NCBI GenBank assembly: GCA_026168455.1
Contig: CM047431.1
Location: 4,183,603-4,247,602 of the forward strand
DNA length: 64,000 bases
Reading direction: 5' to 3'
Origin: Theocolax elegans
Taxonomy: Eukaryota; Arthropoda; Insecta; Hymenoptera; Cerocephalidae
Under the pieces are notes generated by a model that worked only from the letters and a program-made list of their open reading frames with translations, made no database searches and was not told where the DNA came from. This document shows positions 1-64,000 of this stretch, one piece after another. Position numbers and translations under genes: made by a program. Each line of letters starts with the position of its first letter. The first letter of the stretch is position 1.

Positions 1-309
1 AATTATAAATTTTACAGCTACATAGAGCTGTTGAAAGATACTTTCCTCCCCTAGCTATGGCTGTAATTAAGGTGATTATAACATTACTCTTGACAACAAA
101 TGTTTATTTTTTTAAAGAAATGGGTAATACCTTGCGTGTAGCATTGCGGCAGATACAGACGCACTGAATACGAGACGTATTACACATTTCTTTAAAAAAA
201 AATAAACATTTGCTGCCAAGAGTAATATTACAATTACCTTAATTTTAGTCATAGCTAGGGGAGGAAAGTACATTTCAACAGCTCTATGTAGTTGTAAAAT
301 TTATAATTT
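1..309. mobile_element. Foldback/MITE-like inverted repeat (possibly truncated by window start)
   Basis: The first ~130 bases and bases ~177-309 are an imperfect inverted repeat, with ~45 bases of spacer. The outer ends read AATTATAAATTTTACA and its complement, and the arms share the CTTTCCTCCCC block and an A-rich inner end. No ORF lies inside. Because the left arm starts at base 1, its true end and any target duplication cannot be seen. Long arms with a tiny spacer are typical of a non-autonomous foldback or MITE; the superfamily is not assignable. Confidence 0.75.
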
Positions 310-954
310 ATGTTTGAAGTACGTTTATCGTCGAAATCGACACCTGACTACAACGCCAGTCGGAACCTCGAGATAGAGCGGCTATCAACGGAGGCTATAG
401 CTCCCACGTCCTCTTAATGATTATACCAGTTCTGCTTGACATTATTCGTCTGTAACAAAAAAACCTATGATAGAAAGGAAATATTCAAAATAGAATGAGA
501 ACTTTTCTGTAAGAATCAAAATTACAGCAAATATTCTACTTTTTCTTTTAAATTATATCCGCATGCAAGAATTGTATTTCTCAAATACAACACAAGCTTA
601 TCAATGATGGTATATTCATGATGTTAATTAAACTAAAATGTAATAAAAACTATCGGCAAAAAAACTTAATAATTATAAAAATTAACCAACGTGTAAATTC
701 TTTGGTAAGTGCAGGTCATTTAGAAATTTTGTAACTTTGACACGTATAGATTTATAATATATAATATATTAATATTTAATAATTTTATTAACTACAACAT
801 ATATAGGATTGTTTTTAATCGAACGCTTCTCCAATATAAGACTATTCTGACGTATGCTAGATAGGACCTAATCGAGGACAGATATGTGCAAGTCAGACCC
901 ATGCGTAACACGCCTATGGGAAATATGGTTTCCGTCAATTTCGCTGAATTTTTT
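310..954. other. Unassigned AT-rich spacer
   Basis: I see no credible coding region, repeat array or RNA gene here. A less AT-rich patch at about 320-420 sits next to the first inverted repeat, and the rest is AT-rich. Confidence 0.5.
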
Positions 955-2098
955 ATATCGTCGCCTCAGAATAAAAAGGTGCCAACTGAGAATGCGTTTG
1001 GAAAAGATGCCAACTAGGAATCCGGTTGGAAAAGGAGTCAACTGGGTATCTGATTGGAAAAGGTGCCAATTCGGAATCCGGTTGGAAAAGGAGTCAACTC
1101 GATATTCGGTTGGGAAAGGTGTTAATTCGTGGACAAAACTTTTCCATTTATCTTATTAACTATCTGTCCTATGACTTAAATATATATTGGCATATGAAAA
1201 TTTTGGTTATACAATTATTAATTTTGTATGTATAAACGCGATTATATACTCTAGTGTGTGTGAATTCAAGATTTCAAATGTTTACAGAATCATCAATGTA
1301 AAAAGTAATCAATCCCTATAAATATTGCTCAATACCGTTACAAGAATAATACTTCCTGAAGCATAATATGTTCATGTCATATTCGCGTATTTAAACAATA
1401 AACCAGACTTTTTTGAAATTATAAATGGATGAAAGCATAATATATTTCATATACACGAAAAGGGTATATAAGTTTACGCTTTATTTTTTGACAATATTTA
1501 TGTATTCATAGAATTGTATACATGCTGTATTAAAATTATAATAATTTACTCTATAATGAAAGATAAGATAATCAAACATAAATCAGATCAAGTGATCATA
1601 ATATGGTGATTGTTATCAGTTCTGAAAATCTGTACAATTATTTGAAAAATTATTAAAAGTTGAAAATATCCTTTATCCTATATCCGGGATGGATTAAGCA
1701 ACGTATAAATAAATTTTGAACAAAATCTATTTTTTCGCGTTTCCGAATTTAAATAAAATCGCCATTATATAAATTACAGTGCGAATAGAGCGCATAAGGA
1801 ACATTTTCAAGTGCCAATATATATTTAAGTCATAGGACAAATAATTAATAAATGGAAAAGTTTTGTCCACGAATTGACACCTTTCCCAACCAAATATCGA
1901 GAAAATCTTTTCCAACCGGATTCCGAATTGGCACCTTTTCCAATCGGATTTCCAGTTGACTCCTTTTCCAACCGGATTCCGAGTTGGCACCTTTTCCAAC
2001 CGGATTCCTAGTTGGCATCTTTTCCAAACGTATTCCGAGTTGGCACCTTTTCCAACCGGATTCTCAGTTGGTACCTTTTTATTCTGAGGCGACGATAT
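955..2098. mobile_element. Foldback element with 28-bp minisatellite arms
   Basis: The arms at 955-1206 and about 1801-2098 are inverted copies ending in ATATCGTCGCCTCAGAATAA. Each arm contains a run of ~28-bp units built on GGTGCCAACT...GGAATCCGGTTGGAAAA, about six on the left and seven to eight on the right. Inside the arrays both arms share a stretch reading CCTATGACTTAAATATA. The 600-base centre is AT-rich and non-coding. Short open frames within the arms come from the repeat unit and are not genes. No clear target duplication was found. Confidence 0.75.
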
Positions 2099-2312
2099 GT
2101 TGTGTGTCTTAGCGTCCTGAACAAAAGTCTCAATGGGCACAAAGCTTTAAACGCAATAGGTCCCACAGTAGGGGCCCCTGAAGTCACTATTACAGGGTAT
2201 CAGCTCTAATAGTAATTCTGGGTGCTGATTGCACTTTATCGTACACTGGTTTCCGTTAATATGGTAAACTCTAGGTAGTGCTAATGCAAACGGCAAACAT
2301 ACTTAATTTTTT

Positions 2313-2315
<3 letters not shown>

Positions 2316-2354
<39 letters not shown>
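2316..2354. repeat. (TA)n microsatellite
   Basis: An uninterrupted run of alternating T and A about 38 bases long. Confidence 0.95.
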
Positions 2355-2356
<2 letters not shown>

Positions 2357-2458
2357 CATTTTTAATTTTTATTTTGATCAATACGAATTCCGCTTAATTA
2401 ATACTTTTAATACTCTTTGAAATTGTTGTATAATATTGATTGTGTAATTCTATTACTA

Positions 2459-3285
2459 TATATCGACGGCTCCTATTCATAAAGTCCTATCTCGGAAGTC
2501 AATTTTATAAAGTCCTATCTCAAATGCAATTCAATAAAGTTCGATCATAAAAGTCAATTTTTTTAAGCCCCCCCCCCCCCTTCCTTTAATACACTTCCTC
2601 TTAACTTCATAAAATTATAATAATATTGATAATTTATATAATTTGAAAACTATTATGACAATATAATTTATATTTAAGGTCGTACATAAAATGAGATTTT
2701 AAAGGATTAAAATGAATATAAAATGTTATTTTTATTAAATTACATAGTTTATTGTTCAGTAAATTAATAAGTCACTCAATCTTTCTGCATAATCTTATAA
2801 AACCTAACATTGCATTTTATTTTTATGTATTTGAACATTACTGTTTTTACATAATAATAATAATGAAATACAATTTTTTACATAATAAAACATAGTTTTT
2901 TCATATAATGAAATGAAATTAGTTTTTTTGTATAATATAAATAGTAAGTACGTAAAAGTTTATTATACCAATACATTTACATTTATTTATTTATTTTTTT
3001 TTTATTTATTTTTTTTTTTATACCGATTCTGCATATATATTTATATTTTTAGATAAAGGTGTAAATATTATTTTTATAATTTATTGTTTTTATTAAAAAA
3101 CTTATTGTTTAATGATTTTGTAGCTTTTAAAATTTGAGATGAGATAGGACTTTATAAAATTGTACTTCTGAGATAGGACTTTATAGAATTATAATTAAGA
3201 TAGGATCTTATACAATTTTCTTTAAGATAGGACTATATAGAAATGACTTCTGGTATAGGACTTTATGAATAGGAGCCGTCGATAT
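2459..3285. mobile_element. Non-autonomous DNA transposon (MITE) with 8-bp target duplication
   Basis: The inverted ends read ATATCGACGGCTCCTATTCA on the left and its complement on the right. Both ends continue into tandem copies of a TATAAAGTCCTATCT-like motif, about three on the left and four to five on the right. The octamer TATTACTA directly precedes the element (2451-2458) and directly follows it (3286-3293), consistent with an 8-bp target duplication. No transposase ORF is present; the interior is AT-rich with a poly-C tract near 2570. An 8-bp duplication fits hAT-type elements, but the terminal bases do not give a firm superfamily. Confidence 0.75.
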
Positions 3286-3293
3286 TATTACTA

Positions 3294-3639
3294 ATACATT
3301 AGTAAACAAAATCTTGTTCAATTTTTTAATCGCAGTAAAAAAAATCGCATTGAAATATAAGTATATAATCTTTTAATACATTTTTAACAGAATACTAGTT
3401 GTTTTTTTATTTAATTTATTAGCAACTACTATTAATTTTAAATAATGAAATGTGTTATTTATTAGTACTAATAAGTAACAATAGGCATAAAAATGATACT
3501 ACAATTGAATTGCTGATCATAATGGAATCGACAAGTATTTCTATAGAAAATTAATACAATTATTTCAGAAAAGTATATGCCCTACATTATTTGGCTTACT
3601 TTATTTGATTCCTTTTATTCGACCACAACTTATGTACGA
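3294..3639. other. AT-rich spacer without features
   Basis: Only AT-rich sequence; no gene, array or inverted repeat is seen. Confidence 0.5.
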
Positions 3640-3772
3640 GCCTGCGATGGCTCAGTCGGTAAGGCGTCGGGCTTGTAATCTTGAGGTCCCAGGTTCGATT
3701 CCCGGCCCCGGCCGATTGATACAAGCACCACTGGGGAATGTATTTTCAACAATTGCTTTCTGCACCAAGACA
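3640..3772 (+). mobile_element. tRNA-Thr-derived SINE, 3'-truncated copy
   Basis: The first ~75 bases look like a tRNA: an A-box-like segment (GATGGCTCAGTCGG), an anticodon loop CTTGTAA with a TGT (Thr) anticodon at 3674-3676, and a B box GGTTCGATTCC. The non-tRNA body (GATTGATACAAGCACC onwards) is the same as in the complete copy at 22739-22948. It is cut off at about 3772, where LINE sequence on the opposite strand begins. It is not a functional tRNA gene because the acceptor ends do not pair well and the SINE body follows directly. Confidence 0.8.
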
Positions 3773-4890
3773 TCGCTTATCTACATCTCTTACAGTACCC
3801 CATCTGTTCAGAATTTTCCAAGATTGAGACTGGTCAGGGCTTTCGCGCAACAATTTTTGAAAGAAAGAATTACGCGCCACCCTGAAGTCAATCTTTAACT
3901 CCTTACGCTTAGACTTGTGTAATGCTAGTAAACATGGGTCACGACGCCGTTTAGCAATTTTATACAACCTGTCACGGCTTTTACATCGATTCTTAAGCTC
4001 AGGTGTTAACCAAGGTGCCGGACAAATTTATCGAGATTAGCAATAAGAATATTACGAAGAGAATCAAAGTAAGAATCGACCGTCCAGCAATCAATAGGGG
4101 TTTCAGTAATATTAACAAGGTCAGAGGTAACCGAGGTCACAAAGTGAGACGGGGAAAAATCCTTAAAATTACGAAAGGTAACCTCGTTATACTTTTGAAC
4201 ACGTGAAGACAACTTATAATCGATATAAATGTAGTCATGGCCATTAATAAAAGGACTCTGTGATTGGATACTAGCAGCTACCTTATCACTTGAGTCAACC
4301 AGAATAACATCCAGCCAAGTGTTAGCTTCCCCTTTGTGGTGAGTTGCATTGAAGGGTACAAGATGGTAAGAATTTTCATTAATTAAGTCCATCAAATGTT
4401 TGCTATAATAGTCACTAACAAGTAGATTTGAATTTAAATCACCAGCAACAATGATATTATCATACAAATGGGAACGACTTTGAAGCACATTGAAGAAATT
4501 AGTCAAGACATGACCTTTCGGTCTTATATAAGACGAGACACACAGGATTTTTGTGTTACTTAATGCTAACTCTAATAGTAAAAATTCAGTTACATTGAGA
4601 TTCTTAATCTGTGGTGTATCAAGCACTTTAAAAGTTATATTATTACGTATATAGCATGCGACTCCACCGCCTTGCATGTAATCTCGTTTTTCAGTAATAG
4701 ATATGAGACCTCTATCATTACGAACTAAAAAGTAATTTGGTATATTATAAATAGAATCTGGCCGATTTGGGGTTAACCAGGACTCTGAGATTGAAAGAAC
4801 ATCAATATTTTCCAAATGAAGAAAAGATTCAATTTCGGCCAAGTGATCCATTATATAATTTGCATTAATTTGGGCTACACGTAATTTTGA
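3771..4890 (-). pseudogene. LINE AP-endonuclease domain (ORF2 N-terminal part), broken
   Basis: The main open segment runs from 4851 down to 4006 (281 aa). It has the order expected of an apurinic/apyrimidinic-like endonuclease of a LINE: an N-terminal 'SISESWLTP' motif, a central 'VAGDLNSN' motif and a 'NTWLDVILVD' segment. In the element this enzyme nicks target DNA to prime reverse transcription. Upstream codons resembling 'LRVAQINA' extend it past 4851. Downstream, a second frame (3967-3771) encodes the basic endonuclease-RT linker, so at least one frameshift lies near 3970-4005. The RT is absent and the copy cannot be active. Confidence 0.8.
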
Positions 4891-5066
4891 TTTATAGCTA
4901 AATGCTGCTTGGGCGACATTACTATCAGTATGCAGTCACATTAATTTATCTAAGTCGGACGCAGTTATAATCTGTATACGGTCAGCATTATCATTTTTGT
5001 GGACAAAGATTTTGCCATCACGCACCCAAATATACTTATAGTACAGAGGTGTAAGCTTACTTTTTG

Positions 5067-5800
5067 TCAACAAGCGTAATTCATGAATAGGAGCATTTCA
5101 AATAAGCCTATTTGCTTAGAACTAAAATCTCCCGAGTTGTCAACAATCTGGCCATATTTAATTATTCCAAATTTACGTTTAGCTTCTAAAACATAACTAC
5201 GCACTTCAAACGATTTAAATCTAATAATAAATGATTTGGTGATTGGATTTTGTAAATTTGAATCTGGTTCCGAAGTAGAAGAATTGGTGTTTGGCAAGAA
5301 AGGACGTACATCAAGTATATCACTAAATAGATTATCAAGCTTCAGAAGAGTTAAAATTCTAAGTGATAATTCTTTAATCGGGATTTGGCAGGCCACAGGA
5401 ACACCCGTAACTCTAAGCTGAGTATTAGAAGATGCATTGGTGTACAATTCCTTAAGTTGTTGAATCTCGGCACGTAAAACTGAATTTTCACTCTCAAGAT
5501 CAGACATGCGTTTATTAAATAATTCAAAGTTGTTGTCAAGTTTTTCAAGTTATTCCTTAATAAAAGTAGAATCGCTTTCGCACTATTAAAAAGAAAAGCA
5601 GTCTGTTGAGATTGTGTTAGGGTGTCCCAATTACTCGGCAAATCCATATTGGTACCAGTATAATTAGTCTCAGGCGAATTATCTAATTGACTGCTACAAG
5701 AAGAGTTAAGAGTGCAGTCAAGATTTCGCGCCGAATCGAATGTAGAATGGCGAGCAGATACCGATAATATAGATGAGGATACAATATTAATATTAATCAA
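5067..5800 (-). pseudogene. LINE ORF1 (RNA-binding, coiled-coil type), frameshifted
   Basis: Two overlapping minus-strand frames together resemble the ORF1 of the A2 copy: an N-terminal segment (upstream frame, 5800-5351), a coiled-coil-like stretch around 'LESENSVLRAEIQQLKELY', and a segment with 'LRVTGVPVACQI' and 'ILTLLKLDNLFSDILDVRPF', the pattern of ORF1 proteins of CR1/L2/Jockey-like LINEs that coat the element RNA. A frameshift lies at about 5510-5600. The same protein pattern at 12590-13210 supports the assignment. The function is inferred from the family, and the clade is uncertain. Confidence 0.65.
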
Positions 5801-5813
5801 GTACTGCGATTTA

Positions 5814-5842
5814 AGAGAGAGAGAGAGAGAGATAGATAGATA
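5814..5842. repeat. (GA)n/(GATA)n tract at LINE junction
   Basis: (GA)n runs into (GATA)n between the truncated 5' end of LINE A1 and the 3' tail of LINE B. On the LINE B sense (minus) strand the tail reads ...AATAAAGTTATCTATC followed by TC repeats. Confidence 0.9.
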
Positions 5843-7284
5843 ACTTTATTTGGTCTTTGGGATTAAAATCCCGTAGACACTTAAAAAGAATACATATTTG
5901 GCATACATAATTATAATATTAAAATAACAATATAATAAAATGATAACAATAAAGGATAACGCAAATGAAGGAACTAAAAATATACACAAGATTGCACAAT
6001 TTCGTTGGCTTAAAACTACGCAAAAATAAATAAATAAATAAAGACAAAAATACATTTATAACGGCGCGATACAATTTACTTATTTAACTAATCAGTCTTA
6101 TTATCAATCAATCGAGGTGAGGGATCACCGGTGAAATTATCCCTTCGTTTTGAACCCTAATGGCCCAGGCTGTTTGGTCGAGTCCAAATAAGTGATGAAA
6201 TAATGAGTTTCTGAAATGACTGATGGATGATTTGTCGAATGTGGATGGAGGAAGCTCATTAATGATCTTAGATGAGGTGATGACAAATGACTTATGTAAG
6301 GCCTCTGTACGAGGAGGGAAATAAGTGAGTGATTTTAATGGAAGACGAGAGGAAGTGCGTTGATTTTGCTGAGGGGTGTTTAACTTAACGAAATGATTAA
6401 CCAAGTAGCTAGGAGAATTATGAGCAATGATACTAAACGCGAGTGAGCCAATGAGGTATGAACGTCTGGACTCGACTGATAACCACCTGAGACCTAGCCT
6501 GTACGGAGTAACGTGCTCTCTTCTTCCTATGTCCCCCCACACGAACCGAACACAAGCATTTAACAGCCTTTGTAATTTCAAATTCCTGGTTTGATCGACA
6601 TCATTGTAGACCGCGCACGCATAATCAAAATGTGGAAAGACAAGTGCTTCTACCAGTCTCTTCCGAAGAGCTCGCGATAAAGATTTCCTATAATACCGTA
6701 GAGAGTGTAAAACTCCATGTACACGACTCGAGATAGATAGCACCTGCCTTGTCCAATCGAGAGAGGGTGAAATCAAAACCCCCAGCGATTTAACCTCACA
6801 TTCGTAACACAAGAATTCCGTTCCCAGAGCAACCTTCGGGGCAGTGTTCAAATCAATACGCGACAGAAAAGCCTGACTACCCAGAATCATAACCTTGGTT
6901 TTTTTTACATTTAGCTTGAGGCCATTAGTGTAAGCCCATCGGGCTATCACATTAGCATCTTGAGTGATACGTTGCACTCCTGCTTCAAAATCTGCCGGAA
7001 AAAACGAATGATAGACCTGGGCGTCATCGACAAATAGCATATAATCGCTATGAGTAAGAACTTTAGGCAGATCGTTTATAAATATAGAAAACAATACCGG
7101 ACCAAGAACACTGCCCTGTGGCACTCCTGCATTAACCTCGAGCCAATCAGATAGCTCACCAGACTCGCTCTCCACTGCATGCATGCGACCCACAAGATGT
7201 CGATAAAACCAGGTCAGCACATTATCAGAGCAGCCAATTTCACTCAGTTTTTGGATCAGTTTGTCATGAGGTACCGTATCAAAG
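5843..7284 (-). mobile_element. LINE fragment B (RT C-terminal half and 3' UTR)
   Basis: A 5'-truncated non-LTR retrotransposon on the minus strand. From 7284 down it carries the RT from just before the palm through the C-terminal region, then a short AT-rich 3' UTR (6107-5843) ending with a TATC repeat tail. The 3' end is almost the same in design as that of LINE C (CCCGTAGACAC versus CCCGTAAACAC near the tail). Its 5' truncation abuts the (GATA)n tail of LINE C at 7283-7319. Confidence 0.85.
6108..7284 (-). pseudogene. LINE reverse transcriptase, 5'-truncated
   Basis: The open frame begins inside the RT at 'FDTVPHDKL' (about 7280) and runs to a stop at 6108. Visible RT blocks are 'GVPQGSVLGPVLFSIFINDLP', the catalytic box 'FVDDAQVYHS' (both Asp present), 'LKLNVKKTKVMILGS', and the C-terminal 'LVEALVFPHFDYAC' and 'LQRLLNACVRFVWG' segments typical of Jockey/CR1-like LINEs. 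The fingers domain and endonuclease are missing, so it cannot retrotranspose. It is closely related to the RT of LINE C. Confidence 0.9.
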
Positions 7285-7319
7285 AGAGAGAGATAGATAG
7301 ATAGATAGATAGATAGATA
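7283..7319. repeat. (GA)n/(GATA)n tract at LINE junction
   Basis: A short (GA)n run followed by about six GATA units. It forms the 3' tail of LINE C (minus strand) and abuts the truncated 5' end of LINE B. Confidence 0.9.
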
Positions 7320-9499
7320 ACTTTATTAGGTTTTAGGGGTAGAAACCCCGTAAACACAAAAATACATACATCATTGACAGTGTAAAAATAAAATAACAAA
7401 TGAAAAATTATAATAAATAAAATAACAAGTGATGAGATAACAATAAAAAGCAAAAAGTGCATAAGTATATAAATAAAAATAAAAATAAGAATAAAAACGC
7501 AAGTAAAACGAAATAAAGAATACAAAATAAGAAAAAAGTTATAATAAAATTAAAAGTAAAAACAAAAATAAATAAATAAATAAACAACAATGAAAATAAA
7601 ACGCAAACGAGATTGATAATACAATGCTAAGTACAATGGGACGAGCGACAACAGAATGAGTGCAAGGTAAGAATAAAAATAAAAAGTAAAAATAAAAAGA
7701 GTAAAAGAAAAATTACAAAATTAATAGAATAAATTATGCTAAAAAAGAAAAAATAATACTGATAAAGAAAAAATAATACTGATAATGAATACAGTATCAC
7801 AAAATTAGAAAAAATTAAAAATATCACAGCGCAAAATTATCACATTAGTCATTAACAGCATTATCCTCATTCTGTATCGATAGGTCGCTTACATTACTAG
7901 TATCACATAAAACACTTATATTTAAATCACATAGGTCGCTTAAGTGGGGACGGATGAGGTTCTCTCGAGTCGCTCTTTCCTCCCAAGCTAAGGAGTCGAG
8001 ACGAAGAAAATGGGTGAAGACAGTTTGTTTGAATGTGACGATGAGAGATGGATCGAATGACGTGATAGAGAGCGAGTTTAATTGTTTGGTGGCCGTAATG
8101 ACAAATGATTTATGTAGCGATTCGGTGCGAGGGGGAAGATAGGTCAGCGGTTTGGGAGGATGACGAGATGAGATGCGTAAATTAGATGAGCTGTTGAGTT
8201 TGATGAAGTGATCTGCTAGGTAGTGGGGAGAATTATGTGATAAAATGGAAAATGATAAAGAGGTAATGAAGAATAATCGTCTCGACTCAACAGATAGCCA
8301 GCCCAACTTCAACCTATAGGGCGTCACATGATCCAATCTACGCAAGTTTCCCCAAACAAATCTTACGCAAGCATTTAGGAGCCTCTGGAGCTTTAAATTT
8401 CTGGTCTGGTCCAAATCGTTATAGACCGCACAAGCATAGTCGAAGTGAGGTAATATTAAGGCTTCAACAAGAAATTTTCGGGTGAATCTGGAGAAAGCAC
8501 GTTTATGAAACCGTAACGAACGTAAGATTCCGTGCACCCTCTGGGAAATTGCCAAAACGTGTTTGTACCAGTCCAGAGTTGGCAGTAGCCAGACTCCAAG
8601 TGATTTTACTTGATTTTCGTACTGGAGCGATTTATTCAAAAGCATAACTCGTGGGGCAGTGGTTAGGTCCATACGCGAGACATATGTCTTACTGCCCAGG
8701 ATCATTACTTTAGTTTTGTTAATGTTTAAATCTAGACCATTGAGGGAGGCCCAGGACGCAACCGCATTTGCGTCATGTGTGATTCTCTGGACCCCCAATT
8801 CGAATTCGTTCGGAGGAAAGGAGTAGTAAACCTGGGCATCATCAGCATAAATCATATGATTACTGTATTGAAGAACATCCGGGAGATCATTAATAAAAAC
8901 TGAAAAGAGTAATGGACCCAGAACACTGCCCTGCGGTACGCCTGAATTGACCCCAAGCCAGTCAGAGCAGACGCCTAACTCATCTACTACCGCTTGCGAG
9001 CGACCGACCAAGTAGTGAAAAAACCATCTAAGAACCGTGTTTGAGCAAGCCATATCTCGTAGCTTGATCAACAAAGGGCCGTGCGGTACCGAGTCAAACG
9101 CCTTGGAGAAGTCGAACAGAACCAAAATCGTAATCATACGTGAATCAATGGCTCTTCTGATGTCGTCGAGAACACCCAAAAGGGCGGTCTGTGTGCTGTG
9201 GCCTCTGCGAAAACCCGCCTGTCTATCAATCAGTTTAAGATTTGATTCCAAATAATGAGATAACTGCGAGTGTACCAACCTTTCAAGCAGTTTAGAGACC
9301 TCACAGAGCTTCGCAATAGGCCTAGTATCAGAGCAAGATTCAATCCTGTTCGACTTCGCCAATGGAAAGAGTAGAGCTCTCTTCCAGCAGTCAGGAAAGT
9401 ACCCAAGAGATAACAAATCGTTGAATAAATAAGTAAGCTGCGGGGTCAATTGTGGCTCAAGTAATTTTAGCATCACAACGGATAGCTTGTCCGTCCCAA
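7320..9499 (-). mobile_element. LINE fragment C (near-complete RT and A-rich 3' UTR)
   Basis: A minus-strand LINE with an uninterrupted RT frame and a ~520-base 3' UTR (7844-7320). The UTR is extremely A-rich on the plus strand and ends at the (GATA)n tail. The 5' end stops at a (GA)n tract at 9500, in the middle of the coding frame (codons reading LGTDKLSVVML lie at the junction), so it is 5'-truncated. Confidence 0.85.
7845..9499 (-). CDS. LINE reverse transcriptase (Jockey/CR1-like), open but N-terminally truncated
   Basis: The longest intact RT in the window: about 543 codons from the in-frame ATG near 9476, open up to the microsatellite at 9500. In order it shows 'FPDCWKRALLFPLAKSN', 'RPIAKLCEVSKLLERLV', 'QAGFRRGHSTQTALL', 'LFDFSKAFDSVPHGPLL', 'GVPQGSVLGPLLFSVFINDLP', the catalytic 'YADDAQVYYS' and a C-terminal 'LQRLLNACVRFVWG' region. 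The enzyme copies element RNA into target DNA. The endonuclease is missing, so this copy alone would not move. The absence of internal stops suggests fairly recent insertion. It was chosen over the opposite strand because all RT blocks are in order. Confidence 0.9.
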
Positions 9500-9664
9500 G
9501 AGAGAGAGGGAGAGAGAGAGAGGGAGAGAACTACTGCGCGTACCCACGCTTTCACTCTATCTCTCTCGCACTCATGCAAAGATACTCATGATGCGTCAGT
9601 GTTTGGACGCCGTGACATCATAACTGGCCCAGAGCATCTATGCTGGTGAGAGAGAGAGAGAGAG
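9500..9664. repeat. Two (GA)n tracts flanking a ~120-base spacer
   Basis: (GA)n-rich DNA at 9500-9528 abuts the truncated 5' end of LINE C, and (GA)n at 9647-9664 abuts the 3' end of LINE D. The sequence between them is unassigned. Confidence 0.85.
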
Positions 9665-10700
9665 ATTGATTGAAAAGCATTTATTAATGCCTAGGTTTAG
9701 TTTAACCTTAAGGCAATAAATATAATAATTACATATTAAATGTAAATGCAACTAAAAAGAGAAAAAATAACAATAATAGTACGCTGTTAACAAAAAATAA
9801 AAAGCGATAATTAACTGAATCAATGAAGATAATTTGACAAATCAGTGTAATAACTAAATGACAATATACTTAATCTAATTCAGCGTTCTTATCAACTAAA
9901 TAACTATACAATCTACTTTTAAAAATTGAATGAAGTTTTACTCAAACGCAACTCTGGGGGTAATGAGTCCCAAAAGTCCATAGCTAGAATAGTAAAGGAA
10001 TTTTGATATGTACTAGTAATGGCTTGGGGGCGTTCAAAGCTTGAATGAGTTCCACGAGCTGATCGGCGTACCTCATTACTAGGCGGTGGTAATAAAGCTA
10101 AAATATATTCTGGTTGGGCTTAAGTCTGGTATCCTTTTTTAATCCAAAAACATATCGCACGCAGATATTAAGTAGTCGCTGAAGTATTAAATTTAAATAA
10201 TCAGGCAGGTCATTGTAAACTACACAAACATAATCGAAATGAGGAAGGATAAGTGATGTTACTAGTTTTTTCCTCATTTCATAAGAGAAGAAATTTCCTC
10301 GATTTCGTAGCTTATGTAAGACACCATGAACTCGTGAAGTAATACCCGCTACGTGAGAATTCCATTGCAAATTTTCATTCAATATAAAACCTAAATTTCG
10401 TGCTGAATTTACTAACGGAATTTCATGGTTATCTATTATGATGGGATGTAGCTGATTTCTATCGACAAACTTTAATTGTTGCACCGATCATATAAGGAGG
10501 GCTTTAGTTTTAGCATATTTAAGCTTAAGACCGTGGGTATGAGCCCATTTGGCAACTCGTTCACCATCTTCAATCAACTTGTCGATTACAGCACCACAAT
10601 CACCAGGCCTAGCATGGATATATAATTGAAAATCATCAGCAAACAACATACCATTGGTGTATTGCAAGACATAAATTAGAGAATTGTTGTGTCCGGATAA
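9665..10700 (-). mobile_element. LINE fragment D (RT palm to 3' end), with internal deletion
   Basis: A minus-strand LINE remnant. Its RT begins just upstream of an 'LFADDFQLYIHA' box (about 10640) and reads through 'NLGFILNENLQWNSHV' and 'LVTSLILPHFDYVCVVYNDLP'. The frame then shifts at about 10115, and the C-terminal segment continues in another frame to a stop near 9925. Comparison with the related fragment E at 25204-25936 shows ~30 codons deleted at that point. A stop codon also lies near 10490. The 3' end carries an ATCA-like tail next to (GA)n. Confidence 0.8.
10098..10640 (-). pseudogene. LINE RT fragment (family D/E)
   Basis: Coding similarity runs from the catalytic FADD box (both Asp present) to the RT C-terminal domain. 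One in-frame stop lies at about 10490 between 'AKTKALLI' and 'VQQLKF', and a frame change with deletion lies near 10115. The parallel with the plus-strand copy at 25204-25936 (shared 'RVHGVLHKLRN', 'LPHFDY' and 'LPDYLN') identifies the family. It is non-functional. Confidence 0.8.
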
Positions 10701-11756
10701 TTTTACAGATAAAAAAAATATTAAAGTTATGATTTTACTGATTTTGATTTTTGCAAACGGAAGAATGAACTAAATAACTTTACTTAACTTTTACTGACGA
10801 GAACCGTGGTAGAGCGAGGCAGGTCTTAGCAGTTCCTGTGAAGGGTGTATAGGGTGAAATGGTAGGGCAGCATCTGTCACCAGGAGAAGATTTCGACTTC
10901 CTCCAAGCCAAATCCAGGACGACGAAGATATGCGAGTCGAAACAAAGTCCAAAACGACGATGACGGGAAGATTGATTTCGAGAGTGAACACAACAGTGTG
11001 AAACACGGGATAGTGGATGGAAGTCCGGGTAAAGTCAATTACGACATCACAGATTTATAATTTACACTCAATTTATTTAAAATAGCTTAATTATATTTCA
11101 CAGAATTAATAGCTTTTGACAAATAGGTACGAATTTAAAACAACAGTAATTAGTGTCCGAACTGAGGTACAAAATTTAACGTAGTTGAAAATACGCGAAG
11201 ATACAATCTCTTATAAACGTGAGAGTATGAAGACCGACTTATTCGAGTCCGCTCGATCGACTGACTACGACTCTCCTCGACTGACTGTTGATGCGCGTCT
11301 CCTCTCGAGGTGGTATGGAGGGGAATGACTGCTGCGCATCTTGTGGTACGCCGTTCTTGAAGGCGGAGCTGCTCTTGATTGGCTGTGGGCGGCCTTTCGG
11401 TGGTGTGCGGATGCGGTTGCGAATCCGCTTATTGGTTGGAGGTGGGGCTTGCGTCAGCAAACTGATGAGATCTTCGGCGTCTCTTGATTGTCTTGGCGAA
11501 TGTTTTGATGACGTACTTATTTAGGTGATTTGGTGTACACTATTGCAATTTTGTGAAGTCATGTTATTGTCAAACACATTAGTCATTCGAGTAAGAAGAT
11601 ATTTCAATAGTAATATTAGCGGAGTCGAGAGTCAGTTTAGTAAACATGAGTGTGTTCATGGAAAGACATTAATTCGTATATGTAACTTAATATTAAATAA
11701 ATGTTATAATAGCAAGTATTAGCGGCATTATACAATTCATAATGCATAAGATTATT
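10701..11756. other. Unassigned block between two LINE halves, including a GC-rich segment
   Basis: No protein family is recognised. The segment 11220-11520 is more GC-rich and less repetitive than its surroundings, with two ATTGG (inverted CCAAT) motifs at about 11378 and 11434. It could be a regulatory or LTR-like piece. It sits between LINE endonuclease (A2) and LINE RT (D) sequence on the same strand, so it may be an insertion into a single LINE. Confidence 0.4.
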
Positions 11757-11757
11757 A

Positions 11758-12393
11758 TTAATATAACGTATTGTGGCGCGAAATGATCTTATCATCTGAA
11801 TCAACAAAAATCACATCCAACCAAGTGTTGGAGTCAGCTCTATGGTGAGTTGCTTCAAAAGGTACAAGATAAAATGAATTTTCTACAATTAAATCTTTGA
11901 AATGCTTACTATAGTAGTCATCAACTAGTAGGTTAGAGTTAAAATCACCTGCTACAATAACATTACTGTAAAGGTGAACGCGGTCTTGAAGTGCACCAAA
12001 ACATTTACTTAAAACATAACGCTTAGGTCCTCTATAACACGCAGCAAATAAAATTTTAATATTACTTATAGCAAGTTCCAATAATAAATATTCAGTTTCA
12101 TTAAGATTGCAGATTTGCGGTGAGTCAACTACTTTGAAAGTAATACTATTTGGTACGTAACATGTTATACCACCACCGTGTATGTACTCACGCTTACCAG
12201 TCGTTGAAAGTAGACCTCTATCGCTTCGTACTAAGAAATAATTAGGTATAATATAGGTAGAATCTGGTCGATTTGGAGTTAACCATGAATCAGAGATTGA
12301 CAAAACATCTATCTTTTCGGTGACTAAAAAAGATTCAATTTCTACCAAATGGTCCATTATTGACTTGGCGTTTATTTGAGCTACTCGTAACAT
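11758..12393 (-). pseudogene. LINE AP-endonuclease domain, C-terminally truncated
   Basis: 211 codons starting at an ATG followed by 'LRVAQINAKSIMDHL', the usual start of LINE ORF2. Endonuclease motifs are 'SISDSWLTPNRPD', 'IVAGDFNSNLL' and 'NTWLDVIFVD'. It ends prematurely where the element is broken. It is the same family as the endonuclease at 3771-4890, with about two thirds of the residues shared by eye. Confidence 0.85.
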
Positions 12394-12589
12394 AGAATCA
12401 TATAGAGTAGATTGGCTATAATTTAAACGTGTTGAGAGTCATAAAAGCTTGTCTAAATCCGAAGCAGTCACAATTAGCACACGATCAGACTTATCATCTT
12501 TACGAACAAAAATTTTCCCATAACGCGACCAAATATATTTATAGTTAAGTGGCTCAAGTTTGCTCTTAGTAAGCGCAATTCATGGATAG

Positions 12590-13210
12590 GGGCAGGCAAC
12601 ATTTCATACATGTTCAATACGTTATCAGAGAGCTCACCCGAATTTTCAACAAGTTGACAATATTTAATAACGCCAAATTTTTGCTTAGATTCTAATATAA
12701 AATTTCGAACATCTGCTGATTTAAATCTAATTATAAATATTTAGTGGGTAAAATCTGAGCCGATGAACTTGTAGCAGGAGCAAGATTTCCAGCAACTGGT
12801 GAAAAAGGGCGCACATCAAGAATATCAGAACATAAATGTTCAAGTTTAAGCAAAGATAAAATTCGCTTTGCAAAATCATTGACTGAAATTTGGCAAGCCA
12901 ATGGGACACCCGTGACTCTAAGTTGGGTATTAGATGACGTACTGGCATATAATTCCTTAAGTTTGCTAGATTTCAGTAGGTAACGCAAATTCTCATTCTT
13001 CAAAGCAAATATGCGATTATTAAATGTTTCAAAATTACTATCAAGTTTTTCAAGCTTTTCTTTAATAAGATTTGAATCGGCTTTAGAACTATTAAACAAA
13101 AAAGCTGTCTGCTGAGATTGAGATAAGGATTCCCAATTGCTTGGCAAATCCATATTTTCCAAGTAATTAATGGCAGAGGGACCAATAATTGAGCTATCAT
13201 GAGCATAATT
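12590..13210 (-). pseudogene. LINE ORF1 (RNA-binding protein), broken
   Basis: The open segment 13162-12731 carries an N-terminal 'MDLPSNWESLSQSQQTAFLF' motif shared with A1, a coiled-coil-like stretch, then 'LRVTGVPLACQI' and 'ILSLLKLEHLCSDILDVRPF'. Further codons to about 12590 continue in another frame. The gene ends just upstream of ORF2, the usual ORF1-ORF2 order. At least one frameshift is present. Confidence 0.65.
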
Positions 13211-13379
13211 AGATTTATTATTTAGGTCACGCCCAGCGACAAAAGTGGAATGGCGAGCAGTTATTGATAGAGAAGATGTGACATAACTATTAATATTACT
13301 TAAATACTGTGATCTTAATATAGGCTCACTTAAATTCCCGTTACAACATATGTCCGTAGACTTACTTTTTAAAAATTGT

Positions 13380-14543
13380 TTAACGCAACCTGGATGATGG
13401 ATATGTAATTATGGGTATAAACACTCCCTTGTATATTATATCTAGAGATTGATAGCCTAAGTCCCATTCCTCTCTTGCTAGGAAAGCCTGCTTTTCGAAA
13501 ATTCCTCTGGTTTTCTTTGAGGTCTCCGTAACATGCGTTTGTACGCTGAGGCCTTTGCCGAAAGAAACGCCCAGATATTTAAACGGTTCCTGCCTTTTGA
13601 TTCTTTGTCCGTTTATTCTGATTAGTGGGTAACATTTTTGATGGAAAGTTCCCTTCGCTAGTAACATTGCGCACTTATCTGGAGCATGTTTCATTTTGAC
13701 ATTTTCACTCCATTTTTCTATTATATTTATGACCATTTGTCCTTTTTTCCGTTCCAGTTCTTTACGGGATACTCCTTCGAATATAATAGCTTGGCCATCT
13801 GCATAGGCTATCGTCTCGTGTCCTTCTCTGTCTAACTTGTGAAACACTTCGTCAAATACGACATTCCATAGAATTGGTCCTACTAGAGATCCCTGCGGGC
13901 ATCCCTTTGTCACATTTTTGCTTGCAAAATTGCTACCTTCGGTTATAATAACTTTCCTATTACAGAGGTAATCCCGAATGATATTGTACAGTCTCCAGGG
14001 GTAGTTCAAGCCTCTCAAATTCTTAAGTACTCCCGGCCACCATACATTGTCAAATGCTCCTTTAATATCCAGAAACATTATGAGCACGTATCTACTGCTT
14101 GAGTTGTGTACTTTGGTCTTTAAGTACACTATCGCATCTTCGGTTGATATTCCTTTTCCAAAACCGTATTGTTTATCTGACAGACGTGGTTCCACAATTT
14201 GATCTAATTTTTTGATTATTAGACCTTCCAGAATTTTTCCTAAAACTGGTAGCAGGCATATTGGTCTGTATGAGCTAATTAGACTAGGATCTTTTTCTCT
14301 TCCCTTCTTGATTGTTATTACTTTGCCTGTTTTCCAAGTATTCGGAAATATACCGAGTTTTGGACAATTGTTGTGCAGCCTTAACAGTTCTTCACCAACT
14401 ACTGTAAGAGCAACTCTTATTATTTTCAGATCGAAACAGTCGATTCCTGGCGCTTTTCCTAGTTTCATTTTCCTTACTACTTGCACCATTTCCTGCCTTG
14501 TAAAACTTTCAGTTTCGCTGTATTCGTCTGTATTCTTAGCCAT
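13380..14543 (-). pseudogene. R1-type LINE reverse transcriptase with altered catalytic box
   Basis: 387 codons with the R1-clade RT order: 'KLGKAPGIDCFDLKI', 'SSYRPICLLPVLGKILE', 'QYGFGKGISTEDAI', 'MFLDIKGAFDNVWW', 'GCPQGSLVGPILWN', then 'AYADGQAIIFEG' where YADD is expected, and 'MKHAPDKCAMLLAKG'. The second catalytic Asp is Gly, so the enzyme should be inactive. The C-terminal thumb and zinc finger are missing because the sequence ends at 13380. R1-clade elements are often site-specific; the sequence around this one is not rDNA. Confidence 0.85.
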
Positions 14544-14785
14544 CGTCTGTCTTTACGTTACTTGCGATTTCATTGACTCTAATTTTTTTGGCAGCCAGTT
14601 TGTATGGTAAGCTCCTTGGATTGACATTTACTTGTTTCGTCACAAATTCTTCCCATTTTTTGGTTTTGGTTGTGTCTATTAGCCTTGTATATTGTCGCTT
14701 TGCCAATCGGTACGTCATTTTTGCGCGCTCTCTTATATCCGGATCTCTTTTCTTTTGAAATTGTCTGTTCAATTCCTCGTTCCAC
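14536..14785 (-). pseudogene. R1-type LINE endonuclease-RT linker
   Basis: A basic segment ('RERAKMTYRLAKRQYTRLI' and a region around 'WEEFVTKQ') in two alternating frames, joined to the start of the RT with a frameshift at about 14540-14580. It corresponds to the spacer between endonuclease and RT in R1-like ORF2 and has no catalytic residues. Confidence 0.6.
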
Positions 14786-15065
14786 TATGGAACTTTTCTA
14801 CTCGTCTTATTCTTAATGGGTATAGCTTTGTCACATGCTATTTTTATCCCATTTATTATGTCTTTAATGCCAGCGATTTTGAACCAATATTCTGTCGGTG
14901 CGGTTGGGCGTTCCAATTCTCTCTCAGTTTGTTAATAAACAATCCCCAGTCCGCTTTACTTGTTATATAGCTTTTGATGTACTCTTGCTTCCTGTATCTA
15001 CCTCCCTGATCTTGTTCCACTAATTCAAATGTTATTGCTCTATGGTCACTTGATGTCCAGTTTTC

Positions 15066-15298
15066 TTAGACTTTCCAATTTTGTATTCTTTGTGCCATAT
15101 CTGGTGAGGTTAGTGTTACATCTACGTATCCTTCTCCGACTTCATTTGCGACTGTTGCAATACTATTGGAATCGTTTATTACTCTGAGATTATTCTGGAG
15201 TATAAATTCTTCTAGTTTCTCTCCTTTTGAATCCGTTTTCATTGGGCCCATAGAGGATCTCTTGCGTTCAAATCAACACCAATTATAAAGCTCTTTCA
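15066..15298 (-). pseudogene. R1-type LINE endonuclease, C-terminal part
   Basis: Reads 'IIGVDLNARDPLWA' (about 15285-15245) and then, after a shifted frame, 'GEKLEEFILQNNLRVIND' and 'GEGYVDVTLTSPDMAQRIQNW', the catalytic Asn-containing block and the downstream strands of an R1 endonuclease. The coding match stops at about 15298. The preceding part of the domain is found at 19495-19870, showing that the domain was split by the Jockey-type insertion. Confidence 0.75.
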
Positions 15299-15463
15299 TT
15301 GTAAAGAGAGGAGTTCCTCTCGAACCTTTGTAGAGGAAACACTTATTCACATTATATAGAAAATTATTTCTATTGACTCTCGATTTATCGAATTCTCAAT
15401 AGCAGGTGCAAACCTGTCCCTATTTTCTATTATAATTCCTTTCTCAGCCCACTGTGAGCCATC

Positions 15464-16492
15464 ATGGCCACTGGGCAAAAATCCACATTTTCGCACTGCG
15501 ATGGCTCCGAGAGCATCGCCTCCACCGCTGAGTCCTTAATGGACACAGCCATTACTGTGGATTCCGAAGGCTTCAAGGAGCCTCGCAGGCGAAAACGTGC
15601 CCGCCAAACACCTCGGGACACTCAATCAGACCGAAAAAGTCTGATTACCAAGACTAGCCGGCACTTCCGCTGAAAATGAAAAGAAGGTTAAGATCACTCC
15701 AGTGAACGTTTACTGCGATGAGCTTAATTTTCCCTATAAACTCCTTCAAACCATTATTGAAAAATTAAAATTTAGCGCGGTAGTTTACAAACTCCACGAC
15801 AACTTCATGACCGTCCGGGTTTCAACCCTGGAGGACTATCGAACCCTCCTCCGGGAATTGGACACCGAAAGGTTCCAATATTTTCTTTTTAAATCTCCGG
15901 ATTCCGCACCTCCGGTCAAATTCGTGATTAGAGGCCTACCCATTTCAATGGCCACCGACGAAATCGCGGACGAATTACTGCGGGGTGGATATAGAGTCCA
16001 CAACGTCGCGCAAATGAAGAGAGGAAGCGGGAAAAATGCCACCCCGCTACCTCTTTTCCTAATTACATTAGAAAAAACCGACAACATTAAAAATATTACT
16101 CAGCTAAAAACGATCGCGTTTTTAAAAATTAAAATCGAACCATACAGAAAACCTAAACGCCCGGTACAATGCTTCAAGTACCAACGCTATAATCATGTGT
16201 CACGGTTCTGTCATACTCAACCCAAATGCGTTAAGTGTGGAGAGAATCATGACACCGCCGACTGCACTAAACCCGCGATAAAGAAAACCTAAAATGCGCA
16301 AACTGTGGAGGCAACCACACCGCGAATTACAAACGCTGTTCGGCCTATAAAATATCCAAACAATCCTACGCGAATAAAGCGAAAACTCCTAAACCCGCTA
16401 AAATCAACAACAATAATAATAATAAAAATACTCAAAAACCTAAACTCATTCCGTTAAACGATGGAAGTCATTTTCCCGCATTACCGGTTTAA
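15464..16492 (+). pseudogene. Jockey-type ORF1/gag with CCHC zinc knuckles
   Basis: Starts at ATG 15464 with a low-complexity N-terminus rich in basic residues, shifts frame at about 15680 and continues from 15702 through a region with 'KFVIRGLPISM', the pattern of the gag-like PRE_C2HC domain of Jockey ORF1. Zinc knuckles follow: 'CFKYQRYNHVSRFC' (first knuckle altered), 'CVKCGENHDTADC', and, after a second frameshift in an A run near 16288, 'CANCGGNHTANYKRC'. ORF1 proteins bind the element RNA. Two frameshifts make it a pseudogene. Confidence 0.8.
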
Positions 16493-16749
16493 CCTAAAAC
16501 CCAAACACCAATTAACATACCAATAATTAAATCATTACAAAACAAACACAAAAATGAAAATAACATTAATAAGAATAAAAAACCCGTCAACTCGGAAGAC
16601 GCAACCGCACTGATAGAAATACTGCGGGAGGCCACCAACCTCTCTATCAGTATCTCCTCCGGATCAATCTCAATAAACGACGCGTATATCCAAGTCGCGG
16701 TGATAACTCAAAAACTTCTAAACTCGGCTCTCGAGGTTGCATCCAATAA

Positions 16750-18928
16750 ACAAAAAACCGGACCAAAAATAATACACCAAATAAACAACTAACCATTTGT
16801 GCTTGGAACGCCAACGGACGACTAGCACACAAAAAACTCGAACTAGAGACGCTATTACACACAAAAAACATTGACATTTGCCTACTTGACGAAACACTTT
16901 TAAAAAACAACAGTACATTTAAACTACGAAACTACACTGTCTATAAAAATAACATAAACCGGGGCACCTCGGTAATAGTTAAAAACAGCCTAAAGCATTA
17001 TAATATACCCTTAAATACTGAAAACTTAGAAGCAACGGCAATTAAAATCAAAACCCGCCGAACCGACATCGCGATAATAGCTACTTATAACTCACCTACT
17101 GTTAAATTCAACAAAAACGACTACGATAAAATCTTTAAAACAGCCGACACAGTAATAGCCGCCGGTGACTTTAACGCTAAACATACGCGCTGGGGGAGTC
17201 GCACTATAAACGCTCTCGGTAGCCAACTCAGTAAATATTGCATTAATAAACAACTTTACATTCACACCCCAACGAGCTTCACTCACTATCCTTACAACAA
17301 AAAATGCAAACCCGATATAATAGATTTCATGATATCTAAAAACTTAAATTTTTCCTCTAATATCTGCACTCTCCCAGATTCCGAATTAGACTCAGACCAT
17401 TGCCCCGTATACATAACTATCAACTTAACAACAATTTACAATCCGACAAAAATCAACTACAACTTTGCAAAAACTAACTGGCAGACATTTAACAATTACT
17501 TTGACGAAAACATCACTACACTACAAGACATAGATAGGAAAGACGAAATCGACACAGTTATCACTGACTTTACACAAACCATCCACAAAGCAATAGACAT
17601 TTCCACACCATTAAATGAAAATAAAACCGGTAACCTTCAGTTACCGGACGAAATAATTAAATCAATGAAACATAGAAACGTATTAATCCGCGAAAACCGT
17701 AAACGATATAATCCAATACTTAAAAACCATATTAATTCAATTAGACGCTTAATAGACAACCAAATTAAAAACTTTAAATGCGAATTGTGGAATAACAAAG
17801 TGAAATCCCTAAACATTAAAGACAATAGTTTGTGGAGAATGACCAAAGCCTTTACGCGAACTCACACTAACATTCCACCGTTGAAAGATTCAAATAATCA
17901 ACTTAAATATTTTTCACCGGACGATAAAGCTAACCAGTTAGCCGAAAACTTCGCGAAAACGTTCACACCGCAAAAAAGACCGATTCCGTTCGAACTTAAA
18001 AAATATCTTAAAAGCACGAAAAACAATAAAGCACCCGGCCCGGATACAATAAGTAACTTCATTTTGAAAAAATTACCTATAAAAGCATTAACCCACTTAA
18101 CCGACATACTCAACGCGTGCATTAAACATAAATATTTCCCAGACGTCTGGAAAACGGCGACCGTCTTGGTGTTTCCCAAAGCAGGTAAAGACCCGACCCT
18201 CCCGACTAGCTACAGACCAATTAGCCTTCTTAACACAATGAGCAAGGCATTCGAGCACTTGCTCATCAATAGACTTCGGGACGACATGACTGACCGCCTA
18301 ACGATCAGACAGGAACAATTCGGGTTTAGACAGGCTCATTCTACACAACACCAAATACTTAGACTAACCGAAGACATTACTCGGAACTTTAACTGGAAAC
18401 GAAACACCGGGGCAGTACTTCTCGACGTCGAGAAAGCCTTCGACAGCGTCTGGATAAACGGTCTCCTTCGCAAACTAATCGATCGTAAACTCACCTACAC
18501 ACAACACACTACTAACGTTCGTAACAAAGCCATCGGGGTCTTAACTAAACTAAATCCGCTTTTAAGAAATCACTCGTCTCTAAACCTAAAAAACGGCATA
18601 ATAATGTATAAAGCCTTAATCCGACCAATACTAACATACGCCTCAGCGGTCTGGGGCGGTACGTGTAAAACAAACATTTATTAACTTCAAATAATTCAAA
18701 ATAAAAGTTTATGAAAAATAACAAACGCGATACGGTACACTAAAAATTCATTAATCCATAAAGAACTCGTAATAGAATATTTACATAATTTCATTAAAAC
18801 CTCGACCGAAAAATTTTACGAAAACTCCGCGAAATCAAAATACGCTCTAATAAACAACCTCGGTAAATACGAATTCGATCCTAAAAACAAACATGCGCGA
18901 CCAAAGGACTTTCTGTCCGCCCCGTAGG
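16750..18928 (+). pseudogene. Jockey-type ORF2: endonuclease plus RT with palm deletion
   Basis: The frame is open from about 16750 to a TAA at 18682-18684 without an obvious start ATG in its first part. Endonuclease blocks: 'CAWNANGRLAHKKLEL', 'VIAAGDFNAKHTRWGS' and 'ELDSDHCPVYI'. RT blocks: 'NNKAPGPDTISNFILKKLP', 'LPTSYRPISLLNTMSKAFE', 'QFGFRQAHSTQHQILRL' and 'AVLLDVEKAFDSVW'. Immediately after that the sequence jumps to the C-terminal 'YTQHTTNVRNKAIGVL', so the whole palm with the catalytic (Y/F)xDD box is deleted in frame. Weakly coding C-terminal sequence with stops continues to 18928. Inactive. Confidence 0.85.
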
Positions 18929-19494
18929 AACAACTATTCGTCATTCAAAAATAAAATCTATTTAATTGACATTGATGGGATGGAGAGGTAACATATGCAG
19001 GGTAGATGGCTGCTTCTCGTAGGCATTTCGCCGGAAGAACCAGCCGGAGCTCTGTAGAATGGCCCTGCTCGGCTCATCAATGCACCCCATCACATAGTCT
19101 ATTTATTTCTCTTTCTCTCTTTCCACTCAACCTCATATCCATTCCACCTTTTATCTCATTTTTCATTCTTTTAACTATCACATTACTACAAGTAAGTTTT
19201 TACAGCCTAGTGCTTTTTCCTACTTAACGTAAGCTTCTGCTTACTTCTGCTTTCTCTAAACGTTCTGTAAACTCATTTTTTTATTATTGTACGAAAATGC
19301 TAACTTTAGCAATGCACTTTCACCTCCCACGCGATTCTTTCTTCTTAAGGAGAGGTAACGGGATTGGAGATATGCCTCCCGCCGTGGATTTCATCCACGA
19401 CGGGGACATATAAGCAATCTTCCGGGCTGGACGTACCTCACTGGTTGGGGCGACGGAGGGGCCCCACCATCCCCCCCCCCTTTTCTTCTTTTTC
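18929..19494 (+). other. 3' UTR of the Jockey-type LINE
   Basis: A non-coding block between the end of ORF2 and the resumption of R1 endonuclease codons. It is pyrimidine-rich in places and ends in a poly-C/T-rich run near 19470-19495. Confidence 0.5.
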
Positions 19495-19870
19495 TTCCTT
19501 GTAAGGAAGTCACTATCACTTGCAGTGATCTTAGATGTATCTCAATATCATCTTTTAGTTGGAAATATTCTCTAATCAGGTATACTTTATATGGTACTGA
19601 TGTTTCTGCTGTTGCGAAGTGCGATGAACATAAATTAGTGATTTGCATCGCTATCACATTCGGGTCTGTTATTGCTATGGCTGCCCACGGATTTTCTTTG
19701 GAGGAGACTATTCTTACACCCATACCGTATCCCATCACTCTATTATTCCTCGTATGTGGTTCCTGTAGCAGAATAACGTGTACTCCCTTTTCATACGCTT
19801 TCTGCTTTATTTCGGGACCACCCGCTGTGCTCGTCTGGCATTAAGCTGTGTAATCAGAATACAGGGTTTG
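19495..19870 (-). pseudogene. R1-type LINE endonuclease, N-terminal part
   Basis: Minus-strand codons include 'ILLQEPHTRNN' (in a second frame), 'NPWAAIAITDPNVIAMQITN' and 'VYLIREYFQLKDDIEIHL', the early strands of R1-clade endonucleases. Similarity ends at about 19495. The next expected residues are at 15298 and below, on the other side of the Jockey-type insertion. A frameshift lies near 19740. Confidence 0.75.
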
Positions 19871-19984
19871 TTACTCCCCGTAATCTGTATTGTTGACTAG
19901 CCGTTCAAGTGATTTGGTATAGCACGGACATATCGTGTCGAGAACATTATAAATCCGACTTCTTTTCGGCTTTGATGCAGTTTA

Positions 19985-21191
19985 TACATTTCTTGCTTTC
20001 CTGTTTTTTCAGACATGTGTCGAAAGAGTGGCCCTTTTCTGCACAATGCAAACAGTATACTTCATTATGACTCACTTTACTTATGTAACTAAATCCCTGT
20101 CACTTAAAGCACCTGGAGACTAGTACAAAGTCCTGTACCTTACAAGATTGATAATCGACACAGATCCTCCTTCTTTGAAGCAACCTACTTCTAATTTTTG
20201 GGGTTACCTCAATAACCCAGTTGGTCCTGCCCGTATCCCTTTTCCCTGTTTCAAATTTCGGCGTTATTTCTTTTTCAGCCTCGTCAGCCGAGCAGACATT
20301 TTGCTCAACTATCAATTCCTTTATCTCCTTTTCTGTTATATTCTTGGGGAGATTATAAATGATCATCCTTGGCTTTTATTTAGTTGGTTTGTACATCTCG
20401 AAGGTATCCTTTAGAGAGGGTTTACTCAGAATCTTTTGTAAGGATTCTTCGATTTCCGTTTCGATAATCAAAGCTTTGCTTATTGCCCGGAGGCTTCGGA
20501 TTTGAGCCTTCTCTACTCGCGGTCGGAATTCTGGTTGAAACTTAGATTTTATTTCATCTTCGTTTTTGAATTTATCGGCTTTCTTCGACTTTATTATCAA
20601 TTTATGCATAGCCGGATTTTTAATTGCAACAGCTCTGGTAGTCTCCCGTGGAGCTACTAGTCTCTTGGTAACGTCTGCGTACGAAGAGTTACCCGTATTT
20701 GTTGCCTTCTGCCTATGTTCTGATAGGACTTTTACTTGTCCTTACAGGTATGCTGCTTTCGCCAGAAATGTCGAGACCAGGATGTAAATGTTGTCTTAAA
20801 GCCTTGTGTGCTTTTTCGCTGTCTTTCTTAGTCAGATGTTTCTTGAATATCTTAATTTGGTCAACATGTACATTGATACCTCAATAAGATTCCTTTCCTC
20901 TATTTTCCAATTCGGTTTACCGCTTTCTATTTCCGTACCCTCCGACTCCGACGAGCTAGAAGACTCAGACTTCGATTTCGATTTCTTAGTCATTCTGGGC
21001 TTTGCCCTTTTTGGCTCTTTTGGCTCCTCATCCGAGGAGGACGACAGGCCGCACTTATTTCCTTTGTTCACCTTTTCTGTTTCTTTTGGTTTAATCTTTG
21101 GTAAACCAGCTCATGATGTTGCTGCTTTGAGGTTGGGTTCGCCTTCTATTTCTAGTCCGTGCACTATTGGTTTCGTCTTGTTAGTTGACAT
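19985..21191 (-). pseudogene. R1-type LINE ORF1 (gag) with zinc knuckles
   Basis: The probable start is the ATG complement at about 21189-21191 ('STNKTKPIVHGLEIEG'). An acidic/serine-rich and lysine-rich segment follows (20832-21071), then a central region with 'MIIYNLPKNITEKEIKELI' (about 20366), and CCHC-like knuckles near 20100-19990 ('CLHCAEKGHSFDTC', 'KKCINC'; the first is degraded). Four or more frame changes separate these segments. It precedes the endonuclease fragment in the expected ORF1-ORF2 order. Confidence 0.7.
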
Positions 21192-22020
21192 TTCATATTT
21201 TATTTTATTAGTGTGCTCTTTGTGGATCCTCTTGATTGCACGATGCTATAAACTCTAGCAAGTTATTTGGTGATGAACTATTCGCAGTTGTTGTTTGACG
21301 GGTTTGACCGTGATCGTGGCCTCGTCGAATACAATTTAAACCTCCGAGTGCCGCTTCCCTTCCAGGTGCCACCTGGTGCAACCTCAGCAAGTTTAATTTT
21401 TATACACGCTGCTACAAAGCAGCCCGACTCACTGGCGAAGAAAGCCCGGGCCCTGGTACTATCGTGCAGTCCGGGCGTGCACGATCAGCGATACGAGGGC
21501 CGACCTCCCGGTTTATATGATGTACCCTCTTTACATCCAGGTATTCATAGTACTTCCCGTCGAGCTTTAGATTTTCACTGCCTCCCTTGCTTGGCACACT
21601 GCCTTTTTGTATCGCAGATACGTATACCTTGCTGCGATTTAGCCTACCGAGACGCTGAAGTTAACAATGTCAGTCATCGACGTTTTCCCCTCTGGCGGCG
21701 CGGACGCACGCAGTTGCTTTTCCAGAGGACCGTACACACACACACCGTATGCAAACCTATTGTAATCTACCCAGCACCCTAACTAGCATGAATGAATAAT
21801 CTACATCCCTTCCCCGGTTCCCCGCAATCCAGCACCAGGACAATCCAACGAAGAAGTAGCTAGCTGAATGATCTGCATCGGGTGCAAAAACTCAGGAGTG
21901 ACAGCAGGTATCTTTGGAATCTCGTGCAGAATTCCTGTGAAAATAATAATAAATGAGACAAAGCACATTATTAGGGAAAAAGATAACCAGAAAGGAGAAG
22001 ATAGAACAGCAAAATAGGAA
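21192..22020. other. Probable 5' UTR of the R1-type LINE and unassigned DNA
   Basis: No recognised protein. An open plus-strand frame at 21267-21782 shows no family pattern and is probably antisense of the R1 leader. From about 21780 the sequence is AT-rich with no features. Confidence 0.4.
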
Positions 22021-22258
22021 CCCTAATGCAAAATCTCACGTGAGATCTCATATGCCAAAATCTCATGTGACTTTTCAATGAGAACGCTGCTTAAACTTCC
22101 GAAAAAATAAGAAATCAATTTAAGAGTATGAAAGGTCACTTTTTCAGTAATAACACCCCTCACATAAGCTCAAAAATTTAGGTTTTAAAGCAATTCAGAC
22201 ATATTTATGATTTTTTTAATTTCTCATGTGAGATCACACGTGATATTTTGTATTAGGG
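22021..22258. mobile_element. Short MITE with ~33-bp terminal inverted repeats
   Basis: The ends read CCCTAATGCAAAATCTCACG and, on the complement of the right end, CCCTAATACAAAATATCACG, followed by palindromic TCACGTGAGATCTCA-like sequence. Length is 238 bases with no ORF. No convincing target duplication was seen. Confidence 0.7.
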
Positions 22259-22653
22259 AAGATAAGAATTGTCAACAGGAGTTGAGAGGTTAGGGGAACA
22301 CTAACCTTCCCAACTATAAATAAAATAAACAGATAATAATAAACCCATCCTTGTTCGTAAAATTTAAACTAGATGGAAACTCGCTTAATATTAATTATAA
22401 TATTCCCTTCAGAATAGACGCAAAGGCACACACACACTTTTTATTATACGACACTTATAAATACAAAATAAATAAACAGTGAATCCGGAGTATATAATAG
22501 GACTTATAATAAGTTCACATACATACATATAAAGTAAATAAAGGTAAAATTATATATTTTTTACATTTGGTTATATATTACGTTAATAGTAGAAAAATAC
22601 AATCAATGTACCTGTTTATATATTAAAATTTTTTATTATTATTATATATTCTT
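22259..22653. other. AT-rich spacer
   Basis: No gene, array or inverted repeat is recognised between the MITE and the end of the decayed protease gene. Confidence 0.5.
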
Positions 22654-22738
22654 TTACATGTTTATAAATGAGTTGACACAATGAACATTTTTCTTAGAAT
22701 TATTATTATTATAAAATCTTGTAATCATATTCTTATAA

Positions 22739-22948
22739 GAGGCCTGCGATGGCTCGGTCGGTAGGGCGTCGGGCTCGTAATCTAGAGGTCCCAGGTTCGA
22801 TTCCCGACCCCGGCCGATTGATACAAGCACCAATGGCGAATGTATTTTCAACAAGTGCTTTCTTTACCAAGACATCGTATGACCTCCATCGCTGATTAGC
22901 ACCGGTTTGGGAGCATAAAAAGAGCGACGTTAAAAAAATTAAAAAAAA
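22739..22948 (+). mobile_element. tRNA-Thr-derived SINE, complete copy
   Basis: A tRNA-like head with A and B boxes (GGTTCGATTCC), an anticodon loop CTCGTAA, a ~110-base unrelated body and an A-rich tail. The 12-base direct repeat ATATTCTTATAA flanks it at 22727-22738 and 22949-22960, a target duplication typical of LINE-mediated retroposition. It shares head and body with the truncated copy at 3640-3772. It landed inside the decayed viral protease gene. Confidence 0.85.
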
Positions 22949-23103
22949 ATATTCTTATAAAATAGTTTTAAATTTAATTGATCGTTGTATGAAGTATCGT
23001 CGGTGAACAGTCTCCAAAAACTGTCCATGCAATGACCGTGAGACATGTAATAAATGAAACGCAATACTGATCACACAGGATACAACATAAATCATGCAGG
23101 TGC

Positions 23104-23708
23104 TTAACCTATAGAGGGCTGGAAAACGCCTAGAGGCGTAAACATTTTTTTCATAAGTACTCAATTTTTTTCATTTAAATAACTCAATTCAGGTGTGAGG
23201 GTTAACGAAGTCTCCAAACATGATTCTGCAACCAAAAAAATTAAATTCAAAATGGGGGATGCAATATGGCTAAATTTCCAAGACATTTCTAGTTTCGATG
23301 TCAATCCAACTTGAAAATGATGAGTAGGAGTTTCAGAAGTCACTAGGTACAATTTTTCATTCAGAATGCTTATGTTTTTGGGGTCGCTGAATTCGAATTG
23401 AAGTCGGATTGACCTCATGACCTCAGGGTCAAGGTCATTTGAAGGTCAAATTTGCAAAATGTCTATTTCGTTTGAAAATTATGTTTAGCAATAATCCGAA
23501 AGAATGTTTGAGGGAAAAAATTAGTAAACATGCTCGCTCTCGGCTTTATCAAATGTTTTTAACGTTCATCTGAAATTTTGAAAATTTCAACATTTGGCCT
23601 TACCGTGCCGGATCGGAATACACCTATAGCGTAAGGGGTCTGACTCACCAACATCGAATAAAAATGCGATTTTCAAATTTTTCAAATCCCCGGCCCTCTG
23701 AAGGTTAA
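23104..23708. mobile_element. piggyBac-like MITE with TTAA target duplication
   Basis: The element 23108-23704 is bounded by TTAA on both sides (23104-23107 and 23705-23708). The inverted ends are CCTATAGAGGGC and, complemented, CCTTCAGAGGGC (10 of 12 matching). TTAA duplication is the piggyBac hallmark. There is no transposase inside. It separates the two halves of the protease pseudogene, which independently supports the boundaries. Confidence 0.65.
23410..23448. promoter_or_regulatory. Cluster of AGGTCA-type nuclear-receptor half-sites inside the MITE
   Basis: TGACCT at 23410-23415 and 23418-23423, AGGGTCA at 23425-23431, AGGTCA at 23432-23437 and AGGTCA at 23443-23448. The last two form a direct repeat spaced by five bases. 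This is a sequence match only, and binding is inference. Confidence 0.3.
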
Positions 23709-24119
23709 AGATTAGGTGTAAACCGTACAGTTTCTTCGGAGACATTCAATGTGTTGAGCTATAAAGGGTGGTCGACCGAAACTGTCGAAGAAGTAACCGA
23801 TTTCATGTTTATCGATGTATATGGCCAGCCAATGCAGAGGCCAGCCTCGCCAGAATCTAAAGAATCTTGTCCGCAGGGTATACTCTCACTATCTGCAGAT
23901 GCATGTGCACTATGTCGCATAAATTAGCGGCGTCGGTCGTATCCTGCGAAATAGTGGAAATACTTGTGTTTGTTGCACCTATAGGAGTTGAGTTAAATAA
24001 GTGACGGTCATCGGAGTGCTCTGACTTGATTTGGTTGGTGTTAGCGTTTTTTGTCGCGGTTTCGAAGACGGAGTTCCTTACCTTGAAGACGCGATGATTG
24101 TGTTACGCCTTTTTCAGAA

Positions 24120-24553
24120 ATGCGATAGGCTAATGTTTTATGCAGCCAAATATGTAATTTATATGGTTAAGTCAATGCACAACTCATGTATTCTCTTTCC
24201 GTCCATGTACAAGACAAAAGTGGTCGTTAACACGTGGAAGGTTTCTAAACGACGGGCCGTTGTACTCCTCAAAATTAGTTATTAGTCTTGCGAGATTTTC
24301 TAAAAATAACACTTTTGTATTCCTTCTCGTAGACTGTTGTACACATCGACACTGTTAAATTCATCTTCGACCATTTTATGCCACGCTAATAGTACGCTAA
24401 ATAACTGTTTGTAGCTACGATACCCATGGACAGTTCTGGGTAGTCGTATGATGCGTTAATCAGCTAGTGCGCTATGAAATTGCAATCTACACAGAAAAGA
24501 GCAATTTCATCTGGTAGGAAGAGGCCTTCCTTATCGTGAAACGCTTGAATATC
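24120..24553 (-). pseudogene. Unknown 'DIQ' protein of the decayed virus-like element
   Basis: Minus-strand codons from 24553 read 'DIQAFHDKEGLFLPDEIALF', then, with stops, 'SMGIVATNSYLAYY' and a 'GIKW' motif, and finally a C-terminal 'HFCLVHGRKE' segment in another frame near 24190. I recognise the pattern (an N-terminal DIQ motif, a G-I-x-W motif and a late C..H...C block) from uncharacterised proteins widespread in arthropod genomes, but I know no proven function. An RNase H-fold nuclease-like domain is a speculation from the spacing of Asp/His/Cys motifs. It follows the capsid-like fragment, as in the element at 25-34 kb. Several in-frame stops. Confidence 0.5.
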
Positions 24554-24935
24554 GATTATATAATTAAACTTGTCCATGCCGTTTGATGTTTGATTTCAAA
24601 AACTTTGTCAAACTCAGCATAAACGATACAATTAATTATTTTGTTCAATGCGCTTTGAAATTTAACTTCGATCCTGAGACATCCTGATTTTATTAAATTC
24701 CAATAAGAAAAACTATTTGCCGAAAAATCCGGTGTAACATCGAAAACCAATAGAACCATTAGGGTAATTCTCTTTACTGATAGAATTTCCTACGTAAAGA
24801 AAATGTTTACCAGTACCTGAGAACAATGTATGATATCCGTCAACGTACATTGGTCTTGTATTCGAAAACCTAAGTTGTGACCTAGGCTTTCGTCCACATG
24901 TCTCCGGGGTTGAGCGCTTGACGAAGAAGATTCAG
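24554..24935 (-). pseudogene. F54H12.2-like candidate capsid protein, C-terminal fragment
   Basis: The minus strand encodes 'YHTLFSGTG' (about 24830), 'VTPDFSANSFSYWNLIKSG', 'LRIEVKFQSAL' and 'INCIVYAEFD', residue for residue parallel to the end of the larger copy at 30539-30805. It has frame changes at about 24760 and 24880. The N-terminal two thirds are missing, and the sequence becomes AT-rich non-coding at about 24935, some 50 bases before the left end of the Polinton-like element. Same gene order as the other copy: capsid-like, then DIQ, then protease. Confidence 0.75.
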
Positions 24936-24983
24936 GAATGGTGATTAGGTTTCTTTTTTTTAAATAATTTGAATTTAATAATA

Positions 24984-24989
24984 CATAAT
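24984..24989. repeat. Left 6-bp target-site duplication (CATAAT)
   Basis: CATAAT directly precedes the AG-starting terminus at 24990. The identical hexamer follows the CT-ending terminus at 34317-34322. Confidence 0.85.
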
Positions 24990-25166
24990 AGTAGTTAAAG
25001 GGTGGTATAGCGAGACGTAAACAAACCCCCACCACGCCTCCTTCGAGGTCTGCCGAAGGGCCGGTATAGCGCGCCGCGTCTATTTTTAGACTCTCTCTCT
25101 CTCTCTCTCGCACGCACATGCGCGTGGGCTCTCACTCTCTCTCTCTCGCACGCACATATGCGTGTG

Positions 25167-25204
<38 letters not shown>

Positions 25205-26260
25205 ACGATTTGCAATCGTACCTTCATGTAAAGCCCAGTGAGTGTACCACGGCTATAAATAGGCTTATGCAAGATGGATCTAGGATTGTAAATTGGGCTC
25301 TGATGTATAGTTTAGACTTGAACTACAGCAAAACTAAAGCTATGTTTATTGGTTCACCCCAACAGCTTAGGTTTATAAACTGCGATCATTTACCGCCCAT
25401 TATTATTGGTGGTCATAAGATTGATCTAGTCACTTCTACACGTAATCTAGGCATCATAATGAACGAAAACCTTCAATGGAATTCCCAAGTTTCGAATATT
25501 ATTACCCGTGTGCATGGTGTACTCCATAAGTTAAGAAATAAGGGAAACTTTCTCTCGTACACCTTCAGAAAGATGCTAGTCACGGCACTAATATTACCCC
25601 ATTTCGATTACGCTTCTATCGTCTATATTGATTTGCCTGATTACTTAAATGTTAAGCTTCAACGATTACTAAACACGTGTGTAAGATACATCTTTCGTCT
25701 CATAAAAGATGCTAGGTTGATGCCGTTTTATGCTAAACTTAATTGGTTATCTGTACATTCTAGACGCCAGTATTTTTTAGGTACTTTAGTATACCAGGTT
25801 CTCACTACCAAGAAACCCGACTATCTATTTGCCTTTCTACCCCCGTCAAACAGTGAACTTCGTCGCTCTGAGCGTACTAAAAATACATGCTTTGAGCGTC
25901 CCTTAACCAATACGTGTACCTATAAAAATTCTTTCTATCTAAGGGCTGGTATAGCGCAATGTACACAACGCCGATACTCCCACTCCTCGGCAACCTCTCT
26001 CTTTCTCTCTTGCGCTGTCTACGACTTCGGCGTGCATCTATGGGTTGGTATAGCGCAGCCCTCGGTTTTGGGGCTGGTATGGCGAGACGTAAACAAATCC
26101 CTCCCACGCCGTCTCCGTGGTGTTTGTGCGCAGGTACAATATGCAGAGACGTATCTATTATAGACAATGCATCGGTATACCGAAATGGTCTCTCTTCTGT
26201 ACAATCTGTTTCGGGTGCTTATAGTATGGTGTACCGTAATCCTTAGTTTTCGGGTAAGGT
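24990..26260. repeat. Left terminal inverted repeat, modular, with LINE piece inside
   Basis: The outer module 24990-25203 matches the complement of about 34100-34316 (GGTATAGCGAGACG, AAACAAACCCCC, GTCTATTTTTAGAC and CT runs). The inner module 25937-26200 matches the complement of 33480-33930 (CTGGTATAGCGC, CAACGCCGATACTCCCAC, GCGTGCATCTATGGGTTG). The order from outside to inside is the same in both arms. The left arm carries fewer copies of the inner module than the right. Confidence 0.75.
25204..25936 (+). pseudogene. LINE RT fragment E inside the left terminal repeat
   Basis: Plus-strand codons begin at the catalytic Asp-Asp ('DDLQSYLHVKPSE', with the preceding Y/F-x lost at the (CT)n junction) and proceed through 'YSKTKAMFIGS', 'RVHGVLHKLRN', 'LILPHFDYASIVYIDLPDYL' and 'LNWLSVHSRRQYFLGTLVYQ' to 'FERPLTNTCTYKNSFYL', where it stops abruptly against the inner repeat module. 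No internal stop occurs over ~240 codons. Same family as LINE fragment D. Neither LINE end is present, and no target duplication was identified. Confidence 0.85.
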
Positions 26261-26276
26261 ATATAGAGACACTACA

Positions 26277-26277
<1 letters not shown>

Positions 26278-26313
<36 letters not shown>
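26278..26313. repeat. (TA)n microsatellite
   Basis: About 34 bases of alternating TA just inside the left terminal repeat. Confidence 0.9.
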
Positions 26314-26315
<2 letters not shown>

Positions 26316-28970
26316 GACGTTGCACTTTTGATTCTTAACGAGTCGTTCCCGTAGTGCAACGTGTCACTGTGGCTTACAACAAATAAATATTAATAACTAA
26401 TTAATAATTATTATCCGGTTGTAACGTGGTCCTCACTTGTGTGGCCCGTAAACCACGCTACTCGATTCCACTTTATTTAATATATATATATTACCCTTTT
26501 AATCCGGTAAAGAACGTATTTAATATTTTACTGGGCGCCAGGTCTTACCAAACAATAAATAGCCTCCCGGTTCGACTCCTCAGGACGTGGCTCCAACGCC
26601 AATACGGAGGTGGCGAAACCAACGATGAATTTATCTCCTTCGAAAATGCGTGGCGGTAAATTATCAAGGTATAGGTCAATAAGTCAAAAATAACTCAATG
26701 CTTCAATTGAACTAGATTATAATTTAATTTAGTTTATTCCTTCAAAATTCCAATTTCCGATCACTACGGGTGATCACCGTTACAATTTTTATCGACCAAG
26801 TAAATTCGACAAGTTAAATTTCCGCGAACTAGCCTGATCTTCCGATCACCGATAACCACGTAGTGTTGATTAATTAACCCGATATTCACGTCTTATAAGC
26901 TCCGGTAATAAATAATAAACCGTTTCCCAACCCTTAAAACGGACAAACTCGAATTCGCGGCACGTGCTAAAATGGCGGCGCGGCTTGCAGGAGGTCTATA
27001 CGCGACGCGCAAGAAATCCCCGGCGATTCTTTCGATCAATAAATTAATTGATGGCCGTGCAGCCCACTTACCGCAACGAAAAGCAATCTTCTTCAAAGTA
27101 AAACAACTCAACTGTATAAAAACGATAACTACTAATTCTACTTTCAATTAACTTCTCCGACTCAGATATTCCAACTTAAGGTTGCGCACGGTGTACTATC
27201 AATTAGACTATCCGGCTACGAATGACGATCGGGACTCGTAGCATCCCGCTCGTCCTCGTAGTTCGTTAAAACGCGGCGCTGATTGTCTTCTTCTTCCTTA
27301 TTTTTCAACCAATAGTATCCTCCAGGTTAATTAGATGATTGACTATTACCGCCGTCCGCGCCATCAATTCCCGTACCAATCTTCTTTTCCCCAGTGACGG
27401 AATAACGAAATAACCCGTATTCCGTTGAGGAACTGACTTGCGCCTCCACCAATGCAACAGGTGTGTCTTCTTTCTCTCTCGTACACACACGCTGTAGATG
27501 GCTACTTCCCGCTCATTCCGTCGTTCCTCTCCTCGGTGCGCCGCCATGTGCCGCGGCGTGCATGTGCGAGAGCAGCGAGCGCCGCCCCCCCCCTCTTTGC
27601 CGCGCTGACCCTAGTACACGAGCAGCCGGCCGAGTCCGTTGCACGCGAGTCGGGCGTCGTTTGTTTACACGACGGCGAACGAGTTTTTATTTTGTGTGTG
27701 TGAAGAGTGCGCCAGTTCCTGGGTCGTCGTCTTCGTGGCTGCCTTCGTTCTCCATCACCAGGTCGTCGGGAGATGGTATTGGATCTACGTGGGAACATGG
27801 TTGGACGTCTGTGGCGGTATGGTTGTATCATTCCTTCTTCGTTATTAAACTCCTTCCTTTCTCCAATCCTCCGATTTCCTCAACAGATCAATAAAACCCT
27901 ATTAATTCCTTCCCTTTACGTACTAAAATATCGGTGACGAGAATGGCTCGGGCCAGGATTCGTAGCCGGTGTTTACTTCCTTCCTAACCTCTATTCCCAT
28001 ATCCTATATATAATATACTATACTCATACATAACTTCCTTATTACAACTACACTTTATCCCTCTATAAATCCTACTATCCTAACCTTCTATATATATTCT
28101 AGTTTTATTTATTATCAACCTTTCAGCTAACCAACACTACCAAGGAGCGGACCCAGGACCAAAAGGTTCACCCAGGACTCATCGCTTCAAGGGGAGATGG
28201 AATCACTATGAGCAGTACCCAGGACTCATCGCCTCCAAGGACAGGACTCACAGGGATAGCATCATTGGATCACCCAGGACTCATCGTCTCAAAGGTATAA
28301 TATTGTATTATAATCTTATTTAACTTATATCTATTTCTTCTACGGCTTCCCTTCTTTAGCTAATTATAAATAAATACCGGTGTGAGGTTTACCTCACACG
28401 GTAACGATTTTAATTAATTGGGCGCCAGTTACCGGTAAAACTATCATCAAGCCGATTCAGGGTCGCGGGCTCCACGTTGCCATCACGGGAAAGATGGCGG
28501 AACCACGTTGTAGGAAATTGGATAATTTACTCGGGTTATCAATCAATGAAATCAATCTCTTCGATTCAACACAATAATTATTAACACTTTAATTATTACT
28601 AATTTTATTTACAGTAATTATAACGCATTCAGAAATTCCGCTGATCGATTGTTCGATGTTTTATATATGAGCTATAACGCGCGAGTCAGTAATTCGACGC
28701 GAAATATTAAAGATCTCCGCGCGGCTATTCTAATTCACAATATTCACGAAACGTCCTATTCTCGCACTCTCATACCTTAAAATACGCCGTACTTCCTCAC
28801 TCACCGCAATTCGAGAGCTCTCCTTTTTACGGATTAACTATCTCTTCCTTGAATAATCAACCTTAGGTTTCGGGTGTCTCTCGCTCCGACTGATCGTTCA
28901 ACAACAATTAAATCGCCTCAATACTTTAACTTTCCTTAAATCTCAGCGCTTCATTTCAAACGCGTGCGCT
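26314..28970. other. Non-coding interior of the Polinton-like element with LTR-like repeats
   Basis: No credible protein gene. TGGGCGCCAG occurs at about 26531 and again at about 28421, each followed by a diverged GGCTCCA...GGCG(A/G)AACCA segment, so two related sequences lie ~1.9 kb apart as direct repeats, reminiscent of LTR/primer-site regions. A hairpin (GTGACGTTGCAC...GTGCAACGTGTCAC) lies at about 26322-26370 and a perfect palindrome GTGTGAGGTTTACCTCACAC at about 28381. Three copies of CCCAGGACTCATCG occur at 28171, 28218 and 28273. A CpG-rich stretch (27500-27720) has open frames in several phases, which I regard as chance. Confidence 0.45.
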
Positions 28971-28981
28971 AAGTACATAAT

Positions 28982-29491
28982 ATGAGTCATTACATTCAGT
29001 ACTACGGAGAGCAGGCTGGTGGCGGTTCTAGAGGTGCAAAAAACGTATACTCGGGTTCAACGTATCAAAAGGGTTGTGGAATCGGAAGTTTTCTCGGTTT
29101 GATATTTAGAAAAATTGTTCCTTATCTCACTAGCGGTGTCAAGACTGTAGGAAAGGAGGCTGTTCGCGCTGGATTGCACGTACTCGATGACGTTACAAAC
29201 AGTGGTGCTAATTTAAAAGAATCTTTGAATGTACGAGCTCGAGAGTCTGGAGAAAATTTGAAAAGAAAAGCAGTAACAAAAATTTCGGAAATGATGCAAG
29301 GTGATGGATATAAAGTGATCGGTGCCAAGCGTAGACGCCAGTCAAAAAGAAAACGCGGACCAATGCGGGTCACTACAACAAAAATTCGCAAAAGAAAAAC
29401 AGTTTCAAGAAAAAATAAAAAGAAGGGTAAGAGCACAAAGAGAAAGAAAACAACCGGTAGAAGTGTAGCAGATATTTTTGGACCTAAGTAA
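28982..29491 (+). CDS. Basic core-like virion protein (adenovirus pX-like pattern)
   Basis: 169 codons, ATG 28982 to TAA, intact. The N-terminus is Gly/Ser/Tyr-rich. Residues ~35-52 form a hydrophobic patch 'GSFLGLIFRKIVPYLTSG' followed by an amphipathic stretch ('GKEAVRAGLHVLDDV') and 'KESLNVRARESGENLKRKA'. Residues from about 115 onwards are strongly basic (runs of K/R). A hydrophobic segment plus a basic tail is the layout of core/minor virion proteins encoded by adintovirus- and Polinton-like elements, which bind packaged DNA. It is the first gene of the block, 16 bases upstream of the capsid-like gene. The family assignment is by pattern, not by alignment. Confidence 0.65.
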   Translation: MSHYIQYYGEQAGGGSRGAKNVYSGSTYQKGCGIGSFLGLIFRKIVPYLTSGVKTVGKEAVRAGLHVLDDVTNSGANLKESLNVRARESGENLKRKAVTKISEMMQGDGYKVIGAKRRRQSKRKRGPMRVTTTKIRKRKTVSRKNKKKGKSTKRKKTTGRSVADIFGPK

Positions 29492-29507
29492 TTAGTAGTT
29501 TTTTAAA

Positions 29508-30805
29508 ATGGCGTATTTGCACGCCTGCAGCGGCGAAGGGGTGAAGAGTGAACTCGATCTCTTTTCCGTACCTCTCACACAGACATCGATCGAGACTAGT
29601 GCATATCATTACTACAAACCTGTTTCGTCTCTTAGCGATGAAACCGATTCACCTTTAGAATTTTTAATCCCAAGCTCTACGGAACATTACATTGATCTGG
29701 CTCACACCATGCTACACGTAAGTGTTCAAGTATCACCGGTAGCCGATGATACGAAAAATGCAAAAGTCGCACCAATCAATAATTTTATTCATTCGATGTT
29801 TGATCAGATCGACATATTGTTCAATCAAAAATTAGTTTCTCCACCAAACAACGCTTATCCTTATTGGGCCTACATAGAAACATTATTAAATTATGCACCT
29901 CCCGCTATACAATCTTATCTGACCGCTGCGCTATTTTATCCGGATACAGCCGGTAACATGGATCCACCACCAAATATGGCTCGCAATGCCACTGGAGCAA
30001 ATATCGGTCTAATAAATCGTCAATACTTTCCTTTAGGTGGAAAAACAGTCGACATGATTGGTCATTTGCATTGCGATATTTTCAATCAATCAAAGTTTCT
30101 TCTCAACGGTGTAGAAATGAGAGTAAGACTTGTACGTAGTAAAGATGCATTCTGTCTCATCGATTTTTCCTCATATGGACAATTTTCAGTACGTATTAAA
30201 GAGGCAACGCTTATTGTACGGAGAGCTAAAATAAGTCCTGGTATATTACTAGCTCACGCAAAGGTATTAGCAAAAACAACAGCCAAATATTCCATTACCA
30301 GAGTCGAAATAAAGTCGTTTACTATGCATAGTGGAATTCTTGGAGATACCCTCGATAACGTTATTTTAGGTCAATTACCGAAAAGAGTCATTCTTGGTTT
30401 TGTTCTAAATCGAGCATTTAACGGTAACCGGCAACTCAATCCTTTCCATTTCAAACATTTTTCAATAAACTTTCTCTTATTGTACGTAGACAAGTACCGA
30501 GCAAACCACTACAACCAAGGTTCACAGGTACAAGTACTTTGTCTATAGATGCATTTCATACACTATTTTCTGGCACTGGCATACATTACCTAAACGAGGG
30601 TATCGATATCAGCCGTTCCACTTACCCTCTTGGATATTCATTATTCGCATTCAATCTTACCCCCGACATGTCGGCGCATTTTTCATCTCATTGGAGTCTT
30701 GTACGATCAGGTGCCTTGCGCATTGAAGTTCGATTCGAGCAAGCTTTAACGGAAACCATTAGTTGTATCGTTTACGCAGAGTTTGACAACATTCTAGAAA
30801 TAGAT
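29508..30805 (+). pseudogene. F54H12.2-like protein, candidate major capsid protein, one frameshift
   Basis: The first frame runs from ATG 29508 to a stop at 30548 (346 codons); the second runs from upstream of 30539 to about 30805. Similarity passes from the first to the second frame at about 30490-30500, so a single-base indel explains the break. Landmarks: 'FLIPSSTEHYIDLAHTMLHV', 'IDILFNQKLVSPPNNAYPY', 'DMIGHLHCDIFNQSKFLLNG', 'GILGDTLDNVILGQLPKRVI', then in the second frame 'FHTLFSGTG', 'LTPDMSAHFSSHWSLVRSG' and 'ISCIVYAEFD'. I recognise this as the family labelled F54H12.2-like in animal genomes. A capsid role is inferred from its position between a core-like protein and a maturation protease. 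Confidence 0.75.
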
Positions 30806-31343
30806 TCCAACAACAATGGGATACCATGGTTTGATGGTGATATTACATTACGTAAATTACATGTGTATTTTTATGGTATCGCGAGAAACGCATCAAAAAT
30901 ATACGTGAAAGGAAGTGAAAAAGCTCTATATCTTGAATCTCTGTTGGCTCGAAGAATTGTTAATATTGACGATTATACCAAGGAAAGTTTCAGCGATTTA
31001 CATAAAGCGTTCGATTAAACACAAATGCATTCTACACGCAAGTATGCAAGACAAGTATAAAACGTCGCAGTGCGCTTTGCAGAGAGCATACTTATTAAAG
31101 GTATGGCTTTATTCACAACTGTCGGAGCAAGATCGTAAATTTTTTCCTCAAAATAGTTCTGAAACAATTTACGATAGTCTGCAAAAACGCTTATGGGGAG
31201 ATACTAGAGATAGTGATACAGATTCTACAGCTCCAATCTCTGACGACGACGATAGTGCAAGTGTCGATAATTATATTCTTGATAGTGAGAAATCCCTTAA
31301 AGAAAATATACAATCAAGATTGCGAGAGCTCTGGAGGGTATAG
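30806..31343 (+). pseudogene. C-terminal remnant of the 'DIQ' protein fused to the capsid-like gene
   Basis: Directly after 'EFDNILEID' of the capsid-like frame the sequence reads on, without a stop, into 'NNNGIPWFDGDITLRKL' and 'SKIYVKGSEKALYL', which belong to the DIQ family (compare the separate gene at 24120-24553). The N-terminal DIQ half is therefore missing, and an in-frame deletion has fused two genes. A frameshift at about 31010-31025 (stop TAA at 31016-31018) moves the match to another frame ('CILHASMQDKYKTSQCALQ'), which continues as an acidic Ser/Asp-rich tail to 31343. Function unknown. Confidence 0.55.
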
Positions 31344-31846
31344 AAGCTACAACAATCGAAGTCTACGCAGCGGATCGGATTCTACGTGCAATGCCAACCC
31401 CAATAGCAATAACGTGTAATGTGGATGAACATACAAAACCAGGGACGCACTGGATAGCAATTTACGTAAATAAAGACAAATTTGGGTCGTATTTCGATAG
31501 TTATGGTTTCCCACCGTTGTCTCACCATCATTTAGAACGTCTTCGACGTAACTGTGAAAGATTCGAATATAATACTAAGAAACTTCAAAGCGCTGATTCA
31601 ACGTGCTGTGGTCAATACTGTATAATGTTTTTACATCATATGTGTCAAGGTGGAGATCTCAACACATTTTCTCAATTATTCACACAAAATACTATAAAAA
31701 ATGATAATTTAGCTATTAATTTTTATAAAAAAATTTGTAAGAAACTGAAATATAAAAAATGTAAGAGAACGTTTGCGTTTGGTCATGAACTCTCACGTGG
31801 TTTAGGATATTGTAATCAATCATGTATTTCTAGAAAGATTATTTAA
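31301..31846 (+). CDS. Adenain-like cysteine protease (virion maturation type)
   Basis: 151 codons from ATG 31391. The frame is open back to 31301 with family-like codons ('LEGIEATTIEVYAADRILRA'), so the true start may be lost, spliced or reached by frameshift. Catalytic pattern of the adenovirus-type (C5) protease: His20 in 'GTHWIAIYV', Asp36 in 'YFDSYG', Gln66, and Cys73 in 'STCCGQYC' (numbered from ATG 31391). The length is somewhat short of the ~200 aa of adenoviral enzymes. The family cleaves virion precursor proteins during maturation. It lies after the capsid-like and DIQ genes, the same order as in the decayed copy at 22.6-24.9 kb. An AATAAA-like signal follows at about 31863. Confidence 0.85.
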   Translation, partial: RKYTIKIARALEGIEATTIEVYAADRILRAMPTPIAITCNVDEHTKPGTHWIAIYVNKDKFGSYFDSYGFPPLSHHHLERLRRNCERFEYNTKKLQSADSTCCGQYCIMFLHHMCQGGDLNTFSQLFTQNTIKNDNLAINFYKKICKKLKYKKCKRTFAFGHELSRGLGYCNQSCISRKII

Positions 31847-32288
31847 CATTAATGTAGTTTTAAAATAAATAATATAGTTGATGTGTAAACAGTTGTGTTT
31901 CTTTTCTAACATTCTAATCCTTTTCCCTTTTTTTTATTATTAGATTAATGACAAACGTTATTTATTTCTTATATGCAGAAGTGCATAATTTTTATTTTTC
32001 CTATTACATCTGATTTTCACAACCAAACAATCAGTGCAACATCTGTTAATGCGCATTCAATTTTATTTTTAGAATTCTATTTTATGTACTCCCCCACTAC
32101 GTTGATGTACTACGTTACATCTGGTTAAAGTAACTAATACCCGAAAGTGGTGGGACAATCATAAATACATGAGAAGGTGATTGTAGAACAGTCAGTTGAG
32201 CATAGACAGTCAATCTGTGAGTTTACCGAACGAAATAGTGTAGTATAACGTTTGTAAATTTCTAGTGTACAATTGAAGTAAAAAAAAA
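31847..32288. promoter_or_regulatory. Intergenic region between protease and 204-aa gene
   Basis: AT-rich, with no ORF. It contains AATAAA-like motifs just after the protease stop and a less AT-rich segment (32090-32280) that probably holds the promoter and leader of the downstream gene. No specific element can be assigned. Confidence 0.35.
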
Positions 32289-32903
32289 ATGGCTGACTGT
32301 CAATTAAGAAAACGTGAAGTGTATCCGGAGTTGCCTAATCTCTTATTAGCTACAACGTATGTTCTGAATAAATCAAACACAAAGAGGGTCTGCGTAGGAC
32401 TTGAGCAGAGAGGAGGATATTATCACTATGTTATCAAGTTAATTACCGCAGGACCGTCATACAAGAACCTTACGCTGGACGTAGAAAGTTGGGACAGTTT
32501 GAAACTACACTTTGATCTGATAACATCTTATTTCGATAACAATTATTCTTTTTATCGAGAGATTGGACGTCCAAGTAAGATTTTTCTCGAAAAGCACGAT
32601 TTAAGCTTTACATCGTCAGACGGTCATAGAACAATTATCATCGACGAGAGACCAGAGCCTAATCACGATATTATAGAAGGAAGTGATATTAAAACGCTAA
32701 TTGAAAATCCATCTTGTAAGAAGAAGAAGCTTCGTCATAATCCACCAGCTATAGTAATGCAACAATCAACGTTTGATGGACTTCGAAACCAGAGCGGTTT
32801 GATAGATTTGCATCTTGGATTACTCAAAGAAATAGTTGGTAAAGTTAATAGGACTGTCGATTGTACGCTCGAATTTTTAAAAGATAAACTTGGGAAGGAA
32901 TAA
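32289..32903 (+). CDS. Unassigned 204-aa protein, weak PC4-like pattern
   Basis: Intact from ATG 32289 (preceded by an A run, AAAAAAAAATGG) to TAA 32903. The N-terminal third contains 'KRVCVGLEQRGGYYHYVIKL' and 'NLTLDVESWDSLKLHF', which recall the strand-rich core and 'L...W..L' helix of PC4/p15-like single-stranded-DNA-binding coactivators. A basic 'KKKKLR' patch lies near residue 145 and a predicted helical C-terminus follows. I do not recognise the family firmly. The position after the protease in a Polinton-like element would fit a late DNA-binding or regulatory protein. There are no membrane segments or cysteine clusters. Confidence 0.5.
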   Translation: MADCQLRKREVYPELPNLLLATTYVLNKSNTKRVCVGLEQRGGYYHYVIKLITAGPSYKNLTLDVESWDSLKLHFDLITSYFDNNYSFYREIGRPSKIFLEKHDLSFTSSDGHRTIIIDERPEPNHDIIEGSDIKTLIENPSCKKKKLRHNPPAIVMQQSTFDGLRNQSGLIDLHLGLLKEIVGKVNRTVDCTLEFLKDKLGKE

Positions 32904-32939
32904 GGTGAAAATGCTAAAAGTATTTTACAAGACTTTAAA

Positions 32940-33122
32940 GTGTTTCAACAGTACTATTCAACCCAGTATGCTGACATAGATGGGTTTGTCAACGAGAAAA
33001 TGGTCGAAGATGATAACGATGGGTTTAAGTATATGTATTTACCAATTGTGTTGGGTGAAATTTACGCGTACGACTTACCCTTGATTTCAAAAGATCTACA
33101 TGCTATCATGTTCGAAGAATAG
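32940..33122 (+). CDS. Small acidic ORF, 60 aa
   Basis: Opens with TTG or an upstream codon (no clear ATG at 32940; the first ATG codons are internal, near 32999) and ends with TAG 33120-33122. Composition is acidic and Tyr-rich ('ADIDGFVNEKMVEDDNDGF'). It could be the continuation of the preceding gene through a spliced or shifted junction, or a remnant. No family recognised. Confidence 0.35.
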   Translation: MFQQYYSTQYADIDGFVNEKMVEDDNDGFKYMYLPIVLGEIYAYDLPLISKDLHAIMFEE

Positions 33123-33131
33123 TATAAATAC
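33123..33131 (+). promoter_or_regulatory. Candidate TATA box upstream of 52-aa ORF
   Basis: GTATAAATA, about 50 bases upstream of the ATG at 33180 and directly after the preceding stop codon. A match to the eukaryotic TATA consensus only. Confidence 0.35.
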
Positions 33132-33179
33132 AAATTACTTGAGTAAATCTACTCATTCTATTTCAATACTCACATCAAC

Positions 33180-33338
33180 ATGGGTCCAAATACCAGCAAT
33201 CCGGAGCACAAGCCTCTACTAGATAAGCAAGAAAAAAATAATGAAAACATATTCAAGTCTCAATGGAAAAAATACAGTGAAAAAGTTTCTATTAATACTT
33301 GTAGTATACCAAAAAAAGATGGTTATAAAAAAATGTAA
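33180..33338 (+). CDS. Small Lys/Asn-rich ORF, 52 aa
   Basis: ATG 33180 to TAA 33336-33338, intact. It starts 'MGPNTSNPEHKPLLDKQEK' and is rich in Lys, Asn and Ser with no hydrophobic segment. A plausible TATA box lies upstream and TAATAAATAAG lies at about 33360 downstream, so it has the marks of a short transcription unit. It is the last gene before the right terminal repeat. No family recognised. Confidence 0.45.
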   Translation: MGPNTSNPEHKPLLDKQEKNNENIFKSQWKKYSEKVSINTCSIPKKDGYKKM

Positions 33339-33469
33339 TTTTTATGAAAACTTTATACCTTAATAAATAAGTTATTAATATTTAATCAAAAGAGAGTATT
33401 GAATTATTTACACTTCCACTATAACCACATTACTTTTTTTCCTTCTTATATATACCTTTAACTAATTAA

Positions 33470-34150
33470 TAAGAGAGAGTACAGGTGTACCGATGCGTTG
33501 CCTAAAAAAAAGAGGGCTGCGCTATACCAACCCATAGATGCACGCCGGAGTAGTAGACAGCGCGAGAGAGAAAGAGAGAGGTTGCCGAGGAGTGGGAGTA
33601 TCGGCGTTGTGTACATCGCGCTATACCAGCCCTTAGATGCACGCCAGAGTCGTAGACAGCGCGAGAGAGAAAGAGAGAGGTTGCCGAGGAGTGGGAGTAT
33701 CGGCGTTGTGTACATCGCGCTATACCAGCCCTTAGATGCACGCCAGAGTCGTAGACAGCGCCAGAAAGAAAGAGAGAGGATGCCGAGGAGTGGGAGTATC
33801 GGCGTTGTGTACATCGCACTATGCCAGCCCTTAGATGCACGCCAGAGTCGTAGACAGCGCGAGAGAGAAAGAGAGAAGTTGCCGAGGAGTGAGAGTATCG
33901 GTGTTGTGTACATCGCGCTATACCAGTCCTTAGACGCTCAAGTGCTGGAACGTAGGCGCGAGAGAGAGAGAGAGAGAGAGTTTAAAAATAGACGCCGCGC
34001 GCTATACCGGCCCTTCGGCAGACCCCCTAGGGTGGCGTGGTGGGGGTTTGTTTACTACGCTATACCAGTCTTTAGACGCTCGAGTGTTCAAACGTGCATG
34101 TGCGTGCGAGAGAGAGAGAGAAAGAGAGAGCACACGCACATGTGCGTGCT

Positions 34151-34182
<32 letters not shown>

Positions 34183-34316
34183 CACACGCACATGTGCATG
34201 CGAGAGAGAGAGACAGAGAGAGTCTAAAAATAGACGCTATACCGGCCCTTCGGCAGACCTCGAGGGAGGCGTGGTGGGGGTTTGTTTACGTCTCGCTATA
34301 CCACCCTTTAACTACT
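33470..34316. repeat. Right terminal inverted repeat of the Polinton-like element
   Basis: Complement of the left repeat in module order. The inner part holds a 99-bp tandem array (33522-33917). The outer part has (GA)n runs broken by GCACACGCACATGTGCGTGC-like palindromes and ends ACCACCCTTTAACTACT. The outermost ~130 bases are nearly identical to the left end. Confidence 0.8.
33522..33917. repeat. 99-bp tandem array (4 units) in the right terminal repeat
   Basis: Units start at 33522, 33621, 33720 and 33819, with a fifth partial unit at 33918. Each begins CTATACCA(A/G)CCC and ends CGTTGTGTACATCGC. Because 99 is a multiple of three, open frames on both strands persist through the array and mimic repetitive proteins; they are not genes. 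Confidence 0.9.
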
Positions 34317-34322
34317 CATAAT
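34317..34322. repeat. Right 6-bp target-site duplication (CATAAT)
   Basis: Directly follows the CT terminus at 34316 and is identical to 24984-24989. Confidence 0.85.
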
Positions 34323-34872
34323 AAATGAGATATAGATATTTTTCATTTTAAAAAGAGAACGTATAAATATTTCAAATATTTCGCTGTATAAAAAGTAGTA
34401 TGTAATTAATTAATTTAAATTTTGTATAATACGCGATTTTCTTAACGAAAACTGAAAATAAATATTTCAAAAGAAAGGAAAAATGCCAGTTATAAATGTA
34501 AACTGATATTTGGGAAATATGTACCTTGTAGTTCGAAGATGTGTGCTCGGTGTCCTATTTTCCACAGCGGGGGGTCGGTCGGTGCTCCGTCCTCGTTATA
34601 TTGACTGGTCTTCCTGTGCAGTTACTCTTCAAGGCATTTAATGACCTCCTGCTGTGCTTCATTCGGTGCTGCTATTGCCTCTTGACTTAATTTCTTTCTC
34701 CTTCCACTTTTCATAAATTTTTTAATATAAGAATCTTGAAGTCGACTGGGGTGGATACGACGTCTATTAATAAAAACTGATTCGCCTCGTTTATGTAGAT
34801 GCGTCTCTTTATATACCCTCTCTCGTGGATTCTCCCTATTCTGCATTTTTCTTTGTCTTGTAATACTGACAA
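34323..34872. other. Unassigned AT-rich DNA; short minus-strand ORF
   Basis: A minus-strand open frame of 88 codons (34888-34622) is basic and Arg/Lys-rich with no recognised family, and its start lies inside the adjoining foldback element. Otherwise AT-rich. Confidence 0.3.
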
Positions 34873-35533
34873 GGGGAGTACTTGACATTCGGGAAACGGA
34901 TCTTATCCTAACTTTGGTATGTCATTTATAATATAAAAACGTGAAGAAAGCCAAGTAATCTCTTGCCAATGGCCACTTTTACGGGAGTTATTCGATATCT
35001 AATAATAATTTTAGTAAAAATTACTTCCAATTTGATCGCTTATTACAACTCGGAAACAAATATAAATAAGCACTCAAACCAAAAACCAGAAGAAAGTTAA
35101 GTTCAAGTAGATATGGTTTATAGAACAGAAGCTTAAATTGCTTAATTTGGAGCAAAGTTATAAAAAAAATAAGAAATTGAAGAAATATTAACCCAAATTT
35201 AATATGAAAAATTTATTGTTTCTTTTGGCCTAATAATCTTTCATTTATTATTTTCTTCATAACTTTGTTCCAAATTAAGCAATTTGAACTTCTCTTTTTT
35301 CAAACAATATCTACTTGAACTCAACTTTCTTCTGGTTTTTAGTTTGAGTGCCTATCTATATTTGTTTCCGAGTTGTAAGCGATCAAATTGGAAGTAATTA
35401 TATAATAAATAATAAATAATATAAATTAAAGTGGCCATTCGCAAGAGATAACTTGGCTTTCTTCACATTTTATATTATAAATGACATACCAAAGTTAGGA
35501 TAAGATCTGTTTCCCAGAGGTCAAGTACTCCCC
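34873..35533. mobile_element. Foldback element with ~310-bp arms
   Basis: The termini read GGGGAGTACTTGAC and its complement. The arms (34873 to about 35190 and about 35225 to 35533) match over nearly their full length (for example ATCTTATCCTAACTTTGG and CAGAAGAAAGTT...CTTTCTTCTG), leaving little spacer. No ORF. The target duplication is not evident. Confidence 0.75.
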
Positions 35534-35950
35534 TCGTGAGTAAGTAAATTTCAAAAAAAATATTTCGGGAGCAGAAATGGACATAGGTGTTCTCTATATT
35601 TTGGTGCAGCTGACGTGATTCATCCGATTTGGCTCCTTTGATGTTACCTAGACATGAGTCGAAACACTTGGATTCTTAGAAACCTTCTAGAATTTACCTC
35701 GGCTGCACAAGTGATTGGGACAGGTATTTTGTTTGATCCCTCTGAACCTCTCACTATTTCTGTCCCTGTCTTTCTTCGTTCTCCCTCGCACTTAGTAATT
35801 TAAATATCAAAATTCCTATTTTCTGTCCTCGTTTTAAACAAGTATTAATTCATTAGATTGTTGTTAAAAATAATGCGCTTGTTTAAAAGTTAAAAAGATC
35901 AATAGATAATACACTATAAATAGATGATTTGAATATAAATTATAAGTTCA
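35534..35950. other. Spacer, nothing recognised
   Basis: No coding pattern or repeat structure seen. Confidence 0.4.
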
Positions 35951-36260
35951 TTTTTAAGACTCGAGAAGCGACCTGCCTAGAGCGGTTGCTAACTGTAAAC
36001 GGCTCGGACCCATTACAGTTGTCGATGCACCTGGATCGAACAACGCTCGGATCCGAAATCTACCTACGATAACCTGACACCACCAGCGCGTCTCGTTCTC
36101 AGGACGGTAGCTTTGTCGGCTAGTGCTCGATGTCACTAACTTTAAGACATCGCAGGTCTCCTGATCTATTCCGACTTCCTGGAATCTGTCAAAAATCGGT
36201 CCTTTCCTTTTCTGCTTAACTGCAGCTGGACTATTTTGGTAATCGGGAGTCAGACTTTTG
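35951..36260 (-). pseudogene. Ty3/Gypsy retropepsin fragment
   Basis: Minus-strand codons 'IRALFDPGASTTVMGP' match the protease active-site region of the Gypsy element at 54770-54830 ('LRALYDPGASRTVMGP'); both have DPGA in place of the usual DTGA. Upstream codons ('FDRFQEVGIDQETCDVLKLV') continue into the gag-protease linker. Only the N-terminal part of the protease is present. An isolated relic of a related but distinct Gypsy copy. Confidence 0.75.
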
Positions 36261-37090
36261 TTCTCCTTGGGGACTCCCTGTACTTTGGGGTATGCGGCTA
36301 CACCTCTAACCGCTTCCCGGCGCGTTTTTTGCGCAGATAGGGCACGTCCTGACGGTATACTTCAACTTACCACTGTCACGTCCAGACTTGCACCAATCAC
36401 TATAAAAAATATTACAAGAAGCCAAATGGTTAATAAACGATTCGCGTTCCTTTCGCTCTTGTTTGACTAGGACTAGCCTTACGTCTCCGGGAGTAGCGAG
36501 CGAAGTTATTTTGAGAGTAGAGATGCAGGATATAATGTGGGATAAATAAAAAAATATATGTTTTATTTCGTATTAATCATGCATTATTTATTTAAATATA
36601 ATATGCTGTTTTCCTTTAAATGAACACGTGCAACTAAATTATTACAGCTTTTTAATAGGCAAAAGCACATAAATTCACACTATTTTATTAACAATTGCAT
36701 AAATTTATTTAAGTCAAATAACGATTTTAATTTTGATTAAATAAACAAGTGTGCGGCGAACACGTTAACACATTATAGAATAAAATATTCGTAAGGTTAT
36801 TTTATTATAAACATTAATAATTAATAATCGAAATAAGAATCATTATAAATAAATGCAGATTAAATTAAAAATTGTTGTTGTTTAAAACATGAATTATAGT
36901 TAATAAATTGCAATTCCAACCGTGAATATTTCAAATCAAATGCAATGCAACGAATAATTATTATAAATAAATTGTAGTATCAAATAATAATTGTTTTAAA
37001 AGAAAACGGTTGGTTCAGTAATCGAAATAACATAAAATATCAGGTTTGCCTTTACGAATAATACAAGCGTATAGATAGCCGAAAAGAATA
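36261..37090. other. AT-rich DNA
   Basis: No gene. The first ~200 bases may continue the Gypsy relic; the rest is A/T-rich with many TTATAAATAAAT-like words. Confidence 0.4.
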
Positions 37091-37099
37091 TACCTTCAG

Positions 37100-38035
37100 T
37101 ACACAAATATATAGATATATATATGTATATATCTCTCTATAATATATAAATATTTCGCCGCCACCGCCGCCGTCACCGCCGCCGCCGCCGTGTCTAAGAA
37201 TTCAGGATTCAACATATATATATATGTTTTATATATATATGTCATATATATATGTTATATATATATATGTTATATCTCTCTATAATATATAAATATTTCG
37301 CCGCCGCCGCCGCCTCCGCCGTGTCTAAGAATTCAGAATTCAACATATATATATATATATGTTTTATATATATATATGTCACACATATGTTATATATATG
37401 TTATATATATATCTCTCTATAATATATAAATATTTCGCCGCCGCCGCCGCCTCCGCCGTGTCTAAGAATTCAGAATTCAACACATATATATATATGTCAT
37501 ATATATGTTATATATATGTTATATATATATCTCTCTATAATATATAAATATTTCGCCGCCACCGCCGCCGCCGCCGTGTCTAAGAATTCAGGATTCAACA
37601 TATATATATATGTTTTGTATATATATGTCATATATATATGTTATATATATATATATATATGTTATATCTCTCTATAATATATAAATATTTCGCCGCCGCC
37701 GCCGCCTCCGCCGTGTCTAAGAATTCAGAATTCAACATATATATATATATATGTTTTATATATATATATATATGTCATATATATGTTATATATATGTTAT
37801 ATATATGTTATATATATATCTCTCTATAATATATAAATATTTCGCCGCCACCGCCGCCGCCGCCGCCGTGTCTAAGAATTCAGGATTCAACATATATATA
37901 TATGTTTTATATATATATGTCATATATATATATATATATGTTATATCTCTCTATAATATATAAATATTTCGCCGCCGCCGCCGCCTCCGCCGTGTCTAAG
38001 AATTCAGAATTCAACATATATATATATATATGTCA
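37100..38035. repeat. Compound minisatellite of (CGC)n and (TA)n blocks, seven units
   Basis: A unit of ~110-160 bases is repeated seven times: CTCTCTATAATATATAAATATTTCG, a (CCG/CGC)n block, TGTCTAAGAATTCAG(A/G)ATTCAAC, then (TA)n with scattered GT. CGC blocks start at about 37154, 37299, 37436, 37553, 37690, 37850 and 37969. Two block types alternate (with ACC or with CTC interruptions), suggesting a higher-order dimer. Open frames here are artefacts. Confidence 0.9.
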
Positions 38036-38089
38036 TGTATATGATATATATATATGTCATATATATGTTATATATACATGTCATATATT

Positions 38090-38222
38090 ATGTGTGTGTG
38101 TGTGTATGTGTGTGTGTGTGTGTGTGTTTGTGTGTGTGCGTGCGTGTGTGTGCTTGCGTGTGCGTGTGCGTGTGCGTGTGCGTGTGCATGCGTGAGTGTG
38201 TGTGTGAGTGTGTATGTGTGAA
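38090..38222. repeat. (TG)n-rich microsatellite
   Basis: An imperfect TG/GC-T run directly after the compound minisatellite. A shorter TG-rich run occurs at about 38360-38400. Confidence 0.85.
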
Positions 38223-39304
38223 CATACACTTTTCCAAATATCCATATGTGATATATACAATGGGTTAAAAATTAAATACTTTAATTATTGCATTTTTAAG
38301 ATAATTCATAACTTTTTACAGAACTGAAGGCCATAAAAATGCTACAGACTATTTGGAAGTGTGTGTGTGTGTATGTGTGTGCGTGTGTGTGTGTACGTGT
38401 TATTTGTTTTTTCAAGAATAGATAATATATGTATTTTTTCCGTGCGCAAAAAAAAGTTGTGAATATAACTTGAAAGAATGTGTATTAGTTTACTTATTCC
38501 TGATAAAACTCATAAAATAAAAACGGACCTAAAATTTAATGTAATGTTTTTAAAAATATGCACAATTTTTCGAAGATAAAATAAATATTATTCAAGTATA
38601 ACATACCCTTTTCCAAATATCTATATGTGACAATACAATATATTAAAAATTAAATACATTAATTATTGCATTTTTAAGATAATTCTATTATAAACAGTAA
38701 TGGCAAAAATACGAATTACATTTCAAAAGTTTTTCGAAAATTATTATTTTAGTAGTATATAATTTAAATATTATTCAAATCGAAATTTAAAAATTGTATG
38801 GATATATAAGTGAGTAGATTACGTATATTTATATAAAACAATATTTTAAATAAACAAGTATGTATTTATTAGAAACAAAAGGTTATTTAAGGAATGCCTT
38901 TGTTTATAATAATTAAAATAAATATATGGGCTCTGTAACTAAAGGGAAAAATAAATTGGATATAATTATGGATTAAAACGCAAATTTTGAAAGAGGGTGC
39001 AAATTACGAATTACAGGAGAAATGGAAGAAACAGGTTTTTATTTATATACCGCTAAAATATTATAAATAATTCTTTAAAGCTAATACAAAAATTAATTTA
39101 ATTAAGAAGAAAGTTTTATTACTCTAAAAGTACAAAATATTAATGACATATAGAACTCTTGGCGATGACTTCAATAAATTAATTTTAGGATGTAAAGTTC
39201 TATTTAGATCCGTTTAAAATAATCTAAAATTTTAATAGGTTTTTACTAAATACTACAATTAAGTATATGCACTTTACTATTTTTGGTAAGTTAATTGTTC
39301 ATTA
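38223..39304. repeat. AT-rich dispersed repeat; second copy at 59650-60170
   Basis: About 38805-39304 (AATATTTTAAATAAACAAGTATG... and AAGAAGAAAGTTTTATTACT...) recurs in the same orientation at 59650-60170. The phrase beginning AACATACACTTTTCCAAATA recurs at about 38600, 41664 and 44099. No coding capacity. Confidence 0.7.
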
Positions 39305-40234
39305 CCATATATATGGGCTATTTCACATCAGTGGTACGATGAAAATTTGAAATCACTCCAAATTTTGTGAACAGACTGGAAATATCTTCCAGAAGATAGA
39401 AAAAAAATTTGAGGTGTTAAAAATAATTTGCCTAAGAGTTATTCCACCATGAAAAATGGAAATTTTGCAATTTTTTAGAGAAATTATTATTTTCAAAGCT
39501 ATTTATCTCAAAATCTATTGATTTTTTTAAAAATACATTATAAACAACTATTGTTCAAAATAATCTTTAGAACTTATCTACTTGGGTTACAATTCCTAAT
39601 TTTAAAATCTCGAAGAGATAGAACGCCCGGAAATATTGAATATCAAAAAAAGGCGACCACGCCACAATCGATTTTGATCTAACACCGCTCAAAAGATCAC
39701 ATTTTTTGAACACACAAACACCAAATTTTTTTAAAAATTTAAATGGGAAATACCATGTTAATTTTTGTGAATTTTTCGTTTTCCTTTAAATTATCATAAC
39801 TTTTTATAGAATTGAAGGCCATAAAAAGCTACAGACTATTTGAAAGGTATTGCTCCAAGCTTTCTTTTAGACTTTTGGATAAAAAAATCAATTGCGGCGA
39901 ACTTACATTTTTTTAGTTGAATATTGACTTGTAGTTTATGTAACATTGACCTTAAGATTAGAAATTCTAACCCAGAAGGATATATTCTACACATAATTAG
40001 CAACGAATGTTTGTATAGTAAAAGTTGATAGATTTTGAGTTAAATAGCGATAAACCCAGCTGGTGTTGAAAAAAACTGGATAAAGTTCACTTTTTGAGGT
40101 TATAATAACTTTGAGCTAATAAATTCCAGTACCTAAAAAATTTTTCTGTATTCTGCAAAAAAAATTGGCAAAGTGTACTCAAAATTTGGTGCATTTTAAA
40201 ATTTTGATCGGACCACTTCACGTGGAATACGCCA

Positions 40235-40274
<40 letters not shown>

Positions 40275-40795
40275 CACCTTTGGTGTAAGTTATGTCCTAA
40301 AATACGTGAAAATTAGTGATTCTATGAGGTTTATGAGGCATAACTTACAACAGCGGTCTTGGCCAATAAGCTAACCCAAGTCATTCGAAAGCTCGCGAAA
40401 AATATGAACTTTTGAGAGGTGTTAGATTAAAATCGATTATGGTGTGGTAGCCTTTTTCTGATATTCAATATGTCCGGGTGTTCTATCTCTTCGAGATTTT
40501 AAAATTAAGAAATGTAACCATGGTAGATAAGTTCTAAAGATTAATTTAAACAAAAGTTGTTCGTAATGTTTTTTCAAAAAATCAACAGATTTTGAGATAA
40601 ATGGCTTTAAAAATAGAAGTTTTTCTAAAAAATTGAAAAATTTCCACTTTTCATGGTCGAATAACTCTTAAGCAAATTATTTTTAACACTTAAATTTTTT
40701 TGTATGTTCTGGAAGATATTTCCAGCCTGTTCTCAAATTTTGGAGTGATTTAAAATTTTCATCGTACCACTTGACGTGAAATAGACCATATATAT
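39305..40795. repeat. Large imperfect inverted repeat (~420-bp arms)
   Basis: 39305-39720 and 40390-40795 are inverted copies (GTGGTACGATGAAAAT, AAATATCTTCCAGAA, CTCGAAGAGATAGAAC and so on). The spacer holds further diverged copies of the ACGTGGAATA(C/G)(G/A)CC end motif. Probably a non-autonomous DNA element; superfamily not assignable. Confidence 0.65.
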
Positions 40796-41342
40796 ATATA
40801 TATATTATATATATATATATATATATTACACCTTTGGTGTAAGTTATGTCCTAAAATACGTGAAAATTAGTGATTCTATGAGGTTTATGAGGCATAACTT
40901 ACAACAGCGGTCTTGGCCAATAAGCTAACCCAAGTCATTCGAAAGCTCGCGAAAAATATGAACTTTTGAGAGGTGTTAGATTAAAATCGATTATGGTGTG
41001 GTAGCCTTTTTCTGATATTCAATATGTCCGGGTGTTCTATCTCTTCGAGATTTTAAAATTAAGAAATGTAACCATGGTAGATAAGTTCTAAAGATTAATT
41101 TAAACAAAAGTTGTTCGTAATGTTTTTTCAAAAAATCAACAGATTTTGAGATAAATGGCTTTAAAAATAGAAGTTTTTCTAAAAAATTGAAAAATTTCCA
41201 CTTTTCATGGTCGAATAACTCTTAAGCAAATTATTTTTAACACTTAAATTTTTTTTGTATGTTCTGGAAGATATTTCCAGCCTGTTCTCAAATTTTGGAG
41301 TGATTTAAAATTTTCATCGTACCACTTGACGTGAAATAGACC

Positions 41343-41343
<1 letters not shown>
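40271..41343. repeat. Direct duplication, 554-bp period
   Basis: The segment beginning ATTACACCTTTGGTGTAAG at 40271 recurs at 40825, and both copies end in ATAGACCATATATATA. The copies are nearly identical, with differences mainly in T-run or TA-run length. Confidence 0.9.
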
Positions 41344-41378
<35 letters not shown>

Positions 41379-41851
41379 GTGGGTGTGTGTGCGTGCGGCG
41401 TAACATTTATGTAATATATATATATATATATATATATTTTAAAATTGTTTTTTCAAGAATACATAATATACGTATTTTTTCCGTGCGCAAAAAAAAGTTG
41501 TGAACATAACACGAAAGAATGTGTATTTGTCTACTCATTCTTGATAAAACTCATAAAATTTTTAAACGTATACCCAATAATAATAACGGATCTAAAATGC
41601 AATGTAATGCTTTAAATACAGATGCAAAATTGTTTGAAGATTAAATAAATATTAATCAAGTATAACATACACTTTTACAAATATCCATATGATATATACA
41701 ATGGGTTAAAAATTAAATATATTAATTATTGCATTTTTAAGATAATTCTATTATAAACAGTATAGGCAAAAAAAAATTCAAATTTTAACAGTGGCAATAT
41801 AAAATACGAATTACATTTGAATAGATTTTCAAAAATTATTAATTTAGGAGC

Positions 41852-42356
41852 TGTGACGAGTAACGATAGCGCGAGCTACTCGTCATCGTTCTCTATCGCG
41901 AGGTTCGTACGGCCGTCGGGTAAGACCGCGCGTAATACGGAAGGGAGGGGGAACGAGAGAGAATCGGTAAGAGATATTCTCGTGTGAGCCGCCGAGCCGG
42001 AAGGTCCTCGGAGATATTGAAGGGACGCCGCCGTCGACCTAATACTATCTTCGAGACGCAAGGAGGTATACGCACCGAGTACCAGGTTAGAGTTTTTCCC
42101 TCTCAACGAGGATAGTGTACTCGGGTAATTCTCGCGTGCTCTCTTCGTGCCGCGATCTTGCGTCCGGGTTATGACCCCCCGCGAGTGCGTTTAGGCCGCC
42201 CCAACAATCATATCATTTCGCGCGTCCGCGAGCTAACTATTATATTGTATCATAGGTCAATGAATAAATCTGAATTTCATTTTATCTTTAATTCGTATCA
42301 TTTCGATATCCCGTATTCACCCAGGAATCCCGATCCTTAGTTTGATAAGCAGACGA
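41852..42356 (+). mobile_element. Gypsy LTR A, 5' part (interrupted)
   Basis: Starts TGTGACGAGTAACGATAG, the same as the 3' LTR at 59251 and the duplicated copy at 44287. It breaks off at GATAAGCAGACGA, where the CACTA-like element begins. Its remainder resumes at 49249 with CCCGCGGTACTC and ends at 49476 with CACCGTTACA, giving a ~730-base LTR with TG...CA ends. Confidence 0.85.
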
Positions 42357-42360
42357 CCCT

Positions 42361-42668
42361 GTCGAAAAAATCCAGATGGATTTCCAACTGGATTTCCAGG
42401 TGGATTTCGACCTGGATTCAGCTGGATTCCACCTGGATTAGACTGGATTTTGAGCCTCGATTTCCAGGTGGAATCCAGGTGGATTTTCAAGCTAGATTTC
42501 GAGGTGGATTGGCATGGATATCCAGGTGGATTCGCCTCGATTTCCAGTTCGATTTGCATGGATTACCAGGTGGATTGGCATGGATTTCCAGGTGGATTGG
42601 TATGGATATCCAGGTGGATTGGCATGGATTTCCAGGTGGATTGGCATGGATTTCCAGGTGGATATGGC
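42361..42668. repeat. Left subterminal 22-bp repeat array
   Basis: Units of the form GGATTGGCATGGATTTCCAGGT with variants, in inverted orientation to the right array. A second copy lies at about 44796-45104 because of the tandem duplication. Open frames crossing it are products of the repeat. Confidence 0.85.
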
Positions 42669-42759
42669 ATGGATTTGTGGGTCAATTGGTACATTTATTA
42701 GTGTGTAGTAAAGTTTAGTTTTCTTAGTTGATTTTGTTTATATATTAGTAAAAGGTCTT

Positions 42760-43902
42760 CAGTATGTCCAAATTAAAAATCCAATACCATTCAGTATGTC
42801 CAAAATGTAAAACATATATTAGTATATTTAATAAAAGTCATCATCTTTTGTACCGTTTGTGAAGAATATGTGAATTTAAAAGATCCTTGTTACCGCGACT
42901 TTTACGTAACATTAGATGTAAAAAATCAGCTTAGATACCTCATAGAAGATAATGCAGAATTTTACACCAATGTAATGCATCGCAGAGAAGCAGCAGACGG
43001 ATCACTATTAAGAACATATACGATGGAGTAAAATATCAAGAATTTATAGAGTCGTTACCTGCTGAGCATAAGGAATCGTATGGAACACTTATGTTTAATA
43101 GCGATGGTTCACCCATATTTAAAAGCTCAAAATTTTCTGTATGGGTCGATTTAACTTGTCTTAAATGAGGTACCAGTTCACGTACGTAATGAAAGCCCCA
43201 TAACATACGCTTTATGGTTTGGTCATAATAAACCTAACATGACTTATTTTTTACGTTCTTTTGTTGCAGATATGATACTTTATCAGACCTCGAAATACCC
43301 TGCCAGCTAACAATGAAATAAAGGGTGTTCATTTATATTGCGTGTGCTCTTGTGGTTGACTCTGTAGCTTGAGCACCGATGCAAGGCATTAATCAGTATA
43401 ATGGATATTACGGATGTAACTGGTGCCTTCATCCGGGAGAAGTCGTTCATCATGAAAGAGGGTCTATAATAAAATATGTATTGCTTGATTATGTTCCTGC
43501 TAGGAGAACTTATGAAGAAACTTTACAACATATGCAACAAGCAGTTGATGCACGTGCACCAATTTATGTGTAAAGAAAGCAGCAGCACTAATAAATCTAC
43601 AAAAATTTAATATGTTGACGGCTTTGTTCCGGATCCCATGCATTGCATAGACTTAGGAATAGCTAAACAGTTTACAGACTACTGGTTCAAATCTTCCGGC
43701 AAGCCTACAGCATTTCAAATATATATATGGATAACATAAATGAAAATATTACGCAATTTAAGGTACCACAGCAGCTTGCCAGTCTATCACGCTCAATATA
43801 TGATCGTAATAACATTAGCTGAAGTACCAAATTTTGACAAATTTTTACGACATTGGGCTCTTTTAGTGGAAGGCTATTATCTACTTTTAAAAGAATCAAT
43901 TA
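42760..43902 (+). pseudogene. CACTA-like transposase, partial duplicate copy
   Basis: Duplicate of 45195-46341. It contains the same zinc-finger-like start, 'YYGCNWCLHPGEVVHHERG' and the region before 'VPNFDKFLRHWALLVEGYYL', then ends at the duplication junction. Relative to the other copy it has extra single-base indels (for example near 43008, 43142 and 43568) that break the frame. Confidence 0.8.
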
Positions 43903-44286
43903 ATATACGTATTTTTTCCGTGCGCAAAAAAAAGTTGTGAACATAACACGAAAGAATGTGTATTTGTCTACTCATTCTTGATAAAACTCATAAAATTTTT
44001 AAACGTATACCCAATAATAATAACGGATCTAAATGCAATGTAATGCTTTAAATACAGATGCAAAATTGTTTGAAGATTAAATAAATATTAATCAAGTATA
44101 ACATACACTTTTACAAATATCCATATGATATATACAATGGGTTAAAAATTAAATATATTAATTATTGCATTTTTAAGATAATTCTATTATAAACAGTATA
44201 GGCAAAAAAAATTCAAATTTTAACAGTGGCAATATAAAATACGAATTACATTTGAATAGATTTTCAAAAATTATTAATTTAGGAGC

Positions 44287-44791
44287 TGTGACGAGTAACG
44301 ATAGCGCGAGCTACTCGTCATCGTTCTCTATCGCGAGGTTCGTACGGCCGTCGGGTAAGACCGCGCGTAATACGGAAGGGAGGGGGAACGAGAGAGAATC
44401 GGTAAGAGATATTCTCGTGTGAGCCGCCGAGCCGGAAGGTCCTCGGAGATATTGAAGGGACGCCGCCGTCGACCTAATACTATCTTCGAGACGCAAGGAG
44501 GTATACGCACCGAGTACCAGGTTAGAGTTTTTCCCTCTCAACGAGGATAGTGTACTCGGGTAATTCTCGCGTGCTCTCTTCGTGCCGCGATCTTGCGTCC
44601 GGGTTATGACCCCCCGCGAGTGCGTTTAGGCCGCCCCAACAATCATATCATTTCGCGCGTCCGCGAGCTAACTATTATATTGTATCATAGGTCAATGAAT
44701 AAATCTGAATTTCATTTTATCTTTAATTCGTATCATTTCGATATCCCGTATTCACCCAGGAATCCCGATCCTTAGTTTGATAAGCAGACGA
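44287..44791 (+). mobile_element. Gypsy LTR A 5' part, second copy within the tandem duplication
   Basis: Base-for-base counterpart of 41852-42356, ending at the same AGACGA junction with the CACTA-like element. Present only because the 2.4-kb segment is duplicated. Confidence 0.85.
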
Positions 44792-45194
44792 CCCTGTCGA
44801 AAAAATCCAGATGGATTTCCAACTGGATTTCCAGGTGGATTTCGACCTGGATTCAGCTGGATTCCACCTGGATTAGACTGGATTTTGAGCCTCGATTTCC
44901 AGGTGGAATCCAGGTGGATTTTCAAGCTAGATTTCGAGGTGGATTGGCATGGATATCCAGGTGGATTCGCCTCGATTTCCAGTTCGATTTGCATGGATTA
45001 CCAGGTGGATTGGCATGGATTTCCAGGTGGATTGGTATGGATATCCAGGTGGATTGGCATGGATTTCCAGGTGGATTGGCATGGATTTCCAGGTGGATAT
45101 GCATGGATTTGTGGGTCAATTGGTACATTTATTAGTGTGTAGTAAAGTTTAGTTTTCTTAGTTGATTTTGTTTATATATTAGTAAAAAGGTCTT

Positions 45195-47060
45195 CAGTAT
45201 GTCCAAATTAAAAATCCAATACCATTCAGTATGTCCAAAATGTAAAACATATATTAGTATATTTAATAAAAGTCATCATCTTTTGTACCGTTTGTGAAGA
45301 ATATGTGAATTTAAAAGATCCTTGTTACCGCGACTTTTACGTAACATTAGATGTAAAAAATCAGCTTAGATACCTCATAGAAGATAATGCAGAATTTTAC
45401 ACCAATGTAATGCATCGCAGAGAAGCAGCAGACGGATCACTATTTAAGAACATATACGATGGAGTAAAATATCAAGAATTTATAGAGTCGTTACCTGCTG
45501 AGCATAAGGAATCGTATGGAACACTTATGTTTAATAGCGATGGTTCACCCATATTTAAAAGCTCAAAATTTTCTGTATGGTCGATTTAACTTGTCTTAAA
45601 TGAGGTACCAGTTCACGTACGTAATGAAAGCCCCATAACATACGCTTTATGGTTTGGTCATAATAAACCTAACATGACTTATTTTTTACGTTCTTTTGTT
45701 GCAGATATGAATACTTTATCAGACCTCGAAATACCCTGCCAGCTAAACAATGAAATAAAGGGTGTTCATTTATATTGCGTGTGCTCTTGTGTTGACTCTG
45801 TAGCTTGAGCACCGATGCAAGGCATTAATCAGTATAATGGATATTACGGATGTAACTGGTGCCTTCATCCGGGAGAAGTCGTTCATCATGAAAGAGGGTC
45901 TATAATAAAATATGTATTGCTTGATTATGTTCCTGCTAGGAGAACTTATGAAGAAACTTTACAACATATGCAACAAGCAGTTGATGCACGTGCACCAATT
46001 TATGGTGTAAAGAAAGCAGCAGCACTAATAAATCTACAAAAATTTAATATTGTTGACGGCTTTGTTCCGGATCCCATGCATTGCATAGACTTAGGAATAG
46101 CTAAACAGTTTACAGACTACTGGTTCAAATCTTCCGGCAAGCCCTACAGCATTTCAAATATATATATGGATAACATAAATGAAAATATTACGCAATTTAA
46201 GGTACCACAGCAGCTTGCCAGTCTATCACGCTCAATATATGATCGTAATAACATTAGCTGAAGTACCAAATTTTGACAAATTTTTACGACATTGGGCTCT
46301 TTTAGTGGAAGGCTATTATCTACTTTTAAAAGAATCAATTACACAATTAGAATTGCAACGCGCTGACAATCTTTTAAAAAAATTTGTAGCTATGACTGAG
46401 GTTCATTATGGACCAGATGCGATGACTTTTAATGTCCATCAGCTAACTCATTTAGCACAAAGTGTTGCAGATTGGGGACCATTATGGGTACATTACGGTT
46501 ACCCATTTGAATCTGGAAATGGTAAAATCGTGTCAAAAGTCCATGCAGCAAAAGGCGTATTAAGTCAGATTTGTAGAAGCCTTACCATAGAAGAAAGTGT
46601 TGTGATACTAGAAAAACATGTTCGACAAAAAGAATATTCTCCTGTTATTGATTTTTGCAAAACTTTGAAGAACAAAGTCACTTTAAAAACCACCAAATAT
46701 GGAGAATGCCGATATTTTGGAAAGCCAGTAAGAGCAAACAAGCATATATTGCAGCAATTGCAATTGTCAGAAGAAGATGTAGAGACTTATAAAAAAATAG
46801 TTAAAGATAAATGTTTGTTTAATAATTCAAAAAAAGCAAATAAAAGATCAGACAATTTATATGTGCTAACATTCGAAGGTGATTTCATACAAGTAGAACA
46901 ATTTCTTGTAGATAACAATGAAAACGAATATACAGTATGTAAAAAGTTGATAACAGAAAACTGTATAACCAATGAAACGTTGAACATTAAAAATATTATT
47001 ACAACAAAGCCTGAACTAATAGTTATTAATACTAATCAAATTAAAAATATTTGTATTTAA
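45195..47060 (+). pseudogene. CACTA/EnSpm-type transposase (tnp2 family plus DUF4218-like region)
   Basis: Coding segments in order: an N-terminal zinc-finger-like 'CPKCKTYIS' (about 45235), 'GTLMFNSDGSPIFKSSKF', 'NESPITYALWFGHNKPNM', 'CVDSVA' (followed by a stop), 'GYYGCNWCLHPGE', 'DPMHCIDLGIAKQFTDYWF', and from 46290 'FLRHWALLVEGYYLLLKE' and 'TFNVHQLTHLAQSV...HYGYPFESGNGKI'. These are hallmarks of tnp2 transposases, with the DUF4218-like domain C-terminal. In-frame breaks occur near 45586, 45806 and 46261, and part of the middle domain appears deleted near 46262. The last 260 codons are open to TAA 47058-47060. The family cuts and pastes the element; this copy is inactive. Confidence 0.85.
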
Positions 47061-47690
47061 ATGACAGTAAATGAAAAACAGTATATATGTCCCATACCTC
47101 ATAGGTACTGGCAAACTTAAGTATTAAATGATAATAATAATATATGTTATAAAATAAAAAATTATTTTCTACGAAAATGTGTACTGCCGTTTCTTTCTTA
47201 CGATGAAAAACATCATCATCATATATCTATCATCAATAACACAAAATTAAACAATTATTACAGAATAGTTAATGGTATATTTAATTTTAATTAATGCTAA
47301 CTTCTTCTGCTATTGAATAAATGATTTTAAAATCATAAAATAACGCCTACAATAGTAATTAAAGAAAAGAAAGAAACATATACTTAATTCCGCGAAATGT
47401 AAATAGTGTAATTTCGAATGAAGTATTTAATGACATCTGCCAACATTATGTTTAATATAATACGCACTAAACTTACTGAAATTTAAATTAATCTCCAAAA
47501 TGTAAAAGTGTAGTAATTACCAAAAACACTACAAAAGATTAAAATGGTCAAATATACATTTGAAGGAAAGAAGTTATAATCAGGGTACGTACATAAAAAT
47601 ACTTATACTAATAGTGTTATTAAACAATTACAATTTTCCATACCCCATTTTTATGTATAATATGTACACCTTTTTACTAATATATAGTCA
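47061..47690. other. 3' non-coding part of the CACTA-like element
   Basis: AT-rich, with no ORF. It has a poly(A)-like AAATAAAAAATTA motif near 47150 after the transposase stop. Confidence 0.5.
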
Positions 47691-47749
47691 AAATCAACTA
47701 AGAAAACTAAACTTTACTACACACTAATAAATGTGCCAATTGACCCACA

Positions 47750-49240
47750 AATCCATGCATATCCACCTGGAAATCCATGCCAATCCACCTGGAAATCCAT
47801 GCCAATCCACCTGGATATCCATACCAATCCACCTGAAAATCCATGCCAATCCACCTGGATATCCATGCCAATCCACCTGGAAATCCATGTTAATCCACCT
47901 GAAAATCCATGCCAATCCAACTGGAAATCCATGCCAATCCACCTAGAAATCCATGTTAATCCACCTGGAAATCCATGTTAATCCACCTGAAAATCGATGC
48001 AAATCCACCTGGAAATCCATGCCAATCCACCTGGATATCCATGCCAATCCACCTGGAAATCCATGCCAATCCACCTGGATATCCATGCCCATCCACCTGG
48101 AAATTCATGCCAATCGATCTGGAAATCCATGCCAATCCACCTGGAAATCCATGCAAATCGAACTGGAAATCCATGCAAATCGAACTGGAAATCCATGCCA
48201 ATCCACCTGGATATCCATGCCAATCCACCTGGAAATCCATGTGAATCCACCTGGAAATCCATGCCAATCCACCTGGATATCCATGCCCATCCACCTGGAT
48301 ATCCATGCAAATCGAACTGGAAATCGAGGCGAATACACCTGGAAATCCATGCAAATCGAACTGGAAATCGAGGCGAATCCACCTGGAAATCCATGCCAAT
48401 CGATCTGGAAATCCATGCCAATCCACCTGGAAATCCATGCATATCGAACTGGAAATCCATGCAAATCGAACTGAAAATCGAGGCGAATCCACCTGGATAT
48501 CCATGCCAATCCACCTGGAAATCCATGCAAATCGAACTGGAAATCGAGGCGAATCCACCTGGAAATCCATGCCAATCCACCTGGAAATCCATGTTAATCC
48601 ACCTGGAAATCCATGTTAATCCACCTGGAAATCGATGCAAATCCACCTGGAAATCCATGCCAATCCACCTGGATATCCATGCCAATCCACCTGGAAATCC
48701 ATGTGAATCCACCTGGAAATCCATGCCAATCCACCTGGATATCCATGCCCATCCATCTGGAAATCCATGCCAATCGATCTGGAAATCCATGCCAATCCAC
48801 CTGGAAATCCATGCAAATCGAACTGGAAATCGAGGCGAATCCACCTGGAAATCCATGCAAATCGAACTGGAAATCGAGGCGAATCCACCTGGAAATCCAT
48901 GCCAATCGATCTGGAAATCCATGCCAATCCACCTGGAAATCCATGCAAATCGAACTGGAAATCGAGGCGAATCCACCTGGATATCCATGCCAATCGATCT
49001 GGAAATCCATGCCAATCCACCTGGAAATCCATGCAAATCGAACTGGAAATCGAGGCGAATCCACCTGGATATCCATGCCAATCCACCTCGAAATCTAGCT
49101 TGAAAATCCACCTGGATTCCACCTGGAAATCGAGGCTCAAAATCCAGTCTAATCCAGGTGGAATCCACCTGAATCCAGGTCGAAATCCAGCTGGAAATCC
49201 AGCTGGAAATCCAGCTGGAAATCCATCTGGATTTTTTCGA
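47750..49240. repeat. Right subterminal 22-bp repeat array (~67 units)
   Basis: Unit AATCCACCTGGAAATCCATGCC with variants at two sites (CCACCT/CGAACT/CGATCT and CCATGCC/CCATGTT/CGAGGCG/CGATGCA). Variants recur in blocks, pointing to higher-order repeats. Since 22 is not divisible by three and the unit lacks stops, several frames on both strands stay open for 150-470 codons. None is a gene. Confidence 0.95.
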
Positions 49241-49248
49241 CCGGGGAG

Positions 49249-49476
49249 CCCGCGGTACTCGTCTGCCAATCCTAAATTCGTACTTCCGGAAGTGGGCTCT
49301 CTCTGGAGCCCATATCAACGTACACGGTAGCTGTTGAGATATCGACGAGCCGTTGACGGAGTGCACGAGAGGCCCGATCGCGCGCGAAGGTAAGTTCGTC
49401 ACGCGCGATCTCGGGGTTACCCCTTCTCACGCTATCTCCGTGCAGTATTCCACAAAACCCGACACGCACCGTTACA
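49249..49476 (+). mobile_element. Gypsy LTR A, 3' part
   Basis: Continues LTR A after the CACTA-like insertion: CCCGCGGTACTCGTCTG to CACGCACCGTTACA. It matches LTR B at 51153-51381 closely and ends in CA directly before the primer-binding site. Confidence 0.85.
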
Positions 49477-50763
49477 TGGCGCCCAACTAGTTAGCACTGG
49501 GCATACGGGATTATATAAGAAAATTTAGTATTTTCTTTCTAACCGGGTACCTCACTAAACGAAAAATTAAATATATCGAGTTGTGAAAACGTCAAGGCCA
49601 ACGTACTTCGCGAAGAGAGTATCGAGCGCGCGTGCGTTTTGTAAACAAAGCGAGTTGTTTTCATCGGCGCGAGATTGGAGATTCGTATTTCCCAGTCTCA
49701 CTATTTTTGTATAGTAAGTGCGAGAGAGAGAGAAAGTAAAATTTGTTTTTACTTTCTCGCACGGATAAATACGCATGTTCGTACTTTATCAATATTGGTT
49801 CAGTATTGGACACCTTTTCAAGACAATTTAGAATCAACGGTTCTTTAATTATTTATTGATTCTGTTAAATAACATTCCGCTCTCACACTTACTACACTAT
49901 CTTGTATAGCGAACAAGATAGTAAATTCGGTTAAGTGTGTGCGTTATATATACAGTTATATTAGCGTTATATTTATATTACACATGTCTTTGTAGTCGAC
50001 TGTTGTTACGTATTTATATAACAATCAAACCATTACTTTTCGGGAACTCTCCATTCAGTTATTGTTTTCTTTAGTGATTATTCGATACTACCTTTATTTT
50101 TTTTGAATATTTAATTGTGTAATAATGTTAAATAATTACCATAAATTATTTAAAAGTAATTACGAATAAGCAATTATATGTATGTACAGACGTATATATA
50201 TATAAATAAAAATAATTATTCATTTATTTGAAATTAACGGCATTCTGATCACGTTTGAAACACGGATATCGCGTATTTAAATTACTATTTTCTTTTCTAT
50301 TATCACTTCCATAAAAATTTACGTATATAAATCGAATAATCTATGTTCCTCATAATTTTGAATTTTATAAATTAACGTGCAATTAAACAATTTACAAAAT
50401 AATCTTGATTTTTTTTTGTTATAATGAATTGTTAATTTTTACTTAATTTTTGTTGTACAAGTAAAAAGTAACAACCCTGGTTCCCGTTCAGTACAAACGT
50501 TTTTGTCACTTAGATAGTTCGCCGTAGCTATTATTTAATTAGCGCAAATATTTTGAAATAAACAATAATATATTTTCCCTTTCTTTCCTTATATATATAA
50601 TAAGATATTTATATTTGACGGTCCTTTTCGAGTACGAACTATCTAGTTACGGAACTATACCAGCGTATTCGCTCTTTAGAATCTCGCAATATATATTTTC
50701 GTTTCTTGCGAACACACACCACTGACCGACAAATTTGTACACGCGCATCATCATGTCTGGTCA
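49477..50763 (+). other. Gypsy 5' leader, copy A, with primer-binding site
   Basis: Starts with TGGCGCCCAACTAG, typical of the tRNA primer-binding site of insect Gypsy elements, directly after the LTR. About 1.29 kb of AT-rich leader follows, up to the gag start word CATCATCATGTCTGG at about 50750. After eleven gag bases the sequence jumps to LTR B. Nearly identical to 51382-52659. Confidence 0.8.
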
Positions 50764-51381
50764 TTCTCGCGTGAGCGCCGACCCGGAAGGTCCTTGAAGG
50801 TACCCGAGGGACGCCGCCGACGATTGTGCGATATTACGTAGAGGAGACGAGGGGACCTGCGTCGAAGACCAGCCAGGTTAGAGGTAGTTCTATTGTGACG
50901 GGTATAACGAGCCCGCGTAACTCTCGCGCACTCTCTTCGCCGCCGCGATTCCGCGTCCGGGTTATGACCCCCTGCGATTGCGCCCCGACCCGCCCGAACG
51001 ACAATATCATTTCGCGCGTTCGCGATTTAATTATTGTATTGTGCCATGGATTAGTAAATAATTTGAATTCTATTTTATCTTTCGATTCGTATCATTTCGA
51101 TATCCCGTATTCACCCAGGAATAACGATCCTAGTTTGATAAGCAGACGATCCCGCGGTACTCGTCTGTGCAATCCTAAATTCGTACTTCCGGAAGTGAGC
51201 TCTACTCTGGAGCCCATATCAACGTACACGGTAGCTGTCGAGATATCGGCGAGCCGTTCGACGGAGTGCACGAGAGGCCCGATCGCGCGCGAAGGTAAGT
51301 TCGTCACGCGCGATCTCGGGGTTACCCCTTCTCACGCTATCTCCGTGCAGTATTCCACAAAACCCGACACGCACCGTTACA
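50764..51381 (+). mobile_element. Gypsy LTR B, 5'-truncated
   Basis: Lacks about the first 130 bases of the LTR and begins at TTCTCGCGTGAGC. Its first half is clearly diverged from LTR A (many substitutions), while its last ~240 bases and the leader that follows are almost identical to copy A. It ends ...CACCGTTACA before a second primer-binding site at 51382. Confidence 0.8.
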
Positions 51382-52659
51382 TGGCGCCCAACTAGTTAGC
51401 ACTGGGCATACGGGATTATATAAGAAAATTTAGTATTTTCTTTCTAACCGGGTACCTCACTAAACGAAAAATTAAATATATCGAGTAGTGAAAACGTCAA
51501 GGCCAACGTACTTCGCGAAGAGAGTATCGAGCGCGCGTGCGTTTTGTAAACAAAGCGAGTTGTTTTCATCGGCGCGAGACTTGGAGATTCGTATTTCCCA
51601 GTCTCACTATTTTTGTATAGTAAGTGCGAGAGAGAGAGAAAGTAAAATTTGTTTTTACTTTCTCGCACGGATAAATACGCATGTTCGTACTTTATCAATA
51701 TTGGTTCAGTATTGGACACCTTTTCAAGACAATTTAGAATCAACGGTTCTTTAATTATTTATTGATTCTGTTAAATAACATTCCGCTCTCACACTTACTA
51801 CACTATCTTGTATAGCGAACAAGATAGTAAATTCGGTTAAGTGTGTGCGTTATATATACAGTTATATTAGCGTTATATTTATATTACACATGTCTTTGTA
51901 GTCGACTGTTGTTACGTATTTATATAACAATCAAACCATTACTTTTCGGGAACTCTCCATTCAGTTATTGTTTTCTTTAGTGATTATTCGATACTACCTT
52001 TATTTTTTTTGAATATTTAATTGTGTAATAATGTTAAATAATTACCATAAATTATTTAAAAGTAATTACGAATAAGCAATTATATGTATGTACAGACGTA
52101 TATATATATAAATAAAAATAATTATTCATTTATTTGAAATTAACGGCATTCTGATCACGTTTGAAACACGGATATCGCGTATTTAAATTACTATTTTCTT
52201 TTCTATTATCACTTCCATAAAAATTTACGTATATAAATCGAATAATCTATGTTCCTCATAATTTTGAATTTTATAAATTAACGTGCAATTAAACAATTTA
52301 CAAAATAATCTTGATTTTTTTTTGTTATAATGAATTGTTAATTTTTACTTAATTTTTGTTGTACAAGTAAAAAGTAACAACCCTGGTTCCCGTTCAGTAC
52401 AAACGTTTTTGTCACTTAGATAGTTCGCCGTAGCTATTATTTAATTAGCGCAAATATTTTGAAAATAAACAATAATATATTTTCCCTTTCTTTCCTTATA
52501 TATATAATAAGATATTTATATTTTGACGGTCCTTTTCGAGTACGAACTATCTAGTTACGGAACTATACCAGCGTATTCGCTCTTTAGAATCTCGCAATAT
52601 ATATTTTCGTTTCTTGCGAACACACACACTGACCGACAAATTTGTACACGCGCATCATC
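51382..52659 (+). other. Gypsy 5' leader, copy B
   Basis: Primer-binding site TGGCGCCCAACTAG followed by ~1.27 kb of AT-rich leader, leading into gag. No ORF of note. Confidence 0.75.
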
Positions 52660-54342
52660 ATGTCTGGTCACCGAGAAATCGAAGAATGGCTCATGTACCT
52701 AGACAACGATACTAGGACAGACATGATGACTAGCTTGGAGCTAGTCACATCGGGTTGCCGCATCGAGCAGTGCGCCCGATTTTATCGATGGCTCAAAGGC
52801 GACTACGTCCCGGCGGACTTCCAGCCTACAGAGGCGGAAGACGAGAATGAATTATATACACATCGCGTGTATTTGAGACAAGATTTGATCGAGCAAACTT
52901 GTCAAGAACGGTCCAGTTCGACTATACTGGGACAGGATTACGATCCCAATAGAACACACCCGCTTAGCATCTTAATAGATGAACTTGGTAGGGACCATGA
53001 TTACATAATACCACAAGCTGGCACTAACGACAGTGCCAACAACCAGAGAAACCCTTCGCCAACGCACTCGGTCAACCGAAATACGACGTCGGCGACCGAC
53101 AGCGAAACCGAATCGCCGAATATTGGACCACGAAACGACGGCCAGACGGGCGAGACCATGTCACTGGACGGTCTCGAAGGCGAACGGTTTAACCTACCAG
53201 TAAGCTTTATAAATTATTTGCAAAGCTTACATGAGCAAATTAAAACTCTGTCAACTCAGATAGCTGAGGTACGGAGTAGCTCACTAAATAACAGGCAAGG
53301 CATCGCGTCGAGCACTCGCATTGATAATGCAACAGAGAGTGCACATATTGGGCCCGACCTAGGGACCCAACACCAAGATAGACACCAGAGGCAGCAAGTG
53401 AATATCCAAGATACATTCACATGCAATTATTACGACCAGAGTAGACCGATTTTGTCGCAACCCGCGAACTTAGGTCACTCTCAAAGGCAAGCCTCACCGT
53501 TGCGTGAATCGTGGGATCACACGCAACAACCCTGCAACAACCATACCCGATCTGCACAAAATGCAACTAGATTGCAGCATTCACACTGCGCCAGTTGCAC
53601 CTGTGATTCGATACCACCGTTTGGAAATATCGGCAACGCCTGGGAGGGGGGGAACCTCTCCAGCGGCGCATATAGAGCAAATATGCACCACTCGCAGAGC
53701 AACGGTGGATCGACAAATACACGGGATATCGGCAATATAGTTCGACGATGGAACGTGCGATTCACCGGCGAACGAGATGATAGCATTGATCTATTCATCA
53801 CAAGGGTAGAAGAATGCAGGACATTAGCAAGGCTTACAGACGAGGAATTAATACCCGCACTAGCCGAACTTATGACCGGTATCGCGTCCACGTGGTACCG
53901 CGATTATAAAGACGAACCTGTACGCAATTATATAACGTGCTTAGGTTCGATGTTACGAAAACAACAGCCAATCCCGAGCGTAAGTCAACAACTTGACTTA
54001 CTACATCGAAACATGCTGCCTGAGTTACAGCGTATGATAGAACGTAACTCATGCCGAAGCATCCGAGACTTGCTCGAAAAGGCACGCGACGCCGAGCTAA
54101 CGCTGGAGGCCGAGATATCATACCAACCTCCGCCTCCTCCAGAGAAGATGTTACACCCTGATCTAGGATTCAAACCGAGAACAGGGAAACCAAGTCAAGA
54201 TCCCCCTAGTCGACCTAAAGTGGCTGCAACCGAAACAACCACTAAAAAGACCGACCGTTCGTTAGTCGAACTAATGGCTGAGATGCTCAAGGAGATCCGC
54301 TCCTTGAAAACGAGTTCAACGGAGCGACTAAACTCCCGATAG
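52660..54342 (+). CDS. gag: Gypsy Gag
   Basis: 560 codons from ATG 52660 (in CATCATCATGTCTGG, also preserved in the upstream duplicate) to TAG 54342. An N-terminal region ('HREIEEWLMYLDN', 'IEQCARFYRWLKG') is followed by a low-complexity Asn/Gln/Ser-rich middle and a capsid-type domain at ~370-500 ('RRWNVRFTGERDDSIDLFI', 'ALAELMTGIASTWYRDYK'). The middle of that domain after 'WYRDYKDEPVRNY' looks shorter than usual, suggesting a small in-frame deletion. No CCHC zinc knuckle is seen before the stop. Gag forms the particle that packages element RNA. The rest of the linker to protease (54343-54730) contains stops. Confidence 0.8.
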   Translation: MSGHREIEEWLMYLDNDTRTDMMTSLELVTSGCRIEQCARFYRWLKGDYVPADFQPTEAEDENELYTHRVYLRQDLIEQTCQERSSSTILGQDYDPNRTHPLSILIDELGRDHDYIIPQAGTNDSANNQRNPSPTHSVNRNTTSATDSETESPNIGPRNDGQTGETMSLDGLEGERFNLPVSFINYLQSLHEQIKTLSTQIAEVRSSSLNNRQGIASSTRIDNATESAHIGPDLGTQHQDRHQRQQVNIQDTFTCNYYDQSRPILSQPANLGHSQRQASPLRESWDHTQQPCNNHTRSAQNATRLQHSHCASCTCDSIPPFGNIGNAWEGGNLSSGAYRANMHHSQSNGGSTNTRDIGNIVRRWNVRFTGERDDSIDLFITRVEECRTLARLTDEELIPALAELMTGIASTWYRDYKDEPVRNYITCLGSMLRKQQPIPSVSQQLDLLHRNMLPELQRMIERNSCRSIRDLLEKARDAELTLEAEISYQPPPPPEKMLHPDLGFKPRTGKPSQDPPSRPKVAATETTTKKTDRSLVELMAEMLKEIRSLKTSSTERLNSR

Positions 54343-54734
54343 GGTAGCGGGAAGAATTACGCTCCCGTTCAACAAAAGCCGAACGACTCTCGTTCGTCTA
54401 AGGGAGGAAGTCCCACTCAGAGTAAGCAAGGCTCGGGACCGAGTAATATGAGTGAGAGAGGAGACGATGGACGAAAGTCTCCCCCGAATAAGAAGAAAGA
54501 CTTCATATAACTCCGATATAACTGTCCGAAATGCACGGGAAACGGGAAGGGGAAAGACCAATAGGGGTCTCAACGGACTTTCCCCCGTGTAAAGAGGCCA
54601 CAAAAGAGCGAGACGTTCGACTCAACGAGAAGAACACAGTTGCCGCAATCGTATCGACGGAAGAATGTAATAAAACCGGTACGACGGAAGGAAAATCGTC
54701 CGAGGACGACTCCGCTAGTGTAGAGTCGGATCAG

Positions 54735-55240
54735 GACGTAGGACGCTGGTAGCTACAGATAAACGTAGGACCTTACCGCTTAAGGGCGTTGTACGACCCC
54801 GGAGCATCCCGAACGGTCATGGGACCGATCGCCCTCCTGATTGCCAATGAATTAGGTAAATCAGTACGACCCGATAGCGGAAAGGGGGCGAAATTAGGAG
54901 ACGGACGTTTCTCTCCTGTCACGGGTTATACCTACTTGCCGTTTGAGGTCGCAGGTATAAAACACGACCTCAAAATAGGTATAATGCCACACCTAGACGC
55001 TGATTGTTATGTAGGCGTGAATTTTATTAAAAAGTTTAATGCGATCCTCTTTCCACAAGAGAACCGCTTGCTTTTTAAAGATGAGTAGAGATCAGTCTCC
55101 TTGGAGTTGGCGGGCGTAGATTTCCCGTGTATAGCATCTCTCAACTCAATCGGCTTAGCGGACGCGCTACCCGCCGAGAGAGAGCAACTCCGAAAACTAC
55201 TAGACCGAATGCTGGGACCGGGTGGCGGTCCTATCGGATG
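54735..55240 (+). pseudogene. pol: Gypsy protease (retropepsin)
   Basis: Active-site region 'LRALYDPGASRTVMGPI' with DPGA instead of DTGA, flap-like 'TGYTYLPFEVAG' and 'ADCYVGVNFIKKFNAIL'. A stop (TAG 54750-54752) lies just upstream and another (TAG 55086-55088) just downstream, followed by linker codons 'LELAGVDFPCIASLNSIGLA' before a frameshift at about 55240. The protease would cleave the Gag-Pol polyprotein. The same DPGA variant in the relic at 35951-36260 suggests it is a subfamily feature rather than damage. Confidence 0.8.
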
Positions 55241-56583
55241 CACGAACTTGGCAGAGCACACACGATCGACGTTGGATCAGCTCGCCCAATCAAGCAAAAG
55301 TGCTATCCTGTATCCAAGGCTATTAGTGATAAAATGAAGGAACAGGTTGATGAAATGCTCGCTGCGGGCATAATCGAACCTTCGGCTAGTAGTTGGTCTA
55401 GTCCTGTGGTCATGGTCCGTAAGGATAATGGCAAATATAGGTTCTGCATCGATTTCAGGAAAATCAATGCAGTAACTAAGCCGGATGCTTATCCCCTCCC
55501 GAATATGGATAGCATCCTGCGTAAGTTACAAAGTGCGTGATATATAAGCACGCTGGATCTGAGTAGCGCGTACCACCAGATCCCCCTGCATGCCAACTCT
55601 CGCGAGATAACGGCTTTCACGGTACCAGGGATGGGCCTGTACCAATTTACGCGAATGCCGTATGGACTCAATAACGCTGGTGCGACGTTCCAGCGACTGA
55701 TAGACGTATACTCCTATCTCGATGACGTGATAATTACGTCCGAGACTTTTGAGGAGCACGTTAAGTTACTTGAGACGGTCCTATTGCGAATCAAGGAGGC
55801 AGGACTAACTGTCAATCGCGAGAAGAGCATATTTTGCCAGGAAGAGGTAAAATACCTCGGGGTACTAGTGAACCGCGACGGTTTTCGACCCAACCCTTCC
55901 AAGATTGAGCCGATATTAAACTACCCAGCTCCTAAAAATATTAAGCAGCTGAGGAGGTTCCTAGGAATGGCGTCGTGGTATCGGAAATTCCTAAAGGATT
56001 TCGCGACGATCGCCGAGCCCCTTACGTCTTTAACGATGGAAGACCGTAAATACGAATGGCAAGCGGAACAACAGACCTCATTTGAGCAATGTAAGATGCT
56101 CATCGCGACATCTCCGGTCCTACACCGACCTTCGTTTGACGAAATGTTCGTGATCCAATGCAACGCAAGCGACACAGGACTCGGAGCAGTGTTGGTACAA
56201 AATATAAACGGGGAGGAACGCGTGCTCGAATTTGCGAGCCGCATGATGACAGACAGCGAAAGGAATTATAGCGTCACAGAGCGAGAGTGTCTCGCTCTCA
56301 TCTGGGCCATTCGTAAGTTCCGCGCTTATGTCGAAGGTTATAAGTTCAAGGCTATAACCGACCACTCGAGTCTCAGGTGGCTATGCAATCTGCATAATCC
56401 GACGGGCCGCCTATCTCGTTGGGCCCTGGAGCTACAAGGGTACGATTACGAGGTAGAATACCGAAAAGGAGCACTCAACCACGTGCCCGACGCACTCTCT
56501 CGGATGAGCGAGGGAGACGAGCTATCGGTCAGCGCGGTGACCGAAAGTCAAGGGACTACTGATAAGTGGTACCTGGGCCAATA
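55241..56583 (+). pseudogene. pol: Gypsy reverse transcriptase and RNase H, broken
   Basis: RT: 'KEQVDEMLAAGIIEPSASSW', 'RFCIDFRKINAVTKPDAYPL', a TGA stop at 55538-55540, 'STLDLSSAYHQIPL', 'FTRMPYGLNNAGATFQRLID', then a deletion just before the catalytic 'YLDDVIITS' (about 55710-55730), then 'KYLGVLVNRDG' and 'QLRRFLGMASWYRKF'. RNase H: 'FVIQCNASDTGLGAVLVQ' (Asp to Asn at the first position is possible), 'YSVTERECLALIWAIRKF', 'AITDHSSLRWL' and 'NHVPDALSR'. Ends in TAA 56581-56583. The order and motifs are standard Ty3/Gypsy; one stop and one deletion make it inactive. Confidence 0.9.
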
Positions 56584-56593
56584 AGACAAAGTC

Positions 56594-58114
56594 ATGAAAA
56601 GCCCTAGTGATTACCCAAAATGGAAAATCATAGCGGGGAGATTGTATACATATCGTCCCGATTCAATGTTGTCCGCAACACTCGGTGATGACGAAGCATG
56701 GAAGCTCGTCGTCCCGATTGAAAAGCGTGCGCTCGTCCTAAAACAAGGACACGACGAGCCCACGACGGGTCACCTAGGTAGGGAGAAAACATATAAGCGT
56801 ATCGCCTTGTACTATAATTGGCCACGCTTATACCGGGATGTAGCCGACTACGTCCGATGTTGTTTGATCTGCCAACAGTGTAAGGTCGAACAACGCCTAC
56901 CTGCAGGACTAATGGGACGCCGGACCATCGAACGGCCCCTGGAAGTTGTCGCAGGAGACGTTATGGGTCCGTTTCCGAGGAGCGTCCAAGGCTTCGAATA
57001 CATTTTGATATTCGAAGATTTATTTACTCGCTGGATCGAGTGCATACCCATAAGGAAGGCTAACGCGCAAAGGATCCTCAAGAATTTAAAGGACCGAGTT
57101 TTCTTCCGATACGGAGTACCGTCGACGTTCTTGTCCGCTAACGGGACAGAATTTAAGAATAGTCTCGTAGATGACTACCTGAAGGAAGTCGGGGTGCAGC
57201 ATATGACTACTCCCCCCTACTTCCCACAGGCGAACCCAGTCGAGCGCGTGAACAGAACGATAAAAACCATGTTAATCGCGTTTATCGAGAAGGATCATAA
57301 GCACTGGAACTCGAATCTTCACGAGATCGCGTTCGCATACAATACGTCGATACAAAGTTCGACTGGAGCAAGCCCAGCGATGTTGATCTACGGCAGGCAA
57401 CCAATGCCTCCCGACTCGTTCAGAAAACGCGAAGAAAAAGCAGCGCTCCTGGAGGAAAATAAAACCGCACTCGAAGATTGGAAAGAACGCTTGGACCGGT
57501 TACCACTGTTACACGACGCAGCAGCTGACCGAGCAGAATCGGCCCAGGAGAAGCAAGCGACTTACTACGACAAAGGTCGCCGCTTCGTCGAATACGAGAC
57601 AGGCGACCTAGTCTGGAGACGTAACGAAGTACTCTCATCGGCAGCTCATAACGTGTCGGCTAAACTCACATCGAAATACAGGGGACCGTACTTGGTCTCG
57701 AGAGCCATTGGGACGAACACTTATTCGTTAATTGACGGGGACGGGGACTCGGATTCTCCCGTCCATGCAGAACAACTCAAGCCGTACCAAAAGGGTATAG
57801 ACCCGGAAGAAGACGACTTCGAGAAAACTCTTCCACCGTTGGGTGCGTCACGCGCAGGGGCGAATAATTGTCCGCCCTCAAATAGCAAAAACATTGTAAA
57901 TACGAGCGAGCGTGTAACCGAAATAAGCGAGAGAGACACCGTAGCGCCGGCGAATGAATGTCAGACCGCGCTGTCCGTGCCCCCCAAGCGTAAACCCGGA
58001 CGACCGCGAAAAACAGCGTTCGTAGTTCGCCGCCCGATCGCATCGAAAATAGTGTGTAGAGATAGCGGGGATAGTACGCCGCCCGGGTCGTCCACTAGGC
58101 TCCAAGAAAGCTAA
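56594..58114 (+). pseudogene. pol: Gypsy integrase with a missing catalytic Asp
   Basis: 506 open codons from ATG 56594, just after the stop that ends RNase H. HHCC zinc finger ('GHDEPTTGHLG' ... 'CCLICQQC'); DDE core with the first Asp in 'VVAGDVMGPFP', but 'FLSANGTEF' where Asp is expected (Ala at the second position), and Glu in 'NPVERVNRT'. C-terminal GPY/F-like 'SKYRGPYLVSRAIGTNTYSL' and an AT-hook-like 'RKPGRPRK' near the end. The long acidic/Ser-rich tail after the GPY module is unusual. The enzyme would insert element DNA; the substitution should abolish catalysis. Confidence 0.85.
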
Positions 58115-58273
58115 ACCGTCCGCAATAACGAAAAGCTGGTCACCGCGTAGGACTCGAAACCGAGCGGAAGCCTAATACGTTCCCCACACCCAACTCCATC
58201 CGAGTATCATCCCATTTAACCTTAAAGGAATAGGAACCAACCCTGACAAGTGAATTACGACTGTTCTAGGATC

Positions 58274-59026
58274 ATGGATGTCGACCCCACCACCAGCGAT
58301 TTGGCAGCCCTGTTAATAGGGCTCCAACTGAGTAAGAGGGTCAAGGAAGAGCCCTTCCTAGGGGAGCTCTCTCGAGAAATCGAGAAGTTGGCCGCGGGTC
58401 TACCATCAGCGGCCAACGCAGGACCCACCGAGGAGGCGGGAGCTACGTCATCGGAGCACGACGAGCAGCCCTGGTCAGGGAATATCTGGACAGACTGGGA
58501 GAGCCTGGAGTCCCAGCTAGACGCCGCTTGGACCGCTCAACTAGAGGCTGAGGCGCAGGAACGCAGGGCATATGGAGCCCTTGCCGACTTTCGCCGCACC
58601 TATGGAGAAGGGGCGGACCGGGCCATTGAGGCATGGCGAGAGGATGTTGACGACCGGAAAGAGCAGCTGGCGTATCTGGACATCCTCCGACGAAGTCAAC
58701 GAGACCGCCGTCGTCAAACCCGACTACGCGAGGAACGTCGCCAAGTCGAGCTCGAAGCCGCGAAGAAGGCGAGTGAGGAGGCCACCCAGCGCGCTGCACA
58801 AGCGACGAAGGAGGCCCGGCGCCTCACGAAAGAAGACCAATGGGCCCAGCAGAAGGCTAAGAGCGTCGCCTTGTTTGCGGAACTCCGTTCCCAAAAGGAG
58901 CGCGCAAGGGAGGAGGCTCGGCGCAAAAATCCCGAGCCCCCGCGCTGCTACATATGCGGAGAAGAGGGTGTTAAGCGCTCGTGGCAATGTCCCGAGCGCC
59001 AGAACCATTGGCGCTACCCGCATTAA
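58274..59026 (+). CDS. Third ORF of the Gypsy element (non-env, coiled coil plus zinc finger-like end)
   Basis: 250 codons from ATG 58274 to TAA 59026, intact although pol is broken. Acidic N-terminal third, then a long Ala/Glu/Arg-rich stretch (about residues 80-225) with heptad-like coiled-coil character, and a C-terminal 'CYICGEEGVKRSWQCPERQNH' cluster (C-x2-C-x10-C then His) like a zinc finger. There is no signal peptide, transmembrane segment or furin-like site, so it is not an envelope gene. It sits between pol and the polypurine tract, the env position. The knuckle-like end hints at nucleic-acid binding; it could have come from a gag domain. Function unknown. Confidence 0.65.
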   Translation: MDVDPTTSDLAALLIGLQLSKRVKEEPFLGELSREIEKLAAGLPSAANAGPTEEAGATSSEHDEQPWSGNIWTDWESLESQLDAAWTAQLEAEAQERRAYGALADFRRTYGEGADRAIEAWREDVDDRKEQLAYLDILRRSQRDRRRQTRLREERRQVELEAAKKASEEATQRAAQATKEARRLTKEDQWAQQKAKSVALFAELRSQKERAREEARRKNPEPPRCYICGEEGVKRSWQCPERQNHWRYPH

Positions 59027-59240
59027 CGACGCTATGAAGTAGGGTACCACGAGTACCCCACGCAATACATACGAATAGTTTTGTAAGAAAAAAATTCGAA
59101 ATAGAATAAAGTTTCGGAAGAAAAATAGCCCAATTCTTTCTTTTCGATACTCTATACTATAATCCTCCTCCAAGCACCCATCCAACCCGCTCTGAGAACG
59201 TAAAGGCAGAAGCCGGATACCTACCCGGTACCCGCCGTCT

Positions 59241-59250
59241 GGGAGGGGGG
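59241..59250 (+). promoter_or_regulatory. Polypurine tract of the Gypsy element
   Basis: GGGAGGGGGG directly before the TGTGACGAG start of the 3' LTR, the expected plus-strand primer site. Confidence 0.75.
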
Positions 59251-59613
59251 TGTGACGAGTAACGATAGTGCGAGCTACTCGTCATCGTTCTCTATCGCGA
59301 GGTTCGTACGGCCGTCGGGTAAGACCGCGCGTAATACCGAAGGGAGGGGGAACGAGAGAAAATCGGTAAGAGATATTCTCGTGTGAGCCGCCGAGCCGGA
59401 AGGTCCTCGGAGATATTGAAGGGACGCCGCCGTCGACCTAATACTATCTTCGAGACGCAAGGAGGTATACGCACCGAGTACCAGGTTAGAGTTTTTCCCT
59501 CTCGACGAGGATAGTGTACTCGGGTAATTCTCGCGTGCTCTCTTCGTGCCGCGATCTTGCGTCCGGGTTATGACCCCCCGCGAGTGCGTTTAGGCCGCCC
59601 GAACAATCATATC
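59251..59613 (+). mobile_element. Gypsy 3' LTR, truncated
   Basis: Nearly identical to the first ~365 bases of LTR A. It ends abruptly at ATATCATTT, where AT-rich dispersed repeat begins, so about half of the LTR is missing. Confidence 0.85.
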
Positions 59614-60450
59614 ATTTATATATGTGTCATTTATATCGTTTATATATGGATATATAAGTGTGTAGATAATTTATATTTATATAACACAATATTTTAAATA
59701 AACAAGTATGTATTTATTAGAAATAGAAGGATATTTAAGAAATGAATTTGTTTATAATTATCAAAATAAATATTTGGGCTCTGCATAGTAAAAATAAATT
59801 GGATATAATTATGGATTAAAACGCAAATTTTGAAAGAGAGTGCAAATTACGAATCACGGGAGAAATGGAAGAAACAGGTTTTTACTTATATAGCGCTAAA
59901 ATTTTATAAATAATTCTTTAAAAATAATACAAAAATTAATTTAATTAAGAAGAAAGTTTTATTACTATTAAAGTACAAAATATTAATGACATAGAACTTT
60001 TGGCTATGATCGTTCGTCATTAAATAAATTAATTTTAATAGGTGAATTTCTGTTTATAACGGTTTAAAATAATCCAAAATTTTAATAAGTTGTTAACTAA
60101 AATACTACAATTTAGTAAGTATGTGTACTTTACTATTTTTGGTAAGTTAATTTTTCATTAACATTTATAATTATTAAAATATAAATTTAAGCTTTATAAG
60201 AATTCATATAGTTTAAAATTTACAGTTAACATTTAATATGTCTTTATAATTTTTTATTATTTTTATTCTGATTTCATTACACTAAATTTTGGTAAACTTT
60301 TATTTATAAATTATAATAACTATAGCAATCCCTCCAAGGTGTTGTGTGAATCTGTTTAATTTTTAAGGTGTCCATGGTAGTGAAAAAATAATACAATTTA
60401 AAATATTACTTTAAATACATTAATTACGAAAAACCTTTTTCGAAATTAAA
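59614..60450. repeat. AT-rich dispersed repeat (copy of 38805-39304) and flanking AT-rich DNA
   Basis: 59650-60170 matches 38805-39304 in the same orientation with scattered differences. The remainder is AT-rich with no genes. Confidence 0.7.
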
Positions 60451-60462
60451 AATAGGGGGTTC

Positions 60463-60499
60463 GCGCGCGAAGCGCGCAGGGGGGCGAAGCCCCCCTAGT
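60463..60499 (+). mobile_element. Candidate Helitron 3' end
   Basis: Two adjacent hairpins, GCGCGC-GAA-GCGCGC (60463-60477) and GGGGGGC-GAA-GCCCCCC (60479-60495), followed by CTAG (60495-60498) and T. A GC-rich hairpin near a CTAG end inserted before T is how Helitrons terminate. The 5' end is not identified and no helicase gene is present, so this would be a non-autonomous copy of unknown length. Confidence 0.45.
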
Positions 60500-61069
60500 A
60501 TATATATATATGTGCGTGTGTATTCGGTGAGGAACGAAGGTCCGCCTTGAACGTGGATGGCGGTGTCAAATTGCCGGATAATGTCCTGCTAGACCTGCGG
60601 GCGTCGACGTTAGATGTGTATGCTGTTGGAGCCCGATGATTTCCAGATGTCGAAGTCGTGGTTCCTTGACTATGGCTCGTGGATGTCAACGATGCGTCTC
60701 GATTCCCGAATAGAAGATCTTTCTTGATTTTAGATGCGTATTGTTTTAAAGTCCGAGTAGCAGTGCCACGCCCTCGGATAAAAATCAAAAAGTTGACGAG
60801 CAGAGCTTCGCCTTATGAAAACTTTAGATGAAGAATTAGGAGTGCCTGTGTCTCTTCTGGGTCCTCGAACTAAGGATTTGACTTTGTGCGAGAGAGAAAG
60901 GTATAGGTGATTCATGCGTGTACAATATATGCGTATACATAACATATGAATATTGTATTTGAATACATTTATAACTAACTGCTAAGCTTATATATTGTTT
61001 ATATTTGAATACGATCATTACTAACATACTATTTTATACTTATTTTGTATAAATCGTGGTTATTGTTGA
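60500..61069. other. Unassigned DNA
   Basis: A minus-strand open frame at 60495-60788 is Ser/Thr/Arg-rich with no recognised family, and a second (60730-60945) overlaps it in another frame. They may be remnants of an element gag. No firm assignment. Confidence 0.3.
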
Positions 61070-61830
61070 CTAATATAAAAGTATAAAAAATCTGCCCGAC
61101 ATTACAACTTGTATTTCGTCATCTTTATAATCGTCATATAACTCTTGTTCTTTTTCACTATGGTTGTATAGGTTTTTGTCGTTGCCATTTTGATTTCTTT
61201 CATTTATTTGTTCGTGTTCGTAGATTTCATACGATTCGTTTGTGTCAAATTTTATAAACGTTTCATCTTTTTCGTGTAATTGAAAATCACTTGACGTTTC
61301 TGAGTTACTATCGGTATAATTATAAAATCTTAAATTTTTCATGTTCGTATAACCATTGTTTTCCCTTGGTTTTGGCATATATCGTATTGATTTTCGGTCA
61401 TAATTTTCGATATTCTCCAGTATATATATCGATTCATCCGTTTGCATATTATTTGCATTTTCAAAGGGGAGGATTAATCCGTTAAATTCTAAATATTGTA
61501 GCAAATAATTGATTTTTGCATCGTTTCTACGGAAAAAATCGGTGCCTAAAATTCCGTCTTGTTGTATAGGGAACGAATCATGTACTAAATTGAGTTCCAC
61601 GGGAGATCCTTCGAAATCTATTTTAATTTTACCACGAGTAGTTAATGAGTGGTCAGTTATGCCTTTTAACAATATAATATTATTTTCGTCAATTTTTACG
61701 CGAGAGTCTACCTCCGACTCTTTAATTAGACTTACCGATGCTCCTGTATCTAGCAAGAATTTTAACGGACGTCTTAACTGACCGGTATCGAAGATTACGA
61801 CCGGGGCTGTACTTTGTTGGCTTAAATTTA
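61070..61830 (-). pseudogene. Retroelement protease and linker (second Gypsy-type element)
   Basis: Minus strand: 'MLDTGASVSLIKESEV' (classical retropepsin DTGA), 'GILGTDFF' (the second conserved strand) and a long Asn/Asp/Glu-rich tail that ends at 61070 without reaching RT. The typical G-[IVL]-[IL]-G segment is present. Upstream codons to ~61830 link it to the gag frame. Different family from the DPGA-type element at 50-59 kb. No RT follows, so the element is 3'-truncated. Confidence 0.75.
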
Positions 61831-63309
61831 TTTTCGCGGTGCGGAGGGGACGTTTGAGCGGGTTTCCTCGCTTGAAGTAGAGGGAATTTGGTTCGGAGCC
61901 TCTCTCTCGACCCTCCTCGGAGAGAGAGTGTCGGTGTTTCCCTGATTTTGATTTCCTTCTCTTATCTCTCTTTGTAACTTATAACAATCGCGCTTTATGT
62001 GACTGGGTTTTTCGCAATGAAAACAAGTAACTGGTGATCTTATATTATTATTCGATTCGTTATTAATATATCGTGATTCTTGGGAAGTTGGATTAACCGG
62101 CTCGCGCACACCGCGAGTCCCGGAATTATTTCCCCGATCTTCTTTGTTAAATTGCTGCAACGAGTATTTATTATTATTATAACGAACAAAGGAATCATTT
62201 TTATCTCTGTCTCTATTTGGTGAAAATTCCGTCTGATTTTGATACTCATTCCAACCACCAAATTGTAAATTCGGTCTATTATAATTACGACTGTTATCCG
62301 AGCGATTTCGTGGGCTATATGAACTGTTTATGGGATTGCGTCGGTTGTTATTATCGAAAAATCTTTCCGCAAAACTTCGTGCTAAGTTGAAACAATTTAT
62401 GACTCCTTGACCAGTCTTAGAACAATATTGACATACAATCGGAGAGTTATTAGAAATATAGTTTACTTTACGCGTTTCTCGAATTGAACGAAAACGAGCC
62501 TCTTCTCGGCTCGGCGTCTCCTCGTCCAAGACGCTACAAGCGAACTCGCGCTCCACCTCGAGCGCTTCTTCACGAGCTTGTTTTATAGAACTTGGAGTGC
62601 CTAAACGCGCGCGAATTTCCCAACGAAGCCCTTTTAAAAAGAATTTTAAACAATCTCGCCTTAGTTCAAGCATGAAATGATCTGCTATCGCGACTCGTCC
62701 CTCTCTGTCGGCCGCTTTGACTATTTCATTTTTTATTTCTTGTAACCGATTAAAATAAGCAACGACTCTCTTTGTTTTTCTGTTTTAATTTAGCAAGCTC
62801 TCCCGTCCACTCGTAATATGTTTTTATCGATCCGAAGGTGTTTTCGAAAAAATCGGATATCTCTTCGATAGAATTAAAATTTTCTCCGCGCGCACAAGTT
62901 AAAGCTTCCCCATATAAATGCATTCGAATAAGTTTTGTTAATTCTTTCTCGTACTCCGACGGTAAAATTTCTTTTGCTTCATTGCATCCGTCCAAAAATT
63001 GTGATAAATTTATGTTATGACCGTTAAACCGCGGTATTAAATCTAGAGCGTCCTTTAGCGATAAACCTCGAATTTGAGACGTCATTGTTTTATTATTAAT
63101 TTGTTTTTTAACTTCACTCCTATCTAGTTTTTGGTTTTGTTCCGGTGTTTTTCTTAATTCGTCTAAATTAATTTTATTAAATAATTCGTCTTTAATCTTA
63201 GAAGAGTTTGCTTGTTCGGGTGATTTTTAATTAATTGATTATCGAAGGGAATTGTAAAATCTGTCGCGCCTTGAATTAGTTTTTCGTCGAGTACTTTCGC
63301 CGTGTCTGT
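61831..63309 (-). pseudogene. Gag of the second Gypsy-type element
   Basis: From about 63309 down: an N-terminal segment ('KVLDEKLIQGATDF'), a frameshift near 63228, then 'SLKDALDLIPRFNGHNINLS' and 'LYGEALTCARGENFNSIEEI' (capsid domain), a frameshift at 62673-62760, 'CLKFFLKGLRWEIRARLG', and two zinc-knuckle-like motifs, 'CQYCSKTGQGVINC' and the CCHC 'CFHCEKPSHIKRDC'. The Asn/Arg-rich stretch between the knuckles suggests RNA binding. An in-frame ATG occurs at 63083-63085, but family-like codons lie upstream of it. Two frameshifts. Confidence 0.75.
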
Positions 63310-63311
63310 AC

Positions 63312-64000
63312 TTGTTGGCTTAAATTTATTTTCGCGGTGCGGAGGGGACGTTTGAGCGGGTTTCCGCGCTCGAAGTAGAGGGAATTTGATTCGTAGCCTC
63401 TCTCTCGACCCTCCTCGGAGAGAGAGTGTCGGTGTTTCCCTGATTTTGATTTCCTTCTCTTATCTCTCTTTGTAACTTATAACAATCGCGCTTTATGTGA
63501 CTGGGTTTTTTCGCAATGAAAACAAGTAACTGGTGATCTTATATTATTATTCGATTCGTTATTAATATATCGTGATTCTTGGGAAGTTGGATTAACCGGC
63601 TCGCGCACACCGCGAGTCCCGGAATTATTTCCCCGATCTTCTTTGTTAAATTGCTTGCAACGAGTATTTATTATTATTATAACGAACAAAGGAATCATTT
63701 TTTATCTCTGTCTCTATTTGGTGAAAATTCCGTCTGATTTTGATACTCATTCCAACCACCAAATTGTAAATTCGGTCTATTATAATTACGACTGTTATCC
63801 GAGCGATTTCGTGGGCTATATGAACTGTTTATGGGATTGCGTCGGTTGTTATTATCGAAAAATCTTTCCGCAAAACTTCGTGCTAAGTTGAAACAATTTA
63901 TGACTCCTTGACCAGTCTTAGAACAATATTGACATACAATCGGAGAGTTATTAGAAATATAGTTTACTTTACGCGTTTCTCGAATTGAACGAAAACGAGC
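63312..64000 (-). pseudogene. Tandem duplicate of the gag C-terminal half (runs off window)
   Basis: Repeats 61813-62500 with ~1.5-kb offset, including the CCHC zinc knuckle ('CFHCEK') and the Asn/Arg-rich region. Differs by several substitutions and by one-base homopolymer indels (for example in the knuckle T run near 63507, near 63655 and near 63697) that break the frame. The junction with the first copy has the shared word CTGTACTT. Confidence 0.85.

Follow-up and report, generated by a model that had tools for sequence, protein, structure and literature searches.

Why would a mobile element with well-preserved ends carry genes for a virion but none for its own replication or integration? 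The question is raised by a 9.3-kb element in the hymenopteran Theocolax elegans, found in a stretch of 64,000 nucleotides (the window; C7:4183603-4247602). The original prediction, made from the window alone, took the element for a Polinton, or Maverick, a group reportedly described by Kapitonov and Jurka and by Pritham et al., and offered two explanations for the missing genes: a non-autonomous cassette of virion genes mobilised by a full element, or a distinct small virus-derived lineage. A search of the wasp's own genome (658 Mb, 1277 contigs) for relatives of the element points to a different answer, with a probability of about 0.88: the element was an adintovirus-type Polinton/Maverick of full length (adintoviruses are said to go back to Starrett et al. 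2021), and it decayed after insertion at this locus.

Ends of the element

The element occupies 24990-34316 and has AG...CT ends; these can be read directly, as can the CATAAT on either side (Table 1). The sequence AGTAGTTAAAGGGTGG... begins at 24990, and its reverse complement finishes at 34316. Over 82 nt, the arms furthest out (24990-25071 and 34235-34316) show 99% complementarity, and the inner repeat modules pair in the predicted outside-to-inside order; one such pair is 25937-26069 and 33506-33638 (95%). The left repeat is split by what appears to be a fragment of a LINE; the ORF from which this was recognised has no Pfam match, and part of the fragment (25427-25673) has 70% identity to window positions 10168-10414.

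Table 1. Features of the element and of its left flank, in window coordinates
Feature	Position	Strand	Basis
Decayed older relative in left flank: capsid C-terminus (24592-24877), protease pieces (23727-23834, 22948-23067)	22948..24877	-	tblastn
Left target-site duplication, CATAAT	24984..24989	.	Read directly
Left terminal inverted repeat, outer part (AGTAG...)	24990..25215	+	Complementary arm; recurs genome-wide
Putative LINE (non-LTR retrotransposon) reverse transcriptase fragment splitting left repeat	~25216..25936	+	By eye, from ORF 25162-26163
Inner left repeat and left-end sequence, terminating in (AT)n tract	25937..26312	+	Sister matches
Retroelement X, first part (TGTGACG..., LTR-like)	26313..26419	+	Contiguous with second part in L029
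Nested TG...CA insertion, 1,979 bp, 4-bp duplication CGGT, probably LTR-type	26420..28398	.	Absent from L029
Retroelement X, second part, ending at private junction with Polinton	28399..28948	+	L029 match, junction search
Core-like basic protein, 169 aa, frame open	28982..29491	+	Sister matches
F54H12.2-like double jelly-roll major capsid protein gene (predicted), broken	29508..30811	+	tblastn, fold of relative P0003
Truncated remainder of capsid-protease intervening gene (296-aa ORF in L023)	30816..31343	+	Sister comparison
Adenain-like (C5) cysteine protease	31310..31846	+	59% identity to P0129
MOSUB/Pur-alpha-like nucleic-acid-binding protein gene, ~270 aa, in-frame stop	32289..33122	+	Relatives, fold matches
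Right terminal inverted repeat, four 99-bp tandem units	33506..34316	-	Repeat comparison, sister copies
Right target-site duplication, CATAAT	34317..34322	.	Read directly

Are these the ends of a family, or of one chance arrangement? The first 86 bases of the terminus have 51 matches genome-wide (40 scored of 137 candidates), a recurrence far beyond chance, and the boundaries in the window are those of a family. Among 20 stretches of about 10 kb taken at terminus matches (L009-L028, one terminus counted per stretch), AGTAG stands at the identical first base in 19; the alignment of the remaining one (L028) starts at base 3, the start being altered. The predicted boundaries stand, since these copies do not end elsewhere. 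Both of the other copies that were read at both ends have exact 6-bp duplications: C7:8014203-8036067 (CGCGTA, spanning 21.9 kb) and C7:1342756-1373141 (TATATT, spanning 30.4 kb; this duplication is AT-rich, and the left end is altered). The length of the full element is uncertain, because the sisters are themselves decaying and interrupted.

A 2.6-kb candidate with two facing termini, C1:62457696-62460307 (L030, C1:62457500-62460500), was considered as a mobile short derivative, or "mini-element", and rejected. No direct duplication borders it, and its flanks, too, are inverted copies; it is therefore a local palindrome rather than an insertion, arising from either an inverted duplication or a fold-back in the assembly. 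Elsewhere, a Mutator-like transposase ORF (L018, 1343-3286; PF20700, E 2.8e-75) lies less than 3 kb from a Polinton terminus.

Virion genes of the window copy

The core-like protein, F54H12.2-like capsid and adenain-like protease of the original prediction are all present in the element; the break in the capsid frame, the stop behind the short last ORF and the decayed relative in the left flank had escaped it. The core-like protein has no stop in frame and no Pfam match, and is 95-98% identical to five full-length sister matches (86-98% across all matches). The capsid gene has 76% identity to a complete Nasonia relative, P0003, over residues 1-329, beyond which the frame is different; the frame is broken in the last third, and the C-terminus has been removed by a small deletion. 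When modelled, P0003 has a double jelly-roll (DJR) capsid fold, and by this model the F54H12.2-like gene of the window is assigned to the double jelly-roll type. A sequence search with the capsid alignment against solved structures gave nothing beyond one chance match (E 0.43), and the relationship to these structures is therefore visible from fold comparison only. Among named homologues of the capsid, those of the chalcid wasps Nasonia and Trichomalopsis are the nearest. Three scans of viral contigs, with the capsid sequence, the capsid alignment and the MOSUB alignment, found no relatives, and no mention of F54H12.2 was found in the limited collection of literature searched.

The protease region is stop-free across residues 3-177 of its relative P0129 and has no start codon at the relatives' start site. 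It scores 19.1 bits against PF00770, just below the cut-off of 21.3, which five of the eight relatives scanned (21 were found) exceed; on these similarities the window protease is placed with the adenovirus-type C5 proteases. The last gene appears as an ORF of ~204 aa, the first part of a ~270-aa MOSUB gene interrupted by a stop. In a fold search of BFVD it scored best against two adintovirus MOSUB proteins (E 1.8e-7 and 2.3e-4), so that a MOSUB/Pur-alpha-like gene gains a fold-based annotation where Pfam gave none.

Sister copies hold the missing genes

The core-capsid-protease-MOSUB block is shared by the sister copies. Seven of these (L009, L017, L021, L023, L024, L025 and L027) match 28949-30811 fully, with 96.6-97.6% identity. 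Three of the seven full-length sister capsid matches have frames uninterrupted over residues 1-447, and the other four have stops at positions that differ by copy.

The sisters also hold what the window copy lacks. Three consecutive PolB pieces are found in L013 (PF03175; E 4.5e-16, 6.5e-15 and 4.8e-6), preceded by a stretch that looks OTU-like by eye and has no Pfam match, and two weaker pieces, below the cut-off, in L028. An rve integrase is found in L010, L021 and L023 (PF00665, 58.6-61.1 bits; cut-off 32.6), and in L023 (2005-3114) it has a C-terminal Chromo domain (28.0 bits; cut-off 25.1). Another ORF in L023 resembles Pox_A32 at a level under the cut-off (E 0.0013, 18.7 bits; cut-off 22.8) and is probably the packaging ATPase. 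The order in L023 is ATPase-like ORF, 286-aa ORF, integrase, 276-aa ORF, core, capsid, 296-aa ORF, protease, MOSUB and terminus, while PolB sits in the opposite end of the sister elements (L013, L028); in C7:8014203-8036067, PolB lies in the stretch from one end (L013), and the stretch from the other (L012) holds the virion block. The 276-aa ORF upstream of the core gene is by eye a candidate penton (single jelly-roll) and has no Pfam match; its counterpart is deleted in the window copy. The predicted Polinton/Maverick identity is thus borne out by the terminus family, the 6-bp duplications and the gene content of the sisters. With its well-preserved ends and several uninterrupted genes, this fuller sister family is a more interesting subject than the window copy itself. 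(Partial duplications of capsid or protease genes inside single stretches, seen in L019, L020, L021 and L025, suggest local rearrangement.)

Foreign DNA in place of the replication half

What lies where these genes should be? From 25937 to about 26287, the left end has 90-96% identity with L013, L015, L018 and L028, and 88% with L011. Homology to the sisters then ends (at 26312 in the junction search) and picks up again at 28949. Between 26313 and 28948 there is no DNA match in the 20 sister stretches, and a Pfam scan of 26.2-29.0 kb (10 of the 17 stop-to-stop frames that reach 60 aa) found no PolB, integrase or ATPase domain, as predicted. The gap is filled by 2.6 kb of LTR-retroelement-like DNA. 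At a locus on contig C554 (L029), sequence matching window positions 26313-26419 (95%) is joined directly to sequence matching 28399-28960 (82%); since L029 is contiguous across the site, the intervening 1,979 bp in the window are a nested insertion. The surrounding element, X, starts with TGTGAC within the AT tract of the Polinton left end and has further X-side matches elsewhere in the genome; at its other side its last bases before Polinton sequence are CAGCG, which is no LTR end. Judged by its TG start and its copy number rather than by any coding sequence, X would be of the LTR type. The foreign segment is thus explained, because two nested LTR-like pieces account for it. Both pieces carry a GGGCGCCAG motif.

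When was the replication half lost?

If the deletion had been carried by a mobile form, its junctions could be expected in other copies. Three junctions were searched for in the genome, with 40 candidates scored for each, a sample in which a weak copy sharing a junction could be missed. For the junction between X and the core side (query 28860-29060; 40 scored of 242 candidates), one of 40 matches spans it, and this is the window itself; 38 cover the Polinton side only and one the X side only. For the entry of X into the left end (26312|26313; query 26120-26420; 40 scored of 312), the window is again the only one of 44 matches to span, the rest covering one side or the AT tract. The third is a small deletion (30811|30816) that takes the end of the capsid gene and the start of the next one; only the window spans it among 40 matches (query 30720-30910; 40 scored of 152), and it is absent from all ten fetched loci that have both sides, where 383-387 bases separate the two halves. 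The replication half was lost through a deletion that is absent from the other copies compared. Likewise, the position of the MOSUB stop is common to none of the four fetched copies that bear a stop in that gene.

Decay after full insertion is favoured because the three junctions are private among the candidates scored and the MOSUB stop is private as well. The element, perhaps 15-20 kb long, would have integrated at CATAAT and duplicated the site, presumably through the integrase mechanism of its family. Retroelement X would then have inserted into the left-end AT tract, and a deletion that began within X and ended shortly before the core gene would have removed PolB, ATPase, integrase and neighbouring genes. 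Further events would include the second LTR-type insertion, the small deletion across the capsid gene and the next one, the LINE fragment in the left repeat, the break in the capsid frame and the stop in the last (MOSUB) gene. The order given here is the presumed one, in which both the deletion and the death of the copy would follow insertion. What is left would be a dead block of virion genes between good terminal repeats. The integrase of a sister could in principle still act on these ends; nothing indicates that this has happened.

The first proposal of the original prediction, that a deleted form was mobilised in trans by full sisters and landed here as a non-autonomous virion-gene cassette, is unlikely. 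The intact ends and exact duplication are in its favour, and the genome does hold relatives with PolB and integrase able to act in trans. However, none of the three junctions turned up in a second copy when 40 candidates were scored per junction, the capsid and MOSUB genes are broken (the latter by its private stop), and the gap is filled by foreign retroelement DNA. A loss of the replication half before insertion, with a full sister supplying replication, packaging or integration in trans, is given a slightly smaller chance; if true, the copy would be a defective, satellite-like Polinton of an insect.

Could the host have kept the block, or the core or protease gene within it, for its own use? 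Domestication would fit the open core frame and the stop-free protease region, but it is very improbable: the capsid and MOSUB genes are broken, the protease lacks the start of its relatives, and stop-free frames are frequent in the sisters (four of five full-length core matches, nine of 13 protease matches), so that selection at the window locus is not needed to explain them. The second proposal of the original prediction, a small lineage that never had PolB, integrase or ATPase, would fit the window copy taken by itself, which lacks these genes, but it is scarcely credible: the junctions are private among the candidates scored, the close sisters L021 and L023 (97.3 and 97.6% identity over ~1.87 kb) both carry integrase, and C7:8014203-8036067, with the same two ends, holds both PolB and the virion block.

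As the product of decay after insertion, the window copy is most likely ordinary genomic debris and not a new compact virus. Missing genes can look like a biological feature when seen from one locus, where sister copies reveal a loss, and a compact "virion-gene cassette" can come from accidental decay rather than from a lineage.

Relation to known elements

Polintons/Mavericks usually measure 15-20 kb and carry DJR capsid genes, according to the available part of one account (PMC4028283). The window copy shares with them the 6-bp target duplication, the AG...CT inverted ends, the DJR capsid and the C5-type protease; it differs in that PolB, integrase and the probable ATPase, all present in sister copies, have been lost, and in its broken capsid gene. 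It is a Polinton/Maverick by descent, and not a complete element.

Adintoviruses are defined, in the portion of the source available (PMC11071296), by an rve integrase with a C-terminal chromodomain, a PolB with an N-terminal OTU-like domain and a hexon recognisable by BLASTP; a MOSUB-type protein is not part of the definition given there. The integrase of L023 likewise has a C-terminal chromodomain, whereas no integrase gene was found in the window copy, and the viral models nearest in fold to the last gene are the MOSUB of two adintoviruses. The likeness is drawn from this sister chromodomain and this fold, rather than from comparison with a reference capsid or PolB. Unlike adintoviruses, the present family is known from genomic copies, with no sign of a free virus. 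Mavericks are also an important component of the genomes of N. vitripennis and braconids, as described in the available part of a study whose phylogeny used integrase (PMC6035795); the window locus, which has no integrase, is linked to these wasp elements by its closest named capsid homologues.

Surroundings of the element

About 107 bp from the left duplication of the element lies a second, older relative, which is more diverged and has the same gene order. Its capsid pieces match in tblastn with E values down to 4e-26 and its protease pieces with 1e-10 and 4e-6. The right flank has no significant capsid or protease match for this older relative (E ~3 for the best capsid match). The MOSUB relative P0125 matches weakly at 34471-34596, minus strand (E 0.027), perhaps by chance. 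The window is rich in retroelements, with LINE-type and Gypsy-type ORFs recognised by eye at 4006-18684 and 52642-58114. It also contains a 22-bp minisatellite (consensus AAATCCATGCCAATCCACCTGG) in three arrays and in both orientations, at 42495-42676, 44930-45110 and 47749-49095, the last of which is the largest, with ~61 copies.
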